DNA of 64,000 bases from Halothiobacillus neapolitanus c2 (GTDB lineage: Bacteria; Pseudomonadota; Gammaproteobacteria; Halothiobacillales; Halothiobacillaceae). The notes beneath the pieces are model-generated. The model made no database searches, was not told the origin of the DNA, and was given only the letters and a program-made list of their open reading frames with translations. Location of the stretch: contig NC_013422.1 of assembly GCF_000024765.1 (NCBI RefSeq), forward strand, positions 1,011,501 to 1,075,500, given 5' to 3'. Each line of letters opens with the position of its first letter. The first letter of the stretch is position 1. A program made the translations under genes and the position numbers. Positions 1 to 64,000 of the stretch are shown here, piece by piece.

Positions 1-1
1 C

Positions 2-424
2 ATTATGGCTCTGCTTGCTGCCGGGATGGGGCCTGCTGCCGATGAGTTCGCTGCAATACTCGCTCACGCGGAAGAGGCCAGCGCGATTGGAGGTGAGTGT
101 GAAGCTGCCGCTTCTTCGAAGCTGCCGTCGTTAGACGATTTATCACGTGCTGCCAGTGCTTCAGATAGAAATGGCTTTTCAAAAGCGGGGCGCTCTTTGC
201 AGAAACACGGAAGCAGGCCGGGGTCCAAGTGGGGGCAAGAGGATGTGAACGTGAATAATCCCTCCGAGGCAAATTCGAGAGCACAAGGCCTCGTTGATGA
301 TATTTTGAACTCACCAGGGACTAATGTGGTTCAAAACTCTCGTGGCGGTGTTGATGTGATCTCTCAAGATGGTCGGGTTGTTCGCTATAACCGGGATGGT
401 TCAATGCAAGGTTTTCGGGAGTGA
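2..424 (+). CDS. C-terminal part of a polymorphic (RHS/CDI-type) toxin, 5' end outside window
   Basis: The reading frame is open to the left edge, so the true start is probably upstream. The visible 140 residues have a low-complexity Ala-rich lead, then a compact C-terminal block containing SRPGSKWG, a NPSEANSRAQGLVDDIL helix and a DGRVVRYNRDG turn, ending GFRE. Short, polar, C-terminal blocks like this are typical toxin tips of RHS or contact-dependent inhibition proteins. A small acidic gene follows after 3 bases, which is the usual immunity position, and an RHS-repeat scrap lies just downstream. I do not recognise the exact toxin family, so the activity (nuclease or other) is not assigned. 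Confidence 0.6.
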   Translation: MMALLAAGMGPAADEFAAILAHAEEASAIGGECEAAASSKLPSLDDLSRAASASDRNGFSKAGRSLQKHGSRPGSKWGQEDVNVNNPSEANSRAQGLVDDILNSPGTNVVQNSRGGVDVISQDGRVVRYNRDGSMQGFRE

Positions 425-427
425 TAG

Positions 428-676
428 ATGAGTAATCAAGACTCGTTCCACATCAGTGTGGGTGATGATCCAGATCATGAGGATCTAACGGCGGAGGTGT
501 ACTACGAGGGTGCATATCTCGCCTTGATCTCTCAGGAAAATGGCCTTGATAATGCTGAGATTGAATTGCAGCCCAATCCTTCAGGTGGTGCATGGATATT
601 TGAACTGGAAGGTTTTGCTGATGCGCTTCAACGGGCCAAATGTCGCTTGTGGGATCTCAGAAGACGGGAGGAGTAA
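428..676 (+). CDS. Probable immunity protein for the preceding toxin tip
   Basis: An 82-residue acidic protein that starts 3 bases after the toxin stop, so the two are almost certainly co-translated. It has no signal peptide or membrane segment, consistent with a cytoplasmic protein that would bind and neutralise its partner. Motifs seen are VGDDPDHEDLTAEVYYEG near the N terminus and a C-terminal helix AKCRLWDLRRREE. Immunity function is inferred from size, charge and position; the family is not one I can name with certainty. Confidence 0.6.
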   Translation: MSNQDSFHISVGDDPDHEDLTAEVYYEGAYLALISQENGLDNAEIELQPNPSGGAWIFELEGFADALQRAKCRLWDLRRREE

Positions 677-700
677 TTGGGATCAGAGTAAAATTACTCG

Positions 701-928
701 ACGCCTGCCGGCCGACTGGTCGCTGTTACCCGCGGTGGACGGACCATCGCCCACTACCGCTACGACTACCAGGGCCTGCGTCGGCAGAAGATCACCGAGG
801 CAGGCACCACCGACTTCACCTACGACCCAAGCGGGTACCTGATCAGCCAGAGCGGACCCGGGAAGGCCGTGATGTCGGTCAGCACGACCACTCTGGATCG
901 ATACAGCTCTGTGCCCCCCCGGAAATAA
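701..928 (+). pseudogene. RHS/YD-repeat remnant
   Basis: One frame reads AGRLVAVTRGG, then HYRYDYQGLRRQKITEAG and TDFTYDPSGYLISQSG, which are YD-type RHS repeats. There is no start codon or ribosome-binding site and the frame ends at a TAA after about 75 residues. It is a leftover piece of an RHS core gene lying downstream of a toxin-immunity pair, as is common where toxin tips have been swapped by recombination. Confidence 0.65.
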
Positions 929-1036
929 GTAATGGGTAACCGGCCTTAGAGTAGAACTGCCAGGTTCTACATTGGCAATTCAGTACACATTCATTGAGTG
1001 ACTGAGATTACGGGGTACGACCTGAGACAGCATGAC

Positions 1037-1071
1037 AGCTCTTGTGTGAGACATCACACAGGAGCTTTTTT
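1037..1071 (+). promoter_or_regulatory. Hairpin that contains the relaxase ribosome-binding site
   Basis: Bases 1037-1049 (AGCTCTTGTGTGA) pair with 1054-1066 (TCACACAGGAGCT) over 13 positions with one G-U pair and a GACA loop, followed directly by six T. The AGGAG of the relaxase lies in the right arm and the ATG is at 1072. The same structure could act as an intrinsic terminator or as a translational lock on the relaxase; the sequence alone does not decide. Confidence 0.7.
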
Positions 1072-3903
1072 ATGTTGCGCATCAAGAATCTTAAGGGCGA
1101 TCCGTCAGCCATCATTGATTACGCCGAGAACAAGAAAAATCACCCTGATCAAAAATCAGGTTATTACGATGCCAAAGGTGCGCCATCCGCATGGGGCGGG
1201 GCCTTGGCTGCTGATCTGGGACTATCAGGTAGTGTTCAAGCCGCCGATCTGAAAAAACTATTGTCTGGGGAATTATCTGACGGTACACGTTTTGCGAAGG
1301 AAGACCCCGACCGTCGCCTTGGCATTGACATGTCATTCAGCGCACCTAAATCAGTTTCATTGGCAGCACTAGTGGGTGGTGATGAACGTATTATTCAAGC
1401 CCATGATGCGGCTGTGCGAACAGCCATGAGCATGATTGAACAGGAGTACGCTACTGCTCGGTTTGGACATGCCGGGCGTAATGTGGTGTGCTCCGGAAAA
1501 CTGGTTTACGCCGCCTACCGACATGAAGATGCACGAACCGTGGATGATATTGCCGATCCTCAGCTACACACTCATTGCATTGTTTCCAACATAACGATCG
1601 ATCCAGAAACTGGAAAACCAAGAAGCATTGACTTTGCCTGGGGACAGGACGGGATCAAACTGGCTGGCGCCATGTACCGCGCCGAGTTAGCCAGACGGCT
1701 CAAGGAGATGGGCTATGAACTGCGTAAATCCGAGGAAGGTTTCGAGTTGGCGCAGATCAGCGATGAGCAGGTGGAAACATTCAGCAGAAGGCGAGTGCAG
1801 GTAGATCAGGCTCTGGAGCAACAGGGCACCGACCGTGAGCATGCCAGCAGCGAACTGAAAACAGCCGTCACATTGGCTACACGACAGGGAAAAGCTCAGC
1901 TATCAGCCGAGGATCAGTATGAGGAATGGCAACAGCGCGCAGCCGAAGCCGAACTTGATCTCAGTCAACCCGTCGGACCCCGTGTTTCAGTGACTCCACC
2001 GGAGATTGATCTGGATCACACCTTTGAACACCTCAGCGAACGTGCCAGTGTCATCAACAAGGACGCCGTGCGGCTGGATGCGCTCATCAATCACATGAGT
2101 GAGGGGGCGACGTTGAGTACAGTGGATAAGGCCATACAGGGTGCTGCTGTAACCGGGGACGTTTTTGAAATCGAGGATGGGATCAAACGGAAAATCATCA
2201 CACGCGAGACCCTGAAACGGGAACAGCAAATCCTGTTACTTGCGCAGCAGGGCAGGGGAGTGAATTCAGTACTGATCGGCGTCGGGGATACGAAGCATCT
2301 GATTGAAGATGCTGAACAAGCACAAGGATTCAGATTCAGTGAAGGCCAAAGAAGAGCGATCAATCTGACCGCCACTACGACCGATCAGGTATCAGGTATC
2401 GTCGGTGCCGCCGGGGCAGGTAAAACCACCGCCATGAAAACTGTTGCTGATCTGGCCAAATCCCAAGGGCTGACTGTCGTAGGCATTGCGCCATCCAGCG
2501 CAGCAGCAGATGAACTTAAATCAGCCGGTGCCGATGACACAATGACATTGGCCACGTTCAATCTCAAAGGCGAAGCCGCTGGCCCTCGATTGCTGATCCT
2601 TGACGAAGCAGGGATGGTTTCGGCCCGTGATGGTGAAGCATTGTTGAAGAAGCTGGGAAAAGAAGACCGACTAATATTCGTTGGCGATCCAAAACAGCTC
2701 GCTGCCGTTGAGGCTGGGAGTCCGTTTGCCCAGCTCATGCGGTCAGGGGCAATCCAATACGCGGAAATCACTGAGATCAACCGTCAGAAGGATCAGAAGC
2801 TACTCGACATCGCGCAACACTTTGCAAAGGGTAAGGCTGAGGAGGCGGTCGCACTGGCCACCAAATATGTCACGGAAGTGCCCGTTACTCTGCCTGACAA
2901 GCCAGAGCACAAAATCACCAGACAGGCGAAGACGGAGGCCCGACGACTTGCCATAGCCTCAGCGACCGCTAAACGGTATCTGGAACTCTCGCAGGAGGAA
3001 CGAGCAACAACGCTTGTTCTGAGTGGGACAAATGCCGTGCGCAAACAGGTAAACGAACAGGTGCGCAAGGGACTTATCGACAAGGGCGAAATCAATGGTG
3101 AGTCATTTACGGTGTCCACCTTGGACAAAGCGGACATGACCCGTGCGAAGATGCGCAAGGCTGGAAATTACAAACCAGGACAGGTCATCAAGACGGCAGG
3201 CAAGCAAGCAGAACAGAGTGAGGTCGTTGCCGTGAATCTGGATCAGAATTTGATTCAGGTCAAACTATCGGACGGCACGCTTAAATCCATCGATGCATCT
3301 AGGTTCGATGTGAAAAAGACACAGGTATTCAACCCTCGACAGATAGATATTGCCGCAGGCGACAAAATCATCTTCACGAACAACGACCAGGCCACAGAAA
3401 CCAAAAACAACCAGATTGGCCTGATCGAAGAAATCAAGGATGGCAAGGCGATCATCAACAGCAATGGGGCAAAAGTTGAGATCGATATCCAGCGGAAACT
3501 GCACATCGACCACGCCTATTGCATAACCATCCACCGTAGCCAGGGCCAGACTGTGGACAGCGTCATCGTCGCAGGTGAGGCATCCAGAACAACCACGGCT
3601 GAAGCCGCCTATGTCGCTTGCACGCGTGAGCGTTACAAGCTTGAAATCATCACGGATAATACCGAGCGGCTTTCAAAGAACTGGGTCCGCTACGCGGATC
3701 GTCAGACTGCGGCGGAAGCACTCAAGTCGAGTGAGGAAAAGTATCCCCACCTTGATGAAATCAGGGAAGAGTTGAGAAGAGAACTCCAGCAAGAACTGGA
3801 GCGACAGGAACCCACCAACATCACTCCGGAACTTGAAATAGAGATGGAGCGGTCAATGTTCGATCAATATACGTTACACAGCAGACAACCCAGAAGCTAT
3901 TAA
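1072..3903 (+). CDS. TrwC/TraI-type (MobF) conjugative relaxase-helicase
   Basis: A 943-residue protein that would nick the transferred strand at oriT and unwind it. The N-terminal relaxase domain has the paired tyrosines Y31-Y32 (GYYDAK) and the metal-binding histidine cluster at QLHTHCIV (H166, H168). The C-terminal half is a RecD-like helicase with Walker A GAAGAGKTT (K451), Walker B LLILDEAGM and the motif HRSQGQT near residue 821. I chose the ATG at 1072 because family members start with a sequence like MLRIKNL and AGGAG lies 7 bases upstream; a longer frame begins at 1042 but has no support. No type IV secretion genes are in the window, so the rest of the transfer system must lie to the left or be lost. 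Confidence 0.93.
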   Translation: MLRIKNLKGDPSAIIDYAENKKNHPDQKSGYYDAKGAPSAWGGALAADLGLSGSVQAADLKKLLSGELSDGTRFAKEDPDRRLGIDMSFSAPKSVSLAALVGGDERIIQAHDAAVRTAMSMIEQEYATARFGHAGRNVVCSGKLVYAAYRHEDARTVDDIADPQLHTHCIVSNITIDPETGKPRSIDFAWGQDGIKLAGAMYRAELARRLKEMGYELRKSEEGFELAQISDEQVETFSRRRVQVDQALEQQGTDREHASSELKTAVTLATRQGKAQLSAEDQYEEWQQRAAEAELDLSQPVGPRVSVTPPEIDLDHTFEHLSERASVINKDAVRLDALINHMSEGATLSTVDKAIQGAAVTGDVFEIEDGIKRKIITRETLKREQQILLLAQQGRGVNSVLIGVGDTKHLIEDAEQAQGFRFSEGQRRAINLTATTTDQVSGIVGAAGAGKTTAMKTVADLAKSQGLTVVGIAPSSAAADELKSAGADDTMTLATFNLKGEAAGPRLLILDEAGMVSARDGEALLKKLGKEDRLIFVGDPKQLAAVEAGSPFAQLMRSGAIQYAEITEINRQKDQKLLDIAQHFAKGKAEEAVALATKYVTEVPVTLPDKPEHKITRQAKTEARRLAIASATAKRYLELSQEERATTLVLSGTNAVRKQVNEQVRKGLIDKGEINGESFTVSTLDKADMTRAKMRKAGNYKPGQVIKTAGKQAEQSEVVAVNLDQNLIQVKLSDGTLKSIDASRFDVKKTQVFNPRQIDIAAGDKIIFTNNDQATETKNNQIGLIEEIKDGKAIINSNGAKVEIDIQRKLHIDHAYCITIHRSQGQTVDSVIVAGEASRTTTAEAAYVACTRERYKLEIITDNTERLSKNWVRYADRQTAAEALKSSEEKYPHLDEIREELRRELQQELERQEPTNITPELEIEMERSMFDQYTLHSRQPRSY

Positions 3904-3950
3904 GTGGGGCGGAAAAACTGAAGGATTCCCATAAATTGGAGTCAGAGGAA

Positions 3951-4100
3951 ATGCTATCAGAGGACATTGGAGAAGAAGCATTATCTGAAGTGGTTGGGCG
4001 CCTCATTCTTCATGCTGATCATTTCCTGAAAATGGCTGAAATCACAGGTGATATTTTCGGATCAGAAAGGGCAGGACCACTACCGCTGGCTCTGTGCTGA
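3951..4100 (+). CDS. Small possible ORF after the relaxase
   Basis: Forty-nine codons from an ATG preceded by AGAGGAA. The predicted peptide begins MLSEDIGEEALSEVVGRL and looks helical. The same frame stays open back into the end of the relaxase gene, with acidic/lysine-rich, protein-like content, so this could be a short accessory protein or a frameshifted tail of a longer relaxase. It converges on and slightly overlaps the next gene. Confidence 0.3.
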   Translation: MLSEDIGEEALSEVVGRLILHADHFLKMAEITGDIFGSERAGPLPLALC

Positions 4101-4301
4101 GCGTTTGATCTTCACGTCGATGAACGGGTTATCATCCTTTACTAGGCCTTCGGTTATTTTCTGCCACTGACGCAGTAAGTTGTCTAAAGTCTCCAGTTCA
4201 TTTCGACTCATGGTTCTCAGCTCGTTGGTCGTTAACACCCCGCTGAGATAGCTCATCAATAAATTGGGGGTTATGTCTTTGGGTGAAATGTTAATTTCCA
4301 A
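4080..4301 (-). CDS. Small hypothetical protein
   Basis: Seventy-three residues from a TTG codon, or about 58 from an internal ATG. The content is protein-like: it begins with MEINISPKDITPNLLMSYLS and has a helical middle rich in Leu, Asn and Glu (NELETLDNLLRQWQKITEGL). No family is recognised. Its 3' end overlaps the small ORF on the other strand. It lies between a relaxase and a phosphoesterase pair and could be a plasmid-type accessory gene. Confidence 0.35.
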   Translation of the reverse strand: MEINISPKDITPNLLMSYLSGVLTTNELRTMSRNELETLDNLLRQWQKITEGLVKDDNPFIDVKIKRSAQSQR

Positions 4302-4418
4302 GCCCTCACTAGAACAAATAAAGGTACTACGGCAACGGTTCTACAGGGTGAAGTCAACACCTATTATGGGACCTCTGCCGGGAATATCAGTGTGCGCCAG
4401 CCTTGTAGGTTAGTGTCG

Positions 4419-5111
4419 TCATTTTCGAGCTCCTTCGCACTCTTCCCACCATCTGGCAAAGTCGTCCAGATCCTTATGACTTGAGTCGGCAAGAGCTAGA
4501 TCCTCGCCAACATTCGGCGAACCATTCGGGTGCCGATGGATAAGTGCCTTGTGTATGCCGGGCTCAAGTCCGCGTAGGTATGGGGCGTAATCATCAACGA
4601 ACGCGAGTGGTTTGAGTTTATTGAGAATATTAGCCTTGGGATTACCTATCTCCTCGGACATGGAGGTGACAATCAGATCAGAGAAGGTAATACTGAGGTT
4701 TTGGATATTTTTTAGCCTGGCTTTTTCGAAGCCGGGTTTCATTGCAGTGACAAAGACCAGTGTATATCCAGCATGATTCAGCCGCGTGCAGGCCTCCAAT
4801 GCGCCAGGTAGAGGCGGGATGGTAGACCAGAATGTCTCGTCGAACTTGCTGCGAAATTGGCGCTTTCTTTCACCTTCCAATCTGTGCACGGCCCAGCGAT
4901 CCAGTGGCCAATAGGCGTTGGGGTCGCGCTCATCGGGCAGATCGCCAAAGGCTTGCGCCCAAGCATGGCGGTAGGCGAGCGAGTAATCCAACAGCACGCC
5001 GTCGACATCGATAGCAATGATTTTGTTACCTTGCGCATCAAGGTCAATGTGCCTTTCTTCCAACTTCGCAAGTTGTTGCATGATCATCGGGCTTAATTCG
5101 CTATTGTTCAT
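4419..5111 (-). CDS. HAD-superfamily phosphatase
   Basis: A 230-residue cytoplasmic hydrolase. HAD motif I is IAIDVDGVLLDY (DxD nucleophile and acid), motif II is VFVTAMKP (Thr), and motif IV is LAFVDDYAPYL (paired Asp). A helical cap sits between motifs I and II, around residues 55-110. Resemblance is to small-molecule phosphatases such as 5'-nucleotidases, but the substrate is not predictable. Its start overlaps the end of the upstream metallophosphoesterase by 11 bases, so the two are translationally coupled and likely work on related phosphate esters. Confidence 0.8.
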   Translation of the reverse strand: MNNSELSPMIMQQLAKLEERHIDLDAQGNKIIAIDVDGVLLDYSLAYRHAWAQAFGDLPDERDPNAYWPLDRWAVHRLEGERKRQFRSKFDETFWSTIPPLPGALEACTRLNHAGYTLVFVTAMKPGFEKARLKNIQNLSITFSDLIVTSMSEEIGNPKANILNKLKPLAFVDDYAPYLRGLEPGIHKALIHRHPNGSPNVGEDLALADSSHKDLDDFARWWEECEGARK

Positions 5112-5910
5112 GATAACTCTCAGTTGTCCTGCGAACTGCTAGTACCAGATTCGGTGAGAACACTGGATTCTCATTCTGCCTAGGCTTGTCTCTTGGAGCG
5201 TAGCCCCTCGGGTTGCACACCACCTGTATATCCGGGCATTCGGCTGGCTCATAGATGAAAGTATTGTGTACGTGGCCATGAATCCACAGATTTGTTTTGC
5301 TAACGAGTTCAGGCAGTTGACTGACAAAAGCTGGCGTCAATGGGTCATCAGCGTAGGATTGGTGAACACTTCCCACATGCGGGGCATGGTGAGTGACGAC
5401 CACCGTAGGGCCGTCATGTTTCGTGGACAAACGTTCATGCAGGAACATTCGGCTGCGTGCGTGACGTTCATCCCATTCTCGCAGTTTGAACTGTCCGATG
5501 GCTTTGAAGTCATTTAGGAACAGTGCTGCTTCCCGACGAGCTGTAATCGCGCGCGCGCTTCCGCCAAACAAGTTGAAGTCGGTCCATAGGGTTGACCCAA
5601 GAAAGCGCACACCATCAATGATCAGTTCATCATCATCTAGAACATGGACATTTGTCGTCTTCGCGGCCTCACGTAGAGCCTTGATGGTGTGTGCAATGCT
5701 CCGTTGACCGTAGAATTCATGATTTCCAGGCACATAGACCACGGGCTTATCCCTGAAATGCTTGGTGGCCCAATGCACTCCTCGTACGCCTCTGTGAATG
5801 TCGCCAGCCAGAACGACGACATCGGATTGAGTATCGAGCGAGAGACCATCAATATCTGGGCAGATTTCAAGGTGCAAGTCTGAAAGGATATGGAGGCGCA
5901 TGGGTTTCAC
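5101..5910 (-). CDS. Calcineurin-like metallophosphoesterase
   Basis: A 269-residue enzyme with the full set of dimetal motifs in order: DLHLE near the N terminus, GDIHRG, GNHEFYG, THHAPH and GHVHNTF. No signal peptide is present, so it should act in the cytoplasm. Proteins of this type split phosphomonoesters or phosphodiesters; the exact substrate is unknown. It is first in a two-gene operon with the HAD phosphatase and is transcribed leftward. Such two-phosphatase cassettes are common cargo on islands, but I see no nuclease or sensor partner that would prove a defence role. Confidence 0.85.
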   Translation of the reverse strand: MKPMRLHILSDLHLEICPDIDGLSLDTQSDVVVLAGDIHRGVRGVHWATKHFRDKPVVYVPGNHEFYGQRSIAHTIKALREAAKTTNVHVLDDDELIIDGVRFLGSTLWTDFNLFGGSARAITARREAALFLNDFKAIGQFKLREWDERHARSRMFLHERLSTKHDGPTVVVTHHAPHVGSVHQSYADDPLTPAFVSQLPELVSKTNLWIHGHVHNTFIYEPAECPDIQVVCNPRGYAPRDKPRQNENPVFSPNLVLAVRRTTESYHEQ

Positions 5911-6499
5911 TCATGTCCTTAGATAAACAAATTTCAGTATAAACAGCTTATTGATGCATAGGCTGACTTGGCTACGTATTTCGTTGCTCTCTTCTAGGGT
6001 ACGGTCAACTTGCCCTTGATAATATGCCATCTGTCACGGTGAAAAACAGAGGTACTTGGGGAACGTTTTGTATGACAGATGAGGGCGCTACGCGAACGCT
6101 TTTTTGTCTATTTGACATTCCGGAAGCTTGATAGGCTGGACTCCCACGGAAATTAGACACCACTAGGCCTTTCTTAATCCACTTTGGTCGAACTCCTGAC
6201 AAGCAAGGTTACAGTTCTGCATGCCTGCTTCTCGACCAATATAGTTAGTCCATCTCGCTTTCTGTGATACTGATCACAGCCGGCAGGTAGCTGTCGGTGG
6301 AAGTGGGATATGCGCCTGCGGATTACGAATTTCTCGGCCAAATCACCCGATGATCACCGCTTTGGTTTCGAATCTGCAGGTGCGCTTGAGTGCGACAACG
6401 AATACTCAGGGCTTGCCGTCACACCGGCTCTCTATATTGCCTTCGCAGCGCCCAAGCACGCACATCCCGTGCCTTCAGTCTAGCAGTCCGGAGGTCATC
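5911..6499. other. Gene-free stretch
   Basis: No reading frame here has protein-like content on either strand. It holds the presumed promoter of the leftward phosphoesterase operon, the CRP-like dyad at 6262-6279, and the left flank of the IS110 remnant. I could not find terminal repeats marking the edge of the IS. Confidence 0.5.
6262..6279. promoter_or_regulatory. CRP/Vfr-like operator
   Basis: CTGTGATACTGATCACAG contains a perfect TGTGA-N6-TCACA, the CRP consensus. It sits in the gene-free stretch 5911-6499, about 240 bases before the transposase remnant and about 350 bases upstream of the metallophosphoesterase start. Whether any local gene is controlled by it is unclear. Confidence 0.45.
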
Positions 6500-7795
6500 A
6501 TGAAATCTCAACTCACACTTCAATCTGACGGGCGAATTTGCCGCCTTTATCGGTATCGACTGGGCAGATACCAAGCATGACATTTGTCTGCAGGCTGCGG
6601 ACGGCGTCCAGCGAGAGTTTGCTGTCCTGCCGCATCGCCCGGCTGACATTGATGACTGGGTGGTTACCCTGCGGCACAGATTCCACGGCCGACCCGTGGC
6701 TATCTGCATCGAGACATCCCGTGGCGCACTGGTCTATGCACTGCAAAAAGTATGATTTCCTGGTCCTGTTCCCGATCAATCCGGCCACACTCGCTAAATA
6801 CCGGCAAGCCTTTCAAGCCCAGCCGTGCCAAGTCAGACCCAACGGATGCACAGATCGCCCTGGAGATTCTCATGAATCACCGGGATAAGTTGAAGCCACT
6901 TCGCCCGCAAAGCTCCGGCATTCGCACGCTGACGCTGCTTCTGGAGGAGCGCCGCCAGATCGTAGACGAACAGCGGCGCCTCACCAATCGCCTGATCAGC
7001 AACCTCAAGCAATACTATCCCCTGGCTCACGAGTGGTTCGAGAATAAGAACACCACATTGTTCTGTGAGTTCATGGCCCGTTGGCCTACCTTGAAGCAGT
7101 TGCGGCAAGCCCGCCGCAAAACCCTGGAAGCCTTCTTCCGGGAGCACAACTGCCATCACCACAAGCTGGTCGAGGAACGGCTTGCCAGCATCAAGAATGC
7201 GGTGCCGTTGACCGAGGATCCCGCCATCATCAGGCCCAAACAACTGCTGGTTGAAAGTCTGGTGGAACAGTTGCGGATAACACTCAAGTCCATTGCCCGC
7301 TTCGATGCTGAAATCGACGCGCTGGCTCCAACGCTTCCTGATTATGACCTGTTCAGGTCATTGCCTGGCGCCGGACCGACACTGGCTCCGCGCTTGCTGG
7401 TTGCCTTTGGTGAACAGCGCGACCGCTATTCAAGCGCCGCCGAAATCCAGATGTATGCCGGCATCGCTCCGGTCACAGAGCGCAGCGGCAAGCAACATTG
7501 GGTGCACTGGCGAATGCAATGCCCGACATTTATGCGCCAGACCTTTGTTGAGTGGGCCGCATTGACTATTCCCCGCTCCTACTGGGCCAATGCCTACTAT
7601 CGTCAGCAGCGCGCCAAAGGCGCAGCCCATCAGGCCGCGTTACGCGCTCTGGCGTTCAAGTGGGCCCGCATCCTGTACCGCTGCTGGCTGACGCGTACAC
7701 CGTATGATGAGTCGAAATATCTGACTGCACTTAAACGCCGTGGCTCGACATTGCTGTCGCTGCCGGTCCTCACGGAGGCCGCCCAAACAGCATAA
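6500..7795 (+). pseudogene. Decayed IS110-family transposase (DEDD type)
   Basis: Read across frames, the protein has the IS110 catalytic signature FIGIDWADTKHDICL, then CIETSRGALVYAL, then AKSDPTDAQIA, and a C-terminal transposase_20 helix-hairpin-helix region (RSLPGAGPTLAPRLL). The coding sequence changes frame three times: near 6525, near 6750 and near 6815. The remaining 300 codons are intact. An element with three frameshifts cannot make its transposase, so this is a fossil. Nearby long genes are unbroken, which argues against poor sequence quality. Confidence 0.85.
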
Positions 7796-9448
7796 AAAAC
7801 ACTTGACGACCATCTCAGGGCACAAAGCAGACAATTGTCTACATACGTCGCTGACGAACACCTCCGATCCCGTTGACGTATTGGTCAGATTGTTGGACTG
7901 CCCTGGGTTCTGTAAGCACTTCCGGCCTATGATTGGGTAGGAATGTGTCTAGTGGATTGGTGGCTATTCAGACAGTTTTGAAAGAGTGTTGAATCTAGTA
8001 AAGCATATCCACCAAAAGGGCAAATATATTTGATTAAACTAGAAAATTGCATTGGATGGCCTGTTCACAGGAACAGGCGCGGCATGATTTGCTCTTGGTG
8101 CGCTTTATTGTTGCTTTATGTTGATATGTCTCAAATTTCTTCTGCCGAATAAAAAACAAAAACGAAAAGGGCCTAAAAATGGAGCAAAAGTTTTTTCGTG
8201 AAGTTCTGACTTCAGTATATATGTTGGAATTTTCGTGCGATTTAAATGAAAGTGCTGTGACCATAGTTTGTGAGGGGGTATGAAGTATCGCTCGGTGCAA
8301 TTTAATTATATTTTCGTTCATTTCCTGTAATTATATAATATTGCTTTATATTTGATTTAGTCATGGTTGGGGCGAGTGTGGTAAGTTGGCCGCGGTTAAA
8401 GAGAGTTTTTATCTTTTGTGATTTGTGCCGACATTTTTGTATTATTGATTTTATGTGATTTATCGTCAGGGTTATTTTTGTTGTGGTTCAATCTCATTTT
8501 TACTTTTGTTCATGTTCATGGAGGTATTTTAAACCGAGTTTTCTGGTTGTGGCGACTTTTCTTCAATTGCGACTCGACGATTGATCAGGTTGTTTATTGG
8601 TGGGGAGTGTATTTTATATTGTGATCACTAGGATAATTTATTATTATATTGGTTGTATCACGGTGATTTTTTTGTAACCATTTTGTGTTTTGGCTATATT
8701 TGAGATGCTGGGGATGGGGGGTGGGCGATAAATGTTATGTGATTAATTGTTTTTATGGAAATAATTAAGACTGATTGCGCCGGTTAGGTTGTGAGTGATG
8801 TTTGACTGTCCTGTGTGTCTACTACAATTATTGGCCTGTTGTGTACTGGCTATTCCTTCAGGTGCAGGAAAATAAATTTTCATGATAGAGTTCTAGTGTT
8901 TTTGGTCTTCGAAATACTCTCGTCGTAAGAATATTGTTGGCTCTTTAGCCCTAAAGTCTACGGGGTAGTAAGAGACGAGCCGACACGATATGGGGCGAGC
9001 GGTGGCGATCAGCTGTGTCGGCCGAGTCAATGCTTAAGTAGTGTCTGCCTTCGCGTGCCGCCCTGAGTAACCTGCGCGTAGCCTGCTGAGTCAGGAGGAG
9101 CCCATCAATGGGCATGCTGTTTCCCACTGGTGCAAAAGAAGGTACATCGACAATGCGGGATTCGCTATTGTACGCCGAGTAGTCCCATGCCTCCACGCCC
9201 TGGCAGTCCTCGACAGCCCATCATGGTTGTACTAACTCGCCGGAGCCCGCCCCCAGGCTTAGAGTCTTGCAAATGAGTTTAACTGGTTACCAGTCGACAC
9301 TATTGTCTTGAAGAAGGGGGGGGTGAGTGATTGACGGCGAAAGCTTCGCCGGCTGGAGTAAGCGGGTACCGTGCACTACGCCTGCTACAACAACCATGAC
9401 ACGCGTTGTTGCTGTCCTGGTCCTTTCAACGTACATAGATGAGAAACA
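7796..9448. other. 1.65 kb without a convincing gene
   Basis: From about 7960 to 8900 the DNA is strikingly AT-rich with many short T-runs; frames such as 8418-8624 (hydrophobic, no ribosome-binding site) are not convincing. From about 8940 to 9240 composition becomes GC-richer, with an 81-codon antisense frame (8951-9196) that I do not recognise and that may be a fragment of something older. A short palindrome ACTGGTTACCAGT lies at 9282-9294, upstream of the fabY-like gene whose promoter should be in this stretch. Confidence 0.5.
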
Positions 9449-11308
9449 ATGGTTAGATTCCCTGTTATTGTCGGTTTTGGAGGTGTGAACGCCGCCGGTC
9501 GGAGTAGTTTTCACCATGGTTATGGGCGTATTGTTGCTGAGGCTATGCCAGCCGAAGTGACTGAACGTACTGTTCAATCGTTGGCAAGACTGATGAACCT
9601 TGATTTGACCACAGATAGAAGGGAACTGTTTCGCCTTATTGAAGCGGGTACATTGGTACGTAAAATTGAGTCTAATCATTTCGATCCAGACAACATGTTC
9701 TCATATCAGCACGTTCAATTGTCGCCTGACGTCCCGTTGGAGTTTGTTTGTCAACGAGACAGTCTTCCGAAAACCATGCCTCATGGCTGGCAGGTAACAC
9801 CGCTGAACGAAGTACAAGTCAAGGTAAGTGTTTCCAATTCCGCTGCCGTCGCTGTTCCATTAGGTTATGAATCAAGGGTCAAAGTGGCTGGGCAATTGCC
9901 AACTGGTTTTAATCCGGGAGCGGGATATGCCTCACATCACCATCCTCGTGGTATACAGATGACAGTTTTTGGCGCATCAGATGCTCTACAGTCAATCGGG
10001 ATAGAATGGGACGTCATCAGAAGCAAGATCAAGTCCGAGGAAGTTGGTGTCTACGCAGGGTCGGCTATGGGGCAACTCGATAAATGGGGAACTGGCGGCA
10101 TGATAAGTGCTCGTTGGTTGGGGCGGTCGCCGAGTTCCAAGCAATGTGCTCTTGGTTTTTCTCAAATGCCTGCTGACTTCATTAATGCCTATTTGCTTGG
10201 CAACATTGGTCTCACCCGTTCGAATATGGGGGCCTGTGCCTCTTTCCTTTACAACCTGCAACTTGCTGTCCATGACATTCAAGTGGGTCGTGTGCGAGTG
10301 GCTGTGGTTGGGAGCAGTGAAGCACCAATTCTGCCAGAGGTCGTTGAAGGCTATGGAGCCATGAGTGCGCTTGCTACCGACGAAAAACTATGCGCCCTCG
10401 ATCATGCACGTGGTTTGGTCACACCGAACTATCGGCGTGCAAGTAGACCTTTCGGGGATAACTGTGGATTTGTTCTTGCAGAGTCTGCGCAGTTTGTCGT
10501 GCTGTTTGACGATACTCTGGCGCTTGAAATGGGGGCGACAATTCATGGGGCGGTGAGTGATGTGTTCGTTCATGCAGATGGATATAAGCGCTCGATCGCA
10601 TCCCCCGGTGTTGGTAATTACATTACATTGGCACGTGCAGTCGCCTCTGCTAAGGCATTACTTGGTGATGCGGCTGTTCGTCATCGTAGCTTTGTGCAGG
10701 CGCATGGTAGTAGTACGCCACAAAATCGTGTGACTGAATCACATATTCTTAGTGAAACGGCTCGTGCATTTGGAATTGAGAATTGGCCAATTGCGGCTAT
10801 GAAAAGTTATCTTGGTCATTCACTCGCCGCTGCAGCTGGGGATCAAGTCATCGCTAGTCTGGGTGTTTGGGCTCACGGTGTAATTCCAGGGATTACAACA
10901 ATAGATAGACCGGCAGAGGATGTTCATCGGGATCGTTTGGATATCTCCCCAGAGCACAAAGTGGTTGGTGCAGAGAATATTGATGTAGCTATTGTAAATG
11001 CCAAGGGATTTGGCGGAAATAATGCTAGCGCGGCGCTCATCGCCCCTCGAGTTGTTCAGAATTTGTTGGATCGTCGCCACGGCTCTACTGCGATACTGAA
11101 GTACTGGAAGCAAAATGAGGCTGTGCAGGAGTCGGCCGCTTGTTATGAGAAAGCCATTCTGGCTGGCCAGGACAAAACGATTTATCGATTCGGTACGCAT
11201 GCTTTAGATGATAAAAGTGTCCATCTAAGCTCTGATGGGGTGAGTATTGATGGATATTCACCAATTTTGTTTGATAAGGGAACGAGGTACTCGGATTTGG
11301 ATTATTGA
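9449..11308 (+). CDS. fabY: FabY-type beta-ketoacyl-ACP synthase (fatty acid initiation)
   Basis: A 619-residue ketosynthase close in length and sequence to Pseudomonas FabY (about 634 residues), which starts fatty acid synthesis by condensing acetyl-CoA with malonyl-ACP in place of FabH. It begins PVIVGFGGVNAAGRSSFHHG, the family signature. The thiolase-fold triad is intact: C263 in MGACASF, H419 in QAHGSSTP and H457 in YLGHSLAAAAGDQ. KGFGGNNAS near residue 520 is also typical. It lies 2.4 kb before the isonitrile operon, separated by a broken IS3 element, on the same strand. It may feed acyl primers into the pathway, or serve as a second initiation enzyme that tolerates the product. It could also simply be the host's FabY carried along. 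Confidence 0.9.
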   Translation: MVRFPVIVGFGGVNAAGRSSFHHGYGRIVAEAMPAEVTERTVQSLARLMNLDLTTDRRELFRLIEAGTLVRKIESNHFDPDNMFSYQHVQLSPDVPLEFVCQRDSLPKTMPHGWQVTPLNEVQVKVSVSNSAAVAVPLGYESRVKVAGQLPTGFNPGAGYASHHHPRGIQMTVFGASDALQSIGIEWDVIRSKIKSEEVGVYAGSAMGQLDKWGTGGMISARWLGRSPSSKQCALGFSQMPADFINAYLLGNIGLTRSNMGACASFLYNLQLAVHDIQVGRVRVAVVGSSEAPILPEVVEGYGAMSALATDEKLCALDHARGLVTPNYRRASRPFGDNCGFVLAESAQFVVLFDDTLALEMGATIHGAVSDVFVHADGYKRSIASPGVGNYITLARAVASAKALLGDAAVRHRSFVQAHGSSTPQNRVTESHILSETARAFGIENWPIAAMKSYLGHSLAAAAGDQVIASLGVWAHGVIPGITTIDRPAEDVHRDRLDISPEHKVVGAENIDVAIVNAKGFGGNNASAALIAPRVVQNLLDRRHGSTAILKYWKQNEAVQESAACYEKAILAGQDKTIYRFGTHALDDKSVHLSSDGVSIDGYSPILFDKGTRYSDLDY

Positions 11309-11503
11309 CGGGGGCTGCAGTGCAGTTTATCGCTGTGTATGAGTTTTTAAACCATCATTAGTAGCAGTGTTAGATAGATCTGTAACGCAAGGTCAATGCG
11401 TTGCACCTAGTGATCACTAAAGCAACTTAGAAGCTTAAGGTTGCCTCGGGTTCTACCCCGATATCACGGGCACTTCAAAGAAGCCTCATAATGGTGGCGA
11501 GGA

Positions 11504-11808
11504 GTGTTTATGACCCAGAGAAGAAAATTCAGCCCGGAATGCAAACGTGAGGCCGTGGTGTTGACGCGTCAGCCCGGTGTAAGTTGTCGCCAGGTGGCAC
11601 TGGATATCGGCATCAATCCCAACATGCTTTCCCGCTGGGTGCTTGAAACAGACGATGCTCAGGCAAGTTTTTTACGGGCTCGGGAAGCCCGCGTGATCAG
11701 GAAGTTGCACGCTTGAAACGTGAATTGGCTCAGGTCAAGAAGGAACGGGATTTTTTAAGAGACGCGGCAACGTACTTCGCGAAGGGCTCATCGAACGGTA
11801 CGAGATGA
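11504..11808 (+). pseudogene. IS3 orfA (frameshifted)
   Basis: The start MTQRRKFSPECKREAVVL and helix-turn-helix are typical of IS3 orfA. The frame breaks near 11690, where the reading frame shifts to continue as DQEVARLKRELAQVKKERDF, the orfA leucine-zipper region, ending at the TGA at 11806-11808. The normal product would bind the element ends. Confidence 0.8.
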
Positions 11809-12668
11809 TCCAGCGTTGCCGCTCCGAGTACTCGGTACGTCTTATGTGCCGTTGCCTGAACGTTTCGGCCAGTGGCTACTATGCCTGGCAGGCGCGCCAG
11901 CCAAGCCTCGGTCTTTGGATAATGATCGTTTGCTCAAGCGGATTCGGGCGATCCATGAGGATAGCAAAGGCATCATCGGTGTGCCACGCATGCACGAGGA
12001 TCTGAGTGCTGAAGGCGAGACAGCCAGTCGAAACCGGATTGCCCGCCTGATGGCGGCCAATGGGATTTATGGTTGGCCACGACGCAAGGGGCGGCGCTGG
12101 GCGGGACGGTTCAGCCAGCGGCCTTACCATGTGCGCAATCACTTGCGACGGGATTTCACGGCTCTTGAGCCGGAAACCAAATGGGTGACCGATATCACGG
12201 AAATAGCCCCCCATGAAGGCAAGCTATACCTCTGTGTCGTTATCGACCTGTACAGCAAGTTGGTGATTGGCTGGTCCATGCATCATCGCCAGGATCGACA
12301 AATGGTCATTTGAGCGGTGGAGATGGCGACCTGGCAACGTCAAGGTACAGAGCCCATCATTCTGCACTCGGATCGCGGATGCCAGTTCACCAATGATGAC
12401 TACCAGCGCTATCTCGAGATGAACACCATGATTTGCAGCATGAGCGCCGTTGGTCACTGCGGTGATAACGCCGCCTGCGAAGGCTTTTTCGGGATGCTTA
12501 AACGGGAGCGAGTGAATCGTACGATTTATCGAACGCTGGATATGACGCGCTCGGATCTATTCGATTACATCGAGCGGTTCCACAATCCCCGAATGCGACG
12601 TAGACTCGCCAGGCAGGATCAGAAGTTTTTAGCCTTTTTCAACCGTCCGTGTAAACGGGGTAGAACCC
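11805..12668 (+). pseudogene. IS3 orfB DDE transposase (frameshift plus internal stop)
   Basis: The DDE signature is readable: [17 protein letters not shown], then IILHSDRGCQFTNDDY, then DNAACEGFFGMLKRE. The gene starts at an ATG overlapping the end of orfA, shifts frame near 11905, and has an in-frame TGA at 12311-12313 in the middle of the catalytic core. The frame then runs past the right inverted repeat without a stop. No active transposase can be made. Confidence 0.85.
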
Positions 12669-13726
12669 ATCAAACACATGCAGCAGTTGATTCGACTTTT
12701 TCACGTCACACAACGGACTCTATTGATATTGGCGAATATTGCCAGCTCTGTTTAATCATGTTCCTTCAGTACTATAGCGTGCGGTTTCCATGTAGCGGGC
12801 TATTTTCGTTTCTGCTCCTCCCATCTTTATAGTTCTTCCACTAAGAATTAGTACCCTACCGTTCAAGGCGCAACATAGCATCTTCATCAATGGTTTGGTC
12901 GGCGGCGTGCATTCTGAATGCTTAAATCTTGTAGATCCCATTCGCGTTATCTTATCACCATTTGGTTCCTTTAATTACAAGGGTGATTACTATTATCTCG
13001 TGCGAAGTGTATGGAGTGTTTTATCCCTTCCATGCGCAGAAGGTAGGGGATTTGGTTAAATCTGCTTTGTTTGATCAGATCCGCAGAATAACTACCTTGT
13101 GGTTATGGTTATAAAATTGGAGAGGTATTAGGTTATTGAAAATATCTCAAAACTAATTAATTAATTCTAAGTTTTATCAAAAAAAGGCAAAATTAAACGG
13201 ACATTTAAGTCGCCAAAATAACTATCACAGCAATACTGTTAGAAGTGACAGGTGCGCTGCCAACTTTGGTAAATTAAAATTTAAGAAATTGTCAATATAC
13301 CACACGGGACTGTGAAGCTAAGAAGGCGTGTGTAAGGAATTTGTCTTATTGACAGCTATGAATGGGAAATGATATGTGCGTAGTTATCGATGTATGGTTG
13401 TGAGGCTGTGAAAGTGAGACTGTAGTTCAAACTAATGTTGGCACAATCAATTATAGGCTGAACGTCATTGTTAGTTTGGTATCGGGGGCATAAATATCAC
13501 AGTTTTTTCGGGGTTTTTTTAAATTTTTGTTCGTCCTATTTTACTTGGCTTTTGTAAGGCGGAAAATTAATTTTCGGGTTGGGTATTTTGTTTAATGTAT
13601 CCAGCCAAACACCGTGTCATAAATCAATTGGCATCAAAAATGTGGGATTAGGGATTTTTGTTCTGATTCTTTGGTTGAGGTGCTTGCTGGTGCTTCTAAT
13701 TTGATTAGTCATCCTATGGAGGTAGT
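12669..13726. other. AT-rich leader region before the isonitrile operon
   Basis: No gene is supported in this 1.06 kb. It holds a lux-box-like dyad at 13234-13253 with a TAAAAT at 13275-13280 spaced like a promoter, and a long inverted repeat: CAAACTAA at 13428-13435 with TTAGTTTG at 13471-13478. If transcription starts near 13287 the operon has a leader of about 440 bases. Several T- and A-runs give strong local AT bias. Confidence 0.55.
13234..13280 (+). promoter_or_regulatory. Candidate lux box and promoter of the isonitrile-PKS operon
   Basis: TACTGTTAGAAGTGACAGGT (13234-13253) has the form CTGT-N8-ACAG, the same geometry as the better dyad before luxI. The TAAAAT at 13275-13280 starts about 31 bases after the dyad centre; at luxI the matching distance is about 33. 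This is consistent with LuxR activation from a site just upstream of the polymerase. The first gene starts 450 bases further on. Confidence 0.5.
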
Positions 13727-14638
13727 ATGAAGGGTCTCGAAATGAAAAATAACGTAGCTGTTATAAGTCGCCAGGTTACGGAAATGACAGATGATGAAAT
13801 TCATAACCTAAAGAAAATTGTATTTGATTCGGGAATTGTTGTTTTAAAGGCACAGAATGCGACAGCCTCTGATTTTGTGGATTTTGGTCGACGTATTGGG
13901 GAGCTAAGTCCTTATTACGAAGAGATGTATCATCACCCTAATCACAAGGAACTCTTCGTTTCATCTAATGTCCAGACAGATGGGAAAGTGATTGGGGTGC
14001 CGAGAACAGGGAAATTCTGGCATGCAGACTATGCCTTCATGGCAAAACCCTTTGCATTCACGATTACCTATCCACAAGTAGTTTCGTCTCAAGAGCGAGG
14101 AACTTATTTTATTGATATGGCCAGCGCTTATGAACGGCTTTCACCCGAGATGAAAAGGAAAATCGAAGGTGGGGTTGGTACGCACTCTGTTCGCCGGTAT
14201 TTTAAGATCAGACCAACAGATGTGTATCGACCCATTAGTGAGATTCTACATGAAATTGATGCAAAGACCCCAACGGTAACACACCCACTTGTTGTTAATC
14301 ATCCGGTAACGGGTGCGAAGATTTTATATGTTAGTCGTGGATTCACTGAAACTATAAGCCTAAAGGATGATGACTTGGATGCAGATGAAGTGTTGAAAGA
14401 TTTACTTGTTGAGTCAGGGCAGTCTGACGATACGTTTACTCACCCGGATATTCGCCAGATAAATATTAACGAAGGTGATATTTTTTTGTGGGATAACCGT
14501 CGTTATGTTCATCATGCAAAGCATAACGATAAGGTTGAGCCGACTAAGACTTACAGACTTACCGCTTATGATGGACTGCCGTTCAGTGCAGAGATTGACT
14601 TCGCACTTGATAGTGTGAAGGAGGTGGGACTTGTCTAG
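13727..14638 (+). CDS. ScoE/Rv0097-type isonitrile-forming Fe(II)/2-oxoglutarate oxidase
   Basis: A 303-residue TauD/TfdA-fold enzyme. The iron site is H99, D101 (FWHADY) and H262; R277 should bind 2-oxoglutarate. The residues I recall as substrate- and catalysis-defining in ScoE (Y96, Y97, Y101, Y135, R157, K193, R195, H299) all have counterparts here at a constant offset of 33: Y63, Y64, Y68, Y102, R124, K160, R162 and H266. ScoE converts a 3-(carboxymethylamino) acid to the 3-isocyano acid with loss of CO2, and this protein should catalyse the same type of reaction. The ATG at 13727 has GGAGG upstream; a second ATG five codons later is possible. Its stop overlaps the next gene, matching the Rv0097-Rv0098 order. 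Confidence 0.9.
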   Translation: MKGLEMKNNVAVISRQVTEMTDDEIHNLKKIVFDSGIVVLKAQNATASDFVDFGRRIGELSPYYEEMYHHPNHKELFVSSNVQTDGKVIGVPRTGKFWHADYAFMAKPFAFTITYPQVVSSQERGTYFIDMASAYERLSPEMKRKIEGGVGTHSVRRYFKIRPTDVYRPISEILHEIDAKTPTVTHPLVVNHPVTGAKILYVSRGFTETISLKDDDLDADEVLKDLLVESGQSDDTFTHPDIRQININEGDIFLWDNRRYVHHAKHNDKVEPTKTYRLTAYDGLPFSAEIDFALDSVKEVGLV

Positions 14639-15179
14639 CATGCAATTACTTAGTCGGGTTGATAACAACCAGCTTTTTGTCAATGATACTGTACTCCGGG
14701 ATAGGGTTTTATCCGTCTATTTTGATAACACGCGATATTTGAAATCAGCGAACATTTTTCTAGACGATAATGGTGCGAAGAGTAGAATCGTGTCTCATGG
14801 GAAGTTTTCTGTTCCTGAATCCTGTTACATTGAAAGCACTGGGCATTTTAATTCGGTTGAATTCAATATCTGCTACAACCAAATTATGTACGATGCAATT
14901 GCACACGCAACAAAGTACGAGCTCGTCCCGCAGTTTTGTGCATGGGGAACAGAAGGTTTTTTTTCTAGACAGTTGCCGGACATTCTGATTACCAGTTTTA
15001 ATAGTCGTTTCACAAAGCCTGTGAATTCAGTCGATTTCTCAGGAGAATTCACAATTCATACGATGCGCTTGCACAACAAGGGCCAACCATTCCTATTTAT
15101 AAAGACCGGATGTAGGTTCTTCGACGATGAGCAAGGTGAAGCGGTCGGCGAGGTTGATCTCGCTATTTTGAATCCATAA
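14631..15179 (+). CDS. FcoT/ScoD-type thioesterase (Rv0098 family)
   Basis: A 182-residue hot-dog-fold protein, the same size as M. tuberculosis FcoT. The segment CYIESTGHFNSVEFNICYNQ is nearly superimposable on the FcoT signature, and the catalytic residues I recall in FcoT (Y66, N74, N83) fall at exactly those positions here. In isonitrile pathways this enzyme adds glycine to an alpha,beta-unsaturated acyl-ACP and releases the product acid, which the ScoE-type oxidase then uses. I take the TTG at 14631 because AAGGAGGT ends 5 bases before it; ATG 14640 is the alternative but sits 14 bases away. The TTG start overlaps the oxidase stop by 8 bases, implying translational coupling. Confidence 0.88.
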   Translation: MSSMQLLSRVDNNQLFVNDTVLRDRVLSVYFDNTRYLKSANIFLDDNGAKSRIVSHGKFSVPESCYIESTGHFNSVEFNICYNQIMYDAIAHATKYELVPQFCAWGTEGFFSRQLPDILITSFNSRFTKPVNSVDFSGEFTIHTMRLHNKGQPFLFIKTGCRFFDDEQGEAVGEVDLAILNP

Positions 15180-15217
15180 GTGACTGATTACCGTTTGATT
15201 CTAATTAAGAGAAAAAG

Positions 15218-15586
15218 GTGAACAATTTGTCCGTTATTCATAAGCAGATCGAGGATGACTTAATCTCGATCGCCAGGCTTGTCTTGCATTGTGATGTCTT
15301 GAAGACAAAACAGAGTTTGTTTGAGCAGGGGTTGACTTCGGTTGGTGCACTTGAAATCAGAGATCGGATTGAAAAAAAATTGGACATCTCCTTAATGACC
15401 AGTGTGATTTTTGATTATCCAACAATCGACTCACTGTCAGCCTATGTGACCAAAGTGATCAGATCAGGCGGTGCAAGAGTTGTACCCGAACTACAACCTG
15501 AAACCACCACTATATCCTCTAATGGTCACTACGAACTAAGTGATGAGATGGTACGTGAAATTCTGAAGAGAGGATTTGGAGTTTAA
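15218..15586 (+). CDS. Stand-alone acyl carrier protein (ScoB-like) with C-terminal tail
   Basis: The first 80 residues are an ACP: the carrier motif is QGLTSVGALEIRDRIE, with S41 the expected phosphopantetheine site (TSV in place of the usual DSL), followed by VIFDYPTIDSLSAYV. In the isonitrile pathway this protein carries the acyl chain from the ligase to the thioesterase and onward. Residues 83-122 form an extension ending in a helix LSDEMVREILKRG that could dock onto the PKS encoded 2 bases downstream. The start is uncertain: GTG 15218, or TTG 15227 which has a better-placed AAAAAGG. Confidence 0.88.
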   Translation: MNNLSVIHKQIEDDLISIARLVLHCDVLKTKQSLFEQGLTSVGALEIRDRIEKKLDISLMTSVIFDYPTIDSLSAYVTKVIRSGGARVVPELQPETTTISSNGHYELSDEMVREILKRGFGV

Positions 15587-15588
15587 GT

Positions 15589-18500
15589 ATGGAGCAACCG
15601 ACAATTAACTCAGAAACTATGGTGAAGCAGCTTCTGTCTGAAAAACATGAACCAATAGCAATTGTTGGTCTGAGCTTGCGTCTCTCAGACGGCATTTCTG
15701 ATCTGAATGGTTTTCACCACCTGCTTCTTGATGGTCGTGATAATATCGTTGATATTCCTGAATCACGCTGGGACAATAAGAAATACTTTTCTTCCGCAAA
15801 TGATTCCGGCAATGCCATTTGTACCAATAGGGGGGGGTATTTAAACGATATAGATAAATTTGACCCGGCTTTTTTTTCCATATCGCCAAAAGAAGCGCGA
15901 TATATGGATCCTCAGCAACGGATCATGTTGGAATTGTGCTGGGAAGCACTCGAAAACGCAGGGTTGAATCCCGAAGAATTGCGTGGCTCTGATGGTGCAG
16001 TTTATTTGGGTTCAAGTAGCCTTGATTATGCTCGCGATATGATGGGGTTGGGCGAAAAACAGCTGGTCAGTCAATTAGGCACAGGTACAGCAAATAGCGC
16101 CATATCCGGGAGAATCTCATATTTCCTGGGTTGGCGTGGTCCAAGCATGACTGTTGACACAGCTTGTTCTTCCTCGTTAGTAGCGATCCATCTCGCTTCT
16201 TCAGCACTTCGAAACAAGGAAACTTCATTCGCGATAGCTGGTGGAATTAATATTGTCCATAACCCTGTCAGCCATATCATTTTCACTCGTGCCAATATGT
16301 TAGCGCCCGATGGGCGTTGTAAGACCTTCGATGAATCAGCGGATGGTTATGGTAGAAGTGAAGGGGCGGCAGTACTCGTACTTCGTCGACTTTCATCTGC
16401 TATAGCAGACGGAAACCGTATCCTAGGGGTAATTCGTGGATCGGCAGTACGCCAGGACGGTGAGAGTGGCGGTCTAACTGTTCCTAATGGTGTGGCGCAA
16501 GAGGCTGTTATGCGCGATGCGCTCAGACGTTCTTTGGTTAAACCAGCCGATATCAGCTATGTAGAGGCACACGGAACCGGAACACCTCTCGGAGATCCCA
16601 TCGAAATTCACTCCATTAATTCGTTATTTTCGGAAAGACCGAATATAGATGAAAAGGTTTATGTGGCCTCATCAAAGACGAATCTCGGACATATGGAAGC
16701 TGCAGCTGGTGTTGGCGGCATCTTAAAGTGCTTGGCACAGCTAAATAGCAAATTAATTTACCAGCATATTAATTTTAATAACCCATCATCAAAAATTGAT
16801 TGGGGGGCTTTGTCTGTTACGGTTCCGACCGAAGTTCAGCCTTGGGAACAACCGGTGCGTAGGGCAATGGTCAATTCCTTTGGTTTTGCGGGTACGATCG
16901 CCAGCTTAGTCCTTGAAGAAGCGCCTGTGATGAATGCCCCCCCCCGTGTCGATAAGAAGGGTACGTCAGGAGCCTCAGATGATCCTTTTATATTTACGGT
17001 TTCTGCCAAATCATCATCTGCTCTCTTGCGTAATATGCGGGCGTATTTAGAGACTCTCATTAAGAGCAGTGCTGATGATATGGATAGCATCATTTGGACA
17101 TCAAGTGTGGGGCGGCAACACCACCCATACCGTTGGGCTGCCTCAGCAAGAAACAATGATGAGTTGATGCAGCTTATGCGTAGTTCATTAGACGAATCTG
17201 AAGAACTAATGGCCGATACGGAAAGAATGCTGCAATTTTCCGAGGCTCGTGTTGCATTTCTGCTCACTGGGCAGGGAGCACAATACCCTGGTATGGGAGC
17301 AGGACTCTATAAGAAGAATCGAGTTTTTCGGCGTGCACTTGACGAAGTCTCGCATCACTTTGATTCAGTGCTGGATGTGAAATTAAAGGAATTAATGTTC
17401 GATCAGGGGGCAATAGCCAAAGAGCGGCTTGTGCAGACGAAGTACACTCAACCTGCCCTCTTTGCATTCAACTATGCCGTGGCAAAGATGTGGATGGAAT
17501 ATGGTATCGAACCTGCTGTGATGCTCGGTCATAGTGTGGGTGAAATTGTTTCAGCCTGCTTGTCGGGATTGTTCACCTTAAAAGATGCCGTACGGATGAC
17601 AGCTCGCCGTGCTGAGGTAATGCAATCGGTCAAGTTAGATGGTGCCATGTTAGCGGTAAAAGCGACCAAAGAGCAGGTGTCTAACTTCATAGAGTCATTT
17701 GATGATGTTGGCTTTGCGGGCTTTAACGGTCCGAAACAAACGGTTATTTCCGGCGGTATTCTTTCGCTAGACATGATTGCCGACCGTTTGTCGGAGGAAG
17801 AAATTCCTCATCGTAGGTTGGAGGTTTCACACGCTTTTCACTCTGCTCATATGAATGAAGCAGCTGAGATATTCCGTGACTACATGACCACAGTTACTTT
17901 CCATCCGCTGCAGAGGGAGTTCATTTCCAATGTGACCGGCAAGGTGGCTACTTATGATCTGGTCGCATCGCCCGATTATTGGGCGCGACATATATGCCAG
18001 CCTGTCAACTTTGCTGCGGGTATGGAGACGATAGCGACCAGAAGTTCCTATCTCTTTCTGGAAACAGGACCAAGCCCGCATTTGACTGCTATGGGGCGTG
18101 GGTGCATTAAGGCATCTGACCACTATTGGGTTGAAACAGTCAAACCATCGTTAGTTGAGGAGGATAGCCTTGATGAGGCAATTCTCTCTTTATATAAGGC
18201 GGGGCAGAAACTTGACTGGCGTATAGTTCATGCGGGTGTGTCGAACAATATGTGTGAGTTGCCTCCATACTCGTTTGATCATGAATCCTACTGGTTGCCA
18301 GTTGCTACGAGTGGAGTGGACAGGGGCTCGGATTTCCACCCACTGCTTGGCCAACTCGCAGCACGTCAACATTCGCAATGGACGTTCACAGCGTTTGTGG
18401 CGCCAAGTTCACCAGCTTATCTTGCTGATCATGTCGTTATGGGGCGCACGATCTTTCCTGGTACTGGCTACGTCGAAGTCGTACTGGCCCTTCAGGATGC

Positions 18501-21500
18501 AGTATTTGGCCACACGGGCATGGTAATGGAAGACCTTGAAATTCATGCACCGCTAATCCTAGCTGACGAAGCGTCAACTGAGTTATCAACACAACTGACA
18601 TATCAGAAGGATGGTGTATACAGTGTAGAAATTAGTTCTGTAGCGCAGGGTGAGAATACAGTTCACTTTACCTGTCGCATGTTGGAAGACCCAACACTTG
18701 TTTCTATAGTCGATCTCCCGGACGGATCAAGAGATGACGAGCAATCAACGTTTGACAAAACCATTCTCTACAACAGACTAGCTTCTTTAGGCCTTCAATA
18801 TGGGGAACAATTCCAGCGCGTTAGATCAATTCGTAAGGACGGCGTTCGTCGTGTTTTTGGTACTCTTTCGACAGAAAACATCAATAGCTGGGAGTTTGTA
18901 AATCCAGGCTTGTTTGATGGAGTGTTGCACACCCTTGAGCCTATTCTCGGTGCAGATAGGACTCTTGTTCCGGTTGGTTGGTCCAAGATACGCGTCTACC
19001 GCAAACCTCGGGGAAATGTCGAGTGCGTTGCAGAATTGCGTGTTGATTCTGATCCATTTAGTAGCGAAGTCCTAGCTGATTTAACCCTGTACGGTGATGG
19101 ATTGCTTGTTCTGCGTGCTGAGGGACTACGTTTGCGTGAAGTGAAATCCCGTGAACGTTCATCATTGCCATTTTTCCACCGTATCGTTTGGAAAGAGCAG
19201 CCGTTGGATCTTCAGGCTTTTCGTGCAGTGCGCCTAATCGGTATTAACTGCCCTGATGCCTTGAAACCACATTTGTCATCACATTTCGAGTTAGTTGCTG
19301 ATATAGATAAGGCTTTGGATGCGATACATACATCACAGGGAAAGCCGACAAAGTTTGTCTGTTTCTGGAATGGAAAGGAGTTGCCTGCCGATGCTGATGC
19401 CGATGCAATTATGGCAGCCAGCCAATCTTTTTACGAACCGTTGTTAGCATTTATAAAGGCACTTGCAAAACTTGCACTTAAAGAGACTGTAGAACTTGTC
19501 TTTGTGACAAAAGGGGTGCAAACAACGGGCAGGGAAGATGCGAGAGCTGGAACTGAGGAACCACTGTCACTTAATACCCAGTTGCAGGCAACAATATCCG
19601 GCTTTTGTTCGGTACTAAACTCTGAGTTTTCGCGCATACGTGCAAAGGTTGTAGACCTCCCGTGTATGGGTGAAGACCAGGACGATGTTTATTCACTCCT
19701 AAACGAGTTGCATTTGGGCAATAGTCGCTCAGATTTTCAAGTCGCTTATCGGTGCAATAGCCGTATGGTGAAACACCTGGAAGTGGCAAAAGTTATTGAG
19801 TCTGAGGAAAACTATCAGATCGTGGTAGCCGATGACGGACTGCTGTCTGGATTGGGGAGAAAGCCATTGCCACGCATCGTTCCGTCGGGGGATGAAATTG
19901 AAGTTTGCGTCGAGGCGGCGGGTTTGAACTTTAAGGATGTGCTCAATGCCCTTGGACTTTTGAAGGAGCATTCAAAAAGCGAGGGATTGACTCATAAAGA
20001 GTTGCCGCTTGGATTTGAGTGTGCTGGCGTTGTCACCGCAGCAGGAGATGACGCTGAGTTTATGGTTGGCGAATCGGTAATGATCAGCCACCTCGGGTGT
20101 ATGCAGCGCTATGTAACGGTGAGCAGTCGTGCTGCAGTACGTATTCCAGATGGGATCACTATGGAGCAAGCTGCTGCTATCCCAACTGCCTTCATCACGA
20201 GTTATTACGCACTATATTCGTTGGCTAAAGTGAATGCATCGGATCGTGTTCTGATTCATGCGGCAGCAGGTGGGGTTGGTCAAGCCGCGCTTCAGTTATG
20301 CAGGCGTGTGGGTGCTGAGGTATTTGCCACGGCCAGCCATCGTAAGTGGGATGTATTAAGAAACCAGGGTGTCGACAGAATCATGGATTCGCGCAACATC
20401 AATTTTGGAGAAGAAATTCTCCGGATGACGGATGGTGGTGGTGTTTCAGTCGTTCTCAATAGCCTGAATAAAGACTTCATTCCGGTCAGCCTAGCGGCGA
20501 CGGCGCACGGCGGGAGATTTGTTGAACTCGGAAAACTTGGTGTGTGGAGTAAACAACAGGTAACTGAAGTGCGGCCTGATATTTCATACTCTCAGTTTGA
20601 CCTGAGTGAAATCTCAGAAAACGAGCTCTTAGACTTGAATAAGAGCATTCTTGAAGACATTGCAGCATATCTTTCCGCGGGCGAGATTACCCCCCCTCTT
20701 GTTACCAGTTATTCAGTTACAGACATAGCTGAAGCCTTTGGTGTGCTATCACGAGGGGAAAATGTAGGGAAAATCGTTCTCACGTTCGGTCGTGAGCAGG
20801 ACAGTGACTTGTCGTTGTCTCGTGTAGTCAGTGGGGAAGGTACTTATGTAATCACTGGAGGATATGGCGCTCTAGGTCAACGTGTGGCTCGCTGCTTAAT
20901 TCAGGCCGGAGCACGAAATGTGACATTGCTTGGGCGAAATTTGCCGAATCAGGATGCACTTGCACAGTTGAAAATGAGGCTAGATGGAGTAGAGAACCTT
21001 GATCTGTGTACAGGTGATGTTGCAGATTCAGATGTTGTTGATCGGATTTTTGTAGAAGCCGCTGAGAAAGGGAGACCTGTTTGCGGAATTGTTCATCTTG
21101 CTGGACTTATTTCAGATGCGCCAATTACCGAGCAAACTTGGATTAGCTTCCGAACTGTGTTTCTTCCCAAGGTAGTTGGCACGTGGAATCTGTGGAAAGC
21201 GGCAGAACGTCATGGTGGCGTAGAACTATTTGCCGGGTTCTCATCGATTGCGTCGGTGGTCGGATCTGTTAGTCAGTCAAACTATGCCTCAGCGAACGCA
21301 TTTATTGATGGCTTGATGAATCGCACCCGGGGAGGGGGGCGTATTGGATTAGCACTTAATTGGGGGCCGTGGGGCGGAGCGGGAATGGCTGCGGAGTTAA
21401 CCGATCAGCAGAGGAAGTCTATTGAGCGAAAGGGCTTCTCACTGATTCCGATGCAGTTGGGAATGGAGGCATTCGGTCGCTTGGCCAGGCAAGCTCAAGG

Positions 21501-21993
21501 ACAGGTTGTCATCGGGAACGTCGATTGGAGTGCTTACAAAGAAAGCCTGCCTGGTGACGATTCCCTGTATGACGATGTAAAGGATGCGAAGAGTGACGCA
21601 CCTTCTGACGTTTTTGATTATAACAGTTTGCTTGCTTTGAGTGAGGACCAGCGTAAGGAGATAGTGCTTGAGAAGCTCATATTGATTCTTCGTCAGGTGT
21701 TGCAGTATGGGGAAAAAGAGAGGGTTTCTCGTCGTGCCACATTTTCAGATTTGGGAATAGATTCTTTGGTAGCTGTAGAGCTGCGAAATACTCTGGAAAA
21801 ATCATTTGGCATCGCACTCCCATCATCACTGGTATTTGATTACCCTTCTGTACCAGTATTAAGCGGATATTTGCTCGAATATTTAAAAAATAACTATGTG
21901 TCGACTTCAGGAGATGGAGAAAATTCTGATGCATCATCGGAAATGCACAAAACTTCGGAGGAAGAGGATTCCACTGAAGGAGAGCTTATATGA
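15589..21993 (+). CDS. Fully reducing type I polyketide synthase, KS-AT-DH-ER-KR-ACP
   Basis: A 2134-residue single module. KS, about 20-445: C193 in DTACSSS, H328 in VEAHGTGTPLGDP, H368 in NLGHMEAA. AT, about 555-860: S649 in GHSVGE, with HAFH at 748-751, the malonyl-CoA signature. DH, about 915-1195: H948 in HVVMGRTIFP, D1110 in GLFDGV. A structural half-KR spans roughly 1200-1400. ER, about 1410-1730: NADPH loop HAAAGGVG at 1557. KR, about 1740-1980: TGGYGALG, catalytic S1886, Y1899, N1903. ACP, about 2015-2105: S2059 in GIDSL. All domains look active, so each cycle should give a saturated carbon pair. There is no loading domain, thioesterase or methyltransferase, so the starter probably comes from the upstream ACP and release needs another protein. 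G8 (15830-15837) and C9 (16937-16945) tracts lie in the gene. Confidence 0.96.
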   Translation: MEQPTINSETMVKQLLSEKHEPIAIVGLSLRLSDGISDLNGFHHLLLDGRDNIVDIPESRWDNKKYFSSANDSGNAICTNRGGYLNDIDKFDPAFFSISPKEARYMDPQQRIMLELCWEALENAGLNPEELRGSDGAVYLGSSSLDYARDMMGLGEKQLVSQLGTGTANSAISGRISYFLGWRGPSMTVDTACSSSLVAIHLASSALRNKETSFAIAGGINIVHNPVSHIIFTRANMLAPDGRCKTFDESADGYGRSEGAAVLVLRRLSSAIADGNRILGVIRGSAVRQDGESGGLTVPNGVAQEAVMRDALRRSLVKPADISYVEAHGTGTPLGDPIEIHSINSLFSERPNIDEKVYVASSKTNLGHMEAAAGVGGILKCLAQLNSKLIYQHINFNNPSSKIDWGALSVTVPTEVQPWEQPVRRAMVNSFGFAGTIASLVLEEAPVMNAPPRVDKKGTSGASDDPFIFTVSAKSSSALLRNMRAYLETLIKSSADDMDSIIWTSSVGRQHHPYRWAASARNNDELMQLMRSSLDESEELMADTERMLQFSEARVAFLLTGQGAQYPGMGAGLYKKNRVFRRALDEVSHHFDSVLDVKLKELMFDQGAIAKERLVQTKYTQPALFAFNYAVAKMWMEYGIEPAVMLGHSVGEIVSACLSGLFTLKDAVRMTARRAEVMQSVKLDGAMLAVKATKEQVSNFIESFDDVGFAGFNGPKQTVISGGILSLDMIADRLSEEEIPHRRLEVSHAFHSAHMNEAAEIFRDYMTTVTFHPLQREFISNVTGKVATYDLVASPDYWARHICQPVNFAAGMETIATRSSYLFLETGPSPHLTAMGRGCIKASDHYWVETVKPSLVEEDSLDEAILSLYKAGQKLDWRIVHAGVSNNMCELPPYSFDHESYWLPVATSGVDRGSDFHPLLGQLAARQHSQWTFTAFVAPSSPAYLADHVVMGRTIFPGTGYVEVVLALQDAVFGHTGMVMEDLEIHAPLILADEASTELSTQLTYQKDGVYSVEISSVAQGENTVHFTCRMLEDPTLVSIVDLPDGSRDDEQSTFDKTILYNRLASLGLQYGEQFQRVRSIRKDGVRRVFGTLSTENINSWEFVNPGLFDGVLHTLEPILGADRTLVPVGWSKIRVYRKPRGNVECVAELRVDSDPFSSEVLADLTLYGDGLLVLRAEGLRLREVKSRERSSLPFFHRIVWKEQPLDLQAFRAVRLIGINCPDALKPHLSSHFELVADIDKALDAIHTSQGKPTKFVCFWNGKELPADADADAIMAASQSFYEPLLAFIKALAKLALKETVELVFVTKGVQTTGREDARAGTEEPLSLNTQLQATISGFCSVLNSEFSRIRAKVVDLPCMGEDQDDVYSLLNELHLGNSRSDFQVAYRCNSRMVKHLEVAKVIESEENYQIVVADDGLLSGLGRKPLPRIVPSGDEIEVCVEAAGLNFKDVLNALGLLKEHSKSEGLTHKELPLGFECAGVVTAAGDDAEFMVGESVMISHLGCMQRYVTVSSRAAVRIPDGITMEQAAAIPTAFITSYYALYSLAKVNASDRVLIHAAAGGVGQAALQLCRRVGAEVFATASHRKWDVLRNQGVDRIMDSRNINFGEEILRMTDGGGVSVVLNSLNKDFIPVSLAATAHGGRFVELGKLGVWSKQQVTEVRPDISYSQFDLSEISENELLDLNKSILEDIAAYLSAGEITPPLVTSYSVTDIAEAFGVLSRGENVGKIVLTFGREQDSDLSLSRVVSGEGTYVITGGYGALGQRVARCLIQAGARNVTLLGRNLPNQDALAQLKMRLDGVENLDLCTGDVADSDVVDRIFVEAAEKGRPVCGIVHLAGLISDAPITEQTWISFRTVFLPKVVGTWNLWKAAERHGGVELFAGFSSIASVVGSVSQSNYASANAFIDGLMNRTRGGGRIGLALNWGPWGGAGMAAELTDQQRKSIERKGFSLIPMQLGMEAFGRLARQAQGQVVIGNVDWSAYKESLPGDDSLYDDVKDAKSDAPSDVFDYNSLLALSEDQRKEIVLEKLILILRQVLQYGEKERVSRRATFSDLGIDSLVAVELRNTLEKSFGIALPSSLVFDYPSVPVLSGYLLEYLKNNYVSTSGDGENSDASSEMHKTSEEEDSTEGELI

Positions 21994-23582
21994 GAAGTAT
22001 GGATGCGTCGGATTTAGGCGAATTATATGTAGTGAAGGATGTTGGTGAAATTCTGCGTAGACAGGTAAAGAAAAGAGCATCAGAACCAGCGATATTTTGC
22101 GATGGTCGCGTCACAAGTTATGACTCTTTTTATAAACACAGTCGGAAAGTAGCTGATTTTCTAGTATCCAGATTGTCATGTATTGAGCGGCGTGTTGGGT
22201 ACATAGGACGGGAATGCGAGCCCTATTATGAGGTAATTTTTGGCTGCGCGATGGCGGGGGTAATTTTTGTCCCAATTAATTGGCGGCTTACCCCTAATGA
22301 AGTTGCACATATAGTAACTGACGCCAGTATTGACATACTGTTTTCCGACGCCGAAATGCTTGGTGTTGTAGAAGAAAGCCTGGATATGTGCGGTCATGAC
22401 GCAGAGGTCGTGTGTTTGAAGCATGGCATGACATCCACGAGTTATTTTGCAATTCTGCATTCAGTTGCTAAGGAGAGCGTGCTTCCGGCCTGTGATCCAG
22501 AGAGGACGTTTTGCCTTATCTATACCAGTGGCACTACTGGTCTTCCTAAAGGTGTCTGCTTGCCTCACAAGGCTTTCTTTCAAATCAGAGAGGCATTGAT
22601 TAAACAAGACCTTAAGTGGCTTGATTGGCGTCAATCTGATCGTTGTCTTGTGGGAATTCCTGGGTTTCACATTGGTGGACTCTGGTGGGCGCTTCAGTGT
22701 TTTAGTTCAGGTGCCTCCATCGTTGTATTGCCGAAATTTGAGCCACAGTTGTGTCTCACTGCCATGTTGGATTGCGGAGTAACAACAGCATGCATGGTCC
22801 CCTCGATGATAAATTTGCTATTGGATGTGATTGAGCAAAACGATGCAAAACTGCTGAAGTTGCGAAAGATTGTCTATGGGGGGGGCCCCATATCCGAAGC
22901 GCTACTTATGCGGGGCATCAGTGTGCTTGGGTGCGATTTTGCCCAGATATATGGCTTGAGTGAGACGGGAAATACCGCAGTTTGTTTAGATCCGGACAGC
23001 CATCTCTCTGAACCTTCACTGCTGACTGCCGCGGGTAGACCTTATCCAGGGGTTAAATTAAAGATTATTGATACAGATGGTAAGGTGTTGCCAATGGGTG
23101 AGGTTGGTGAAGTCTGTATCAAGACACCTGCTCGTATGATCGAGTATTGGGGGTTGCCCGATGCAACTTCAGCGACTCTGCAAGATGGATGGATCCATAC
23201 GGGTGATGCCGGCTATCTTAACGAAAGTGGTTATCTGTTTATATGTGATCGAATCAAGGACGTAATAGTCACTGGTGGAGAAAAAATATTCCCTGCAGAG
23301 GTAGAAAATGTTGTTTCATCTTTCTCTACCGTTCACGAGTGCGCAGTAATTGGTATTCCTAACGAAGTATGGGGGGAAGTGCCGATCTGCCTAGTTGTAC
23401 CTAAGCCAGAATCCGCAGTCAATATTACAGACCTCTTCAAGTTTCTCGAGTCCCGATTAGCCGCATATAAAAAACCAACGCAAATTCATTGCGTGGATAG
23501 TCTCCCCCGTAACCCGAGCGGAAAACTGCTTCGACGGGCGTTGCGAGATGCTTTTTGGACTGGCCGTAAACGCAATGTTTGA
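21990..23582 (+). CDS. FadD/ScoC-type acyl-AMP ligase
   Basis: A 530-residue ANL-superfamily adenylating enzyme. The P-loop is IYTSGTTGLPKGV, followed by YGLSETGNTA, HTGDAGYL and DRIKDVIVTGGEKIFPAEVE, with the C-terminal catalytic lysine motif NPSGKLLRR. In isonitrile pathways the matching enzyme (ScoC, FadD10) activates the free acid and loads it onto the stand-alone ACP; it may act twice, before and after isonitrile formation. It starts inside the PKS stop (ATGA overlap), so it is translationally coupled. From sequence I cannot separate acyl-ACP from acyl-CoA ligase activity. A G8 tract at 22878-22885 lies in the coding region. Confidence 0.9.
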   Translation: MRSMDASDLGELYVVKDVGEILRRQVKKRASEPAIFCDGRVTSYDSFYKHSRKVADFLVSRLSCIERRVGYIGRECEPYYEVIFGCAMAGVIFVPINWRLTPNEVAHIVTDASIDILFSDAEMLGVVEESLDMCGHDAEVVCLKHGMTSTSYFAILHSVAKESVLPACDPERTFCLIYTSGTTGLPKGVCLPHKAFFQIREALIKQDLKWLDWRQSDRCLVGIPGFHIGGLWWALQCFSSGASIVVLPKFEPQLCLTAMLDCGVTTACMVPSMINLLLDVIEQNDAKLLKLRKIVYGGGPISEALLMRGISVLGCDFAQIYGLSETGNTAVCLDPDSHLSEPSLLTAAGRPYPGVKLKIIDTDGKVLPMGEVGEVCIKTPARMIEYWGLPDATSATLQDGWIHTGDAGYLNESGYLFICDRIKDVIVTGGEKIFPAEVENVVSSFSTVHECAVIGIPNEVWGEVPICLVVPKPESAVNITDLFKFLESRLAAYKKPTQIHCVDSLPRNPSGKLLRRALRDAFWTGRKRNV

Positions 23583-23617
23583 CATTCTTTGACTTATAAG
23601 AACAGGAGTTTCTTGAT

Positions 23618-24796
23618 ATGTACACACCGCCATTTACTTTGCCTCGAGTTGCACTTTTGAAATATTGGCTTGGATTCGGATATCTTTCTCGGTACGGGAA
23701 ACTGGCCAGTGGTATAGCAGAGGAGCATAATTTCAAACCATCAATTGGACTTGATCTTTTCCGCAGTGGAGAAGAAGCATTACTTGAGTATTGTGAAAAA
23801 AATTTACCTGAGCATGTTAGTGACATACCGATTCATAAGATTGAAGCGAAAGATGCCACACCAGAAATAATGAATAAATTTCGTGAGCGCCAGTTACCGG
23901 TTCTGATCAAGGGTGGAGCACTCCAATGGAGGGCGTTTAAGGAGTTCGATCTAGATTTCTTCGAGAAGAACTATGGTGATGTAGATGTGCCTGTTCATGC
24001 GGAGCCGAATGAAATATACCCAGATAATGGAAAGCCTGTACCATTAAAGAATTTTTATCAAATGGACTATGTTCCGATTCGTGATTTGGTCAAGTCTGTA
24101 GTTACAGATGAGCGATATAGCGCGAAAGCGATTGAGGATATCACGCACGAAAACGGGGGGTCGATGATAAAGGATTATTGTGATTTGGCTCAAATCCACA
24201 GTTACGCTGGATTGGCCGAATACAAAAATAAATGGTATTTCAAAAGAACCCCTGTGGGATATGTTGTGTCCAAGCAATTGTTTATTCAATCACAAAGATC
24301 ACATACCCTGTGGCATACCGAGCCTGGCTATAATTATTTTGTAGCCATTGAAGGCATTAAGAACTGGCGTGTCACTTCGCCGTACTATAGTCCGGGATTA
24401 TATACCGTCATTAAGGATAACGCCACTTATCATGTATCTAGGGTTGATGGGCGTGAACAGAATGATGTGATAGCCAGAAGAGGCTTCCCTCTCTACCAAT
24501 ATATGCCGAAATACAGCATTACTGTTGAGCCAGGTGATATATTGATGCTCCCCCCTTGGTGGTGGCATACGGTTTCTAATCAGCCGGGCTCGCACTCTAT
24601 CTCTCTGACCTTCCGTACCGTGGCTGAGCCAAGGTTGCATGCGCCTATGCTTGACTATCTAAAGTGGGGAGATCGCAACGCTAAGGAAATTCGGCGAAAA
24701 GTCCTGCAGCATGGCCGTCTCTTTGACGAGGATATTGCCGCTTCACTGTATGCGTTTGCTGATCCTAAAAACGATATACGTTCGCAAAAGAAGTAA
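23618..24796 (+). CDS. JmjC/cupin_8-type Fe(II)/2-oxoglutarate oxygenase
   Basis: A 392-residue protein whose C-terminal half is a double-stranded beta-helix of the cupin_8/FIH type. The iron ligands are H233 and E235 (LWHTEPGYNYF) and H317 (PPWWWHTV), in the order HxE...H. PGDILMLPPWWWH is the family hallmark. Residues 1-80 are a separate helical extension that begins with an aromatic-rich segment (LLKYWLGFGYLSRYG), possibly membrane-associated. It lies 35 bases after the ligase with its own AGGAG, so it is the last gene of the operon. This is a second oxygenase in the pathway and probably hydroxylates, desaturates or otherwise oxidises the chain; its substrate cannot be read from sequence. 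Confidence 0.85.
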   Translation: MYTPPFTLPRVALLKYWLGFGYLSRYGKLASGIAEEHNFKPSIGLDLFRSGEEALLEYCEKNLPEHVSDIPIHKIEAKDATPEIMNKFRERQLPVLIKGGALQWRAFKEFDLDFFEKNYGDVDVPVHAEPNEIYPDNGKPVPLKNFYQMDYVPIRDLVKSVVTDERYSAKAIEDITHENGGSMIKDYCDLAQIHSYAGLAEYKNKWYFKRTPVGYVVSKQLFIQSQRSHTLWHTEPGYNYFVAIEGIKNWRVTSPYYSPGLYTVIKDNATYHVSRVDGREQNDVIARRGFPLYQYMPKYSITVEPGDILMLPPWWWHTVSNQPGSHSISLTFRTVAEPRLHAPMLDYLKWGDRNAKEIRRKVLQHGRLFDEDIAASLYAFADPKNDIRSQKK

Positions 24797-25749
24797 AGTA
24801 AGAAATGTCTGGTGATTGTTGTCATGTTATGACAAAAGAGTTGGCCAAAGTGTTTTGATCCATTGGCATAAGTCAGCATGAGTGAAGATTGATGATGACT
24901 CAACAGACAATTTTACGGTATGCATCTATTAAGAGTCGTATTTTCATTATGGTTCAAATTTTACAAAGATGTTTTAATTCATATACTGGTGCAGTGCTTC
25001 TTGACGATCCGGCTCTTGGATGAATGATTGATGAATATAATGTTGTGCGTGGGTTAATTTTCCCAGAGAAATTCTCTTTCATGAATTGTCTTGGTGCCTC
25101 ATTAATAATGAAGCACCTTGTATGCTTGGAGGTGCTTGCGCTTGATTATATTGTCCGTACTTTCTTGTGATGGTTATATTTTAGTGTAAAATTTATGAAA
25201 TATCTTGTTTTTTTGGCGATTTTAAATCAACTTAATATTAAGTGCGTGGTTGCGCCAGTGGCTGTGAAAGAATACTTTATTCCAGTGTTGGATTTATGTT
25301 TTATGCAGATTAAGGTCGATGTTATTGCAAGAATTTTTTTCCGTGCAGCATGAAGTAAGTGCTCACTTACTAAGCGGTCCTGTATACTTTTTATTTTGTT
25401 GCCGTGGTTGGTTTAAGTGCTGATAATTCTTACTATGTCTGGTATTTGGTTTTATGGTATCTTTATATGAAGATTATGCTTTGAATAATGCTTGTCTTCT
25501 TGTAATTTACTTGCTCCGTGCTTTGTTTGACTTGGTGGTTTTGGGCGGGGTTATTTAGCGGGGTTGATTTTTTCTCTAATAATTTTCTGAAAATCATGTC
25601 TGTTAAATACCGCGCTACATTGTTTGCTTAAGTGTTTATTTGTTGATTGTGTCGCCATTTTATTCGCTGCGCGGAGTACTCCTTTAAGAGAATAGTGATT
25701 ACCTTAATAAAACTATGAAATTGAATTTTGATAGCTGCTGGACTAAACA
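24797..25749. other. AT-rich gap with hairpins after the PKS operon
   Basis: No gene is supported in these 950 bases. The notable content is a nested hairpin at 25093-25137, described separately. The rest is low-GC with many T-runs and no clear lux-box-like dyad. Confidence 0.5.
25093..25137 (+). terminator. Overlapping alternative hairpins
   Basis: GGTGCCTCATT (25093-25103) pairs with AATGAAGCACC (25107-25117) with one mismatch and a 3-base loop. The right arm can instead pair with AGGTGCTT (25130-25137). The two stems exclude each other, as in attenuators. The T-run expected of a strong terminator is missing. Position, about 300 bases after the operon's last stop, fits a 3' end. Confidence 0.4.
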
Positions 25750-26583
25750 ATGACCACTGAGACTGATATGTTACGAGTAATGCCGCCTGAGATAGCATCA
25801 AGGTTGATATTTGACTCGTTTAGAAGACCGTTGCGCGTTGCTATGCAGGATACTGACCATAGTGTCATGGAACGTGCAGAACGGATAACACTTAATGTTG
25901 ATGGGAAGTCAGTGGCAGTTTACAAATGGGGGCGAGCGGGTCCTTTGGTTGTGTGCATACATGGCTGGAGTGCACGTGCTTCAAATTTTTGTGCATTCGT
26001 AGATCCATTGATGAAAGCGGGATATCGCGTTATTGCATTTGATAATCCTGGTCACGGTGAGTCGGGTGGTTCCACAACCACCCCTGTCGATGTTAGTCGA
26101 ATTCTGCTCGAGTTACAGGCTCGTTTTGGCTCACCTGATGTCGTATTAACCCACTCTCTTGGAGCACTTTATGCTTTTTATGCGCTTAACCATGGTGTCT
26201 GTGCCTCTCATCTAGTTACCATTGCGGGCGTCTGTGATTTCTCATACTTGGTGACACGATATGCATCATCGATGGATTTGCCCGGTGAAACAATTGACTT
26301 GTTAAGGCAGCATATTGAATCCATGTTTGAGAGAGATTCCATATGGGAGGAGTTTTCAGCGCATAACAATCTTTCAGGATTCGGAGGGCGTGCAACCCTA
26401 ATCCACGATGAATATGATGACTATGTTGAGCTCTCCCAATCAAATAAGATTCATGATGCCCTTGGTGATAGGGGCGCGCTACATATAACGAGAGGTTTGG
26501 GCCATCGCCGTATACTGGCAGACCAAGCCGTAATTGAGCAAATCATGAAGGAAATAGGTGGAGCAGATGTATATTATCCCTGA
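25750..26583 (+). CDS. Alpha/beta-hydrolase
   Basis: A 277-residue serine hydrolase. The oxyanion motif is HGWSARASNF, the nucleophile S136 is in THSLGAL (Thr replaces the common Gly before HS), the acid is one of the Asp residues in HDEYDDY (220-224), and H252 lies in GLGHRRI. There is no signal peptide. The PKS lacks a thioesterase, so this protein is a candidate for chain release or for hydrolysing stalled chains; it could also act on the signal or the product. It is on the same strand as the operon but 950 bases away and probably has its own promoter. The start ATG 25750 has no strong ribosome-binding site; ATG 25777 is an alternative. Confidence 0.85.
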   Translation: MTTETDMLRVMPPEIASRLIFDSFRRPLRVAMQDTDHSVMERAERITLNVDGKSVAVYKWGRAGPLVVCIHGWSARASNFCAFVDPLMKAGYRVIAFDNPGHGESGGSTTTPVDVSRILLELQARFGSPDVVLTHSLGALYAFYALNHGVCASHLVTIAGVCDFSYLVTRYASSMDLPGETIDLLRQHIESMFERDSIWEEFSAHNNLSGFGGRATLIHDEYDDYVELSQSNKIHDALGDRGALHITRGLGHRRILADQAVIEQIMKEIGGADVYYP

Positions 26584-26827
26584 TTAGATACCAGCAATGG
26601 TTTCTAATTATTAATTAATTCTGCCTTATAGGAGATGCGGTATCGGATCGAATGCTGCCTTGAATTTACGATTAGATAGTTGAATATATCGAACACATCA
26701 GGGGAATAACGGCAGTAGCACATCGTTGCGCGTATGCTTCTGCGCACCGCATCATCTATTTATTACCAAGCGTTTACTCATGCTGTGTGGTGAGGCTTTC
26801 TATCTATTGATGGATTACCCGGATTGT

Positions 26828-27595
26828 TCAGATGATTGCCAGAGTGTGTATCACACTTTTTACACCGACCTGAACCCAGAATCGTACCTGAATTGATTGG
26901 ATGGTTTTGGTTAGTTTGCTGTCACTTGTCGGTTTCATTATGAGTAGGCCTCGATTTTTATGTAATTCTGTTACTTCAAATTGAATAAAGTCGATAAAAC
27001 AGTCAAACTTATGGTGGATGGCCTTATATCCAGCTTCTTTTGCAGAAAAGATGAGTGACCCTATTAGGTAATTATCACTGTTACCTAGCCAGTTTTGCTT
27101 TTCAAATTGCGTACAACACTTGGACATGATGCATTCAAGAGTGAAATCGCTGTCAGTGATCCATTCACTGTCTATCCCAACACCGCTGCATGAGCTTGAC
27201 CGCACTGCAAAAGCATAGGCAAAACCATCGGTATGTGTGATCGAACCATGCAGACCTGGCGGCCATATTGGCTCACCCTTATATGTGCGACCAACCTGTA
27301 TGCTCGAATGTCCAAGTTCTGAAGCCACTCGTTCGGCACACAATCTTCCACCCACGAATTCGAGTTGGCGCTTGCGCACTGCCCTTGAAGGAACTGTCGG
27401 GTGTATCTCTGTAAGATTTACCTGTTTGAGTATGTGATCAAGCTGCGAAAGAGATATGCCAATGCTTGTTCCTCCATCGAGTTTATGCTGCGGCGGCAGC
27501 CAAACACTTTCTAGGGGGTATTTGATTGAAGGAAGTGTGCCGAGTAGTGCCTCGGTCATGTTGGAAAAGTTGCGTGACGGGGATGTTCTATTCAT
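26828..27595 (-). CDS. 4'-phosphopantetheinyl transferase, EntD/Sfp type
   Basis: A 255-residue enzyme that moves phosphopantetheine from CoA onto carrier-protein serines. The family motifs are all visible: WPPGLHGSITHTDGFAYA, the magnesium site GVGIDSEWI, and FSAKEAGYKAIHHK. Linkage to a PKS and a stand-alone ACP indicates that it activates S2059 of the PKS and S41 of the ACP. It is transcribed opposite to the operon. An inverted repeat (27622-27641) lies just upstream of its start and could be its operator. Confidence 0.92.
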   Translation of the reverse strand: MNRTSPSRNFSNMTEALLGTLPSIKYPLESVWLPPQHKLDGGTSIGISLSQLDHILKQVNLTEIHPTVPSRAVRKRQLEFVGGRLCAERVASELGHSSIQVGRTYKGEPIWPPGLHGSITHTDGFAYAFAVRSSSCSGVGIDSEWITDSDFTLECIMSKCCTQFEKQNWLGNSDNYLIGSLIFSAKEAGYKAIHHKFDCFIDFIQFEVTELHKNRGLLIMKPTSDSKLTKTIQSIQVRFWVQVGVKSVIHTLAII

Positions 27596-27621
27596 AGAAT
27601 CAGACTCTGATATCCAAATTC

Positions 27622-27641
27622 AATGCAACATAATTTGCATT
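27622..27641. promoter_or_regulatory. Perfect 7-6-7 inverted repeat upstream of the PPTase gene
   Basis: AATGCAACATAATTTGCATT has 7-base arms that match perfectly around a 6-base spacer. It is the same size as a lux box but lacks the CTG/CAG core, so it may bind a different regulator. It sits 27 bases upstream of the PPTase start. The rest of the 27596-27949 gap shows no gene. Confidence 0.4.
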
Positions 27642-27949
27642 ACTGGGTTGATCTCTTGTTTCTATTCAATTGCTTTTCTTATGTTGTCAATATTGGAGCA
27701 GGAGCTTAACCAAAGTACCGAATTGTGATAATAATGTTACCAGGTGGTTGTTACGACAGGCTGCGAAGTATTATGGTATATGTTGTCATTTGGAGGCTGA
27801 TTGTGGGGGGAGGGGTAAAATCTGTACATGCTTTGTTATTGAGTTGGTGGGTTTCATGTTAGTAGATCCCAGAATCATAATTATGTATTCTAATCTCAAT
27901 TGCTTTACCTTATTGTCTGTTGCCGTTTGTTGTTATTTAAGACTTAATT

Positions 27950-28663
27950 TTAGTCAAGAAGACCTAACATTGCGGCTCTAACAGTCGCAGAGGTTTTGTT
28001 GATGCAATTTAGTTTTTGCATTGAGTTTGCAATATGAAAGTTTACTGTCCTTTCAGTAATATTCATTATTGTTGAGGTCTCTCCAGATGTCTTGCCCGCT
28101 GCGGTCCATCTGAGCACGTCCTTTTCTCTCATGGTAAGCGTGATCATTGTCTCCGGCATTTTCTTGGTTGTAATAATTTCACTCATGCAATGATGTGAAA
28201 TTTGTGTTAGCCAGGTTAGTCGATATTGAAGTTCCTTTAGTTCTAATTCAGATATGGGTTCATGGCCACGAGTTAGTGTAAGCAGGCCTCTTCTTCCTAC
28301 TTGGTCTGCAGATGCTTGAGACCATCCATATTTCAAGTTATGAGAGTAGGCGTCCTCCCAAAAATTTTTATTTTCAGTTATCTTATTGCTGGACCAAACC
28401 ACGGGCATGAGTGACTTGTTTCCATGCTTTACTACTGGGTCTATGGATATATAATTTTCATCTGTGTAACGTCTCTTCCAATTTTGAGAGTAGTTGTTCA
28501 TCATGACAACTTTTTGATTTGTGATATTTAAATTTAAACGTAATCCATAGGCTGCATTTTCAAATCCTAGTGCTAGGGCTTCGTCTTCTATTTTCTTGAA
28601 TGCTGACTCTTCGTTTTCAGCAGATTGTATCTGAGATACAAGGTCTCCTTGCCACAATTCCAA
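27950..28663 (-). CDS. luxR: LuxR-family quorum-sensing regulator
   Basis: A 237-residue acyl-homoserine-lactone receptor. The N-terminal autoinducer-binding domain has the conserved signal-contacting residues W62, Y66, Y71, D75, P76 and W90, matching TraR positions 57, 61, 70, 71 and 85 where I can align them. The C-terminal LuxR helix-turn-helix begins LTMREKDVLRWTAAGKT and continues ITERTVNFHI. It is divergent from an RsaM-like gene and 740 bases from luxI, so it is the cognate receptor. A lux-box-like dyad in the divergent gap suggests it controls its own region. Confidence 0.93.
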   Translation of the reverse strand: MELWQGDLVSQIQSAENEESAFKKIEDEALALGFENAAYGLRLNLNITNQKVVMMNNYSQNWKRRYTDENYISIDPVVKHGNKSLMPVVWSSNKITENKNFWEDAYSHNLKYGWSQASADQVGRRGLLTLTRGHEPISELELKELQYRLTWLTQISHHCMSEIITTKKMPETMITLTMREKDVLRWTAAGKTSGETSTIMNITERTVNFHIANSMQKLNCINKTSATVRAAMLGLLD

Positions 28664-28700
28664 TGTTCTTCTCCTTCCTCTGGATCGGGTCCGAAATCCA

Positions 28701-28720
28701 CCCTGTCAGCTTTAACACTT
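28701..28720. promoter_or_regulatory. Candidate lux box in the luxR-rsaM divergent gap
   Basis: CCCTGTCAGCTTTAACACTT has the form CTGT-N8-ACAC, one base off the CTGT-N8-ACAG pattern of the site before luxI. The left half CTGTCAG is a strong half-site. It lies 37 bases before the luxR start (minus strand) and 54 before the plus-strand start. Confidence 0.45.
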
Positions 28721-28773
28721 TCTATGTGTATAGTGGTGATGTAGTGTTGTCACATTCATTTTTATCATGAGCC

Positions 28774-29214
28774 ATGCACAATTCTAGACCAGAATATCTT
28801 AAAGAAGTTCTGAATGTTTCTCACGGCGGTTATGTTCGCATGTCGCGGAGTGCGTTCATGGAACTCCCTTTATCCCACTTTATTTCTGGTCTTGATGAGG
28901 ATCCAGCATGTTGTTCAGCTAATTTGCCTGATGAATCTACGATTTCTGGATATACAGAGTGGCTTTCTGTGTGTGTGCCGATAATAACCGTGGGATGGGA
29001 TTGGCGTTTGATTGTCCTCTCTGGTCGCCCACGCTATGTGCGTGACAGTTTACCTCGGTCAAATGTCATGATCATTGATGCCGAGACTGGGCTAGATTTT
29101 GGCGACACAATTACCACCGAGATTATTGCGCATCGTCTTGATCGTTCTCATTGGGAGGAGGACGTACTTGCTCATATTGTTGATCGATATGCGGGTCATG
29201 TCTTCGGTTCTTGA
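28774..29214 (+). CDS. RsaM-like quorum-sensing modulator (DUF4902 family)
   Basis: A 146-residue cytoplasmic protein without helix-turn-helix or membrane segments. The core GYTEWLSVCVPIITVGWDWRL, with its paired tryptophans, resembles RsaM proteins encoded beside luxR/luxI pairs in Burkholderia, Acinetobacter and Pseudomonas, where they dampen acyl-homoserine-lactone signalling. The position, between luxR and luxI, is the same. The assignment rests on context plus that motif from memory. Start ATG 28774 has only a weak ribosome-binding site. Confidence 0.7.
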   Translation: MHNSRPEYLKEVLNVSHGGYVRMSRSAFMELPLSHFISGLDEDPACCSANLPDESTISGYTEWLSVCVPIITVGWDWRLIVLSGRPRYVRDSLPRSNVMIIDAETGLDFGDTITTEIIAHRLDRSHWEEDVLAHIVDRYAGHVFGS

Positions 29215-29323
29215 TTCTTTATGTTTTATGAAATCTTCGTTTAACTCAGTGGTTTGATCCCGGCGAGAGGATGGCATTTCTGTCCTCTGCTTGGCCAAGC
29301 TACCAATTATGGTGATGCGCTGT

Positions 29324-29372
29324 AACTGTCTGTTCTGACAGTTGATGGGAGTACTCATCAAGGCCCTAATAC
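29324..29372 (+). promoter_or_regulatory. lux box and promoter of luxI
   Basis: AACTGTCTGTTCTGACAGTT (29324-29343) has perfect 7-base arms AACTGTC and GACAGTT around a 6-base spacer, which is textbook lux-box form. TAATAC at 29367-29372 is a fair -10 element, putting the dyad centre near -45 where LuxR proteins activate. luxI starts 60 bases downstream. Confidence 0.75.
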
Positions 29373-29403
29373 CCCTAGTATTTCAGTTGGGTATGAGGAT
29401 GTT

Positions 29404-29970
29404 ATGCGGATTGAATATGGAAGTAAAACCAGTCTCCCTTTTGGTTTGTTTGAAGATTTAAGCTATTATCGTAATGATGTTTTTGTCAGGCTTCTTGGTT
29501 GGGATTTGGACACCCCATATGGTGTGGAACTTGATCAGTTTGACCGGCCAGATACAGTTTATGTTGTTGCGAAGAATGATGAGGGCAGGATCAATGGGTG
29601 TGCTCGTCTATTGCCTACAACTTCACCATACCTGCTTGGTGAGGTGTTTCCTGAACTTTTAAACGGGCTATGCCCACCTTCTTCTCCAGACGTGTGGGAG
29701 CTTTCGCGCTTTGCGGCTGTAGACGTATCTGCTGAACCTACGTCAGCTAGGGGGCAGCTTTCCTCGCCAATTGCCATTACTTTACTTAGAAGCTCGTTGC
29801 AGACGGCAGCAACTTTGGGTGCTAAATCTGTGATAACTGTCTCGCCCATCGGGATTGAACGACTTCTTCGTCATGCCGGATTCCAAGCTCACCGTGCAGG
29901 TCCCCCTATGGTTGTGGGTGGCCACCCCATTTTTGCTTGCTGGATTGATATCGCGCCCTCTCTCACTTAA
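29404..29970 (+). CDS. luxI: LuxI-family acyl-homoserine lactone synthase
   Basis: A 188-residue autoinducer synthase that joins S-adenosylmethionine to an acyl-ACP. The family-invariant residues are present: R23, F27, W33, D44, D47, R68, F82, E99 and R102 (WELSRFA). Length is normal. The acyl chain length cannot be read from sequence. Its promoter carries the best lux box in the window, implying positive feedback through the neighbouring LuxR. Confidence 0.94.
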   Translation: MRIEYGSKTSLPFGLFEDLSYYRNDVFVRLLGWDLDTPYGVELDQFDRPDTVYVVAKNDEGRINGCARLLPTTSPYLLGEVFPELLNGLCPPSSPDVWELSRFAAVDVSAEPTSARGQLSSPIAITLLRSSLQTAATLGAKSVITVSPIGIERLLRHAGFQAHRAGPPMVVGGHPIFACWIDIAPSLT

Positions 29971-30486
29971 CTTGGATATGAATCCTCTAGACACATTCCT
30001 GCTGTTCGTGGTGGCGCCGCTCTATTCTACAGGCGACATCAATTCGTTAGAGCCATGACGACGTCAGGTGTTTTAAGGCGCATTTCTGTTGGCAGTGCGA
30101 ATTCTAGTTGTTGGAGCCACGTTTGAAGTGCCTAACAACTCGCTCAGCCCGATAGCCCACCCGTTGCGCGGGCAGGTTCCTTCTTTGGCGAGAGCTCTGG
30201 TTGCGAGGGGCGCGTTGGGTTATACGGAGCATGGCATGACCAAGCTGATCATCACCCCCGCTGTCTCTTTCGTGCCTCACGGCTACTGGCAATGGTTGCG
30301 AGCTTGGGGCTGCAATTTATTCATTAATGACAGAGAGCAGCAGTAGAACTGAAAACGGCCTTTTTCGTTGGAATTTATCAGGACATTAGTAAACGAAAAA
30401 AACCGCGCCTTTGGGCGGTCAGTTTGAGGACGGCTTACACCGACCGACGACACCACTAGTCAAGATAAGCGGGGAGCGCGATGCTC
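29971..30486. other. Gap between luxI and the membrane-protein pair
   Basis: GC-richer than the cluster. I see no supported gene; an 85-codon frame at 30089-30346 has no ribosome-binding site or recognisable content. It contains a terminator for the leftward genes at 30391-30419. Confidence 0.5.
30391..30419 (-). terminator. Intrinsic terminator of the leftward membrane-protein genes
   Basis: On the minus strand, ACCGC and GCGGT form a short GC stem (plus-strand 402-406 and 415-419 of the 30 kb line) followed by seven T. It lies about 70 bases past the stop of the last leftward gene. Confidence 0.6.
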
Positions 30487-31173
30487 TCACTGCACATCCG
30501 TCTCGTTGTTAAATTGTCGACGCAGCCTATCCACTACTCGCTTTGCCCTATGCCGCTGTATGGATCGGATTGGGTGCAAAATCGGTTCTGTGCAGGACTT
30601 AATTGCACTGATTATCCTTTGCTTCTGAAGTCTCCAGCGAAGAATCTCTGCCTCCGCAAGCTTTTCATCCATGGACTTCAAAAACTCTGATGTCTCGATT
30701 GACAATTTTATCAGCAATTCTTCACCAGCATGAAAAGCGAGCCTCTCTCTAATAAGCAATAGAAACCAATCAGATGCACGGAAAAAGCTGAAATAGACGG
30801 CAGGGGTAACGACCAATAAGATGATGGCGAGCACCGTAAGTAATTCTGACGATATTGGCTCGGCTGGCGCTAGAGCCGATTGCAATAAATAGTAAAATGA
30901 TGCGCCTCCAGATAATACGGCGAGAGCAACACAAAGGATGAAATAGGTGTTGAATAGGCGGTACCCACGCATTGTTCGAAACAGATATTTAGTCAGGTGC
31001 TTCTGCTTTACGTCGAATGATATGTCGGGGTTGTGATCCTTCAGTTTTTGAGTGAAGTCAACGACCAGTTGAGCCCTCACAGAAAAATAATGGTTCAACA
31101 GTATCCCAAATACAGCATTGACGCCCAAGGCCAATTGAAAGATGCTGCTTGTGTATTGAAGCTGAGTGCTCAC
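30487..31173 (-). CDS. Hypothetical membrane protein with C-terminal coiled region
   Basis: About 228 residues from a GTG at 31173 that overlaps the previous stop by one base (TAGTG); a longer frame starts at 31236 but would overlap the upstream gene by 64 bases. Membrane segments are visible near FQLALGVNAVFGILL, YFILCVALAVLSGGASFYYLL and LLTVLAIILLVVTPAVYFSFF. The C-terminal third is charged and helical (EFLKSMDEKLAEAEILRWRLQ) and should be cytoplasmic. Function is unknown. It forms an operon with the smaller membrane protein and lies next to the island integrase. Confidence 0.65.
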   Translation of the reverse strand: MSTQLQYTSSIFQLALGVNAVFGILLNHYFSVRAQLVVDFTQKLKDHNPDISFDVKQKHLTKYLFRTMRGYRLFNTYFILCVALAVLSGGASFYYLLQSALAPAEPISSELLTVLAIILLVVTPAVYFSFFRASDWFLLLIRERLAFHAGEELLIKLSIETSEFLKSMDEKLAEAEILRWRLQKQRIISAIKSCTEPILHPIRSIQRHRAKRVVDRLRRQFNNETDVQ

Positions 31174-31538
31174 TACTTGCGCCTTAATTCTTGTGCATGT
31201 GTGAACCGCGAATAACGAAGTTTTTTGTGGTTCCACTTGATGGAATTGTTATGAGTGGCTTTGTCTATTTCGTCGTATAAATCCATAGCCGTTTTCTTGG
31301 CGTACCACGCTACGAGGAGTGGAGAGAAATACAACCCTGCAAACAGCCAAATCTCCCCCCATGGAGGTACTTTTGCGACGTCAAATGGCTCCTTCCCAAG
31401 AGCGATTGCTGAAACGAATACTGATAATGGAAATACCAAAACACTAATGAACACTGCACTAGTAATTGAGTTCGCGACAGCCATATTACCGTCCGCAAAT
31501 TTCTCTTTAGCTTTTAAAGATCGTTCAGATATCCCCAC
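31173..31538 (-). CDS. Hypothetical small membrane protein
   Basis: A 121-residue protein with two hydrophobic segments (SAVFISVLVFPLSVFVSAIAL and IWLFAGLYFSPLLVAWYA) and charged ends. It is immediately upstream of, and overlaps by one base, the second membrane protein, so they probably act together. No family is recognised. Being island cargo near an integrase, it may be an accessory or defence-type gene, but there is no direct evidence for that. Confidence 0.65.
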   Translation of the reverse strand: MGISERSLKAKEKFADGNMAVANSITSAVFISVLVFPLSVFVSAIALGKEPFDVAKVPPWGEIWLFAGLYFSPLLVAWYAKKTAMDLYDEIDKATHNNSIKWNHKKLRYSRFTHAQELRRK

Positions 31539-31694
31539 TTGAAATAACTCCTTACACCAAGCTCAGTCGAAGAAGTTCGACATCGATAACAAATACATAT
31601 TCACAGATGCTTGTGCTGAAATCCAGAAACCACACTATGGCACCTTCGAACCATCATCAAAAAAAATGAGGGTGCTTTGGGAACACTTTGTGTC

Positions 31695-32741
31695 TTATCC
31701 AAGCTTTGCCACCAGATCCTCCGCACGGAGGTGGGTATATCGCGAGAGCATGGTAATTGTTTTATGGCCAGTAATTTGCGCAACCTCCATCATTTCAAGA
31801 TTCCCAGTCTCAAAAAAACGACTCGTAGCCTCGTGACGTAAGTCATGGAATTTCAGGTTATTCAGAAAGTGATCATCAGGTTGCGCATTGGCAGATATGC
31901 AATCTTCGATATACACATTGCGAGCTTGAGTCACCGAACGAGAAAACGCTCGAATTAAACCGTCTTGAGTGACACTAAAAAGCCTACCACCATGCAAGGG
32001 GAGGGGCATTGTATCGAGTATGCCCATAGCCGCTCTGGACAGCGGCACCACCCGGGGTTCGTTGTTTTTAGTGTCTTTCAGATAAGCAGTCTGCTTTTCT
32101 CTGTCAATGTCCTGAGTGCGCAAACTAAGAATTTCACTTTGCCGCATGGCGGTTTCAATTGCGAACAGGACCGCCGGGACAACATATTCGTTCCGTGATT
32201 TCCTCAGCTCAACTAACAGTCGATCAAGTTCACCGGCTTCAAGCCGACGATCACGCTTACGGGAGGCTGAGGGCATTGCGATTGATCGGACGGGATTCAA
32301 CAATCCCTCCATTTGCCATTCGGTGCGTGCGATGGTGAACACATGGGAGATGAGAGCAAGATCAAGTCTGATCGTGGAATCAGAAATGCCTTCTTTCCGG
32401 CGGTCATCCCTGAATCTGGCAAAATCGGCACCACGAAAAGAGGCCAGCATCCGACTTGAAAGAGGGTGGGTCAGCCAGAAATTAATCCGCACTCCCTCAC
32501 GATGCGCGCTCTTCTTCCTGCTTGTGACCTCTTTACGGTAACGTTCCAGCGCTTCCGCCAACGAGGTGCTCTCTGCCTCAACCCTGCTGAAGAATACACC
32601 TCGATCCATTTCAGACTCGATGAGCCGAGCCCACGCATCAGCCTCTTTGCGCGTGAAGAAGGTTTTGCATTGGGTCGGATGCCCCTTACGGCGGATTTGA
32701 ACCCGCCATTGGTAATCACCACGTTTCTGAATGTATGCCAT
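31695..32741 (-). CDS. int: Tyrosine-type site-specific integrase of the island
   Basis: A 348-residue phage-type recombinase. Residues 1-60 form an arm-binding N-terminal domain (YIQKRGDYQWRVQIRRKG), followed by a core-binding SAM-like domain. Catalytic residues are R200 (ETAMRQSEIL), H299 and R302 (FHDLRHEATSR), H326 (TGHKTIT) and nucleophile Y335 (LSRYTH). It is transcribed away from the tRNA-Leu fragment that begins 90 bases upstream, the normal arrangement for elements that insert into tRNA 3' ends. It appears complete, so the island could still be excisable. Confidence 0.93.
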   Translation of the reverse strand: MAYIQKRGDYQWRVQIRRKGHPTQCKTFFTRKEADAWARLIESEMDRGVFFSRVEAESTSLAEALERYRKEVTSRKKSAHREGVRINFWLTHPLSSRMLASFRGADFARFRDDRRKEGISDSTIRLDLALISHVFTIARTEWQMEGLLNPVRSIAMPSASRKRDRRLEAGELDRLLVELRKSRNEYVVPAVLFAIETAMRQSEILSLRTQDIDREKQTAYLKDTKNNEPRVVPLSRAAMGILDTMPLPLHGGRLFSVTQDGLIRAFSRSVTQARNVYIEDCISANAQPDDHFLNNLKFHDLRHEATSRFFETGNLEMMEVAQITGHKTITMLSRYTHLRAEDLVAKLG

Positions 32742-32764
32742 TTCGGTACCACGCTGTTAAGCCA

Positions 32765-32785
32765 ATTGCACCATCATTGCACCAT
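32765..32785. repeat. Tandem 10-base repeats beside attR
   Basis: ATTGCACCAT occurs at 32765-32774 and again at 32776-32785, one helical turn apart, between the integrase start and the tRNA fragment. Such repeats are typical arm-type sites for the integrase N-terminal domain or sites for an excisionase. Confidence 0.5.
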
Positions 32786-32830
32786 AAACCCCAATTTACT
32801 CCAAATAACCGCATTCTGGCGCGGTTTATC

Positions 32831-32891
32831 AAGAGGCTTAAAATCTCTCGAAGGAAACTTCGTGCCGGTTCGATTCCGGCCCCGAGCACCA
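32831..32891 (+). pseudogene. 3' half of tRNA-Leu(UAA): attR of the island
   Basis: The sequence contains an anticodon loop CTTAAAA (anticodon UAA) with stem AGAGG/TCTCT, a long variable arm CGAAG-GAAA-CTTCG, a T arm GCCGG-TTCGATT-CCGGC, then CCCGAGC, A and CCA. That is a complete class II tRNA from the anticodon stem onward. The 5' half (acceptor and D arm) is absent: the bases before it do not pair. This is what a chromosomal 3' end looks like after an element has inserted and rebuilt the tRNA at its other end. Confidence 0.85.
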
Positions 32892-32935
32892 TGTGACTGT
32901 TTTATGGCTTCCATTAAGATTCTTAAAACTTTATT

Positions 32936-32969
32936 AAACCCGCATTCTGTAATGGTTTGCGGGTTTTTT
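32936..32969 (+). terminator. Intrinsic terminator after the tRNA-Leu fragment
   Basis: AAACCCGCA (32936-32944) pairs with TGCGGGTTT (32958-32966) and is followed by T residues. It is presumably the original terminator of the tRNA-Leu transcript. Confidence 0.8.
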
Positions 32970-33234
32970 ACGCCTGCAATATCCAGAAATACTCTTTTAC
33001 AGATAGTGGTTCTTGGCGGTAATTTTGACGGTATTGCCCCTATTTTTAGCCGGTCCAAAAAATAGGCTTTACGCGGCCATTAGTGGCGGCTTGCTGACAT
33101 TCGCTTTATGTGGGTGACGATGATCTCTTTGAGCACGTCACAACTGAACTCATTAAAGTACCCCCTGTGTCCGAATAGTTGTCGCCTCTACTGAGTGAGT
33201 AAGAACCAGAGTCAGCGGGCAAAAAGAGGCGAAA

Positions 33235-33291
33235 ATGCCCTGCTGTTCCGAAGAGCGTAAAGCGGCGGTGATGTGCAAGCTGTTGCCATGA
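33235..33291 (+). pseudogene. N-terminal stub of an IS3-type transposase
   Basis: The 18-codon frame MPCCSEERKAAVMCKLLP resembles the first residues of a common IS3 orfA family (xxYSEERKxxVLxKLLPP), with AGAGG upstream of the ATG. It stops at TGA and a dRS3-like repeat starts 12 bases later. It is a remnant only. Confidence 0.5.
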
Positions 33292-33302
33292 CGACGACCG
33301 GC

Positions 33303-33413
33303 GGGAAGCTCGAAAAACCAGTCATTCCCGCGTAGGCGGGAATCCAGCGCCTTGATTTTTCTGGGTTCCCGCTTTCGCGGTAAAGACGAATCACGGGTAT
33401 TTCGAAGTGCCCC
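33303..33413 (+). repeat. dRS3-like dispersed repeat, copy A
   Basis: About 111 bases bounded by GGGAAGCTCGAAAA and TTCGAAGTGCCCC, with an internal hairpin ATTCCCGCGTAGGCGGGAAT, which matches the ATTCCC-N8-GGGAAT core of Neisseria dRS3 repeats. Frames across it give the familiar pseudo-peptide of Arg/Lys and AGMTG, which is not a gene. Confidence 0.85.
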
Positions 33414-33509
33414 GGCATCAAAGCAATTCTTGGTTTAATTCAAGACGGTGAGTTCACCGGATTAGGGTTCGGTTTTTTTGCCAGCCTCGTGCAGCATAAG
33501 GTTTCGATA

Positions 33510-34805
33510 CTAAAACCGGATGGGACGCACATAAGCATTCTTGCCCGCATAGCTTGCTGCTGCGCCAAGTGCTTCTTCGATGCGCATGAGCTGGTTGTAT
33601 TTTTCAACGCGTTCCCCGCGTGCGGGTGCGCCGGTTTTGAGATGGCCGGTATCGAGGGCGACCGTCATGTCGGCGATGAAACTGTCGATGGTTTCCCCCG
33701 ACCGGTGCGAGACAAACGCGCCCCAACCATGATCCCGCGCCAGACGCGTCGCAGCGATGGTCTCGGTGAGGGTGCCGATCTGATTGAGCTTGATCAATAC
33801 CGCATTGGCTATATCTTCTTCAATCCCCTTGGCAATAATGGCCGGATTGGTACAGAAAATATCATCCCCAACCAGTTCGATTTGCCCCCCAATCGCCTGA
33901 TTGAGTTGCTTCCAGCCTGACCAGTCATTTTCGGCCATGCCATCTTCAAGCAGGGCGATGGGGTAGTCTGTGATCAAGCGCGTGTAGTACTCAACCATCT
34001 GCGCCGGATCAAGCGTACGATTCTCCGCGCGCAAGTGGTATTGACCGTCCTTGAAAAACTCGCTGGAGGCAGGATCAATGGCGATGCCAACATCCGCACC
34101 CGGTCGCAATCCGGCGGTTGATATGGCCTCAAGGATTAGTTCGATTGGCGCCTTGTTGCTGGATACGTGCGGGGCAAAACCACCTTCGTCGCCAACACCA
34201 ACCGATAACCCTTTCTTTTGTAATAACGATTGCAGGGCATGATAAATCTCTGAGCCCCATTCAACCGCTTCGCGCAATGTATTCGCGCCGTAAGGTGCAA
34301 TCATGAACTCCTGAAAATCGGCGCCCTGCCAATGCGCATGAACACCTCCATTCATGATGTTCATGTGCGGCACGGGCAGGCGCGTAGCACCGGGACCGCC
34401 AAGATATTGAAAGAGCGGCAAACCCGATGCCATGGCCGCTGCTCGCGCCACGGCCAGAGAGACACCCAGGATGGCATTGGCACCCAGTTTTGATTTGTTT
34501 TCAGTGCCATCGAGCTCGATCATCATCGCATCAATGGCTGCCTGGTGACGCGCATCCTGCCCGATCAACACAGGGGCGATGGTCTCGTGGACTTGTTTAA
34601 TGGCGTTTTTGACGCCCTTGCCGCCAAAACGTGCGGGGTCACCATCACGCAGTTCAGCCGCTTCTCTTTGACCGGTCGAGGCACCCGATGGTACCGCTGC
34701 CCGTGCGGTCAGCCCGTCGGCAAGACGACACTCAACCTCGATGGTTGGATTCCCGCGTGAATCCAGAATCTCGCGGGCATGGAGTTGGTTAATTGTGAAC
34801 GTCAT
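33510..34805 (-). CDS. eno: Enolase
   Basis: A 431-residue glycolytic enzyme converting 2-phosphoglycerate to phosphoenolpyruvate. Length is typical. Seen are the N-terminal AREILDSRGNPTIEVE, the metal and catalytic region LLEDGMAENDWSGW, DDIFCTNP, the lysine loop VLIKLNQIGTLTE, and SHRSGETIDSF. It is the first conserved chromosomal gene to the right of the island. No pyrG or ftsB neighbour is visible. Next gene upstream is the P-type ATPase, 90 bases away on the same strand, possibly cotranscribed. Confidence 0.98.
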   Translation of the reverse strand: MTFTINQLHAREILDSRGNPTIEVECRLADGLTARAAVPSGASTGQREAAELRDGDPARFGGKGVKNAIKQVHETIAPVLIGQDARHQAAIDAMMIELDGTENKSKLGANAILGVSLAVARAAAMASGLPLFQYLGGPGATRLPVPHMNIMNGGVHAHWQGADFQEFMIAPYGANTLREAVEWGSEIYHALQSLLQKKGLSVGVGDEGGFAPHVSSNKAPIELILEAISTAGLRPGADVGIAIDPASSEFFKDGQYHLRAENRTLDPAQMVEYYTRLITDYPIALLEDGMAENDWSGWKQLNQAIGGQIELVGDDIFCTNPAIIAKGIEEDIANAVLIKLNQIGTLTETIAATRLARDHGWGAFVSHRSGETIDSFIADMTVALDTGHLKTGAPARGERVEKYNQLMRIEEALGAAASYAGKNAYVRPIRF

Positions 34806-34895
34806 TTTTCATCTCTCCGTCAGGTTTTTGGTTAGGGTGATCAGGGCAGGGGGGTGAATTTTTTTCTTTTGCGTCCGTTCAGAGGCAACTGGTCT

Positions 34896-37409
34896 TCAGG
34901 TGCGGGGCTTTCGTAGGTCGGCATGGGGGTGCAGGGGGGTGTTCAAATTGCCAAGAAAACTGCGATGACGAGGTGAAGAGCGGTTGAAGCGGTTGTATAC
35001 CGCAAGCTTTGCCCAGTCTTCGATGAATATCCACACGATGCAGTAAGCCCAGATCAGTGCCACGTCGCTCCAGCCGATCGGCGTGATGAGGCCGAATGGG
35101 AAAAGCACGAACAGCGTTGCCAGCACCTTGGTGAGGATGGCCGACCACAGCAGCAGCGGCGACGGGAACGGCCGACTCCAGAACGGTTTGTGGGTGCGGG
35201 CGACGAACAGCGTGAGGTGTCCGGCGACGGCCAGCTTGAGAAAGATAAAGGTCTGGATCTGGTCTATCGATAGGTGCATCCATTCCTTGGCGATCCAGAG
35301 CAGACCGAAGGTTTCCACAACCCCGATCAGGCCGAGCACCGTCGAAACGGTGAGCACACGGTGCATGTTCCAGCGCACCGGCTTGGGATCGAGCCAGGTA
35401 TTGTCGTAGGCGATAGCCATGATCGGTAGGTCGTTGAAGAAGGCCAGCAGGATGATCATGATCGCGGTGATCGGGTAGAAGTCGAACACGATCATCGCCA
35501 GCACGACGAAGAACATGATGCGGATGGTTTCGACGATGCGGTAGATCGCATACGAGTTCATGCGCTCGAAGATGCGCCGGGCTTCCTCGACCGCGCTGAT
35601 GATGGTGGACAGCCCCGGTGCAGTCAGGATCAGGTCGGCGGCAGCCCGCGCGGCGTCGGTGGCACCCGAGACGGCAATGCCGACGTCAGCCTGCTTGAGC
35701 GCGGGGGCATCGTTGACGCCGTCGCCGGTCATGGCGACTAGGTGGCCGCGATCCTGCAATGTCTTGACGATGCCGTATTTGTGCTGCGGGAAGACCTGGG
35801 CAAAGCCGTCCGCCTTGTCGATGCGTTCGGCAGCATCCGGCGGAGCATTGGCGCTATCGCCGTCAAATAGTTCGGTAGCGGGCTGGATGTTCTTGCCCAT
35901 GCCGAGTTGACCGGCGATCTCGCAGGCGATGGCGACATTGTCGCCGGTGACCATCTTGACCTCAATGCCGTGTTCAATGGCATGCCGGATAGTCTGGGCG
36001 GAGTCCTCGCGCGGTGGGTCGAACAACGGCAGGATGCCGAGGAAGGTCCAGGTTTTGCCCTCGTCGTCCGAGCGCGCCACGCCCAACGTGCGATAACCCT
36101 TGGCGGCAAAATCATCGACCAATTGATTGGCGCGCGTTGCTTCATCGCCGCCCAGCTTGGACAGTTCAATGATGACCTGCGGTGCGCCTTTGGTTGTGCG
36201 GAACGTTTTGCCGTCGGTTCCCTTGATTTGTCCTTCGGTGCGTTTGCTGACCGGGTCGAAGGGCGTGAAACCGGTCTGTATGTAGCCATCCAGCGCCTTG
36301 GCGTCGCTCAGGCCGCCGATCACGGCCAGATCGATGGCGTCCTTGTCTTCGGCCTTGGAGGCCAGCGCGGCAGCGAGGATCAGCGCTTGGGCGTCGGTAG
36401 CCTGGAACACCGCGGGCTCACCGAGCGTGAGCTTGTTTTGGGTCAGTGTGCCGGTCTTGTCCGAGCAAAGGATGTCCACGCCGGCCATTTCCTCGATCGA
36501 TTGCAATCGCGAGACGATGGCTTTCTTTTTCGACAGGGCCAGTGCGCCGACCGCCATGGTCACCGACAATACCGCCGGCATGGCGACCGGGATGGAGGCG
36601 ACGGTGAGGATCAGCGCGAACTGTACCAGGTCGAGCAGCGGCGCATGGCGGAACAGTTGCACGATGATCAGCACGGCCACCAGCGCCAGACTCAAATAAA
36701 TGAGGTAATCGCCGATGGCCAGCACAGCCTTCTGGAAGTGCGAGACGGCACCGGCATCTTCCACCAGTTTGGCTGTTTTGCCGAAGAAGGTGTCGCCCCC
36801 GGTAGCGGTGACCACAGCGATCATCTCGCCCTGTTTGGCCACCGAGCCGGAATAGGCAACCTCACCGGGTTTCTTATTTACTGGCAGCGATTCGCCGGTG
36901 AGCGCGGACTGATCCACCGCCAGATATTCGCCCTCAACCAGCTTGGTGTCGGCTGGGATGATGTCGCCCAGCCGCAGGCGGATGACGTCGCCTGGCACCA
37001 GTTCGGCGGCATCCACTTCTTGCCATTGGCCATCGCGCAGCACGCGCGCCTTGAGTGCGAGCTGGCTCTTGAGTGCATCCAGGGCGTTGGCGGCCTTAAA
37101 CTCCTGCCAGAAGCCGATCACCGCATTGAAGATCAGCAGGGCGAGGATGATGATGAAGTCATCCCAGTGTTGAACCAGAGCGGAGAGAATGGCGGCGATC
37201 TCGATCATCCACGGGATCGGCCCCCAGAAATAGCTTAAAAAACGTTGTAGCGGGCTGACTTTTTTCTCTTCCAGCGCGTTGCGACCGAACTGTGCCAACC
37301 GTTGCTGTGCTTCAGCTGTGGCGAGTCCCTGAGGTGAGCTGCCAAGTTGCTTGAACACATCGTCTATGCCCAATTTTTCGACCTGTTGGCTATCAATGCT
37401 CTTGATCAT
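34896..37409 (-). CDS. Plasma-membrane-type (P3A) H+-ATPase
   Basis: An 837-residue P-type ATPase of the fungal/plant proton-pump type. The phosphorylated aspartate is D317 in CSDKTGTLTQNK. The actuator motif is LTGESLPV, and the hinge MTGDGVNDAPALKQADVGIAV is present. The N-terminal cation-ATPase domain and about ten membrane helices are visible (for example LVQFALILTVASIPVAMPAVL in M4, with the PVAMPA kink). It likely exports protons at the inner membrane, useful for pH balance in an acid-producing bacterium. The C terminus lacks a long regulatory tail. Long antisense frames across it are shadows. Confidence 0.93.
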   Translation of the reverse strand: MIKSIDSQQVEKLGIDDVFKQLGSSPQGLATAEAQQRLAQFGRNALEEKKVSPLQRFLSYFWGPIPWMIEIAAILSALVQHWDDFIIILALLIFNAVIGFWQEFKAANALDALKSQLALKARVLRDGQWQEVDAAELVPGDVIRLRLGDIIPADTKLVEGEYLAVDQSALTGESLPVNKKPGEVAYSGSVAKQGEMIAVVTATGGDTFFGKTAKLVEDAGAVSHFQKAVLAIGDYLIYLSLALVAVLIIVQLFRHAPLLDLVQFALILTVASIPVAMPAVLSVTMAVGALALSKKKAIVSRLQSIEEMAGVDILCSDKTGTLTQNKLTLGEPAVFQATDAQALILAAALASKAEDKDAIDLAVIGGLSDAKALDGYIQTGFTPFDPVSKRTEGQIKGTDGKTFRTTKGAPQVIIELSKLGGDEATRANQLVDDFAAKGYRTLGVARSDDEGKTWTFLGILPLFDPPREDSAQTIRHAIEHGIEVKMVTGDNVAIACEIAGQLGMGKNIQPATELFDGDSANAPPDAAERIDKADGFAQVFPQHKYGIVKTLQDRGHLVAMTGDGVNDAPALKQADVGIAVSGATDAARAAADLILTAPGLSTIISAVEEARRIFERMNSYAIYRIVETIRIMFFVVLAMIVFDFYPITAIMIILLAFFNDLPIMAIAYDNTWLDPKPVRWNMHRVLTVSTVLGLIGVVETFGLLWIAKEWMHLSIDQIQTFIFLKLAVAGHLTLFVARTHKPFWSRPFPSPLLLWSAILTKVLATLFVLFPFGLITPIGWSDVALIWAYCIVWIFIEDWAKLAVYNRFNRSSPRHRSFLGNLNTPLHPHADLRKPRT

Positions 37410-37469
37410 TGTGGACTCCTTGCCCTTTTGGCAGTGTTGCTCGGGAAGCGATCTGCATGTCCATGATTG

Positions 37470-38267
37470 TCAGGGTGCGATCATCCCGTTATCGAGATAG
37501 GCTTCGGCGTAGGTAAATACAATGTCGGGATTCGGGCAGATCAGCGCATGATCCTTGTCGGCGTAATCCAGCCGTTCGAGCAAATCCTTAATCACATTGA
37601 GCCGCGCATGCTTCTTGTCGTTTGCGCGCACCACGGTCCAAGGCGTCAGCGCGCTGTGCGTGCGTGCAAACATCTCGTTGCGCGCTGCGCTGTAGTCATC
37701 CCAGTGTTTTTGCGCCACGGCATCAATCGGACTCATTTTCCACAGCTTGAGCGGATCGGTGCGGCGGGCGGCGAGGCGTTTTTTCTGCTCATCCTTGCTG
37801 ATATCGAGGTAGTACTTGAACAGGCTAATGCCGGAGCGGATCAGCATTTGCTCGAAGGCCGGCACGGTCTCCATGAATTCCTCGTACTCGGCATCGGTGC
37901 AGAATCCCATCACCCGCTCGACACCGGCGCGGTTGTACCAACTGCGGTTGAACAGCACCATTTCCTCGGCCGATGGCAAGTGCGGCACATAGCGCTGAAA
38001 GTACCAGCTTGTGCGGTCGCGTTCGGACGGTTTTCCCAGCGCCACTACGCGCGTTTCGCGTGGCGAGAGGTGCTGGATGATGCGCTTGATGGTGCCGTCC
38101 TTACCGCCACTATCCCGCCCTTCAAGGAGGACCAGAATACGTTCGCCTTGAGCGATGAAATGCTTTTGCAGTTTGACCAGCTCGACCTGCAGACCATGCA
38201 ATTCATGCTCATAGGCTTTTTTGGTCGGTGTTTTTGGGTGTGCCGCGGATGGTGTGTGATGTGCCAT
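37470..38267 (-). CDS. ppk2: Polyphosphate kinase 2
   Basis: A 265-residue class I PPK2 that moves phosphate between polyphosphate and nucleotides. The P-loop region is LVLLEGRDSGGKDGTIKR, the lid contains GKPSERDRTSWYFQRYVPHLP, and the catalytic NRSWYNRAGVERVMGF motif follows. Cytoplasmic. It lies 60 bases upstream of the H+-ATPase on the same strand, so the two may share a transcript, linking energy reserve and proton export. Confidence 0.95.
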   Translation of the reverse strand: MAHHTPSAAHPKTPTKKAYEHELHGLQVELVKLQKHFIAQGERILVLLEGRDSGGKDGTIKRIIQHLSPRETRVVALGKPSERDRTSWYFQRYVPHLPSAEEMVLFNRSWYNRAGVERVMGFCTDAEYEEFMETVPAFEQMLIRSGISLFKYYLDISKDEQKKRLAARRTDPLKLWKMSPIDAVAQKHWDDYSAARNEMFARTHSALTPWTVVRANDKKHARLNVIKDLLERLDYADKDHALICPNPDIVFTYAEAYLDNGMIAP

Positions 38268-38416
38268 GGAGTGCTTCTCTGCGGTGGTCGTCGTGGCAAA
38301 ACACCGCGATGAGTTAAATTATGAGTGCTGACTGTGTTTCAAGTTCATGCCTATTTATGAGGTATAACATTTAAAAGTGTCCCTTATATGCATTGGCGTG
38401 TATTTAATATACCCAT

Positions 38417-38526
38417 GAGAAGCTCGAAAAACCCGTCATTCCCGCGTAGGCGGGAATCCAACGCATTGATTTTTCTGGGTTCCCGGTTTCGCGGGAACGA
38501 CGAATCACGGGTGTTTCGAAGTGCCC
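38417..38526 (+). repeat. dRS3-like dispersed repeat, copy B
   Basis: Same organisation as copy A: GAGAAGCTCGAAAA at the left, the ATTCCCGCGTAGGCGGGAAT hairpin, and TTCGAAGTGCCCC at the right. It lies in the gap between ppk2 and the pyruvate-kinase-like gene. Confidence 0.85.
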
Positions 38527-38576
38527 CCATAACAAAATGACAGGGTAGTAACCTGAGTTACATGTTTTGGAATAAT

Positions 38577-39110
38577 TCAGCATGACTCGGTACCAGAGAG
38601 GATTTCTACCCGGTTAGTGGAGCCCGGATAGCCGCGTGAAGGCCCTTGGGTGAAAATAAGTGGCCCCGTGGAAAGTTTGTTCGCTTGCAGCCACTCACAG
38701 GCAATATCCTGCCAGTCGCGTGTGTCGTCGGTGCTATACACGAGGTGCACACCGTAGCTGAACAGCAGCCGCTGGCAGGTGGTGTGATGATTCGACAGAG
38801 CGACGATCCATGATGGAAGGTGAAAACGGGCGATGCGTCGCGTGGTGGCGCCGGTTTCGGTGGGGGTGTATACAAACGGCTCGTGCAGGTGCCGGACTGT
38901 AGTGAAGACGTTGAGTAAAACGATGTCCTCGAGACTCGGCTGTGCGCCGCGCCGTGTGATCGATGGTAATTCTGGCGGCTGTTCGCATCTTGCGGCTTCG
39001 GCTTGTCGCGCTATGCGCCCGAGCATTTTGACCGCCTCCACGGGGTAGCTGCCAACGTGTTCGGTAACGCAAAAATGACCACAGCCCTGCTCGATCGCAT
39101 CACCCACCAC
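38577..39110 (-). CDS. Pyruvate kinase C-terminal-domain protein (truncated)
   Basis: A 177-residue product that corresponds only to the C-terminal part of pyruvate kinase: [20 protein letters not shown] matches the end of the catalytic barrel and [21 protein letters not shown] matches the allosteric domain. The catalytic residues and nucleotide site are absent. The start is a GTG at 39110; the frame is open about 40 bases further up to a TGA, with more pyruvate-kinase-like residues ([18 protein letters not shown]). It may be a decayed gene or a free-standing allosteric domain. It could not act as pyruvate kinase. Confidence 0.65.
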
Positions 39111-39257
39111 TGCGACATCCTTGAGACCGGCAACGACTCCTACTGCTTCAAATAGCGCAAGAAATCAGCCTGATACCCTGGTCAAAATTGGACTCTGTTG
39201 GGTGGTCAATTTTCGACGCTGTTTGACACCGCTAGAGAGCATTAGGTGTTTTTAGAG

Positions 39258-39464
39258 ATGATTAGATGCCATCTGTCCCGCTTGCTAGGCGAGAAGAAAT
39301 TGAAAATTTCAGACGTGTCAAGGGATACAAATATAAATAGAGGCGCGCTTACGCGGCTTTATTACGAAACGTATGAGCGTGTAGACAAGAGCGTGATTGA
39401 TCAGCTTTGCGAGTACTTGGACTGCAATGTTGCCGACCTTTTTGAATATGTTGTTGATGAGTAA
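39258..39464 (+). CDS. XRE-family helix-turn-helix protein
   Basis: A 68-residue small regulator of the Cro/CI type. The helix-turn-helix is KISDVSRDTNINRGALTRLY. I favour ATG 39258 over the GTG at 39246 because family members begin MIRxHLSRLLGEKK. Two TGGTCACC repeats one helical turn apart (39545-39552, 39556-39563) lie 80 bases downstream and could be operators. A tRNA-Arg gene follows, so this may be the residue of a small integrated element. Confidence 0.8.
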   Translation: MIRCHLSRLLGEKKLKISDVSRDTNINRGALTRLYYETYERVDKSVIDQLCEYLDCNVADLFEYVVDE

Positions 39465-39544
39465 AAAGAGGATGTGCTCAAGCGAGGGCAGGGGTCTTAT
39501 TCCAAAGGTAAGTGTTTTTCCATTAGAAAACGTCAGTCACTAAG

Positions 39545-39563
39545 TGGTCACCGTTTGGTCACC
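39545..39563. repeat. Paired TGGTCACC sites
   Basis: TGGTCACC at 39545-39552 and 39556-39563, 11 bases apart, flanked by CACT/AGTG. They lie between the small XRE gene and tRNA-Arg. Possible repressor or recombinase sites. Confidence 0.35.
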
Positions 39564-39599
39564 AAGTGAAAAGCACAAACAGTGAAGCGGTGTCAGAAC

Positions 39600-39676
39600 T
39601 GGTGCGCCCGACTGGATTCGAACCAGTGACCCCAGCCTTCGGAGGGCTGTACTCTATCCATCTGAGCTACGGGCGC
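39600..39676 (-). tRNA. tRNA-Arg(CCG)
   Basis: On the minus strand the acceptor stem GCGCCCG pairs with CGGGCGC, followed by A and an encoded CCA. The anticodon loop CTCCGAA gives anticodon CCG. D and T arms (GGTTCGAATCC) are normal; length 77 bases. Confidence 0.95.
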
Positions 39677-40030
39677 AATTTTTTGTTTGCGCATATTACC
39701 CGCTCGGTGCATCGCTGTCCACACAAAAAGCTTTGAGTTATCAATTGGAAATTTTTGTAGATTGCTGATAATAAAGAATTAATTTCTTAATTGGATGTTG
39801 CGGCATGCTAACTGGCAACAGTAATCTTTCTTCTGAAACTGTTGAAAACATGAAATCGGGATATGGCTCAGTCTGACTTATTCGACTCCATTGAGCTGTT
39901 CTACATCCCCAAATGCATCGTAGACTCAACAAGCAGGATCTGACGTTTTTTAGCCTTCTACAAATGTCCGTGAAAACGGGGTGATTCCCCTCTCAATGTT
40001 CATCAAACGATAAGTTGGTGTATGTTCAAA
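39677..40030. other. Intergenic stretch without a gene
   Basis: AT-rich just upstream of tRNA-Arg, where its promoter should lie. The antisense frame at 39741-39932 has no ribosome-binding site or recognisable content. Nothing else is supported. Confidence 0.5.
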
Positions 40031-40384
40031 TCAATGACCCAGACCACCTCGGCTGTTTCGATTTGTGCCATCGCCAGTTTTGCTTCCGCGGCTCATGCTC
40101 CCGCTTCCATAACGATACTGGTGCGTGTATTGACTTTGATTTCCACTACCCACACCTCGAGGCTGTTGGTTCATCATTTTTGATTGGTTTTTATTTTGGT
40201 TATTCAGTCGCTCGAAATCGGCAGATGTCGGAGCCTTACGCTGCTGGGACTGAATCTGTTGCTGGTTCATGGATTGCAGGGTGGATTGGGGGGGAGTCAG
40301 TGTATCGGCCCATGTTTGGGATGAGATAGCGGCGATGCCTATCAGAACACTGCCGATTAATGTTGTTTTGGTGGCGCGCATCAT
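40031..40384 (-). CDS. Small secreted Gln/Asn/Ser-rich protein
   Basis: About 117 residues from the ATG at 40384, which has AGGAG 6 bases upstream. A signal peptide is clear: MMRATKTTLIGSVLIGIAAI followed by SSQTWA and probable cleavage after Ala. The mature part is low-complexity and hydrophilic, rich in Gln, Asn, Ser and Gly, with no cysteines or domains. It should be periplasmic and largely disordered. Function unknown. Confidence 0.7.
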   Translation of the reverse strand: MMRATKTTLIGSVLIGIAAISSQTWADTLTPPQSTLQSMNQQQIQSQQRKAPTSADFERLNNQNKNQSKMMNQQPRGVGSGNQSQYTHQYRYGSGSMSRGSKTGDGTNRNSRGGLGH

Positions 40385-40472
40385 GTTTCTCCTCGGTTGA
40401 TGAATAGCGCCATTGTGCCGCCAAGTCATTGCGAGGCTGTTGCCTAACTGTTACCAACTGTTACCAAAGGAT

Positions 40473-41252
40473 TCAGTTTCTTTCGGCGGAAATACCTTTA
40501 CGTTTCAGATGGGTATGCCATCTTTGCCAATCCGGCATGAATTGGTCCATAAGGGCATAAAACCGAGCGTTATGATTGCGTTCGTGGAGATGAACGAGTT
40601 CGTGAACCAGAACCATATCGATGCAACCTTTGGGCATATGTATTAGCTCGAGATTCAGCCAGATTCGCCTGTCACGAATATTGCAACTGCCCCAGCGCGT
40701 CTTCATTCGTTTGATTCCGATGAAGTTGATATCGACGCCGATTTTTTCGCACCAATACGGCAGACGAGTCGTGAGATAGTCCTGAAGTGTGGCCCTTAAC
40801 TGTTGGGTGATCGCCTCATGCAGTTGGGTTTCACTCAAGGCATTTGTCCGCGTAAATACCTGTATCGTTCCATTGTCGATCAGCGTTAAATTTTGTTGGG
40901 AATTGGTGTGGACACTGATGCGGTGATTCTGATCGAACAGAAGGGTGGTTGAACCGTCTGAAATCGCATCAGAACGGTTTTGAAGGCTTCTTTGCGATTT
41001 GATCTGGCTTTGTTTTTGGAGAATCCAGTCCTGCTTTTTCAGTAGAATCTGGTGGATCAGTGGTAAGGCGATATGGTGGGGTGCGCTAACCTGTAACTGT
41101 GCATCCGCGCGCCCGATTCGCAGATACACGCCCTTGATCGTCTTGCGAGTAAGCTTGAACTCAATGCCTGTATCAGGCAGGAGTTCGTGGGTGATGACCA
41201 CCTTGGGCTGCGTCTGCACGCTCGGCGGACGCCATCGACCGAGACCGAACAT
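40473..41252 (-). CDS. YgjP-like metallopeptidase-domain protein (DUF45)
   Basis: A 259-residue protein with the zinc-protease motif HELVHLHERNHNARF (HExxH) near the C terminus and the family's usual MKTRWGSCN segment before it. The N-terminal half is beta-rich. Proteins of this family are predicted zinc peptidases linked to the SprT/WSS1 group; the substrate is unknown. It is transcribed 21 bases after pepA on the same strand and is likely cotranscribed with it. Confidence 0.85.
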   Translation of the reverse strand: MFGLGRWRPPSVQTQPKVVITHELLPDTGIEFKLTRKTIKGVYLRIGRADAQLQVSAPHHIALPLIHQILLKKQDWILQKQSQIKSQRSLQNRSDAISDGSTTLLFDQNHRISVHTNSQQNLTLIDNGTIQVFTRTNALSETQLHEAITQQLRATLQDYLTTRLPYWCEKIGVDINFIGIKRMKTRWGSCNIRDRRIWLNLELIHMPKGCIDMVLVHELVHLHERNHNARFYALMDQFMPDWQRWHTHLKRKGISAERN

Positions 41253-41273
41253 GCTGGGTTCCTGGCGCCTTAA

Positions 41274-42794
41274 TTACTTGATTTGGCCCTGAGCGTTGGC
41301 TCTGGCTCGCTTGAGCAGGAATTCGCTAAGCAGCGCGACCGGCCTGCCGGTGGCACCCTTGTTATCTCCTGTTACCCAAGCCGTACCGGCGATGTCGAGG
41401 TGTGCCCAACGGTAGTCCTTGGTGAAGCGGGAGAGGAAGGCGGCGGCTGTCAGTGCTCCGCCTTCGCGACCACCGATATTCGCCATATCGGCAAAGTTGC
41501 TCTTGAGCTGTGGTTGATATTCGTCCCATAAGGGCAGTTCCCATACCCGGTCATGGCTGCTTTCACCGGCTTTGGAGATTTCCTGGGCAAGGGCGCGGGT
41601 GTTGCTGAATAATCCGCTCGGCACACGGCCCAGCGCAATGACGCAAGCGCCGGTCAGTGTCGCCATGTCGATGACGACATCAGGTTTGAAGCGTTTGGCA
41701 TAGGTGAGCGCGTCGCAAAGAATCAGCCGGCCTTCGGCATCGGTATTCAACACTTCGATTGTCTGACCGGACATGCTCTTGACAATGTCGCCCGGTTTCA
41801 ATGCGTTGCCGTCCGGCATGTTTTCTACCGTAGGCACCAGGCCCACGACGTTGATCGGCAGCTTCAGTTCGGCCACGATCGAGATCAATCCGATGACAGC
41901 AGCAGCGCCGGCCATGTCGTATTTCATCTGATCCATGTCGAGACCGGGCTTGAGCGAGATGCCGCCGGTGTCGAACGTTACCCCTTTGCCGACCAGTACG
42001 ATCGGTTCTTCGTCATCACGACCGCCCATGTGCTCCATGATGATGAATTTGGGTGATTCAACACTGCCCTTGGCGACCGCGAGCAGGGCATTCATTCCCA
42101 AGGCTTCCATGCGGGACTGATCCAACACTTCAACCGCAAGGTGCGGATGGGTTTCCATCAACTTGCGGGCCTGATCGGCAAGCGCGGTTGGTGTGCAGAG
42201 ATTCGGTGGGAGGTTGGCCAGGTTCTTGGTCAGGTGAATCCCCGAACTGATTGCCATTGCTTCGCGCACGTGGTTTTCCGCTTCAAGCAGGCCACGGCGA
42301 CTGGGCGTAATGAAGGTGACTTTCCGCAGTGGGCGGCGTGGTCCCGGTTCCGGGGTCGACTTGAACTGATCGAAGCGGTAAACGGCGGCATCAATGGCAA
42401 GCACGCTTTGGCGGAGTATCTGTTCTAATTCGATCCCTTTGATGTCGATTTCGGTCAGGTGACTGACGCATTCTGTCGTGCCACGGTAGTGCAGCGCCTT
42501 GACGGCTGCGGTGGTGGCCTTGTTCAAAGCATTCAAGTCGAATTCGCGTTCTTTGCCCAGACCGACCAATAAAACCCGTTCAGCCTGAATATTGGGTACA
42601 CCGTGGATTAGCAGTGTGTCACCCAGCTCGCCTTCCATATCGCCACGGCGGGTGATCGCACTGAGGTGACCGTCACTGGCTTTGTCGATGGTTTCTGCCG
42701 CATCAGATAATTTTCGGGCTTCAAAAACACCGACAATCAGGCAGGAAGATCGCTGTTTTTCCGGTGCACCACTTTTGACTGAAAATTCCAACAC
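41274..42794 (-). CDS. pepA: Leucyl aminopeptidase
   Basis: A 506-residue M17 aminopeptidase, which removes N-terminal residues from peptides and in some bacteria also binds DNA at recombination sites. Metal and active-site residues are in VGKGVTFDTGGISLKPG, MKYDMAGAA and NTDAEGRLIL. The N-terminal macro-like domain is complete. Hexameric and cytoplasmic. It is divergent from a small membrane protein gene, with a 120-base promoter gap between them. Confidence 0.97.
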   Translation of the reverse strand: MLEFSVKSGAPEKQRSSCLIVGVFEARKLSDAAETIDKASDGHLSAITRRGDMEGELGDTLLIHGVPNIQAERVLLVGLGKEREFDLNALNKATTAAVKALHYRGTTECVSHLTEIDIKGIELEQILRQSVLAIDAAVYRFDQFKSTPEPGPRRPLRKVTFITPSRRGLLEAENHVREAMAISSGIHLTKNLANLPPNLCTPTALADQARKLMETHPHLAVEVLDQSRMEALGMNALLAVAKGSVESPKFIIMEHMGGRDDEEPIVLVGKGVTFDTGGISLKPGLDMDQMKYDMAGAAAVIGLISIVAELKLPINVVGLVPTVENMPDGNALKPGDIVKSMSGQTIEVLNTDAEGRLILCDALTYAKRFKPDVVIDMATLTGACVIALGRVPSGLFSNTRALAQEISKAGESSHDRVWELPLWDEYQPQLKSNFADMANIGGREGGALTAAAFLSRFTKDYRWAHLDIAGTAWVTGDNKGATGRPVALLSEFLLKRARANAQGQIK

Positions 42795-42913
42795 AACTGA
42801 TCTCCTATAATCTAACTGGGTATCTCAAAGATTCTATCAGAATGGGTCGGTGCATCGTGGTATCGTGAACAAAACCCGCAGTAAAACTGTCCCAAACACG
42901 CCCTCATTTCATT

Positions 42914-43216
42914 TTGAGCAGGAAAACGGTCATGAATCCACAACGTGATACAGAAGAAGAGTTCGAGCCGGGAGTGCACAACCCGCATCGCTACGAACCT
43001 AAATATGCCAAATCTGGTGTCGGTCAGTTTTCGAAGGTGTTGATCGTGGTGGGGGCCATCATGACTGCCATCGGTGTGATTGGCGGCTTCAGTGCCATGT
43101 TCCTGATGAAGGACGGCAGCCACTCGGTGTTTCTCGATCTCTTGATGCTGGCACCGCTTGGTTTTCTGATGGCATTTACCGGCATTACCGGTTGGGTAAT
43201 CAGCGGCGGCAAGTGA
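42914..43216 (+). CDS. Small membrane protein
   Basis: A 100-residue protein that may start at the GTG/TTG-free ATG 42933 given the strong leader GAGCAGGAAAACGGTC before MNPQRDTEEEF. A charged N-terminal tail (EEEFEPGVHNPHRYEPKY) is followed by two membrane helices, VLIVVGAIMTAIGVIGGFSA and LLMLAPLGFLMAFTGITGWV. No family recognised. It stands alone between pepA and an NlpC/P60 gene. Confidence 0.7.
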   Translation: MSRKTVMNPQRDTEEEFEPGVHNPHRYEPKYAKSGVGQFSKVLIVVGAIMTAIGVIGGFSAMFLMKDGSHSVFLDLLMLAPLGFLMAFTGITGWVISGGK

Positions 43217-43282
43217 TTTTTCTCAGGGCCGTTATGGCTCCACTCCGCGCATCAAGTTGACGATTCGCGCTTGTGGACGTCT

Positions 43283-43975
43283 TTATTGGGCGGCTAGCGC
43301 ATCAAGCTCGGTCATATTGAGCCGCCTAGCACCCGGAACGCGCCCGGCTCCCGCAAAGTGTTTACGCCAATAAACATTGTTGAGCTGCGCGAAGGTAACG
43401 TGCTCGCCCTTTCTGGGCGCGTGGATGAAGCGATTGTCGCCAATATAAATACCGACGTGATCGATCTTGCGACTGCGGATTTTGAAGAACAGCAGGTCAC
43501 CAGGCTTTAGTTGCGAGCGTGCAATGCGTTCAGTGAATGCGTATTGGTCGCGGGCAGTGCGCGGCAGTTCGATGTCAGCCTTCTTGTAGACAAAGCTGGT
43601 CAGCCCACTGCAGTCAAAACCTTGTTTCTTCGATGTGCCACCCCATTGATAAGCGGTGCCAAGCTGGCTGATCGCCTGCAAGATGGCTTCTGTCGCCGCG
43701 GTTCTGACTCCGTTTGGGTCATCGATGGCCTTGATCGGTACCGAAGGAAGTTTCGTGCTCAATGAGCTGTTTTTGAAGCTGTAATTTTCATCTTCGTTTT
43801 GGGTCAAAGCATTAAGCCAACCCAGGCCATTGCTCGACTGATTACTATCATCATTCGGGCCATTCGGGAGCGAAGCGCAGCCACCAAGGCCAAAAGCAGC
43901 ACAAACAATCAATCCCAGTGCGGGCAGCAGATGCTTCCTTGCGTCCGCACCGTTCGTCGCGTTAGGTGTCGTCAT
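43283..43975 (-). CDS. NlpC/P60 lipoprotein endopeptidase
   Basis: A 230-residue lipoprotein from the ATG at 43975. It has a lipobox LGGCAS with acyl Cys33 after a hydrophobic segment, and a C-terminal C40 peptidase domain. The catalytic Cys122 is in GFDCSGLTSFVY and the histidines H173 (IDHVGIYIG) and H185 (FIHAPR) complete the site. It should cleave peptidoglycan stem peptides on the periplasmic face of the membrane. The frame extends to 44068 but that would bury its start deep in rlmL; the shorter start overlaps rlmL by 14 bases. Confidence 0.9.
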   Translation of the reverse strand: MTTPNATNGADARKHLLPALGLIVCAAFGLGGCASLPNGPNDDSNQSSNGLGWLNALTQNEDENYSFKNSSLSTKLPSVPIKAIDDPNGVRTAATEAILQAISQLGTAYQWGGTSKKQGFDCSGLTSFVYKKADIELPRTARDQYAFTERIARSQLKPGDLLFFKIRSRKIDHVGIYIGDNRFIHAPRKGEHVTFAQLNNVYWRKHFAGAGRVPGARRLNMTELDALAAQ

Positions 43976-46217
43976 GATGTCGGATTTCGAAGACACTGCG
44001 TCGATTTGGCGTGCGTGCAAAGTCACCTGGTAATGTTTTTCTTGATAAGTCATTGATTCTGAATTCATCCAGCAATTTGGATGACAATGTAAAGCCTTTT
44101 AGATTATTTGAAAAGATTAAAGTGCCATCGTCACTTAAAAGGTGCATGCAGCTTCGCACGAGGAACTCATGGTCTCGCTGAATATCCAGTGTGTCCTGCA
44201 TGGCTTTTGAGTTGGAGAATGTCGGCGGGTCACAGAAAATGACATCGAATCGTTCGGGTTGATAGATCGCATTACTGCGTTGTTCGAGCCAGTCGAGCAC
44301 ATCGGCGCGAATCAGGCTGTGTTCCGTGCCTACCTTGAGATTGTTCAGGGTAAAGTTTCGTTCGGCCCAGTCGAGATAGGTGTTTGATAAATCGATCGAA
44401 ACGGTACGACTAGCACCTTGATGTGCGGCGCGGACCGATGCGGTTGCGGTATAGCAGAACAAATTAAGCAGTTTTTTCCCGCGAGACAGTTCCGCAACGC
44501 GGTCGCGTACCAAGCGGTGATCCAGAAACAGTCCGGTATCCAGATAGTCGGTGAGATTCACCCAGAGGCGGGTACTACCTTCGTGAACGACGCGTTCCAG
44601 GCGTTCCTGAGTGATCTTCTGATATTGTTCTGTGCCGGTCTGGCGTTTGCGTTGCCGCACGACGCTATGATTTTCAGCCAGACTGAGATTTTCCATGACT
44701 TGTTCGACAATGATCGATAAGCGCGCACGAGCGAGTTGCGGATCGATTTTGTTCGGTGCCCGGTATTCTTGTATGTCTGCCCAGGTTTCTCCGGCCTCAT
44801 CGCGATAGAGATCAACCGCGCAGTTGAAGTCCGGCAAATCGGCGTCATAGACGCGAAAACAGCACCAACCCTCACGTTCCGCCAGTTTCTTCAGGTGGCG
44901 GTAATTTTTTTGCAGGCGATTGGCAAAAGGCGCTGCATCGACCAGTGCTCTTGCCTGCTCGGCTGCGGCACATAACCGATTGGCCAGCCCGATCGGGCCG
45001 GGTGCTTCTCGTCGGGCCTTGCCATCGAAACTGCCGCGAATCATATCGATGGCGATACCACTTTGATCCATGGGGAATACGCGCTCGTAGCGCAGCGGCC
45101 AGTTTTGGCCTTCACCTTCCGGAAGTAAGAAGGCCCAATGCCAGCCATTGAAGCAGCGCTGCCACTGATCGGTAAGCGCCGACCAATCTGGTTCGCCTTC
45201 GTGATCACCACCGACATCGAGCCGATGACCATATGGCAGATTGCTCACTACAAGACCGTGTGATTTGCCCTCGAACTCGGGTGGGCAGGGGGCTTTCCAT
45301 GCATCTGCTTCACGGAAAACCATCAGATGATCAACACCCGCTCGTTCAGCATTGGCACGCGCTGCGGTGATCTGCTCGATATCGATGTCCTGTCCGATCA
45401 AGGTCAGCTTATCGACGCCCTTGGCCAGTTCGGGCGGATTGTCGAGTACCCGCTTTTGGGCTTGCTCCCGATGACCCAGCCAGCCAGTCGATCCGATTCG
45501 TTTGACGCGCAGATCTTGTGGCAAGCCCGTAAGGCGCAGGGCTGCTTCGATCAGCAGCGTGCCCGATCCGCACATCGGATCAAAAAGCGCGGCGCCAGTC
45601 TCGGTTTCGGATGCAACCAGTTGCGGCCAGCGTGCGCGCCACAACATGCCCGCGGCCAGTGTTTCCCGCAGCGGCGCCAGCCCGCCATCGGTACGATACC
45701 CACGCCGATGCAGCGAGCCGTTCGAGAGTTCAAGCGAGAGTGTGGTGTGTCCACTTGCCGTCAGGTGGCAATGCAAGCGAATGTCGGGTTGCTCGCTGTC
45801 GATGGTCGGCCGTGTGCCGGTTCGTTCACGAAACTGGTCGACAATCGCATCCTTGATGCGCGTGGCGACGAATCCTGTGTGACGAAGTGCATCGGTTGAG
45901 CCGGTCGCGCTGATGGTGAAATAGCCTTCCGCCGCCAGATGTTCTGCCCAGTCGATTTGTTGCACCAGTCGATAAAGTTCGTCCGCCGTGGCCGCTTGGC
46001 CTGTAATCAGGGTGAGGTAGACGTGCCCGGCAATCAGGCTATCGCATACAATGCGATAGGCTTGTTCGGGTGTGGCATCAAGCAGGACGCCGAAGGGGCG
46101 GTCAGATACTTTGGCATCGACCAGGCTGCGTATTTCTTCTGCCAGAGGCGCCTGCATATCCGGCGCGCTCACGACGGTGATCGGCCAGGATAGTGCAGAG
46201 GATGCTAAGTCGGTCAT
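43962..46217 (-). CDS. rlmL: Bifunctional 23S rRNA methyltransferase RlmKL
   Basis: A 751-residue fusion of two enzymes. The N-terminal half has a THUMP RNA-binding domain and the RlmL methyltransferase, with motif DPMCGSGTLLIEAA and catalytic SNLPYGHRL, for m2G2445. The C-terminal half is RlmK, with KLLNLFCYTATASVRAA and DVIFCDPPTFSNSK, for m7G2069. The fusion is the normal gammaproteobacterial form. Cytoplasmic, acts on the ribosome precursor. It is followed immediately by the NlpC/P60 gene. Confidence 0.96.
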   Translation of the reverse strand: MTDLASSALSWPITVVSAPDMQAPLAEEIRSLVDAKVSDRPFGVLLDATPEQAYRIVCDSLIAGHVYLTLITGQAATADELYRLVQQIDWAEHLAAEGYFTISATGSTDALRHTGFVATRIKDAIVDQFRERTGTRPTIDSEQPDIRLHCHLTASGHTTLSLELSNGSLHRRGYRTDGGLAPLRETLAAGMLWRARWPQLVASETETGAALFDPMCGSGTLLIEAALRLTGLPQDLRVKRIGSTGWLGHREQAQKRVLDNPPELAKGVDKLTLIGQDIDIEQITAARANAERAGVDHLMVFREADAWKAPCPPEFEGKSHGLVVSNLPYGHRLDVGGDHEGEPDWSALTDQWQRCFNGWHWAFLLPEGEGQNWPLRYERVFPMDQSGIAIDMIRGSFDGKARREAPGPIGLANRLCAAAEQARALVDAAPFANRLQKNYRHLKKLAEREGWCCFRVYDADLPDFNCAVDLYRDEAGETWADIQEYRAPNKIDPQLARARLSIIVEQVMENLSLAENHSVVRQRKRQTGTEQYQKITQERLERVVHEGSTRLWVNLTDYLDTGLFLDHRLVRDRVAELSRGKKLLNLFCYTATASVRAAHQGASRTVSIDLSNTYLDWAERNFTLNNLKVGTEHSLIRADVLDWLEQRSNAIYQPERFDVIFCDPPTFSNSKAMQDTLDIQRDHEFLVRSCMHLLSDDGTLIFSNNLKGFTLSSKLLDEFRINDLSRKTLPGDFARTPNRRSVFEIRHHDDT

Positions 46218-46361
46218 GATGTTCTCTCGATAATAATCGCGTGACTGTACCGGAAAAGTGAGTTTCCTGTTGCGTCATTTATGGGGTGGCATCACGTCTT
46301 GGCTGATAAACTGGCATTGAAATTCATGGGTTATCGGTTGTTTGAATAAGGACTTTTATAT

Positions 46362-46472
46362 GGGAAGCTCGAAAAACCCGTCATTCCCGCGCAGGCAGGC
46401 ATCCAGCGCCTTGATTTTTTCTGGGTTTCCGCTGTCGCGGGAACGACGAATCTCGGGTAGTTCGAGGTGCCC
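46362..46472 (+). repeat. dRS3-like dispersed repeat, copy C
   Basis: Left end GGGAAGCTCGAAAA, hairpin around TTCCCGCGCAGGCAGGCAT (degenerate), right end TTCGAGGTGCCC. Its right edge lies 2 bases before the ATG of the ABC ATPase gene, so the repeat may supply or disturb that gene's ribosome-binding region. Confidence 0.8.
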
Positions 46473-46474
46473 AT

Positions 46475-48169
46475 ATGTCGGTTGAGTCGATGCCGGACGT
46501 TCTTTCGGGTGATGCCACGAGTCCTGTTCATCATGATTCCCGCCTTGATTCCCGCCTTGATTCCACGGCGTTGCTGTCAATCCGCGATCTGACCGCCCAG
46601 TTCACGCCCGGTGATGAAATTCTCTCGTCGGTCAGTCTTGATGTGTTGCCCGGACAGCGAATGGCTCTGGTCGGAGAATCCGGTTCCGGGAAGACGATTA
46701 CTGCGCTCTCTGTCTTACGTTTATTGGATAATTTGCAGTACACGTCCGGGTCGATCACGTTCGATGGCCAGAATGTTCTGACCATGCCTCAGCATGCCTT
46801 GCGCCGCATTCGTGGACGTGAAATCAGCATGATTTTTCAGGAACCGATGACCGCTTTTAATCCCTTGAAAACCATTGGGGAGCAAATAGCCGAGGTCACG
46901 ATTGCGCATGAAGGGTTGACGAGGGCAGAGGCGCAACGCCGCGCCATCGAATGGCTTGAACGGGTACGCCTGCCCGATCCTGAACAACGGGCACGCGTGT
47001 TTCCACACCAGCTTTCAGGAGGGCAGCGACAACGGGCCATGATTGCGATGGCCCTGGTTTGTCGGCCTAAATTGCTGATTGCCGATGAACCAACAACGGC
47101 GCTGGATGTGACATTGCAGAGCCAGATGATGGATCTGCTGACCGAGCTTCAGCAGGAGATGGGCATGGCATTGCTGCTGATTACGCACGATCTGAATCTC
47201 GTTCGACGTTATGCCGATGCGGTTGCTGTGATGAAGCAAGGTCGGATCGTCGAACGCGGTGAAGTCGGTGAGATCTTTTTATCGCCTTGGCATCCTTATA
47301 CCCAGCAATTGCTGGCGGCAACGCCGCAACCTGAACCTTTGCCGGTCATTTCCATGAATGCCCCTGAGGTGCTCGGCGCGAATGATCTCAATGTTGAATT
47401 CAAGCAGCCTCGCCAATTCGCTCCGGGTGAGCGTCGTTATTGGTGGCTGTCCAGTTCGGTCCCATTCCAGGCTTTATCTCATATTGATATCTCCGTATCG
47501 GCAGGGGAAACCTTGGGTGTGATCGGAGAATCGGGCTCGGGGAAAAGCACGTTGGCGCTGGCACTGTTGCGCCTGATTCATTCAAGGGGAAACATTCTGC
47601 TTGAGGGCAGGGCAGTTGAACATCTGAGTGAATCTGAGTTTCGCCCGCTGCGCCGCCATATCCAGATCGTTTTTCAGGATCCGTTTGGTTCCTTATCACC
47701 GCGGATGACCATTGGCGAATTGGTTGGCGAGGGTTTGCGCGTACACGAGCCTCGTTTGGCCAAGAACGAATATGCGGCTCGGGTGCAGGAGGCGATGGCC
47801 TCTGTCGGACTGGGTGGTGTGAGCCTGCACCGTTATCCGCATGAATTTTCGGGCGGGCAGCGCCAACGGATTGCCATTGCTCGTGCCTTGATTCTCAGGC
47901 CGCGAATTCTGATCCTCGATGAACCGACCAGTGCGCTGGATGCGACCGTGCAGAAACAGATTCTGGCTCTGCTGCGCACGTTGCAAGAGGAGCTCGGACT
48001 CACTTATGTGTTCATTACCCACGACTTGCGGGTTGTACGGGCCATGGCCCATCGCGTGATGGTTCTGTACCGGGGTGCCGTTGTCGAAACAGGCGCGACT
48101 GCGACGGTGTTTGAATCGCCGAGTCATGCCTATACACGACAACTGATCGCCAGTGTGATTGATCAATAA
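46475..48169 (+). CDS. yejF: Duplicated ABC transporter ATPase, YejF type (peptide/microcin uptake)
   Basis: A 564-residue protein with two ATP-binding cassettes. First: Walker A GESGSGKTITAL, signature LSGGQRQRAMIA, Walker B LLIADEPTTALD. Second: GESGSGKSTLAL, FSGGQRQRIAIA and ILILDEPTSALD. This matches YejF, the energy unit of an oligopeptide importer. Permeases and the binding protein are not adjacent, so this is an orphan ATPase or a split operon. The start could be the ATG at 46475 or 46490; the presence of a repeat just upstream leaves no clear ribosome-binding site for the first. Confidence 0.93.
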   Translation: MSVESMPDVLSGDATSPVHHDSRLDSRLDSTALLSIRDLTAQFTPGDEILSSVSLDVLPGQRMALVGESGSGKTITALSVLRLLDNLQYTSGSITFDGQNVLTMPQHALRRIRGREISMIFQEPMTAFNPLKTIGEQIAEVTIAHEGLTRAEAQRRAIEWLERVRLPDPEQRARVFPHQLSGGQRQRAMIAMALVCRPKLLIADEPTTALDVTLQSQMMDLLTELQQEMGMALLLITHDLNLVRRYADAVAVMKQGRIVERGEVGEIFLSPWHPYTQQLLAATPQPEPLPVISMNAPEVLGANDLNVEFKQPRQFAPGERRYWWLSSSVPFQALSHIDISVSAGETLGVIGESGSGKSTLALALLRLIHSRGNILLEGRAVEHLSESEFRPLRRHIQIVFQDPFGSLSPRMTIGELVGEGLRVHEPRLAKNEYAARVQEAMASVGLGGVSLHRYPHEFSGGQRQRIAIARALILRPRILILDEPTSALDATVQKQILALLRTLQEELGLTYVFITHDLRVVRAMAHRVMVLYRGAVVETGATATVFESPSHAYTRQLIASVIDQ

Positions 48170-48173
48170 ATAA

Positions 48174-48197
48174 AAAACGCCGACTGTGCGGCGTTTT
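48174..48197. terminator. Bidirectional intrinsic terminator
   Basis: AAAACGCCG (48174-48182) pairs with CGGCGTTTT (48189-48197). It separates the rightward ABC gene from the leftward fabB and has T-runs for both directions. Confidence 0.85.
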
Positions 48198-48220
48198 CTC
48201 GTGAGCAACGAATGCTTTTG

Positions 48221-49438
48221 TTAGCCCTGATAGCGGCGCATTACCAATGAGGCATTCGTTCCGCCAAAACCAAAGCTGTTCGACAAAACAGTATCGATTT
48301 TGACGTTTTCCAGCATTTCCGTCAGCAGGTTCACACCTTCTGCCTTCGGGTCGATTTCATTGAGGTTGGCCGAGGCCGCAATGAACCGGTTCTGCATCAT
48401 TAGCAGTGAGTAGATTGCTTCCTGTGAGCCAGCCGCACCTAAAGAGTGCCCCGTAAGTGATTTGGTTGAGGTGATAAAGGGTTTGTGGTCGGTGAAAATC
48501 TTCGCCAGTGATTCCAGTTCGCGCATGTCACCTGCGGGCGTGCTGGTGCCGTGTGTGTTGACGTAATCAATCGGCGTGTCCACCGTGGCCAGTGCTTGCT
48601 TCATGCAACGCAACGCACCTTCGCCAGACGGCTGAACCATATCGTAACCATCCGATGTGGCACCATACCCCACGACTTCCGCCAGGATATTCGCGCCACG
48701 GGCTAACGCGTGTTCGAGTTCTTCCAGAACCACCACGCCACCGCCGCCGGAGATGACAAAACCATCGCGGGTGGCGTCGAAGGGGCGAGAAGCGGTGTGC
48801 GGCGTATCGTTATATTTGGACGATAACGCACCCATGGCATCGAACATCGCCGTTTGAGACCAGTGCAATTCTTCACCGCCGCCCGCGAAGACTATGTCCT
48901 GCTTGCCAAACTGAATTTGCTCAACCCCGGAGCCGATGCAGTGTGCAGAGGTAGCGCAGGCCGAGCTGATTGAAAAATTGATGCCTTTGATCCCGAATGG
49001 CGTGGCCAGACAGGCGGACGTGGTTGAGCCCATTGTGCGTGTGACCATGTAAGGACCCACGCGTTTCACACCCTTCTCGCGCACAATATCGGCTGTTTCA
49101 ACGATATTTTCACACGAAGAGCCACCCGAGCCGACAATCAATCCTGTGCGTGGATTGGAGACTTGCTCCGGGGTCAGCCCGGATTGCTCAATGGCTTCCT
49201 TCATGGAGAGATACGTATAAGCTGCCGCCGAACCCATGAAACGAAAAAGCTTGCGATCAATGTGATCTTCAGGATTGATCTTCAATGTTCCGGCAACATG
49301 CGAGCGGAAACCCCGTTCGACTTGCTCTGGGTTGATTTCGATACCTGAACGACCATTCATCAATGAGTCGAGTACTTCTTTCTGGTTGTTTCCAATGCTG
49401 GAAACAATCCCCATGCCTGTAATAACGACGCGGCGCAT
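48221..49438 (-). CDS. fabB: 3-oxoacyl-ACP synthase I
   Basis: A 405-residue condensing enzyme for unsaturated fatty acid elongation. Catalytic Cys161 is in [12 protein letters not shown], with histidines in [11 protein letters not shown] and [10 protein letters not shown]. Length and order with fabA match the classic gammaproteobacterial anaerobic unsaturated-fatty-acid pair. It lies 6 bases after fabA and is clearly cotranscribed. It is distinct from the FabY-type enzyme in the island. Confidence 0.97.
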
Positions 49439-49444
49439 GATGGT

Positions 49445-49963
49445 TTACTCCGACAATGCTTGTGTATTGGTAAACAGACCAACGCGAAGATCCTTAGCCT
49501 CGTAGATGATTTTACCATCGACGGACATTTGGGCATCAGCAATCCCCATGGTCAGTTTGCGCATGATAATTCGTTTGATGTCTACCTGATAAATGATCTT
49601 CTTGTTATCGGGCAGAACTTGTCCTGAAAATTTGACATCACCCACACCCAGTGCTCGGCCATGGCCTTTGCCGCCGCTCCAGCCTAGATAGAAGCCAACC
49701 AGCTGCCACATGGCATCGAGGCCAAGGCAACCGGGCATGACGGGGTCACCTTCAAAATGGCAGCCGAAGAACCACAATTCTGGGTTGATCGAAAGTTCTG
49801 CGATCATCTCGCCTTTCCCAAATTTCCCGCCGTCCTTTGCAATCCGATCAATGCGATCAAACATGAGCATCGGTGGAAGCGGCAACTGAGCGTTGCCCTC
49901 GCCAAACATTTCGCCCTTGGCGCAGCGGATCAGGTCATCAAATTCAAAGCTGGACTGTGTCAT
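49445..49963 (-). CDS. fabA: 3-hydroxydecanoyl-ACP dehydratase/isomerase
   Basis: A 172-residue hot-dog enzyme that both dehydrates and isomerises the 10-carbon chain. Active-site residues H69 ([12 protein letters not shown]) and D83 (LGLDAMWQ) match E. coli H70 and D84. It is first in the fabA-fabB operon. Confidence 0.97.
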
Positions 49964-50038
49964 GTTTACTCGAACTAAGTTATGCGCAAAGGGTGAATAT
50001 TACCCGAAATCAGGTTCTTTTTTCCGGGTTTTACCGAT

Positions 50039-50148
50039 GGGTACCTCGAAATACCCGAGATTCGTCGTTCCCGCGAAAACGGGAACCCAGAAAAATCAAG
50101 GCGCTGAATTCCCGTCTACGCGAGAATGATGGGCTTCTCGAGCTTCCC
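50039..50148 (-). repeat. dRS3-like dispersed repeat, copy D (inverted)
   Basis: Opposite orientation to copies A-C. Left end GGGTACCTCGAA, right end CTCGAGCTTCCC, with GTTCCCGCGAAAACGGGAAC and ATTCCCGTCTACGCGAGAAT inside. It lies upstream of fabA and may overlap its promoter region. Confidence 0.8.
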
Positions 50149-50241
50149 CGATTCAAGGCCGTGACAGAGTGAAAACGCGAGATGCCTTGGCAGTCTCGGA
50201 TACTTTTCTTGATGGCATCATTGGCGTTTTAGTTCTGCTTG

Positions 50242-50628
50242 TTAAGGCTGCTTTTTGCTCGGGAAAGCGACTTGCAGTCCCCAGGTTATCCAACCGAGCA
50301 TCAATAGAGCGCCGCCGATGGGTGTCAGCAGACCGGGAAAGGTGATCGTGGTGAAGACCAATGCGTACAGGCTACCAACGAACAGAACGGTGCCCGTCAA
50401 AAAGAATATACCTGTGAAATTGTAGTGATTCGGGTTTTGAGCCAACCAGAGCCCGAACTGAATCATTGCAAGGCTGTGAATTAAATGGAACAAGCTGGCA
50501 GTAGAAAGAATATGTTGCAAAAACGGCGTTGTAGGCGCCATCGGGCCATGTGCACCTGCAGCGGCCAAGATCACAGCCAGCAGCGCGTTCACAATACCCA
50601 GAAAGAGCCAGATTCTCGGTGCGGTCAC
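50242..50628 (-). CDS. DUF423 membrane protein
   Basis: A 128-residue protein with four hydrophobic segments (for example FLGIVNALLAVILAAAGAHG, FFLTGTVLFVGSLYALVF, LLTPIGGALLMLGWITWGLQ). AAAGAHG and SGSIYALVF-like patterns are typical of the DUF423/YgdD family of inner-membrane proteins of unknown role. It sits downstream of bamE on the same strand with a 32-base gap. Confidence 0.88.
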   Translation of the reverse strand: MTAPRIWLFLGIVNALLAVILAAAGAHGPMAPTTPFLQHILSTASLFHLIHSLAMIQFGLWLAQNPNHYNFTGIFFLTGTVLFVGSLYALVFTTITFPGLLTPIGGALLMLGWITWGLQVAFPSKKQP

Positions 50629-50660
50629 GATACTTCCCGTAAATGTCTGGAGGCGGGTGC

Positions 50661-51233
50661 TTACTGAGAAAGAGCAGGGGCGGTCGGTTCCAATGGGGCG
50701 CCGCCGCCTAATGCCGGGTTCGATGTGGCTGGAGCCGTCAACGAATAGGGGCTAGGCGCAGCACTGCTGTTCGATTCTGTATCCGGCACTGCGAGCGCTT
50801 TATCATCTGGCTGCTTGGGGTTGCGCAAGGCTTCTGGAATGTCTTGCGCCGGTGCTTGCGACAACGGATCGCCGCTCTGTTCGATTTTTGCTACCCGACC
50901 ATCAGCGTCGTACAAGATGACCAAAACATGCTGAAATGCTTTCCTCTTGCCACGTTTGTCGTAAAAGACATAGGTTTCACGCTGGTTGCGGTGGAAGATG
51001 TCCCGCAATGCGGGCGTGCCGAGAATCTGATTGACTTCAGCGGCGCTCATGCCGATCTGAATCTTGGCGACTTGCTCCGGCTCAATAATATTGCCCTGAG
51101 CGATATCCGGTTGATATATCTTGATAAAACTGGGTACGTATACCGAGGTGCAGCCAACCAGAGAGAAGGTAAGCAATGCCAAGATTGGTATGGCGCGCAG
51201 AGCACGGCCGGTGGTCAATTGTGTTTGTTGCAT
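50661..51233 (-). CDS. bamE: Outer-membrane assembly lipoprotein BamE
   Basis: A 190-residue lipoprotein. The lipobox is LVGC with acyl Cys28. The SmpA/OmlA domain follows: QVAKIQIGMSAAEVNQILGTP, then YVFYDKRGKRKAFQHVLVIL. It stabilises the BAM complex that inserts outer-membrane proteins. A Pro/Ala/Ser-rich tail of about 70 residues after the domain is longer than in E. coli BamE (113 residues). It is divergent from fur, the common gammaproteobacterial arrangement. Confidence 0.94.
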   Translation of the reverse strand: MQQTQLTTGRALRAIPILALLTFSLVGCTSVYVPSFIKIYQPDIAQGNIIEPEQVAKIQIGMSAAEVNQILGTPALRDIFHRNQRETYVFYDKRGKRKAFQHVLVILYDADGRVAKIEQSGDPLSQAPAQDIPEALRNPKQPDDKALAVPDTESNSSAAPSPYSLTAPATSNPALGGGAPLEPTAPALSQ

Positions 51234-51412
51234 GTGTTTTTAACGTTTGGTTCTTACAATAGTCCGGCAATCATACGCAAGTACAGGGCGTTTGTTCTAG
51301 ATGTTCGCTGAGAATAATTGGATGTATTGGTCCAAACAAGCGTGTGATCTGGAGAATCGGGTACAATCACCACTGGTATTGACAAGTATTTTTTCCGGGG
51401 CAGAGGTGTATT

Positions 51413-51832
51413 TTGGAACAAAACGATCTGAAGAAAGCAGGGCTCAAGGTCACTTTGCCCCGCGTTAAGATTCTGGAAATCATCGAAAGCAATCCGGATT
51501 GGCACATGAGTGCCGAGGACGTGTACAAGGAGCTACTGAACCGTGGTGAAGATATTGGTTTGGCTACCGTATACAGAGTCCTGACCCAATTCGAAGGCGC
51601 GGATATTCTCAAGCGACACCAGTTCGAAGGCGGAAAATCGGTATTCGAGCTGATTTCCAAGGGTGATCACGATCATCTGGTTTGTATCAAAACCGGGTCG
51701 GTTGAAGAATTTCATGATCCAATCATTCAGGAACGCATTGCCGCTATTGCGGAGCAATATGACTTTGATCTGACTGATTATTCTTTGGTCATTTATGGCA
51801 TCAGTGGCGCAGCGCGCGTAAAGAAGAAGTAG
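51413..51832 (+). CDS. fur: Ferric uptake regulator
   Basis: A 139-residue iron-sensing repressor from a TTG codon with AGAGG 6 bases upstream. The winged helix region reads AGLKVTLPRVKILEII and GLATVYRVLTQF. The metal-binding HDHLVC is present, but the second Cys of the CxxC pair is replaced by Thr (CIKTGSVEEF), as in Pseudomonas Fur. It would repress iron-uptake genes when Fe(II) is plentiful. Confidence 0.95.
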   Translation: MEQNDLKKAGLKVTLPRVKILEIIESNPDWHMSAEDVYKELLNRGEDIGLATVYRVLTQFEGADILKRHQFEGGKSVFELISKGDHDHLVCIKTGSVEEFHDPIIQERIAAIAEQYDFDLTDYSLVIYGISGAARVKKK

Positions 51833-51888
51833 TCAGGGCCCGGTGTGGGGCCTGATATTTCTACCGGTTCCTCGGCATTTGATAGAAG

Positions 51889-51927
51889 GGGCATCATGCT
51901 CGCCTGACGAGCGCATGATGCCCTTTT
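51889..51927 (+). terminator. Intrinsic terminator of fur
   Basis: GGGCATCATGC (51889-51899) pairs perfectly with GCATGATGCCC (51913-51923), followed by four T. It lies 57 bases after the fur stop. Confidence 0.85.
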
Positions 51928-51945
51928 AATTGCCTACTAACTTGG

Positions 51946-52087
51946 GGGCACCTCGAAAACCTACTGCGCGACCCGATTGCTGCGTTGGGCGGTGCTCGCT
52001 CCCTCGCCTATCTATTTGATATATCTCGGTCGCTGCGCTCCGGCCGCCTTGCACTCGGGCCGCTCGTGACGGTTTTTCGAGGTGCCC
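51946..52087. repeat. 142-base MITE-like element with perfect 14-base inverted ends
   Basis: Bounded by GGGCACCTCGAAAA and TTTTCGAGGTGCCC. The middle (including GCTGCGTTGGGCGGTGCTCGC and a second GC-rich arm) differs from the dRS3-like copies, but the ends are the same family as in copies C and D. No coding potential. It looks like a non-autonomous transposable element. Confidence 0.75.
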
Positions 52088-52092
52088 TTGGC

Positions 52093-52725
52093 CTAGAACG
52101 GCAGGTAGGATTTGTCACGTGTGAATTGCATATAGCCAACCGAGGCGCCTAATCTTAAGCCCACGCCGACTCGGATGGGGGCGACCACAATATCCTGCGA
52201 ACGCAGATAATCCATGCCCAATCCGCCCACAAAATATAGTGAACCGTTGACACCCGCGAACCGCTGGAAGATCAGGTCGGTTTGTGGAAGGTTGTATACA
52301 AGGATGAACACCTTGCCGGCATCTCCGCCAAAATCCCAGCCCACGGAAGGGCCTTGCCAATAGACTAACGTGCGTTGTCCTGATTTGGTTACCAGCTCGC
52401 CTTTACCGTAACGTACGCCCAAAACGATTGCGCCGCCGGCTTCTTCGCCTTCGATATATGCATTCGGTCGTCCATAGTCGGCAAATGCCTTGTCCATGAG
52501 TTTGGCAATCGTTTCCGCCGAGCCACCGAGAAAGTTCACTGCTTCATTCGTGGTTTCATATTCGTTGTAGCTGTTGTCGTTGTTTGCAGCGGTGTTTGTT
52601 TGAGCTCCCACAGTCGCATTAGATGCAGGTGGGTTATTGGCGCAACCGGATAAAGTGCCGGTCATCAGCGCAAGGCTGACACCGACTACCAGGGATTTAA
52701 AAAGATGGCTATTGATCAGGTGCAT
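52093..52725 (-). CDS. DUF1134 (EipA/YSC84-like) lipoprotein
   Basis: A 210-residue envelope protein. I choose the ATG at 52725, which has GGAGG 7 bases upstream and a TATAAT promoter element at 52752-52757 on the minus strand. The signal segment VVGVSLALMTGTLSGC ends in a lipobox. The rest is a DUF1134/YSC84-type beta domain (AYIEGEEAGGAIVLGVRYGK, VYWQGPSVGWDFGGDAGK). The Brucella relative EipA is a periplasmic cell-envelope integrity factor; the role here is inferred. Confidence 0.8.
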   Translation of the reverse strand: MHLINSHLFKSLVVGVSLALMTGTLSGCANNPPASNATVGAQTNTAANNDNSYNEYETTNEAVNFLGGSAETIAKLMDKAFADYGRPNAYIEGEEAGGAIVLGVRYGKGELVTKSGQRTLVYWQGPSVGWDFGGDAGKVFILVYNLPQTDLIFQRFAGVNGSLYFVGGLGMDYLRSQDIVVAPIRVGVGLRLGASVGYMQFTRDKSYLPF

Positions 52726-52751
52726 GTCGATTCCTCCGAATGTCACGTTAG

Positions 52752-52757
52752 ATTATA
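52752..52757 (-). promoter_or_regulatory. -10 element of the DUF1134 gene
   Basis: A perfect TATAAT on the minus strand, about 27 bases upstream of the chosen start codon. No good -35 hexamer is visible at the usual distance. Confidence 0.5.
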
Positions 52758-53164
52758 CGGGATGGTGGGGCCGCGTCTGATTTTATCATCGGGTGAGCAC
52801 CTCATTAATGCACCGTCTGATTTCGGCAAAACACGAAGCGGGCGAAAACTCGTTCTCAATCGCTCATCGCTTATCTTTTTGATGGGTTTCGTAGGGCGCC
52901 GTACCCATTTGCACGCAAACAAGTCTCCGAGAGATTGGCGTCAGTACGTAACAGTTTTTCGAAGCGAGCCTTAGATACTGCGCGGAGCATTTTTCGTGCG
53001 CCAATGGCGGCGAAGGCGCTTTTTTGGTGCAATTGTAAACAGTCTAATCGCTTTGAATGTATTTCATTTCATATCAATCAATAGGATGGATTTATTGGCT
53101 CATAGTTTGCTTTGGCTTTCGCCTTGAGTTCGAACATGACAAGACACCAATATGAGGAGGACGA
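52758..53164. other. Gap with a rightward terminator
   Basis: No convincing protein gene. A rightward intrinsic terminator (GCGCC...GGCGC then TTTTTT) at 52998-53025 has no obvious gene upstream, so a small RNA is possible. The promoter of the following gene should also be here. Confidence 0.45.
52998..53025 (+). terminator. Orphan intrinsic terminator
   Basis: GCGCC at 52998-53002 pairs with GGCGC at 53015-53019 and six T follow. The gene it ends is not obvious; see the gap entry. Confidence 0.6.
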
Positions 53165-53464
53165 ATGGAAGCCGAGTTAATGCAAATGATGGCGCGCTTC
53201 AAGCTCAAATTGTTGCGTGTGTTGAGCGTCAAGGTGGATACCTATCGGTTTTTGGCTGACAAAGAATATGCGATGGCTATTTTAAAAACAGCCGATCAGT
53301 CCGAGGACGAAGATTTGCTCGTGCTGTCCATGCAGGTTTCGGATTATCTCGGCCTTCTTGAGACGCCCGAAATCCCCGAGCCAGCAAATAAGCCCAAGTC
53401 AAAGCCTGGCAAAGCCCCTGATGAAGAGAAAAAAGATCGTTATCTTTTCGGTGCGCGCGGCTAG
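53165..53464 (+). CDS. Small conserved-looking hypothetical protein
   Basis: Ninety-nine residues with a very good ribosome-binding site (AGGAGGACGA before ATG). The N-terminal part is helical (MARFKLKLLRVLSVKVDTYRF), then an acidic stretch, then a Pro/Lys-rich tail (PEPANKPKSKPGKAP). No membrane segments or known domain. It lies 95 bases before dcd on the same strand. Confidence 0.7.
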   Translation: MEAELMQMMARFKLKLLRVLSVKVDTYRFLADKEYAMAILKTADQSEDEDLLVLSMQVSDYLGLLETPEIPEPANKPKSKPGKAPDEEKKDRYLFGARG

Positions 53465-53558
53465 CCTGGCCGAGTGCATATAAGCGATCTGACTGGACAA
53501 GGCTCGCCGTCGCCACCAAAATGCGCCTGCATTGCAATGGATGACGGGGATAGGTGGC

Positions 53559-54125
53559 ATGAGTATTAAATCGGATCGCTGGATTCGTGAAATGGCTGAA
53601 AAGCACGGCATGATTGAACCCTTCGCGCCACAACAGGTGCGAAGCGAGCAGGGCGATCGACTGATTTCATATGGTACGTCCAGCTATGGCTACGACGTGC
53701 GGTGTGCAAACGAATTCAAGGTGTTCACGAATATCAACTCAACCATTGTCGACCCGAAGTCATTCGATGAGCGGAGTTTCGTGAACATCGAATCGGATGT
53801 TTGCATTATTCCGCCAAACTCGTTTGCCTTGGCGCGAACGATCGAATACTTCCGTATTCCACGAAAAGTGCTGACTATTTGCCTGGGTAAATCCACCTAC
53901 GCCCGTTGCGGAATTATCGTGAATGTAACCCCGCTTGAACCGGAATGGGAAGGTCATGTCACGCTTGAGTTCTCGAATACGACCCCATTGCCAGCGCGCA
54001 TTTACGCCAACGAAGGCGTCGCCCAAATGCTGTTTTTGGAATCTGATGAAGAGTGCGAAACTTCGTACAAAGATCGTGGCGGCAAATATCAGGGCCAGCG
54101 TGGCGTTACTTTGCCAACAGCCTGA
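53559..54125 (+). CDS. dcd: dCTP deaminase
   Basis: A 188-residue enzyme converting dCTP to dUTP for thymidylate supply. The ATG at 53559 gives [19 protein letters not shown], the normal start in Pseudomonas-type Dcd, with AGGTGG upstream. Motifs: [35 protein letters not shown] (active-site Ser/Arg and Glu), and the C-terminal [11 protein letters not shown] lid. Trimeric, cytoplasmic. A nine-codon longer frame is not supported. Confidence 0.96.
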
Positions 54126-54192
54126 TTTAACCATTCTCACCGAACACGACCACCGAGATAATCTTAATTCCTTTCGAGTTGAGGGTCGGTGT

Positions 54193-54849
54193 TCATTCTC
54201 TCAATGAAATGATTGGCCAGCCTTCTGTCAAAGCGTATTCGCGCAGTACCTTATCCGGGTCAACTGCAACTGGATGATCAACTGCCTTGAGCAAAGGCAG
54301 GTCATTTTGCGAGTCTGAATAGAACCAGGTTTTGGTTGGTTGCAGTTGCCGCACGTGCAGCCACTGCGTCAGTGCGGTTTGTTTTCCAGCCTGAAAGGTT
54401 GGCGTGCCATCATAGCCTCCGGTGTATCTGCCTTCATTGATGCTTGGCTGGGTTGCGAGCAAATGTTCAATGCCGAACAGCTCGGCGATTGGTTGGGTAA
54501 CGAAGGCATTGGTGGCCGTAATGATGAGCATCTCATCACCGCGCTGGCGGTGATGTTCAACCAAGTTTTTCGCTTTATCCGTCACCATTGGCGCTATTTT
54601 TTCGGCCACAAACTGTTCGCGCCATGCATGCAGCTGTTCGATGGGGAATTTCGCCAAAGGCGCCAGCGAGAAGCGCAGGAATGCATCAATATCCAGGGTT
54701 CCGCGCTGGTACTCTTCATAAAAGATCTGGTTTTGCTGCGCGTATGCTGCGCCATCAACCGCATCAATATCCGCCAGAAATTGTCCCCATGCATGGTCAG
54801 AATCGCCCGCAAGCAAGGTGTTATCCAGATCAAAAATTGCCAGTTGCAT
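54193..54849 (-). CDS. HAD-IB family phosphatase (SerB-like)
   Basis: A 218-residue cytoplasmic phosphatase. Motif I is IFDLDNTLLAGDSDH, motif II is LIITATNAFVT (Thr), and motif IV is FYSDSQNDLPLLKAVDHPV. It matches the HAD-IB group that includes histidinol-phosphatase-like and SerB-like enzymes; the exact substrate is not determined. It is convergent with dcd and divergent from rppH. Confidence 0.9.
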   Translation of the reverse strand: MQLAIFDLDNTLLAGDSDHAWGQFLADIDAVDGAAYAQQNQIFYEEYQRGTLDIDAFLRFSLAPLAKFPIEQLHAWREQFVAEKIAPMVTDKAKNLVEHHRQRGDEMLIITATNAFVTQPIAELFGIEHLLATQPSINEGRYTGGYDGTPTFQAGKQTALTQWLHVRQLQPTKTWFYSDSQNDLPLLKAVDHPVAVDPDKVLREYALTEGWPIISLRE

Positions 54850-55090
54850 TTAGTACCTCGGGGTGAAATTAGGGGAGATGCAAGCGGGTTTCGGTACCCT
54901 TAAAAATTACTTTAGTCCAGCCGGTCTTTTTGTTTTGCCAAACAGGGGCAACCCGTGGAAAATGGCAGTAAGACTCCGATGGAGATGGGCGACATGATAT
55001 CGGCCCATTCTTCCTCGGTTGCGGCGACAGGCGATATTGTCTGTTGATCTGCCCATTTTGGCGTTTGACCTTTTGAATTTGAGTATAACT

Positions 55091-55633
55091 GTGATCGACC
55101 GTGATGGATTCCGCCCGAATGTCGGCATCATTTTAATTAACCATGCCGGTGAAGTCTTCTGGGGCAAGCGTGCAGGGCATCGTTCGTGGCAATTTCCCCA
55201 GGGGGGGATTAATGATGACGAGCGCCCTTTGGCTGCGATGTATCGTGAGCTGCAAGAAGAAACCGGTCTGAAGCCCACTGACGTCGAAGTAATCAGTTGG
55301 ACTTGCGGGTGGCTTCGTTACCGCCTGCCGCGCAACATGATTCGACGCCATTTATTCCCGACGTGTATCGGCCAAAAGCAGAAATGGTTTCTGTTGCGGC
55401 TGCGTTCGCCCGAATCGGCCTTTGATTTGAATGCATCCGACAAGCCAGAGTTTGACGGCTGGGAGTGGCGCTCGTACTGGTCAATTTTATCCGAAGTCAT
55501 TTACTTCAAACGTTCGGTTTACCAGGAAGCCATGTTATTCCTTTCTGACGCAGCAAATGCCGGTACACCGCCCAGATCCCTGCTCATCGCAGAGGAAGCA
55601 ACCCAGGACAAGGAGTCCGCTCATGCTCGATGA
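55091..55633 (+). CDS. rppH: RNA pyrophosphohydrolase
   Basis: A 180-residue Nudix enzyme that removes pyrophosphate from mRNA 5' ends and starts decay. The GTG at 55091 gives [15 protein letters not shown], the same start as E. coli RppH; the frame runs 24 codons further up but the extra residues have no counterpart in RppH. The Nudix box is [20 protein letters not shown] followed by TGL. It overlaps ptsP by 11 bases; the rppH-ptsP pair is classic in gammaproteobacteria. Confidence 0.95.
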
Positions 55634-57908
55634 ATTACGTCGAATAGTCACCGAGGTCGCCCAATCAGCAGACTTGCGTACGGCGCTTGATTTGATTGCC
55701 CGACGAGTGCGTGATGCTCTGAAGGTTGATGTTTGCTCTGTATATGTGCTGACGCGTCCTGTACCGCCTCAGGAAGCGGGATTGCTGTTGCAAGCAACAG
55801 AGGGTTTGAACCAGAACATGATCGGCCGAGTCACGCTTGCCCTGAATGAGGGGCTGGTGGGGTTGGTTGCTCGTCGAGCAGAACTGGTCAATCTGGAAAA
55901 TGCACCCGATCACCCTGCATTCAAGTTCGTCTCGGATATTGGTGAGGAGTTTTACCACGGCTTTCTTGGCGTGCCGATCATTTACCGGGGCGACGTGCTG
56001 GGTGTGCTCGTGGTGCAATCGCTTGAGCGCCGGAAATTTTCGGCGGATCAAGAATCGTTTCTTGTTACGCTGGCTTCTCAATTGGCTTCAGGCATCAGAC
56101 AGGCTCAAGTCAGTGGCGAGTTGTCACAGCATGAAACCCCGGCGTCCGATATCGGGGCCGCTGTAATTGCTCGAGGCCTGCCGGGCTCGCCCGGGGTTGT
56201 CTTTGGTACGGCCGTCAGCGTACTTAATTCCGTTGATCTCGAAAGCGTTGCCGATCGAGTGGTCGAAGACCCAGCGAATGAATGGCAAGTTTTGCTCTCT
56301 GCCATTGAAGCCGTTCGCGCCGAGTTCGCCCAACTCAAGGATGATTTTGCGCGTGCGGCTTGTAACGCGGATGAAAATATCCTCTTTGATGCCTTCATCA
56401 TGATGCTGGGCAGCGGCTCGTTCATCGGCAGCATGGAGTCTCGCGTGCATGCGGGTATGTCGGCCTCGGCGGCGCTCAGAGACACGGTGCGCGAGCACGC
56501 CGCAGTTTTTGAAAATATGAGTGATGCATACCTGCGCGAGCGCGCTCAGGATGTGCGCGATCTGGGCACCCGTATTTTGGTGAAGCTACGTGCACGCACA
56601 CACGACGCACGCGATCTACCCGAACGCATCGTCCTGATCGGGCGCGATCTTTCTGCCTCCCATCTGGCCGAAATCCCAACCAATCGGTTGGTGGGGATTG
56701 TATCCAGCAGTGGTACAGGTTCATCGCATCTGGCTATTCTGGCGCGTGCTTTGGGTATTCCGGCGGCGATGGGCGTATCCGACTTGCCCATCGTGTCGCT
56801 GAATGACCAGGAGGTCGTTGTTGACGGCTACCGGGGGTTGTTAATCGTTCGTCCGGTCGGCTCGTTCCGGCAGGAACTCTCTCGCCTCGTGCAGGAAGAG
56901 GCGCAACTTACGGCCGGCCTCAAGGCGCTTTGTGATCTGCCAGCCCAGTCTCTTGATGGTCGTCGCATAGGGATGTACGTCAACATCGGTCTGCTGGCCG
57001 ATATGGCTCCGTCGATGACGGTGGGTGCTGAAGGTATCGGTCTGTATCGGACTGAAATTCCCTTTCAAATCCGCAAACAGTTTCCGGGCGAAGAGGATCA
57101 AGCGGCCATCTACCGGGAGGCGCTCGAAACTTTTCGCGGTAAGGAAGTCGTCCTGCGGACGCTGGATGTCGGCGGGGACAAACCCCTTTCCTATTTCCCG
57201 ATCAAAGAAGATAACCCTTTCCTCGGCTGGCGCGGCATTCGTCTGGTGCTGGATCATCCGGAAATTTTCCTCACGCAAATTCGAGCCATGCTGCGTGCCT
57301 CCATCGGCTTGGATAATCTCAGCATCCTTCTGCCCATGATTGGCTCCGTCGAAGAGTTGGAAACGGCCAAAGAGTACATCTTCCAAGCGCTGAACGAATT
57401 GAGGGAAGAGGGGCAAGCTATTTCCACGCCGCGTATCGGCGTCATGATCGAAGTGCCATCAGCGGTGTACCAGATCGAAATCATTGCAGCCATGGTGGAT
57501 TTTCTATCCATCGGTACCAATGATCTGACGCAGTACATTCTCGCGATTGACCGGAATAATGAGCGCGTGGCTGCTCGCTATGATGCATTGCACCCGGCGG
57601 TATTGCGCGCCATTGTCGAAGTCGTTGATGCATCACACCTGCTGGGGCGCGAGGTTACCGTTTGCGGTGAACTGGCAGGAGACCCGATGGGCGCGGTTCT
57701 GCTTCTGGGGATGGGTATCGACGTGCTCTCGATGAGTGCGGGGTCATTGCCTCGGATTAAATGGGTGATTCAAAGCTTCAAGCAGAGTGATGCACGGCAG
57801 TTGCTCACTGCCGCCCTTGAGTGCAGTCGGCCAACTCAAATCCGAGCCATGCTCTCCCAAGCGCTTGAAGAGCGGGGATTGGGTGGCCTGATTCGAGCCG
57901 GTTCCTGA
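55623..57908 (+). CDS. ptsP: PTS enzyme I-Ntr (phosphoenolpyruvate-protein phosphotransferase)
   Basis: A 761-residue protein that starts the nitrogen-related phosphorelay. It has an N-terminal GAF domain ([28 protein letters not shown]-type), then the enzyme I fold. The phosphorylated histidine is H369 in [12 protein letters not shown], followed by the PEP-binding barrel motifs [30 protein letters not shown] and [12 protein letters not shown] 55623 overlaps the rppH stop, which is the normal coupled start; the longer frame is a shadow. Confidence 0.95.
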
Positions 57909-58052
57909 AAACGGTCACGAAGCGTTTTTTCGTTAAAGGGTATTGGGCCAAGTTTACGGTTGACAATCCCTGTACGGATGCCTAATATGCGCGCTTCTTG
58001 TGATCAGGGTTGATCCTGAAGATCAAGAGATGTGAGGCTTTGAGCCTTGCTT

Positions 58053-58129
58053 CGGAGTGTAGCGCAGTCTGGTAGCGCACCTGGTTTGGGACCAGGTGGT
58101 CGTAGGTTCAAATCCTATCACTCCGACCA
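58053..58129 (+). tRNA. tRNA-Pro(TGG)
   Basis: Acceptor CGGAGTG pairs with CACTCCG, encoded ACCA. Anticodon loop TTTGGGA gives TGG. First of a three-tRNA cluster. Confidence 0.96.
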
Positions 58130-58144
58130 ATTTTTGCATCACTT

Positions 58145-58221
58145 GCGCCCGTAGCTCATCTGGATAGAGCATCGGCCTTCTAAGCCGAGGGTAGCGGGTT
58201 CGAGTCCTGCCGGGCGCGCCA
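58145..58221 (+). tRNA. tRNA-Arg(TCT)
   Basis: Acceptor GCGCCCG pairs with CGGGCGC, then G and CCA. Anticodon loop CTTCTAA gives TCT (reads AGA). Confidence 0.96.
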
Positions 58222-58241
58222 AACGCGCTCAATCAAACAAT

Positions 58242-58318
58242 GGTGGCCGTAGCTCAGTTGGTAGAGTCCCGGATTGTGATTCCGGTTGTCGTGGGTTCGA
58301 ACCCCATCGGTCACCCCA
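58242..58318 (+). tRNA. tRNA-His(GTG)
   Basis: Anticodon GTG in ATTGTGATT. An extra G at position -1 (58242) can pair with the discriminator C, the hallmark of tRNA-His, and CCA is encoded. Confidence 0.96.
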
Positions 58319-58330
58319 TACGTATGAATT

Positions 58331-58357
58331 AAAAAGCCCGCAACGAGCGGGTTTTTT
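58331..58357 (+). terminator. Intrinsic terminator after tRNA-His
   Basis: CCCGC and GCGGG with a five-base loop, then six T; preceded by five A. Confidence 0.85.
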
Positions 58358-58519
58358 ATTGTCTGGGTTGATCAGGTTTCTGACACTGTTCGGACACATT
58401 AAGCCTGCCTATTCGGTTGATATATGGGCGGTGATTTGAAAGGTGGCGAAAAGTCAGTTTTTGTCCGTGAGCGTATTGACGCGCTTACTAATGGCGGCTA
58501 ATATGCGCCACCTGTTTTC

Positions 58520-58596
58520 GGCTATATAGCTCAGTTGGTTAGAGCACAGCACTCATAATGCTGGGGTCGGTGGTTCGAGTCCACCTATAGCCACCA
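58520..58596 (+). tRNA. tRNA-Met(CAT), elongator type
   Basis: Acceptor GGCTATA pairs with TATAGCC, encoded ACCA. Anticodon loop CTCATAA gives CAT. The fully paired first acceptor base marks it as elongator rather than initiator. Confidence 0.95.
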
Positions 58597-58620
58597 AATT
58601 CGGTTGTTTTGCAACCCGTT

Positions 58621-58658
58621 AAAAAACCCGCTTCAAGTTGGCCTTGGCGGGTTTTTTT
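58621..58658 (+). terminator. Intrinsic terminator after tRNA-Met
   Basis: AAACCCGC and GCGGGTTT pair around a 15-base loop, then a T-run. Also works, more weakly, for the leftward tsaB. Confidence 0.8.
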
Positions 58659-58691
58659 CTGTCCTAGTGATTTGAGAGGGTGGTATTCAGC

Positions 58692-59405
58692 CTAGCCCGT
58701 GACCGGTGCAGCCCCTTTGACCTGAGCCACGTTATCACGGAGGTAGATAGGGGCAGCTTCTGCTGGGTCCTGCCATTGTGATTCGGGCGTGGCAGCCGCA
58801 AGTTCAATGGCGAAGCGTGCATCAGGGAAGGCATCGGGGCTCGTGTTCCGCCATGAATTGGCTGAAATAAGGGCGGGGTAGCGCGCGAAGCCTGATCCTG
58901 TTGCAAATTGCGATTCTGTATTTTCAGAATGAATTGCGAACTCGGATAAAATCAATTCGGGTGAGATTACGCGTTCCTCGCCCAGTGGTGTAACACCCCG
59001 TGCTTTATCCACCAGAAAACGGCCGTAATAAATCTCGCCCATTCGTGCGTCGAGTGCGGCGTGAATGATGCCGCCGCCGGCCTGAAGCGCCTGTTCCCTC
59101 AGTGCTTGTGCCAAGGTGGCGAGTGATGAAATCCCGAGTACGGGAATATCCAGCCCCAGCGCCATGCCCTGCGCGCAAGCGGTGGCGATGCGTACGCCTG
59201 TGAACGAACCAGGCCCACGGCCGTAGGCGATCAGATCGAGCTGGTTGTAATCAATGCCGGCTTCGCTGAGCAATTCTTCGGCCATAGGCAGCAGGCGGTG
59301 TGTATGCGCCCTGGGGGCCAGTTCGAACGTGCTCAGAACTGTTCCGTCAGTCCAGATAGCGGCTGTGCATGCTTCCGTGGCCGAGTCGATAAATAAGATA
59401 TTCAA
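58692..59405 (-). CDS. tsaB: tRNA threonylcarbamoyladenosine biosynthesis protein TsaB
   Basis: A 237-residue ASKHA-fold protein that partners TsaD and TsaE to make t6A37 on ANN-reading tRNAs. It begins MNILFIDSATEACTAAIW and has the family block LIAYGRGPGSFTGVRIA. Catalytic residues are not expected, as TsaB is the scaffold. It is 18 bases after pgi on the same strand and is probably its operon partner. Confidence 0.95.
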   Translation of the reverse strand: MNILFIDSATEACTAAIWTDGTVLSTFELAPRAHTHRLLPMAEELLSEAGIDYNQLDLIAYGRGPGSFTGVRIATACAQGMALGLDIPVLGISSLATLAQALREQALQAGGGIIHAALDARMGEIYYGRFLVDKARGVTPLGEERVISPELILSEFAIHSENTESQFATGSGFARYPALISANSWRNTSPDAFPDARFAIELAAATPESQWQDPAEAAPIYLRDNVAQVKGAAPVTG

Positions 59406-59423
59406 ACCCAGATATCCAAATAA

Positions 59424-61067
59424 TTAAACCCAGTGTTTATGAATGGTGCTGAGCAAGGCTTCGGTCGATGGGTCGAAGCTGCCGGCTACCGGTGCTTTAC
59501 CGATGGCGGGCAGGAGCTCGCCGGCCATCTGCTTGCCCAGTTCCACGCCCCATTGATCGTATGAGTCGATATGCCAGATGGCGCCCGCCACGAAGATACG
59601 ATGCTCGTACAGCGCGATCAATGCGCCGACGGCTTCTGGTGTCATCTGCGGGAACAGGATGGTAGAGCTTGGTTGGTTGCCAAGGAATACCCGGTGTGGT
59701 GAAACTCGGGCAATTGTTTCGTCGTCAATGCCAGCCGCCTTCATTTCTGCGACAACGGCATCAAGGCCACGACCGAGCATTAAAGCGCGGGTTTGCGCCA
59801 GCATGTTGGCAAGCAGCATGGCCTGTTGCTCGCCAATCGGTGAGTGTGTACGAATGGACGCGATGAAATCGGTTGGGATCAGGCGCGTGCCTTGATGCAG
59901 AAGTTGGTAGAAGGCGTGTTGCCCGTTCGTGCCCGCGCCGCCCCACACCACGGGGCCTGTCGCGTAATCGACGCGTTGTCCATCGAGATCGACCGATTTG
60001 CCGTTGGATTCCATGCTCGCTTGTTGAAGATAGGCGGGGAGCCTGCCGAGGCGCGTACCATAGGGCAGTACGGCCAGTGTCTCGGCGCCGAGGAAGCTGC
60101 TGTTCCAAACATCGACCAAACCCAGGATCAATGGCAAGTTCTGTTCTGCTGGCGCTTGGCGGAAATGCTCGTCCATGGCATGAGCACCCTCGAGCAGGCG
60201 CTCGAAGCCATCCATGCCGATATAAAGTGCAATGGGCAGGCCGATGGCCGACCACAACGAGTAGCGCCCACCGACCCAGTCCCAAAAGCCGAACATGTTG
60301 TCGGTATTGATGCCGAAAGCTGCTACGGCTTTATGGTTGGTCGAAACGGCCACGAAGTGTTTTTCGATGGCCGATTCGTTCTGGGCATGGTCGAGGAACC
60401 AGCGCCGCGCCGTGTGGGCGTTGGTCAGCGTTTCCTGGGTTGTGAAGGTTTTGGATGCGACGACAAATAGTGTGCGTGCAGGGTCGAGTGTTTTAAGCAG
60501 ACTGGCGATTTCGCTTGGGGCAATGTTTGCGACGAAATGCACGCGCAAGCCGGGCAAACCATGAGAGGCTAGCGCATCGCACACCATTCTTGGCCCGAGG
60601 TCTGAGCCGCCGATACCGATGTTGACGACATCGGTAATGCGTTCGCCGGAATAACCCAGCCAACGACCCTCATGTACCGAGTCGGTGAACTGGCGCATGC
60701 GCCCTAATACCTCATTGACCTCTGGCATGACGTTCTCGCCATCGACCAGAATCGGGTGATTGCTGCGGTTGCGCAGGGCGACGTGGAGTACGGACCTGTC
60801 CTCGGTGGTATTGATTTTTTCACCGGCAAACATGGCGTCACGACGAGCCAGAACGCCGCAGTCCGCAGCCAGTTGCTGCAACAGATCGAGCGTGTCACGG
60901 GTGATCCGCTGTTTACTGTAATCGACATGCAGCCCCGCGACCTGCTGGGCGTAGGTTTGCGCGCGCTCGGGGTGTTGTGTAAAGAGGTCAGAAAGATGAA
61001 CAGACTTCATCTGCTCGCCGTGATGCACCAACTTTTGCCATGCGGGGGATCGAGTTAGCCGACTCAT
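59424..61067 (-). CDS. pgi: Glucose-6-phosphate isomerase
   Basis: A 547-residue cytoplasmic enzyme that interconverts glucose-6-phosphate and fructose-6-phosphate. Motifs: VNIGIGGSDLGPRM, VASKTFTTQETLTNA, GGRYSLWSAIGL, the Glu region WGGAGTNGQHAFYQLLHQGT, and the C-terminal QWGVELGK. Length is normal. It is followed by tsaB and preceded by zwf and gnd on the same strand, giving a hexose-phosphate block. Confidence 0.97.
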   Translation of the reverse strand: MSRLTRSPAWQKLVHHGEQMKSVHLSDLFTQHPERAQTYAQQVAGLHVDYSKQRITRDTLDLLQQLAADCGVLARRDAMFAGEKINTTEDRSVLHVALRNRSNHPILVDGENVMPEVNEVLGRMRQFTDSVHEGRWLGYSGERITDVVNIGIGGSDLGPRMVCDALASHGLPGLRVHFVANIAPSEIASLLKTLDPARTLFVVASKTFTTQETLTNAHTARRWFLDHAQNESAIEKHFVAVSTNHKAVAAFGINTDNMFGFWDWVGGRYSLWSAIGLPIALYIGMDGFERLLEGAHAMDEHFRQAPAEQNLPLILGLVDVWNSSFLGAETLAVLPYGTRLGRLPAYLQQASMESNGKSVDLDGQRVDYATGPVVWGGAGTNGQHAFYQLLHQGTRLIPTDFIASIRTHSPIGEQQAMLLANMLAQTRALMLGRGLDAVVAEMKAAGIDDETIARVSPHRVFLGNQPSSTILFPQMTPEAVGALIALYEHRIFVAGAIWHIDSYDQWGVELGKQMAGELLPAIGKAPVAGSFDPSTEALLSTIHKHWV

Positions 61068-61161
61068 GCTTTTGATAACCTATTGTTTGAAAATATTGTT
61101 AGATCGAATCGAGTTGCAGTAGGTGGTTGATGGACACAATTCCCATCGCTACCTGTGTTGT

Positions 61162-62676
61162 CTAGTTTGATGGAATAGACAAATCATTTCGCCATTGATG
61201 ACTATCGTCATCGAACAATCGATCGGATTCTTTCGGCCCCCAGGTGCCGCTCTTGTAGGTATGGATGTAGTCCCGCTCAACCGACCAGGTTTTGAGAATG
61301 GGGTCAACCACACGCCACGCCCAGGCTACCTCATCGTAGCGCAAAAACAGGGTCTGATCGCCGCGCATCACGTCCAGCAGCAAGGCGGCGTAGGCGTCGA
61401 GTTTCTCACGTTCTGGAGCGGTGTAACTTGCATCCATCTGCACGGTACGCGTGCGCATTTCCAAGCCGTCGGTTTTGATCTGCAATTCGAAGCGAACGTT
61501 CTCTTGGGGCTGAATGCCGATCAGTAGCCAGTTCGGTTCTGTTTTGGTGATGGCCGTCTCGCGAAACAATTGCTGCGGCGGATCGCGGAAGCGAATCGAA
61601 ATCTGTGAGTGGGTCTGCGCCAAGCGCTTACCGGTACGCAAATAAAACGGCACGCCCTTCCATCGCCAGTTGTCGATGTAAAGTTTGACTGCCGCGTAAG
61701 TCTCGGTGATGGAGTCCGGGGCGACGCCATCTTCATCGAGATAGCCGATTTCGTTTTCGCCCTTGACCACCCCACGTTGATATTGCGCGCGGAACGCCTG
61801 TGCGTGCACGGCACGCGGCGAAATGGGGCGGATACTGCGAAGCACCTTGACCTTTTCATCGCGCACGGCTTCAGGGTCCATCGACGGCGGCGGTTCCATC
61901 GCAATCAAGGCCAGCATCTGCATCAGATGGCTCTGCACCATGTCCCGCAGTGCGCCTGCGGATTCGTAATAGCCGGCTCGTCCGCCCACACCCAGTGTTT
62001 CGGCATGCGAAATCTGCACATGGTCGATGAAATTGCGGTTCCACAAGGGCTCGAGCAGCAGGTTGGCGAAGCGCATCACCATGATGTTCTGCACGGTGCC
62101 TTTGCCAAGATAGTGGTCGATCCGGTAAATCTGTTGCTCGCTGAAGTGGCGGTGCAGCAATGAGTCGAGCGCATGGGCGCTCTCGATGTCGTGGCCGAAA
62201 GGTTTCTCGATGACCAGCCGTCGGCACCCCTTGGATTCCTCAACCAGTCCGGCTGCCGCCAGATGCTGACAAATTGACCCGAACGCATCCGGCGGAACGG
62301 CGAAATAGAACATGATGCAGGCGGGGAATTCGTCATTAAACAGTCGCTGTGCCAACGAGGTAAACGAATCCTCGGTCTGATAATCGCCGTTGTGAAAGTA
62401 AAGTCTGGGTAACAGTTTTTCGAGCGCCGGGTTGGGGGCGGATTCATCCTCGCTGAGCAGAACCTGCACTTCGTCGCGCCAATGCTCATCCGTCCAGTCT
62501 CTGCGGCCGAAACCGATGATACGACTGCCCTGAGGAAGTTCGCCGGCCAGTTCAAGTTGGTAGAGGGCCGGAATCAGTTTCTTATGCGCCAGATTGCCTG
62601 TCGCGCCGAAAATGACGATGGTCACCGGATCTTGGCGTGACTTATCCCGTTGGGCCGATCGTTTTGATGGGGGCAT
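61162..62676 (-). CDS. zwf: Glucose-6-phosphate 1-dehydrogenase
   Basis: A 504-residue enzyme of the oxidative pentose phosphate pathway. I take the ATG at 62676 because AAGGAG lies 7 bases upstream; the frame extends to 62703. NADP-binding IFGATGNLAHKKLIPALY and substrate motif RIDHYLGKGTVQNI are visible. In most Zwf the motif reads DHYLGKE; here the Glu is Gly, which may affect activity or be a lineage trait. It lies between pgi and gnd. Confidence 0.95.
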   Translation of the reverse strand: MPPSKRSAQRDKSRQDPVTIVIFGATGNLAHKKLIPALYQLELAGELPQGSRIIGFGRRDWTDEHWRDEVQVLLSEDESAPNPALEKLLPRLYFHNGDYQTEDSFTSLAQRLFNDEFPACIMFYFAVPPDAFGSICQHLAAAGLVEESKGCRRLVIEKPFGHDIESAHALDSLLHRHFSEQQIYRIDHYLGKGTVQNIMVMRFANLLLEPLWNRNFIDHVQISHAETLGVGGRAGYYESAGALRDMVQSHLMQMLALIAMEPPPSMDPEAVRDEKVKVLRSIRPISPRAVHAQAFRAQYQRGVVKGENEIGYLDEDGVAPDSITETYAAVKLYIDNWRWKGVPFYLRTGKRLAQTHSQISIRFRDPPQQLFRETAITKTEPNWLLIGIQPQENVRFELQIKTDGLEMRTRTVQMDASYTAPEREKLDAYAALLLDVMRGDQTLFLRYDEVAWAWRVVDPILKTWSVERDYIHTYKSGTWGPKESDRLFDDDSHQWRNDLSIPSN

Positions 62677-62759
62677 GTGGGGGCTCCTTGCGTGGGGCAT
62701 CAATCAGCGGTGCAGATGGACGAACCTACAGTGGATTGTACAAACTTATTTCTTCGTAC

Positions 62760-63674
62760 TTATTTCTTCGTAATGGCATGGCCACCGAAGGCGTTGCGCA
62801 TCAACGAAAGCAGACGGTTGCCGTAGCCTTCTGCATCCTGACTGGCGAAGCGCATTTGCAAGGCCAACGTCATCACCGGGGCGCTGACCCCCAGATCAAT
62901 CGCTTCTTTTGCCGTCCAGCGTCCTTCACCCGAATCGGAAACCACCGGGGCGATGTGCTCTAGGCCTTGACCCTGTTCTGCAAGCGCTTCGGCCGTGAGA
63001 TCAAGCAACCAGCTCTGTACGACAGAACCATCGCGCCACAACTCAGTGATTTGCGCCAGATCCAGATCGAACGCTTTCTTGGCGCGAAGCAGATCAAGCC
63101 CTTCGGCCAGTGCCTGCATCATGCCGTACTCAATGCCGTTGTGAACCATCTTGACGAAATGCCCCGAGCCGACGGGGCCGACATGCCCCCAGCCCCGGTC
63201 TGCGGCGGGCGCAAGCACCTTGATTGCCGGAGTGATCAGGGTTGCCGCTTCATCCGACCCGCCAAACATCAGGCTGTAGCCGTTTTTCAGGCCCCAGACG
63301 CCACCGGATGTACCGACATCCATGTAGTGCACACCCGATTTTTGAACGCGCGCGGCACGTGCGATGGTGTCTTGATAAAAACTGTTGCCGCCATCGATCA
63401 GCAGATCGCCTTCATCAAGCAAGGGGAGAACCTGGGAGATCGCCTCTTCGGTGACGTTTCCGGATGGCAGCATGAGCCACACGATACGCGGGGAGGGCAG
63501 GGCATCGACAAATTCGTTGAGTGTGTATGCGCCTGTGATATGGGTTTCTTCGGCGACCAGTTCATCGATGGGTGCCGTGCTGCGATTGTGCGCGACAACT
63601 TCAATGCCACCGCGTGATAAGCGTCGAGCCATATTGGCGCCCATTCGGCCTAAACCATAAATACCTAGTTTCAT
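62760..63674 (-). CDS. gnd: 6-phosphogluconate dehydrogenase, short (YqeC/GndA-like) form
   Basis: About 304 residues from the ATG at 63674, with GGAG 8 bases upstream; the frame to 63824 is not supported. The Rossmann motif is MKLGIYGLGRMGANMARRL. Other motifs are MDVGTSGGVWGLKNGYSLMF and VGSGHFVKMVHNGIEYGMMQ, with the catalytic Lys and Asn. This is the short decarboxylating form, often NAD-preferring, and it completes the zwf-gnd pair. The C-terminal long tail of the classic 470-residue Gnd is absent. Confidence 0.93.
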   Translation of the reverse strand: MKLGIYGLGRMGANMARRLSRGGIEVVAHNRSTAPIDELVAEETHITGAYTLNEFVDALPSPRIVWLMLPSGNVTEEAISQVLPLLDEGDLLIDGGNSFYQDTIARAARVQKSGVHYMDVGTSGGVWGLKNGYSLMFGGSDEAATLITPAIKVLAPAADRGWGHVGPVGSGHFVKMVHNGIEYGMMQALAEGLDLLRAKKAFDLDLAQITELWRDGSVVQSWLLDLTAEALAEQGQGLEHIAPVVSDSGEGRWTAKEAIDLGVSAPVMTLALQMRFASQDAEGYGNRLLSLMRNAFGGHAITKK

Positions 63675-63969
63675 TGTTTCACTCCTTAATATGCGAAAAA
63701 CCCAGTACTTGCGCTTTCCGATAACGATCGCCCGAGCTTGGCAAGCTTTGTCGGCGGATGATGAGAACACCTTACGAATTGAGTGTACCGCGTTGTGTTT
63801 GTTCCATGTTGACTTTGCGCGCAAGCAGCCGATCAGAAAAAAACGACCTTAAACGGTATACTGGCGACAACATTAAGTACTGGTGATGACAAAATTGCGT
63901 CAGTCGTGAAAGCTGGAAGAGTCAAAACCTCGGTTTCCAGCCTCTAATTCTTCAAACCTGAGTGTTGTA

Positions 63970-64000
63970 ATGAAAAAAAATTCGAAAGACAACGATAAAG
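63970..64000 (+). CDS. Start of a gene cut by the window edge
   Basis: The last 31 bases begin ATG-AAA-AAA-AAT-TCG, which looks like a lysine-rich N terminus (MKKNSKDNDK) of a rightward gene divergent from gnd. Too little is present to name it, and the ribosome-binding site is weak. Confidence 0.35.
   Translation, partial: MKKNSKDNDK

Follow-up and report, generated by a model that had tools for sequence, protein, structure and literature searches.

Three 20-bp dyads found in the window (the whole 64-kb stretch of DNA analysed, positions 1011501-1075500 of the single 2,582,886-base contig of Halothiobacillus neapolitanus c2) are predicted LuxR-type binding sites, and AHL-bound LuxR very probably activates luxI, rsaM and an isonitrile operon through them as boxes of one quorum-sensing circuit. 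What is observed is that relatives conserve the luxI and rsaM boxes, the spacing of their -10 elements and the order of the genes, that another promoter matching these two precedes the operon, and that the oxidase keeps the signature residues of ScoE. From these we infer LuxR binding, activation as the direction of control, AHL as the signal, the role of RsaM as a brake, the operon structure and the product. In such a circuit, AHL made by LuxI would activate the divergently encoded LuxR, whose dimer would bind each 20-bp box, centred about 43.5 bases before the transcription start, and would recruit RNA polymerase to the -10 element. Raised luxI expression would provide positive feedback, raised rsaM expression would act as a damper of AHL signalling and a delayed brake, and raised expression of the operon at 13727-24796 would probably lead to an isonitrile-bearing polyketide. 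The features concerned, in window coordinates, are as follows.

13234..13253, plus strand: predicted lux box of the isonitrile operon, TACTGTTAGAAGTGACAGGT; matrix score 19.3 in the minus reading, 16.1 in the plus reading
13275..13280, plus strand: -10-like hexamer of the operon, TAAAAT, starting 31.5 from the dyad centre
13281..13726, plus strand: long stretch, about 440 nt, from promoter to oxidase gene
13727..14638, plus strand: predicted ScoE-like isonitrile-forming non-heme iron oxidase/decarboxylase (PDB ScoE, 4.1e-86)
14631..15179, plus strand: ScoD-like FcoT-type enzyme (FcoT, 1.5e-67)
15218..15586, plus strand: acyl carrier protein (domain match)
15589..21993, plus strand: reducing polyketide synthase, KS-AT-DH-ER-KR-ACP (domain matches)
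21990..23582, plus strand: acyl-AMP ligase type enzyme (domain match)
23618..24796, plus strand: cupin/JmjC-type oxygenase, final gene of the tight run 13727-24796 (domain match)
27950..28663, minus strand: luxR, predicted AHL receptor and activator
28701..28720, plus strand: predicted lux box of the rsaM promoter, CCCTGTCAGCTTTAACACTT; matrix score 18.7, promoter-proximal half weak (CAC)
28742..28747, plus strand: -10-like hexamer of rsaM, TAGTGT, starting 31.5 from the dyad centre
28774..29214, plus strand: rsaM (DUF4902; Pfam PF16245, 4.2e-51), expected by analogy to damp AHL signalling
29324..29343, plus strand: predicted lux box of the luxI promoter, AACTGTCTGTTCTGACAGTT; matrix score 22.5
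29365..29370, plus strand: -10-like hexamer of luxI, CCTAAT, starting 31.5 from the dyad centre
29404..29970, plus strand: luxI, AHL synthase (Pfam Autoind_synth, 1.8e-25)

The letters and positions given for the dyads in the initial annotation were found as described, namely AACTGTCTGTTCTGACAGTT at 29324-29343, CTGTTAGAAGTGACAG at 13236-13251 and CTGTCAGCTTTAACAC at 28703-28718, the CTGT-N8-ACAG core of the 20-bp form being exact at the luxI and oxidase sites and carrying one mismatch at the luxR-rsaM gap site. The -10-like hexamers that it had placed before luxI (CCTAAT) and the oxidase operon (TAAAAT) were also confirmed, and a hexamer starting 31.5 bases past the dyad centre occurs at all three window sites. 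The genes luxR, rsaM and luxI follow one another in this order with luxR divergent, as in the loci here called RXI. The nearest solved relatives of LuxR are QscR and RhlR. LuxI was found in 2 of 57 sampled genomes, its own and that of one congener.

The best 80 of 127 LuxI relatives found were kept as loci from named genomes. A box retaining at least 7 of the 8 core letters and located 70-105 bases before luxI is present in 60 of these 80 loci, the other 20 being excluded from training. When the relatives' luxI promoters are aligned at the box, they display a conserved -10 hexamer ending in AAT, with NNNAAT starting 31.5 bases past the dyad centre in 34 of the 60 and 32.5 bases past it in 16 (together 50/60). 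A weight matrix was then derived from the 55 different box sequences that these luxI promoters provide (consensus nCCTGTCAAnnnTGACAGTT), the window lying outside the training set. Its top places in the 64 kb are 29324 (22.5), 13234 (19.3) and 28701 (18.7), the next being 955 (13.0), and omission of the sister species' box leaves this ranking unchanged (20.6, 19.2, 18.8 and 13.0). The training boxes themselves show a median score of 23.5, a tenth percentile of 19.0 and a lowest value of 8.0, with the gap site just below the tenth percentile.

Comparison with relatives, which conserve boxes of this kind, makes the gap site a predicted box of the rsaM promoter. Among the 36 relatives' RXI loci in which the divergent luxR and rsaM lie less than 500 bases apart, 22 contain a gap box scoring at least 10, as against 1.0% of 6909 control segments, and 14 contain none. 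In these 22 boxes TANNNT appears towards rsaM at 31.5 bases in 16 cases and at 32.5 in 4 (20/22). The G at position 18 is absent from 12 of the 22 (seven of them with CAC, as in the window) and from 0 of 60 luxI boxes, a contrast whose Fisher p of 8e-9 is too small because the loci are related and not independent. The matrix penalises loss of this G, so that the score-based choice of boxes works against the contrast. The half-site defect of the gap site is probably a kept feature and not decay.

A different function for the gap site, in which it represses or autoregulates luxR instead of activating rsaM, is unlikely. Some 47 bases separate its dyad centre from the start codon of luxR, and a bound dimer could therefore hinder luxR transcription; on the contrary, TANNNT stands on the rsaM side at one of the two preferred spacings in nearly all the relatives' gap boxes (the count covering the rsaM side), and passages of PMC8088503 report that its authors conclude positive quorum-sensing control of Acinetobacter baumannii abaM, with a predicted lux box before that gene. 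Repression of luxR and activation of rsaM could, moreover, co-occur. Taking activation of rsaM as the preferred reading, rsaM promoters across Beta- and Gammaproteobacteria might form a class of their own, combining a TANNNT -10 element, at a fixed spacing, with a box whose promoter-proximal half is often kept defective, and the defect might raise the AHL threshold of rsaM over that of luxI, the acquired isonitrile operon having been captured with its intact box core into the early branch. This wider reading is advanced tentatively, being quite possible if somewhat doubtful.

Regarding the operon, all 14 ScoE positions examined are kept in the oxidase, three of them being H132, D134 and H295, which we take to be the iron ligands of ScoE. 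The other 11 (Y96, Y97, Y101, R157, K193, R195, D198, R201, E209, H299 and R310) come from passages of PMC7949033. The oxidase reaches 380.9 bits against NCBIfam NF049937, under the equivalog cut-off of 400, and is a close relative formally outside the equivalog; the ScoD-like enzyme reaches 162.6 bits against NF049938, under its equivalog cut-off of 250. Since the ScoE/ScoD-like pair is accompanied by a carrier protein, synthase, ligase and oxygenase, an isonitrile-bearing polyketide is the most likely, and a probable, product. Outside this operon, searches of 368 other sampled genomes from the class (at E 1e-30) and 397 from the phylum (at E 1e-50), two sets that overlap, gave no match for the oxidase, and a smaller overlapping set of 57 genomes, own included, yielded besides the own oxidase two weak matches (E 4e-21 and 4e-4). 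Matching plasmid records numbered 214; among the 15 of these listed, the best three show 48-49% identity (two Streptomyces, one cyanobacterium) and the others about 26-30%. Annotations inspected place a TauD-FcoT pair also on one Streptomyces plasmid and one Halotia plasmid. Upstream of the operon, with transposase pieces between, window positions 9449-11308 encode a 619-aa protein with weak ketoacyl-synthase domains.

Box conservation applies to the predicted luxI and rsaM sites; at the operon, no second sampled genome has a close oxidase match for comparison. The 13236 site could be a chance dyad or the promoter relic of a lost gene, the operon being driven by an unrecognised promoter in the 480-base stretch while the luxI and rsaM boxes are real. 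Several features speak for this: the dyad centre lies 483 bases from the oxidase ATG, as against relatives' luxI boxes that start 74-102 bases before the gene; a terminator-like hairpin occurs between box and gene at 13677-13696 (1 found, 0.5 expected); split transposase pieces lie directly upstream of the box; and the box scores higher facing away from the operon (19.3) than towards it (16.1). However, (i) a 6-Mb simulation with the dinucleotides of the window produced one place scoring at least 18.6, that is, 0.01 per 64 kb, (ii) TAAAAT is spaced from the box as in relatives, (iii) a consensus scan of the plus strand over 12800-13800 found no second, sigma-70-like promoter, and (iv) an origin of the site within a transposase remnant was discarded, as the transposase frame stops at 12832 and its flanking inverted repeat (76% complementary, presumed to mark the ends of the element) at 12668, leaving some 400 bases up to the box. 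We thus regard an operon promoter unrelated to the box as improbable, slightly more so than a luxR-directed role of the gap site, and retain LuxR control of the operon as the preferred reading. The possibility that the oxidase gene is preceded by a riboswitch or a structured leader was also rejected, there being no Rfam match and the folding being ordinary (z -0.07); the 13281-13726 stretch contains no plus-strand ORF over 41 aa.

At the level of the bare motif the sites do not stand out. CTGT-N8-ACAG with at most one mismatch has 19 matches in the 64-kb window versus 18.9 expected, the bare core has 19 places in the genome versus 17 for the reversed pattern, and CTGTYA-N4-TRACAG with at most two mismatches has 149 versus 176 reversed; enrichment of bare patterns was accordingly set aside as uninformative, the counts being not above chance in window or genome. 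The sites are nonetheless strongly supported, because the independent matrix ranks exactly these three first. Over a 400-kb sample of the remaining genome its maximum is 13.5; as the scan covered the window and this sample, other good boxes may occur elsewhere. In the relatives' 1.376 Mb, 53 places other than luxI boxes (gap boxes counted in) score at least 15, versus 1 after one shuffle per locus. That all three sites match by chance in a window abounding in short dyads, as the bare counts would allow, is scarcely credible in view of the extended matrix, the -10 spacing and the fact that relatives conserve two of these boxes.

The genome has the box core combined with AAT at the -10 position twice, before luxI and before the oxidase operon, and the reversed control once. 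Given 19 box places, each read in both directions, about one chance match is unsurprising, and the weight therefore rests on which two places match. The proposal of the initial annotation that one LuxR regulon covers signal synthesis and the biosynthetic operon is supported, and LuxR is the only Autoind_bind protein of the genome. That annotation had named many equally good matches at unrelated genes as evidence against a single regulon, and the genome searches made leave the proposal standing, with one such place revealed, at 1506766. An 18-base box pattern allowing at most one mismatch returned 13 rows genome-wide, 5 of them being the three sites and 8 others. The box at 1506766 scores 21.2, like luxI and above the other two window sites, and sits without a -10 inside a reading frame that by eye resembles nagZ, while the remaining unrelated rows score at most 13.6 over 18 positions. 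A genome-wide model search recovered the two strongest sites only, with weak E values (1.14 and 1.45) and with scores for 150 of the 334 candidates, and the conclusion is not rested on it.

Among the closest known arrangements is that of A. baumannii AbaR-AbaM-AbaI, in which passages of PMC8088503 describe a divergent luxR, rsaM between and luxI downstream, with lux boxes predicted before abaM and abaI; the Halothiobacillus locus likewise has luxR divergent, rsaM in the middle and luxI downstream. In Burkholderia thailandensis, too, rsaM genes lie between luxR and luxI homologues (in passages of PMC5717390), and H. neapolitanus is already named among RsaM holders in PMC8088503. The predicted abaM box, imperfect by eye, is placed in that source downstream of its predicted -35 and -10, contrary to the layout predicted in Halothiobacillus. 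The CAC half-site of the Halothiobacillus rsaM box recurs in several relatives. In a term search, the text of the RsaM review PMC10710839 left lux boxes unmentioned. Unlike these known RXI loci, Halothiobacillus adds a third box 16 kb away, before a biosynthetic operon.

Boxes before biosynthetic genes are also present in relatives. In three Oxalobacteraceae loci (L035, L036 and, twice, L037) boxes with an AAT-ending -10, spaced as in the window, lie before genes of the NRPS, PKS or AMP-ligase type close to luxI, and in L026 such boxes precede carrier-thioesterase and phosphopantetheinyl transferase genes. The 15 chosen genes behind relatives' boxes comprise 6 of the NRPS, PKS, AMP-ligase, carrier-thioesterase or phosphopantetheinyl transferase types, 2 zinc-type dehydrogenases, 4 others and 3 without a match. 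Boxes with TTTAAT or TGTAAT and the -10 spaced alike were seen at L035:8217, L036:8718, L037:8030 and 19901, L026:7569 and 8524, and L089:6385; targets in these loci, which are Oxalobacteraceae and one Burkholderiaceae record, include dehydrogenase genes.

In Methylobacter, quorum sensing has been linked to tundrenone in PMC6977074, in whose text a term search found no lux box. Methylobacter psychrophilus has a lux box at L067:12907-12926, 56 bases upstream of a gene for a 361-aa protein with a partial TauD match (residues 286-332), AAT being absent at the -10 position. Unlike the Oxalobacteraceae and Methylobacter tundrenone circuits, the Halothiobacillus circuit would target an isonitrile operon of the ScoE/ScoD type. 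The 80 relatives' loci gave no TauD or FcoT match, but they extend no further than 10 kb to each side of luxI; the Halothiobacillus oxidase gene is about 15 kb from luxI, and a like-placed oxidase could therefore be missed. The operon resembles the isonitrile lipopeptide cluster ScoA-E of Streptomyces coeruleorubidus in its adjoining ScoE- and ScoD-like, carrier protein and acyl-AMP ligase genes. The Sco cluster contains NRPS genes, whereas Halothiobacillus has a reducing polyketide synthase and a cupin oxygenase there. We know of no AHL control of isonitrile lipopeptide clusters.

RXI loci and lux-box control of biosynthetic genes are already known; what is new is the Halothiobacillus circuit with its unusual isonitrile target, and the newest point is the weak half-site kept in rsaM boxes. 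Among the papers listed on Halothiobacillus quorum sensing, on isonitrile with quorum sensing and LuxR, on isonitrile with ScoE and on H. neapolitanus biosynthetic clusters, no title or abstract start reported this circuit. Isonitrile chemistry is tied to metal acquisition and virulence in microbes, according to PMC7949033. If the circuit operates as proposed, the isonitrile compound may be made only when cells are crowded, a chemolithoautotrophic sulfur oxidiser would gain a density-controlled isonitrile product, and added AHL would be a concrete switch for the cluster. The sequence rules that split luxI-type from rsaM-type promoters might further allow the brake of a circuit to be told from its accelerator from DNA alone.

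The surroundings of these genes are those of a mobile-island-like region, with a TrwC-type relaxase (1042-3903), an IS110-type transposase (6752-7795) and a phage-type integrase (31695-32741). Adjoining the apparent end of an IstB-type gene (IstB by eye), 176 bases at window positions 39053-39228 are 95% identical to L113:7345-7520, about 1 kb from luxR on a related Halothiobacillus contig.
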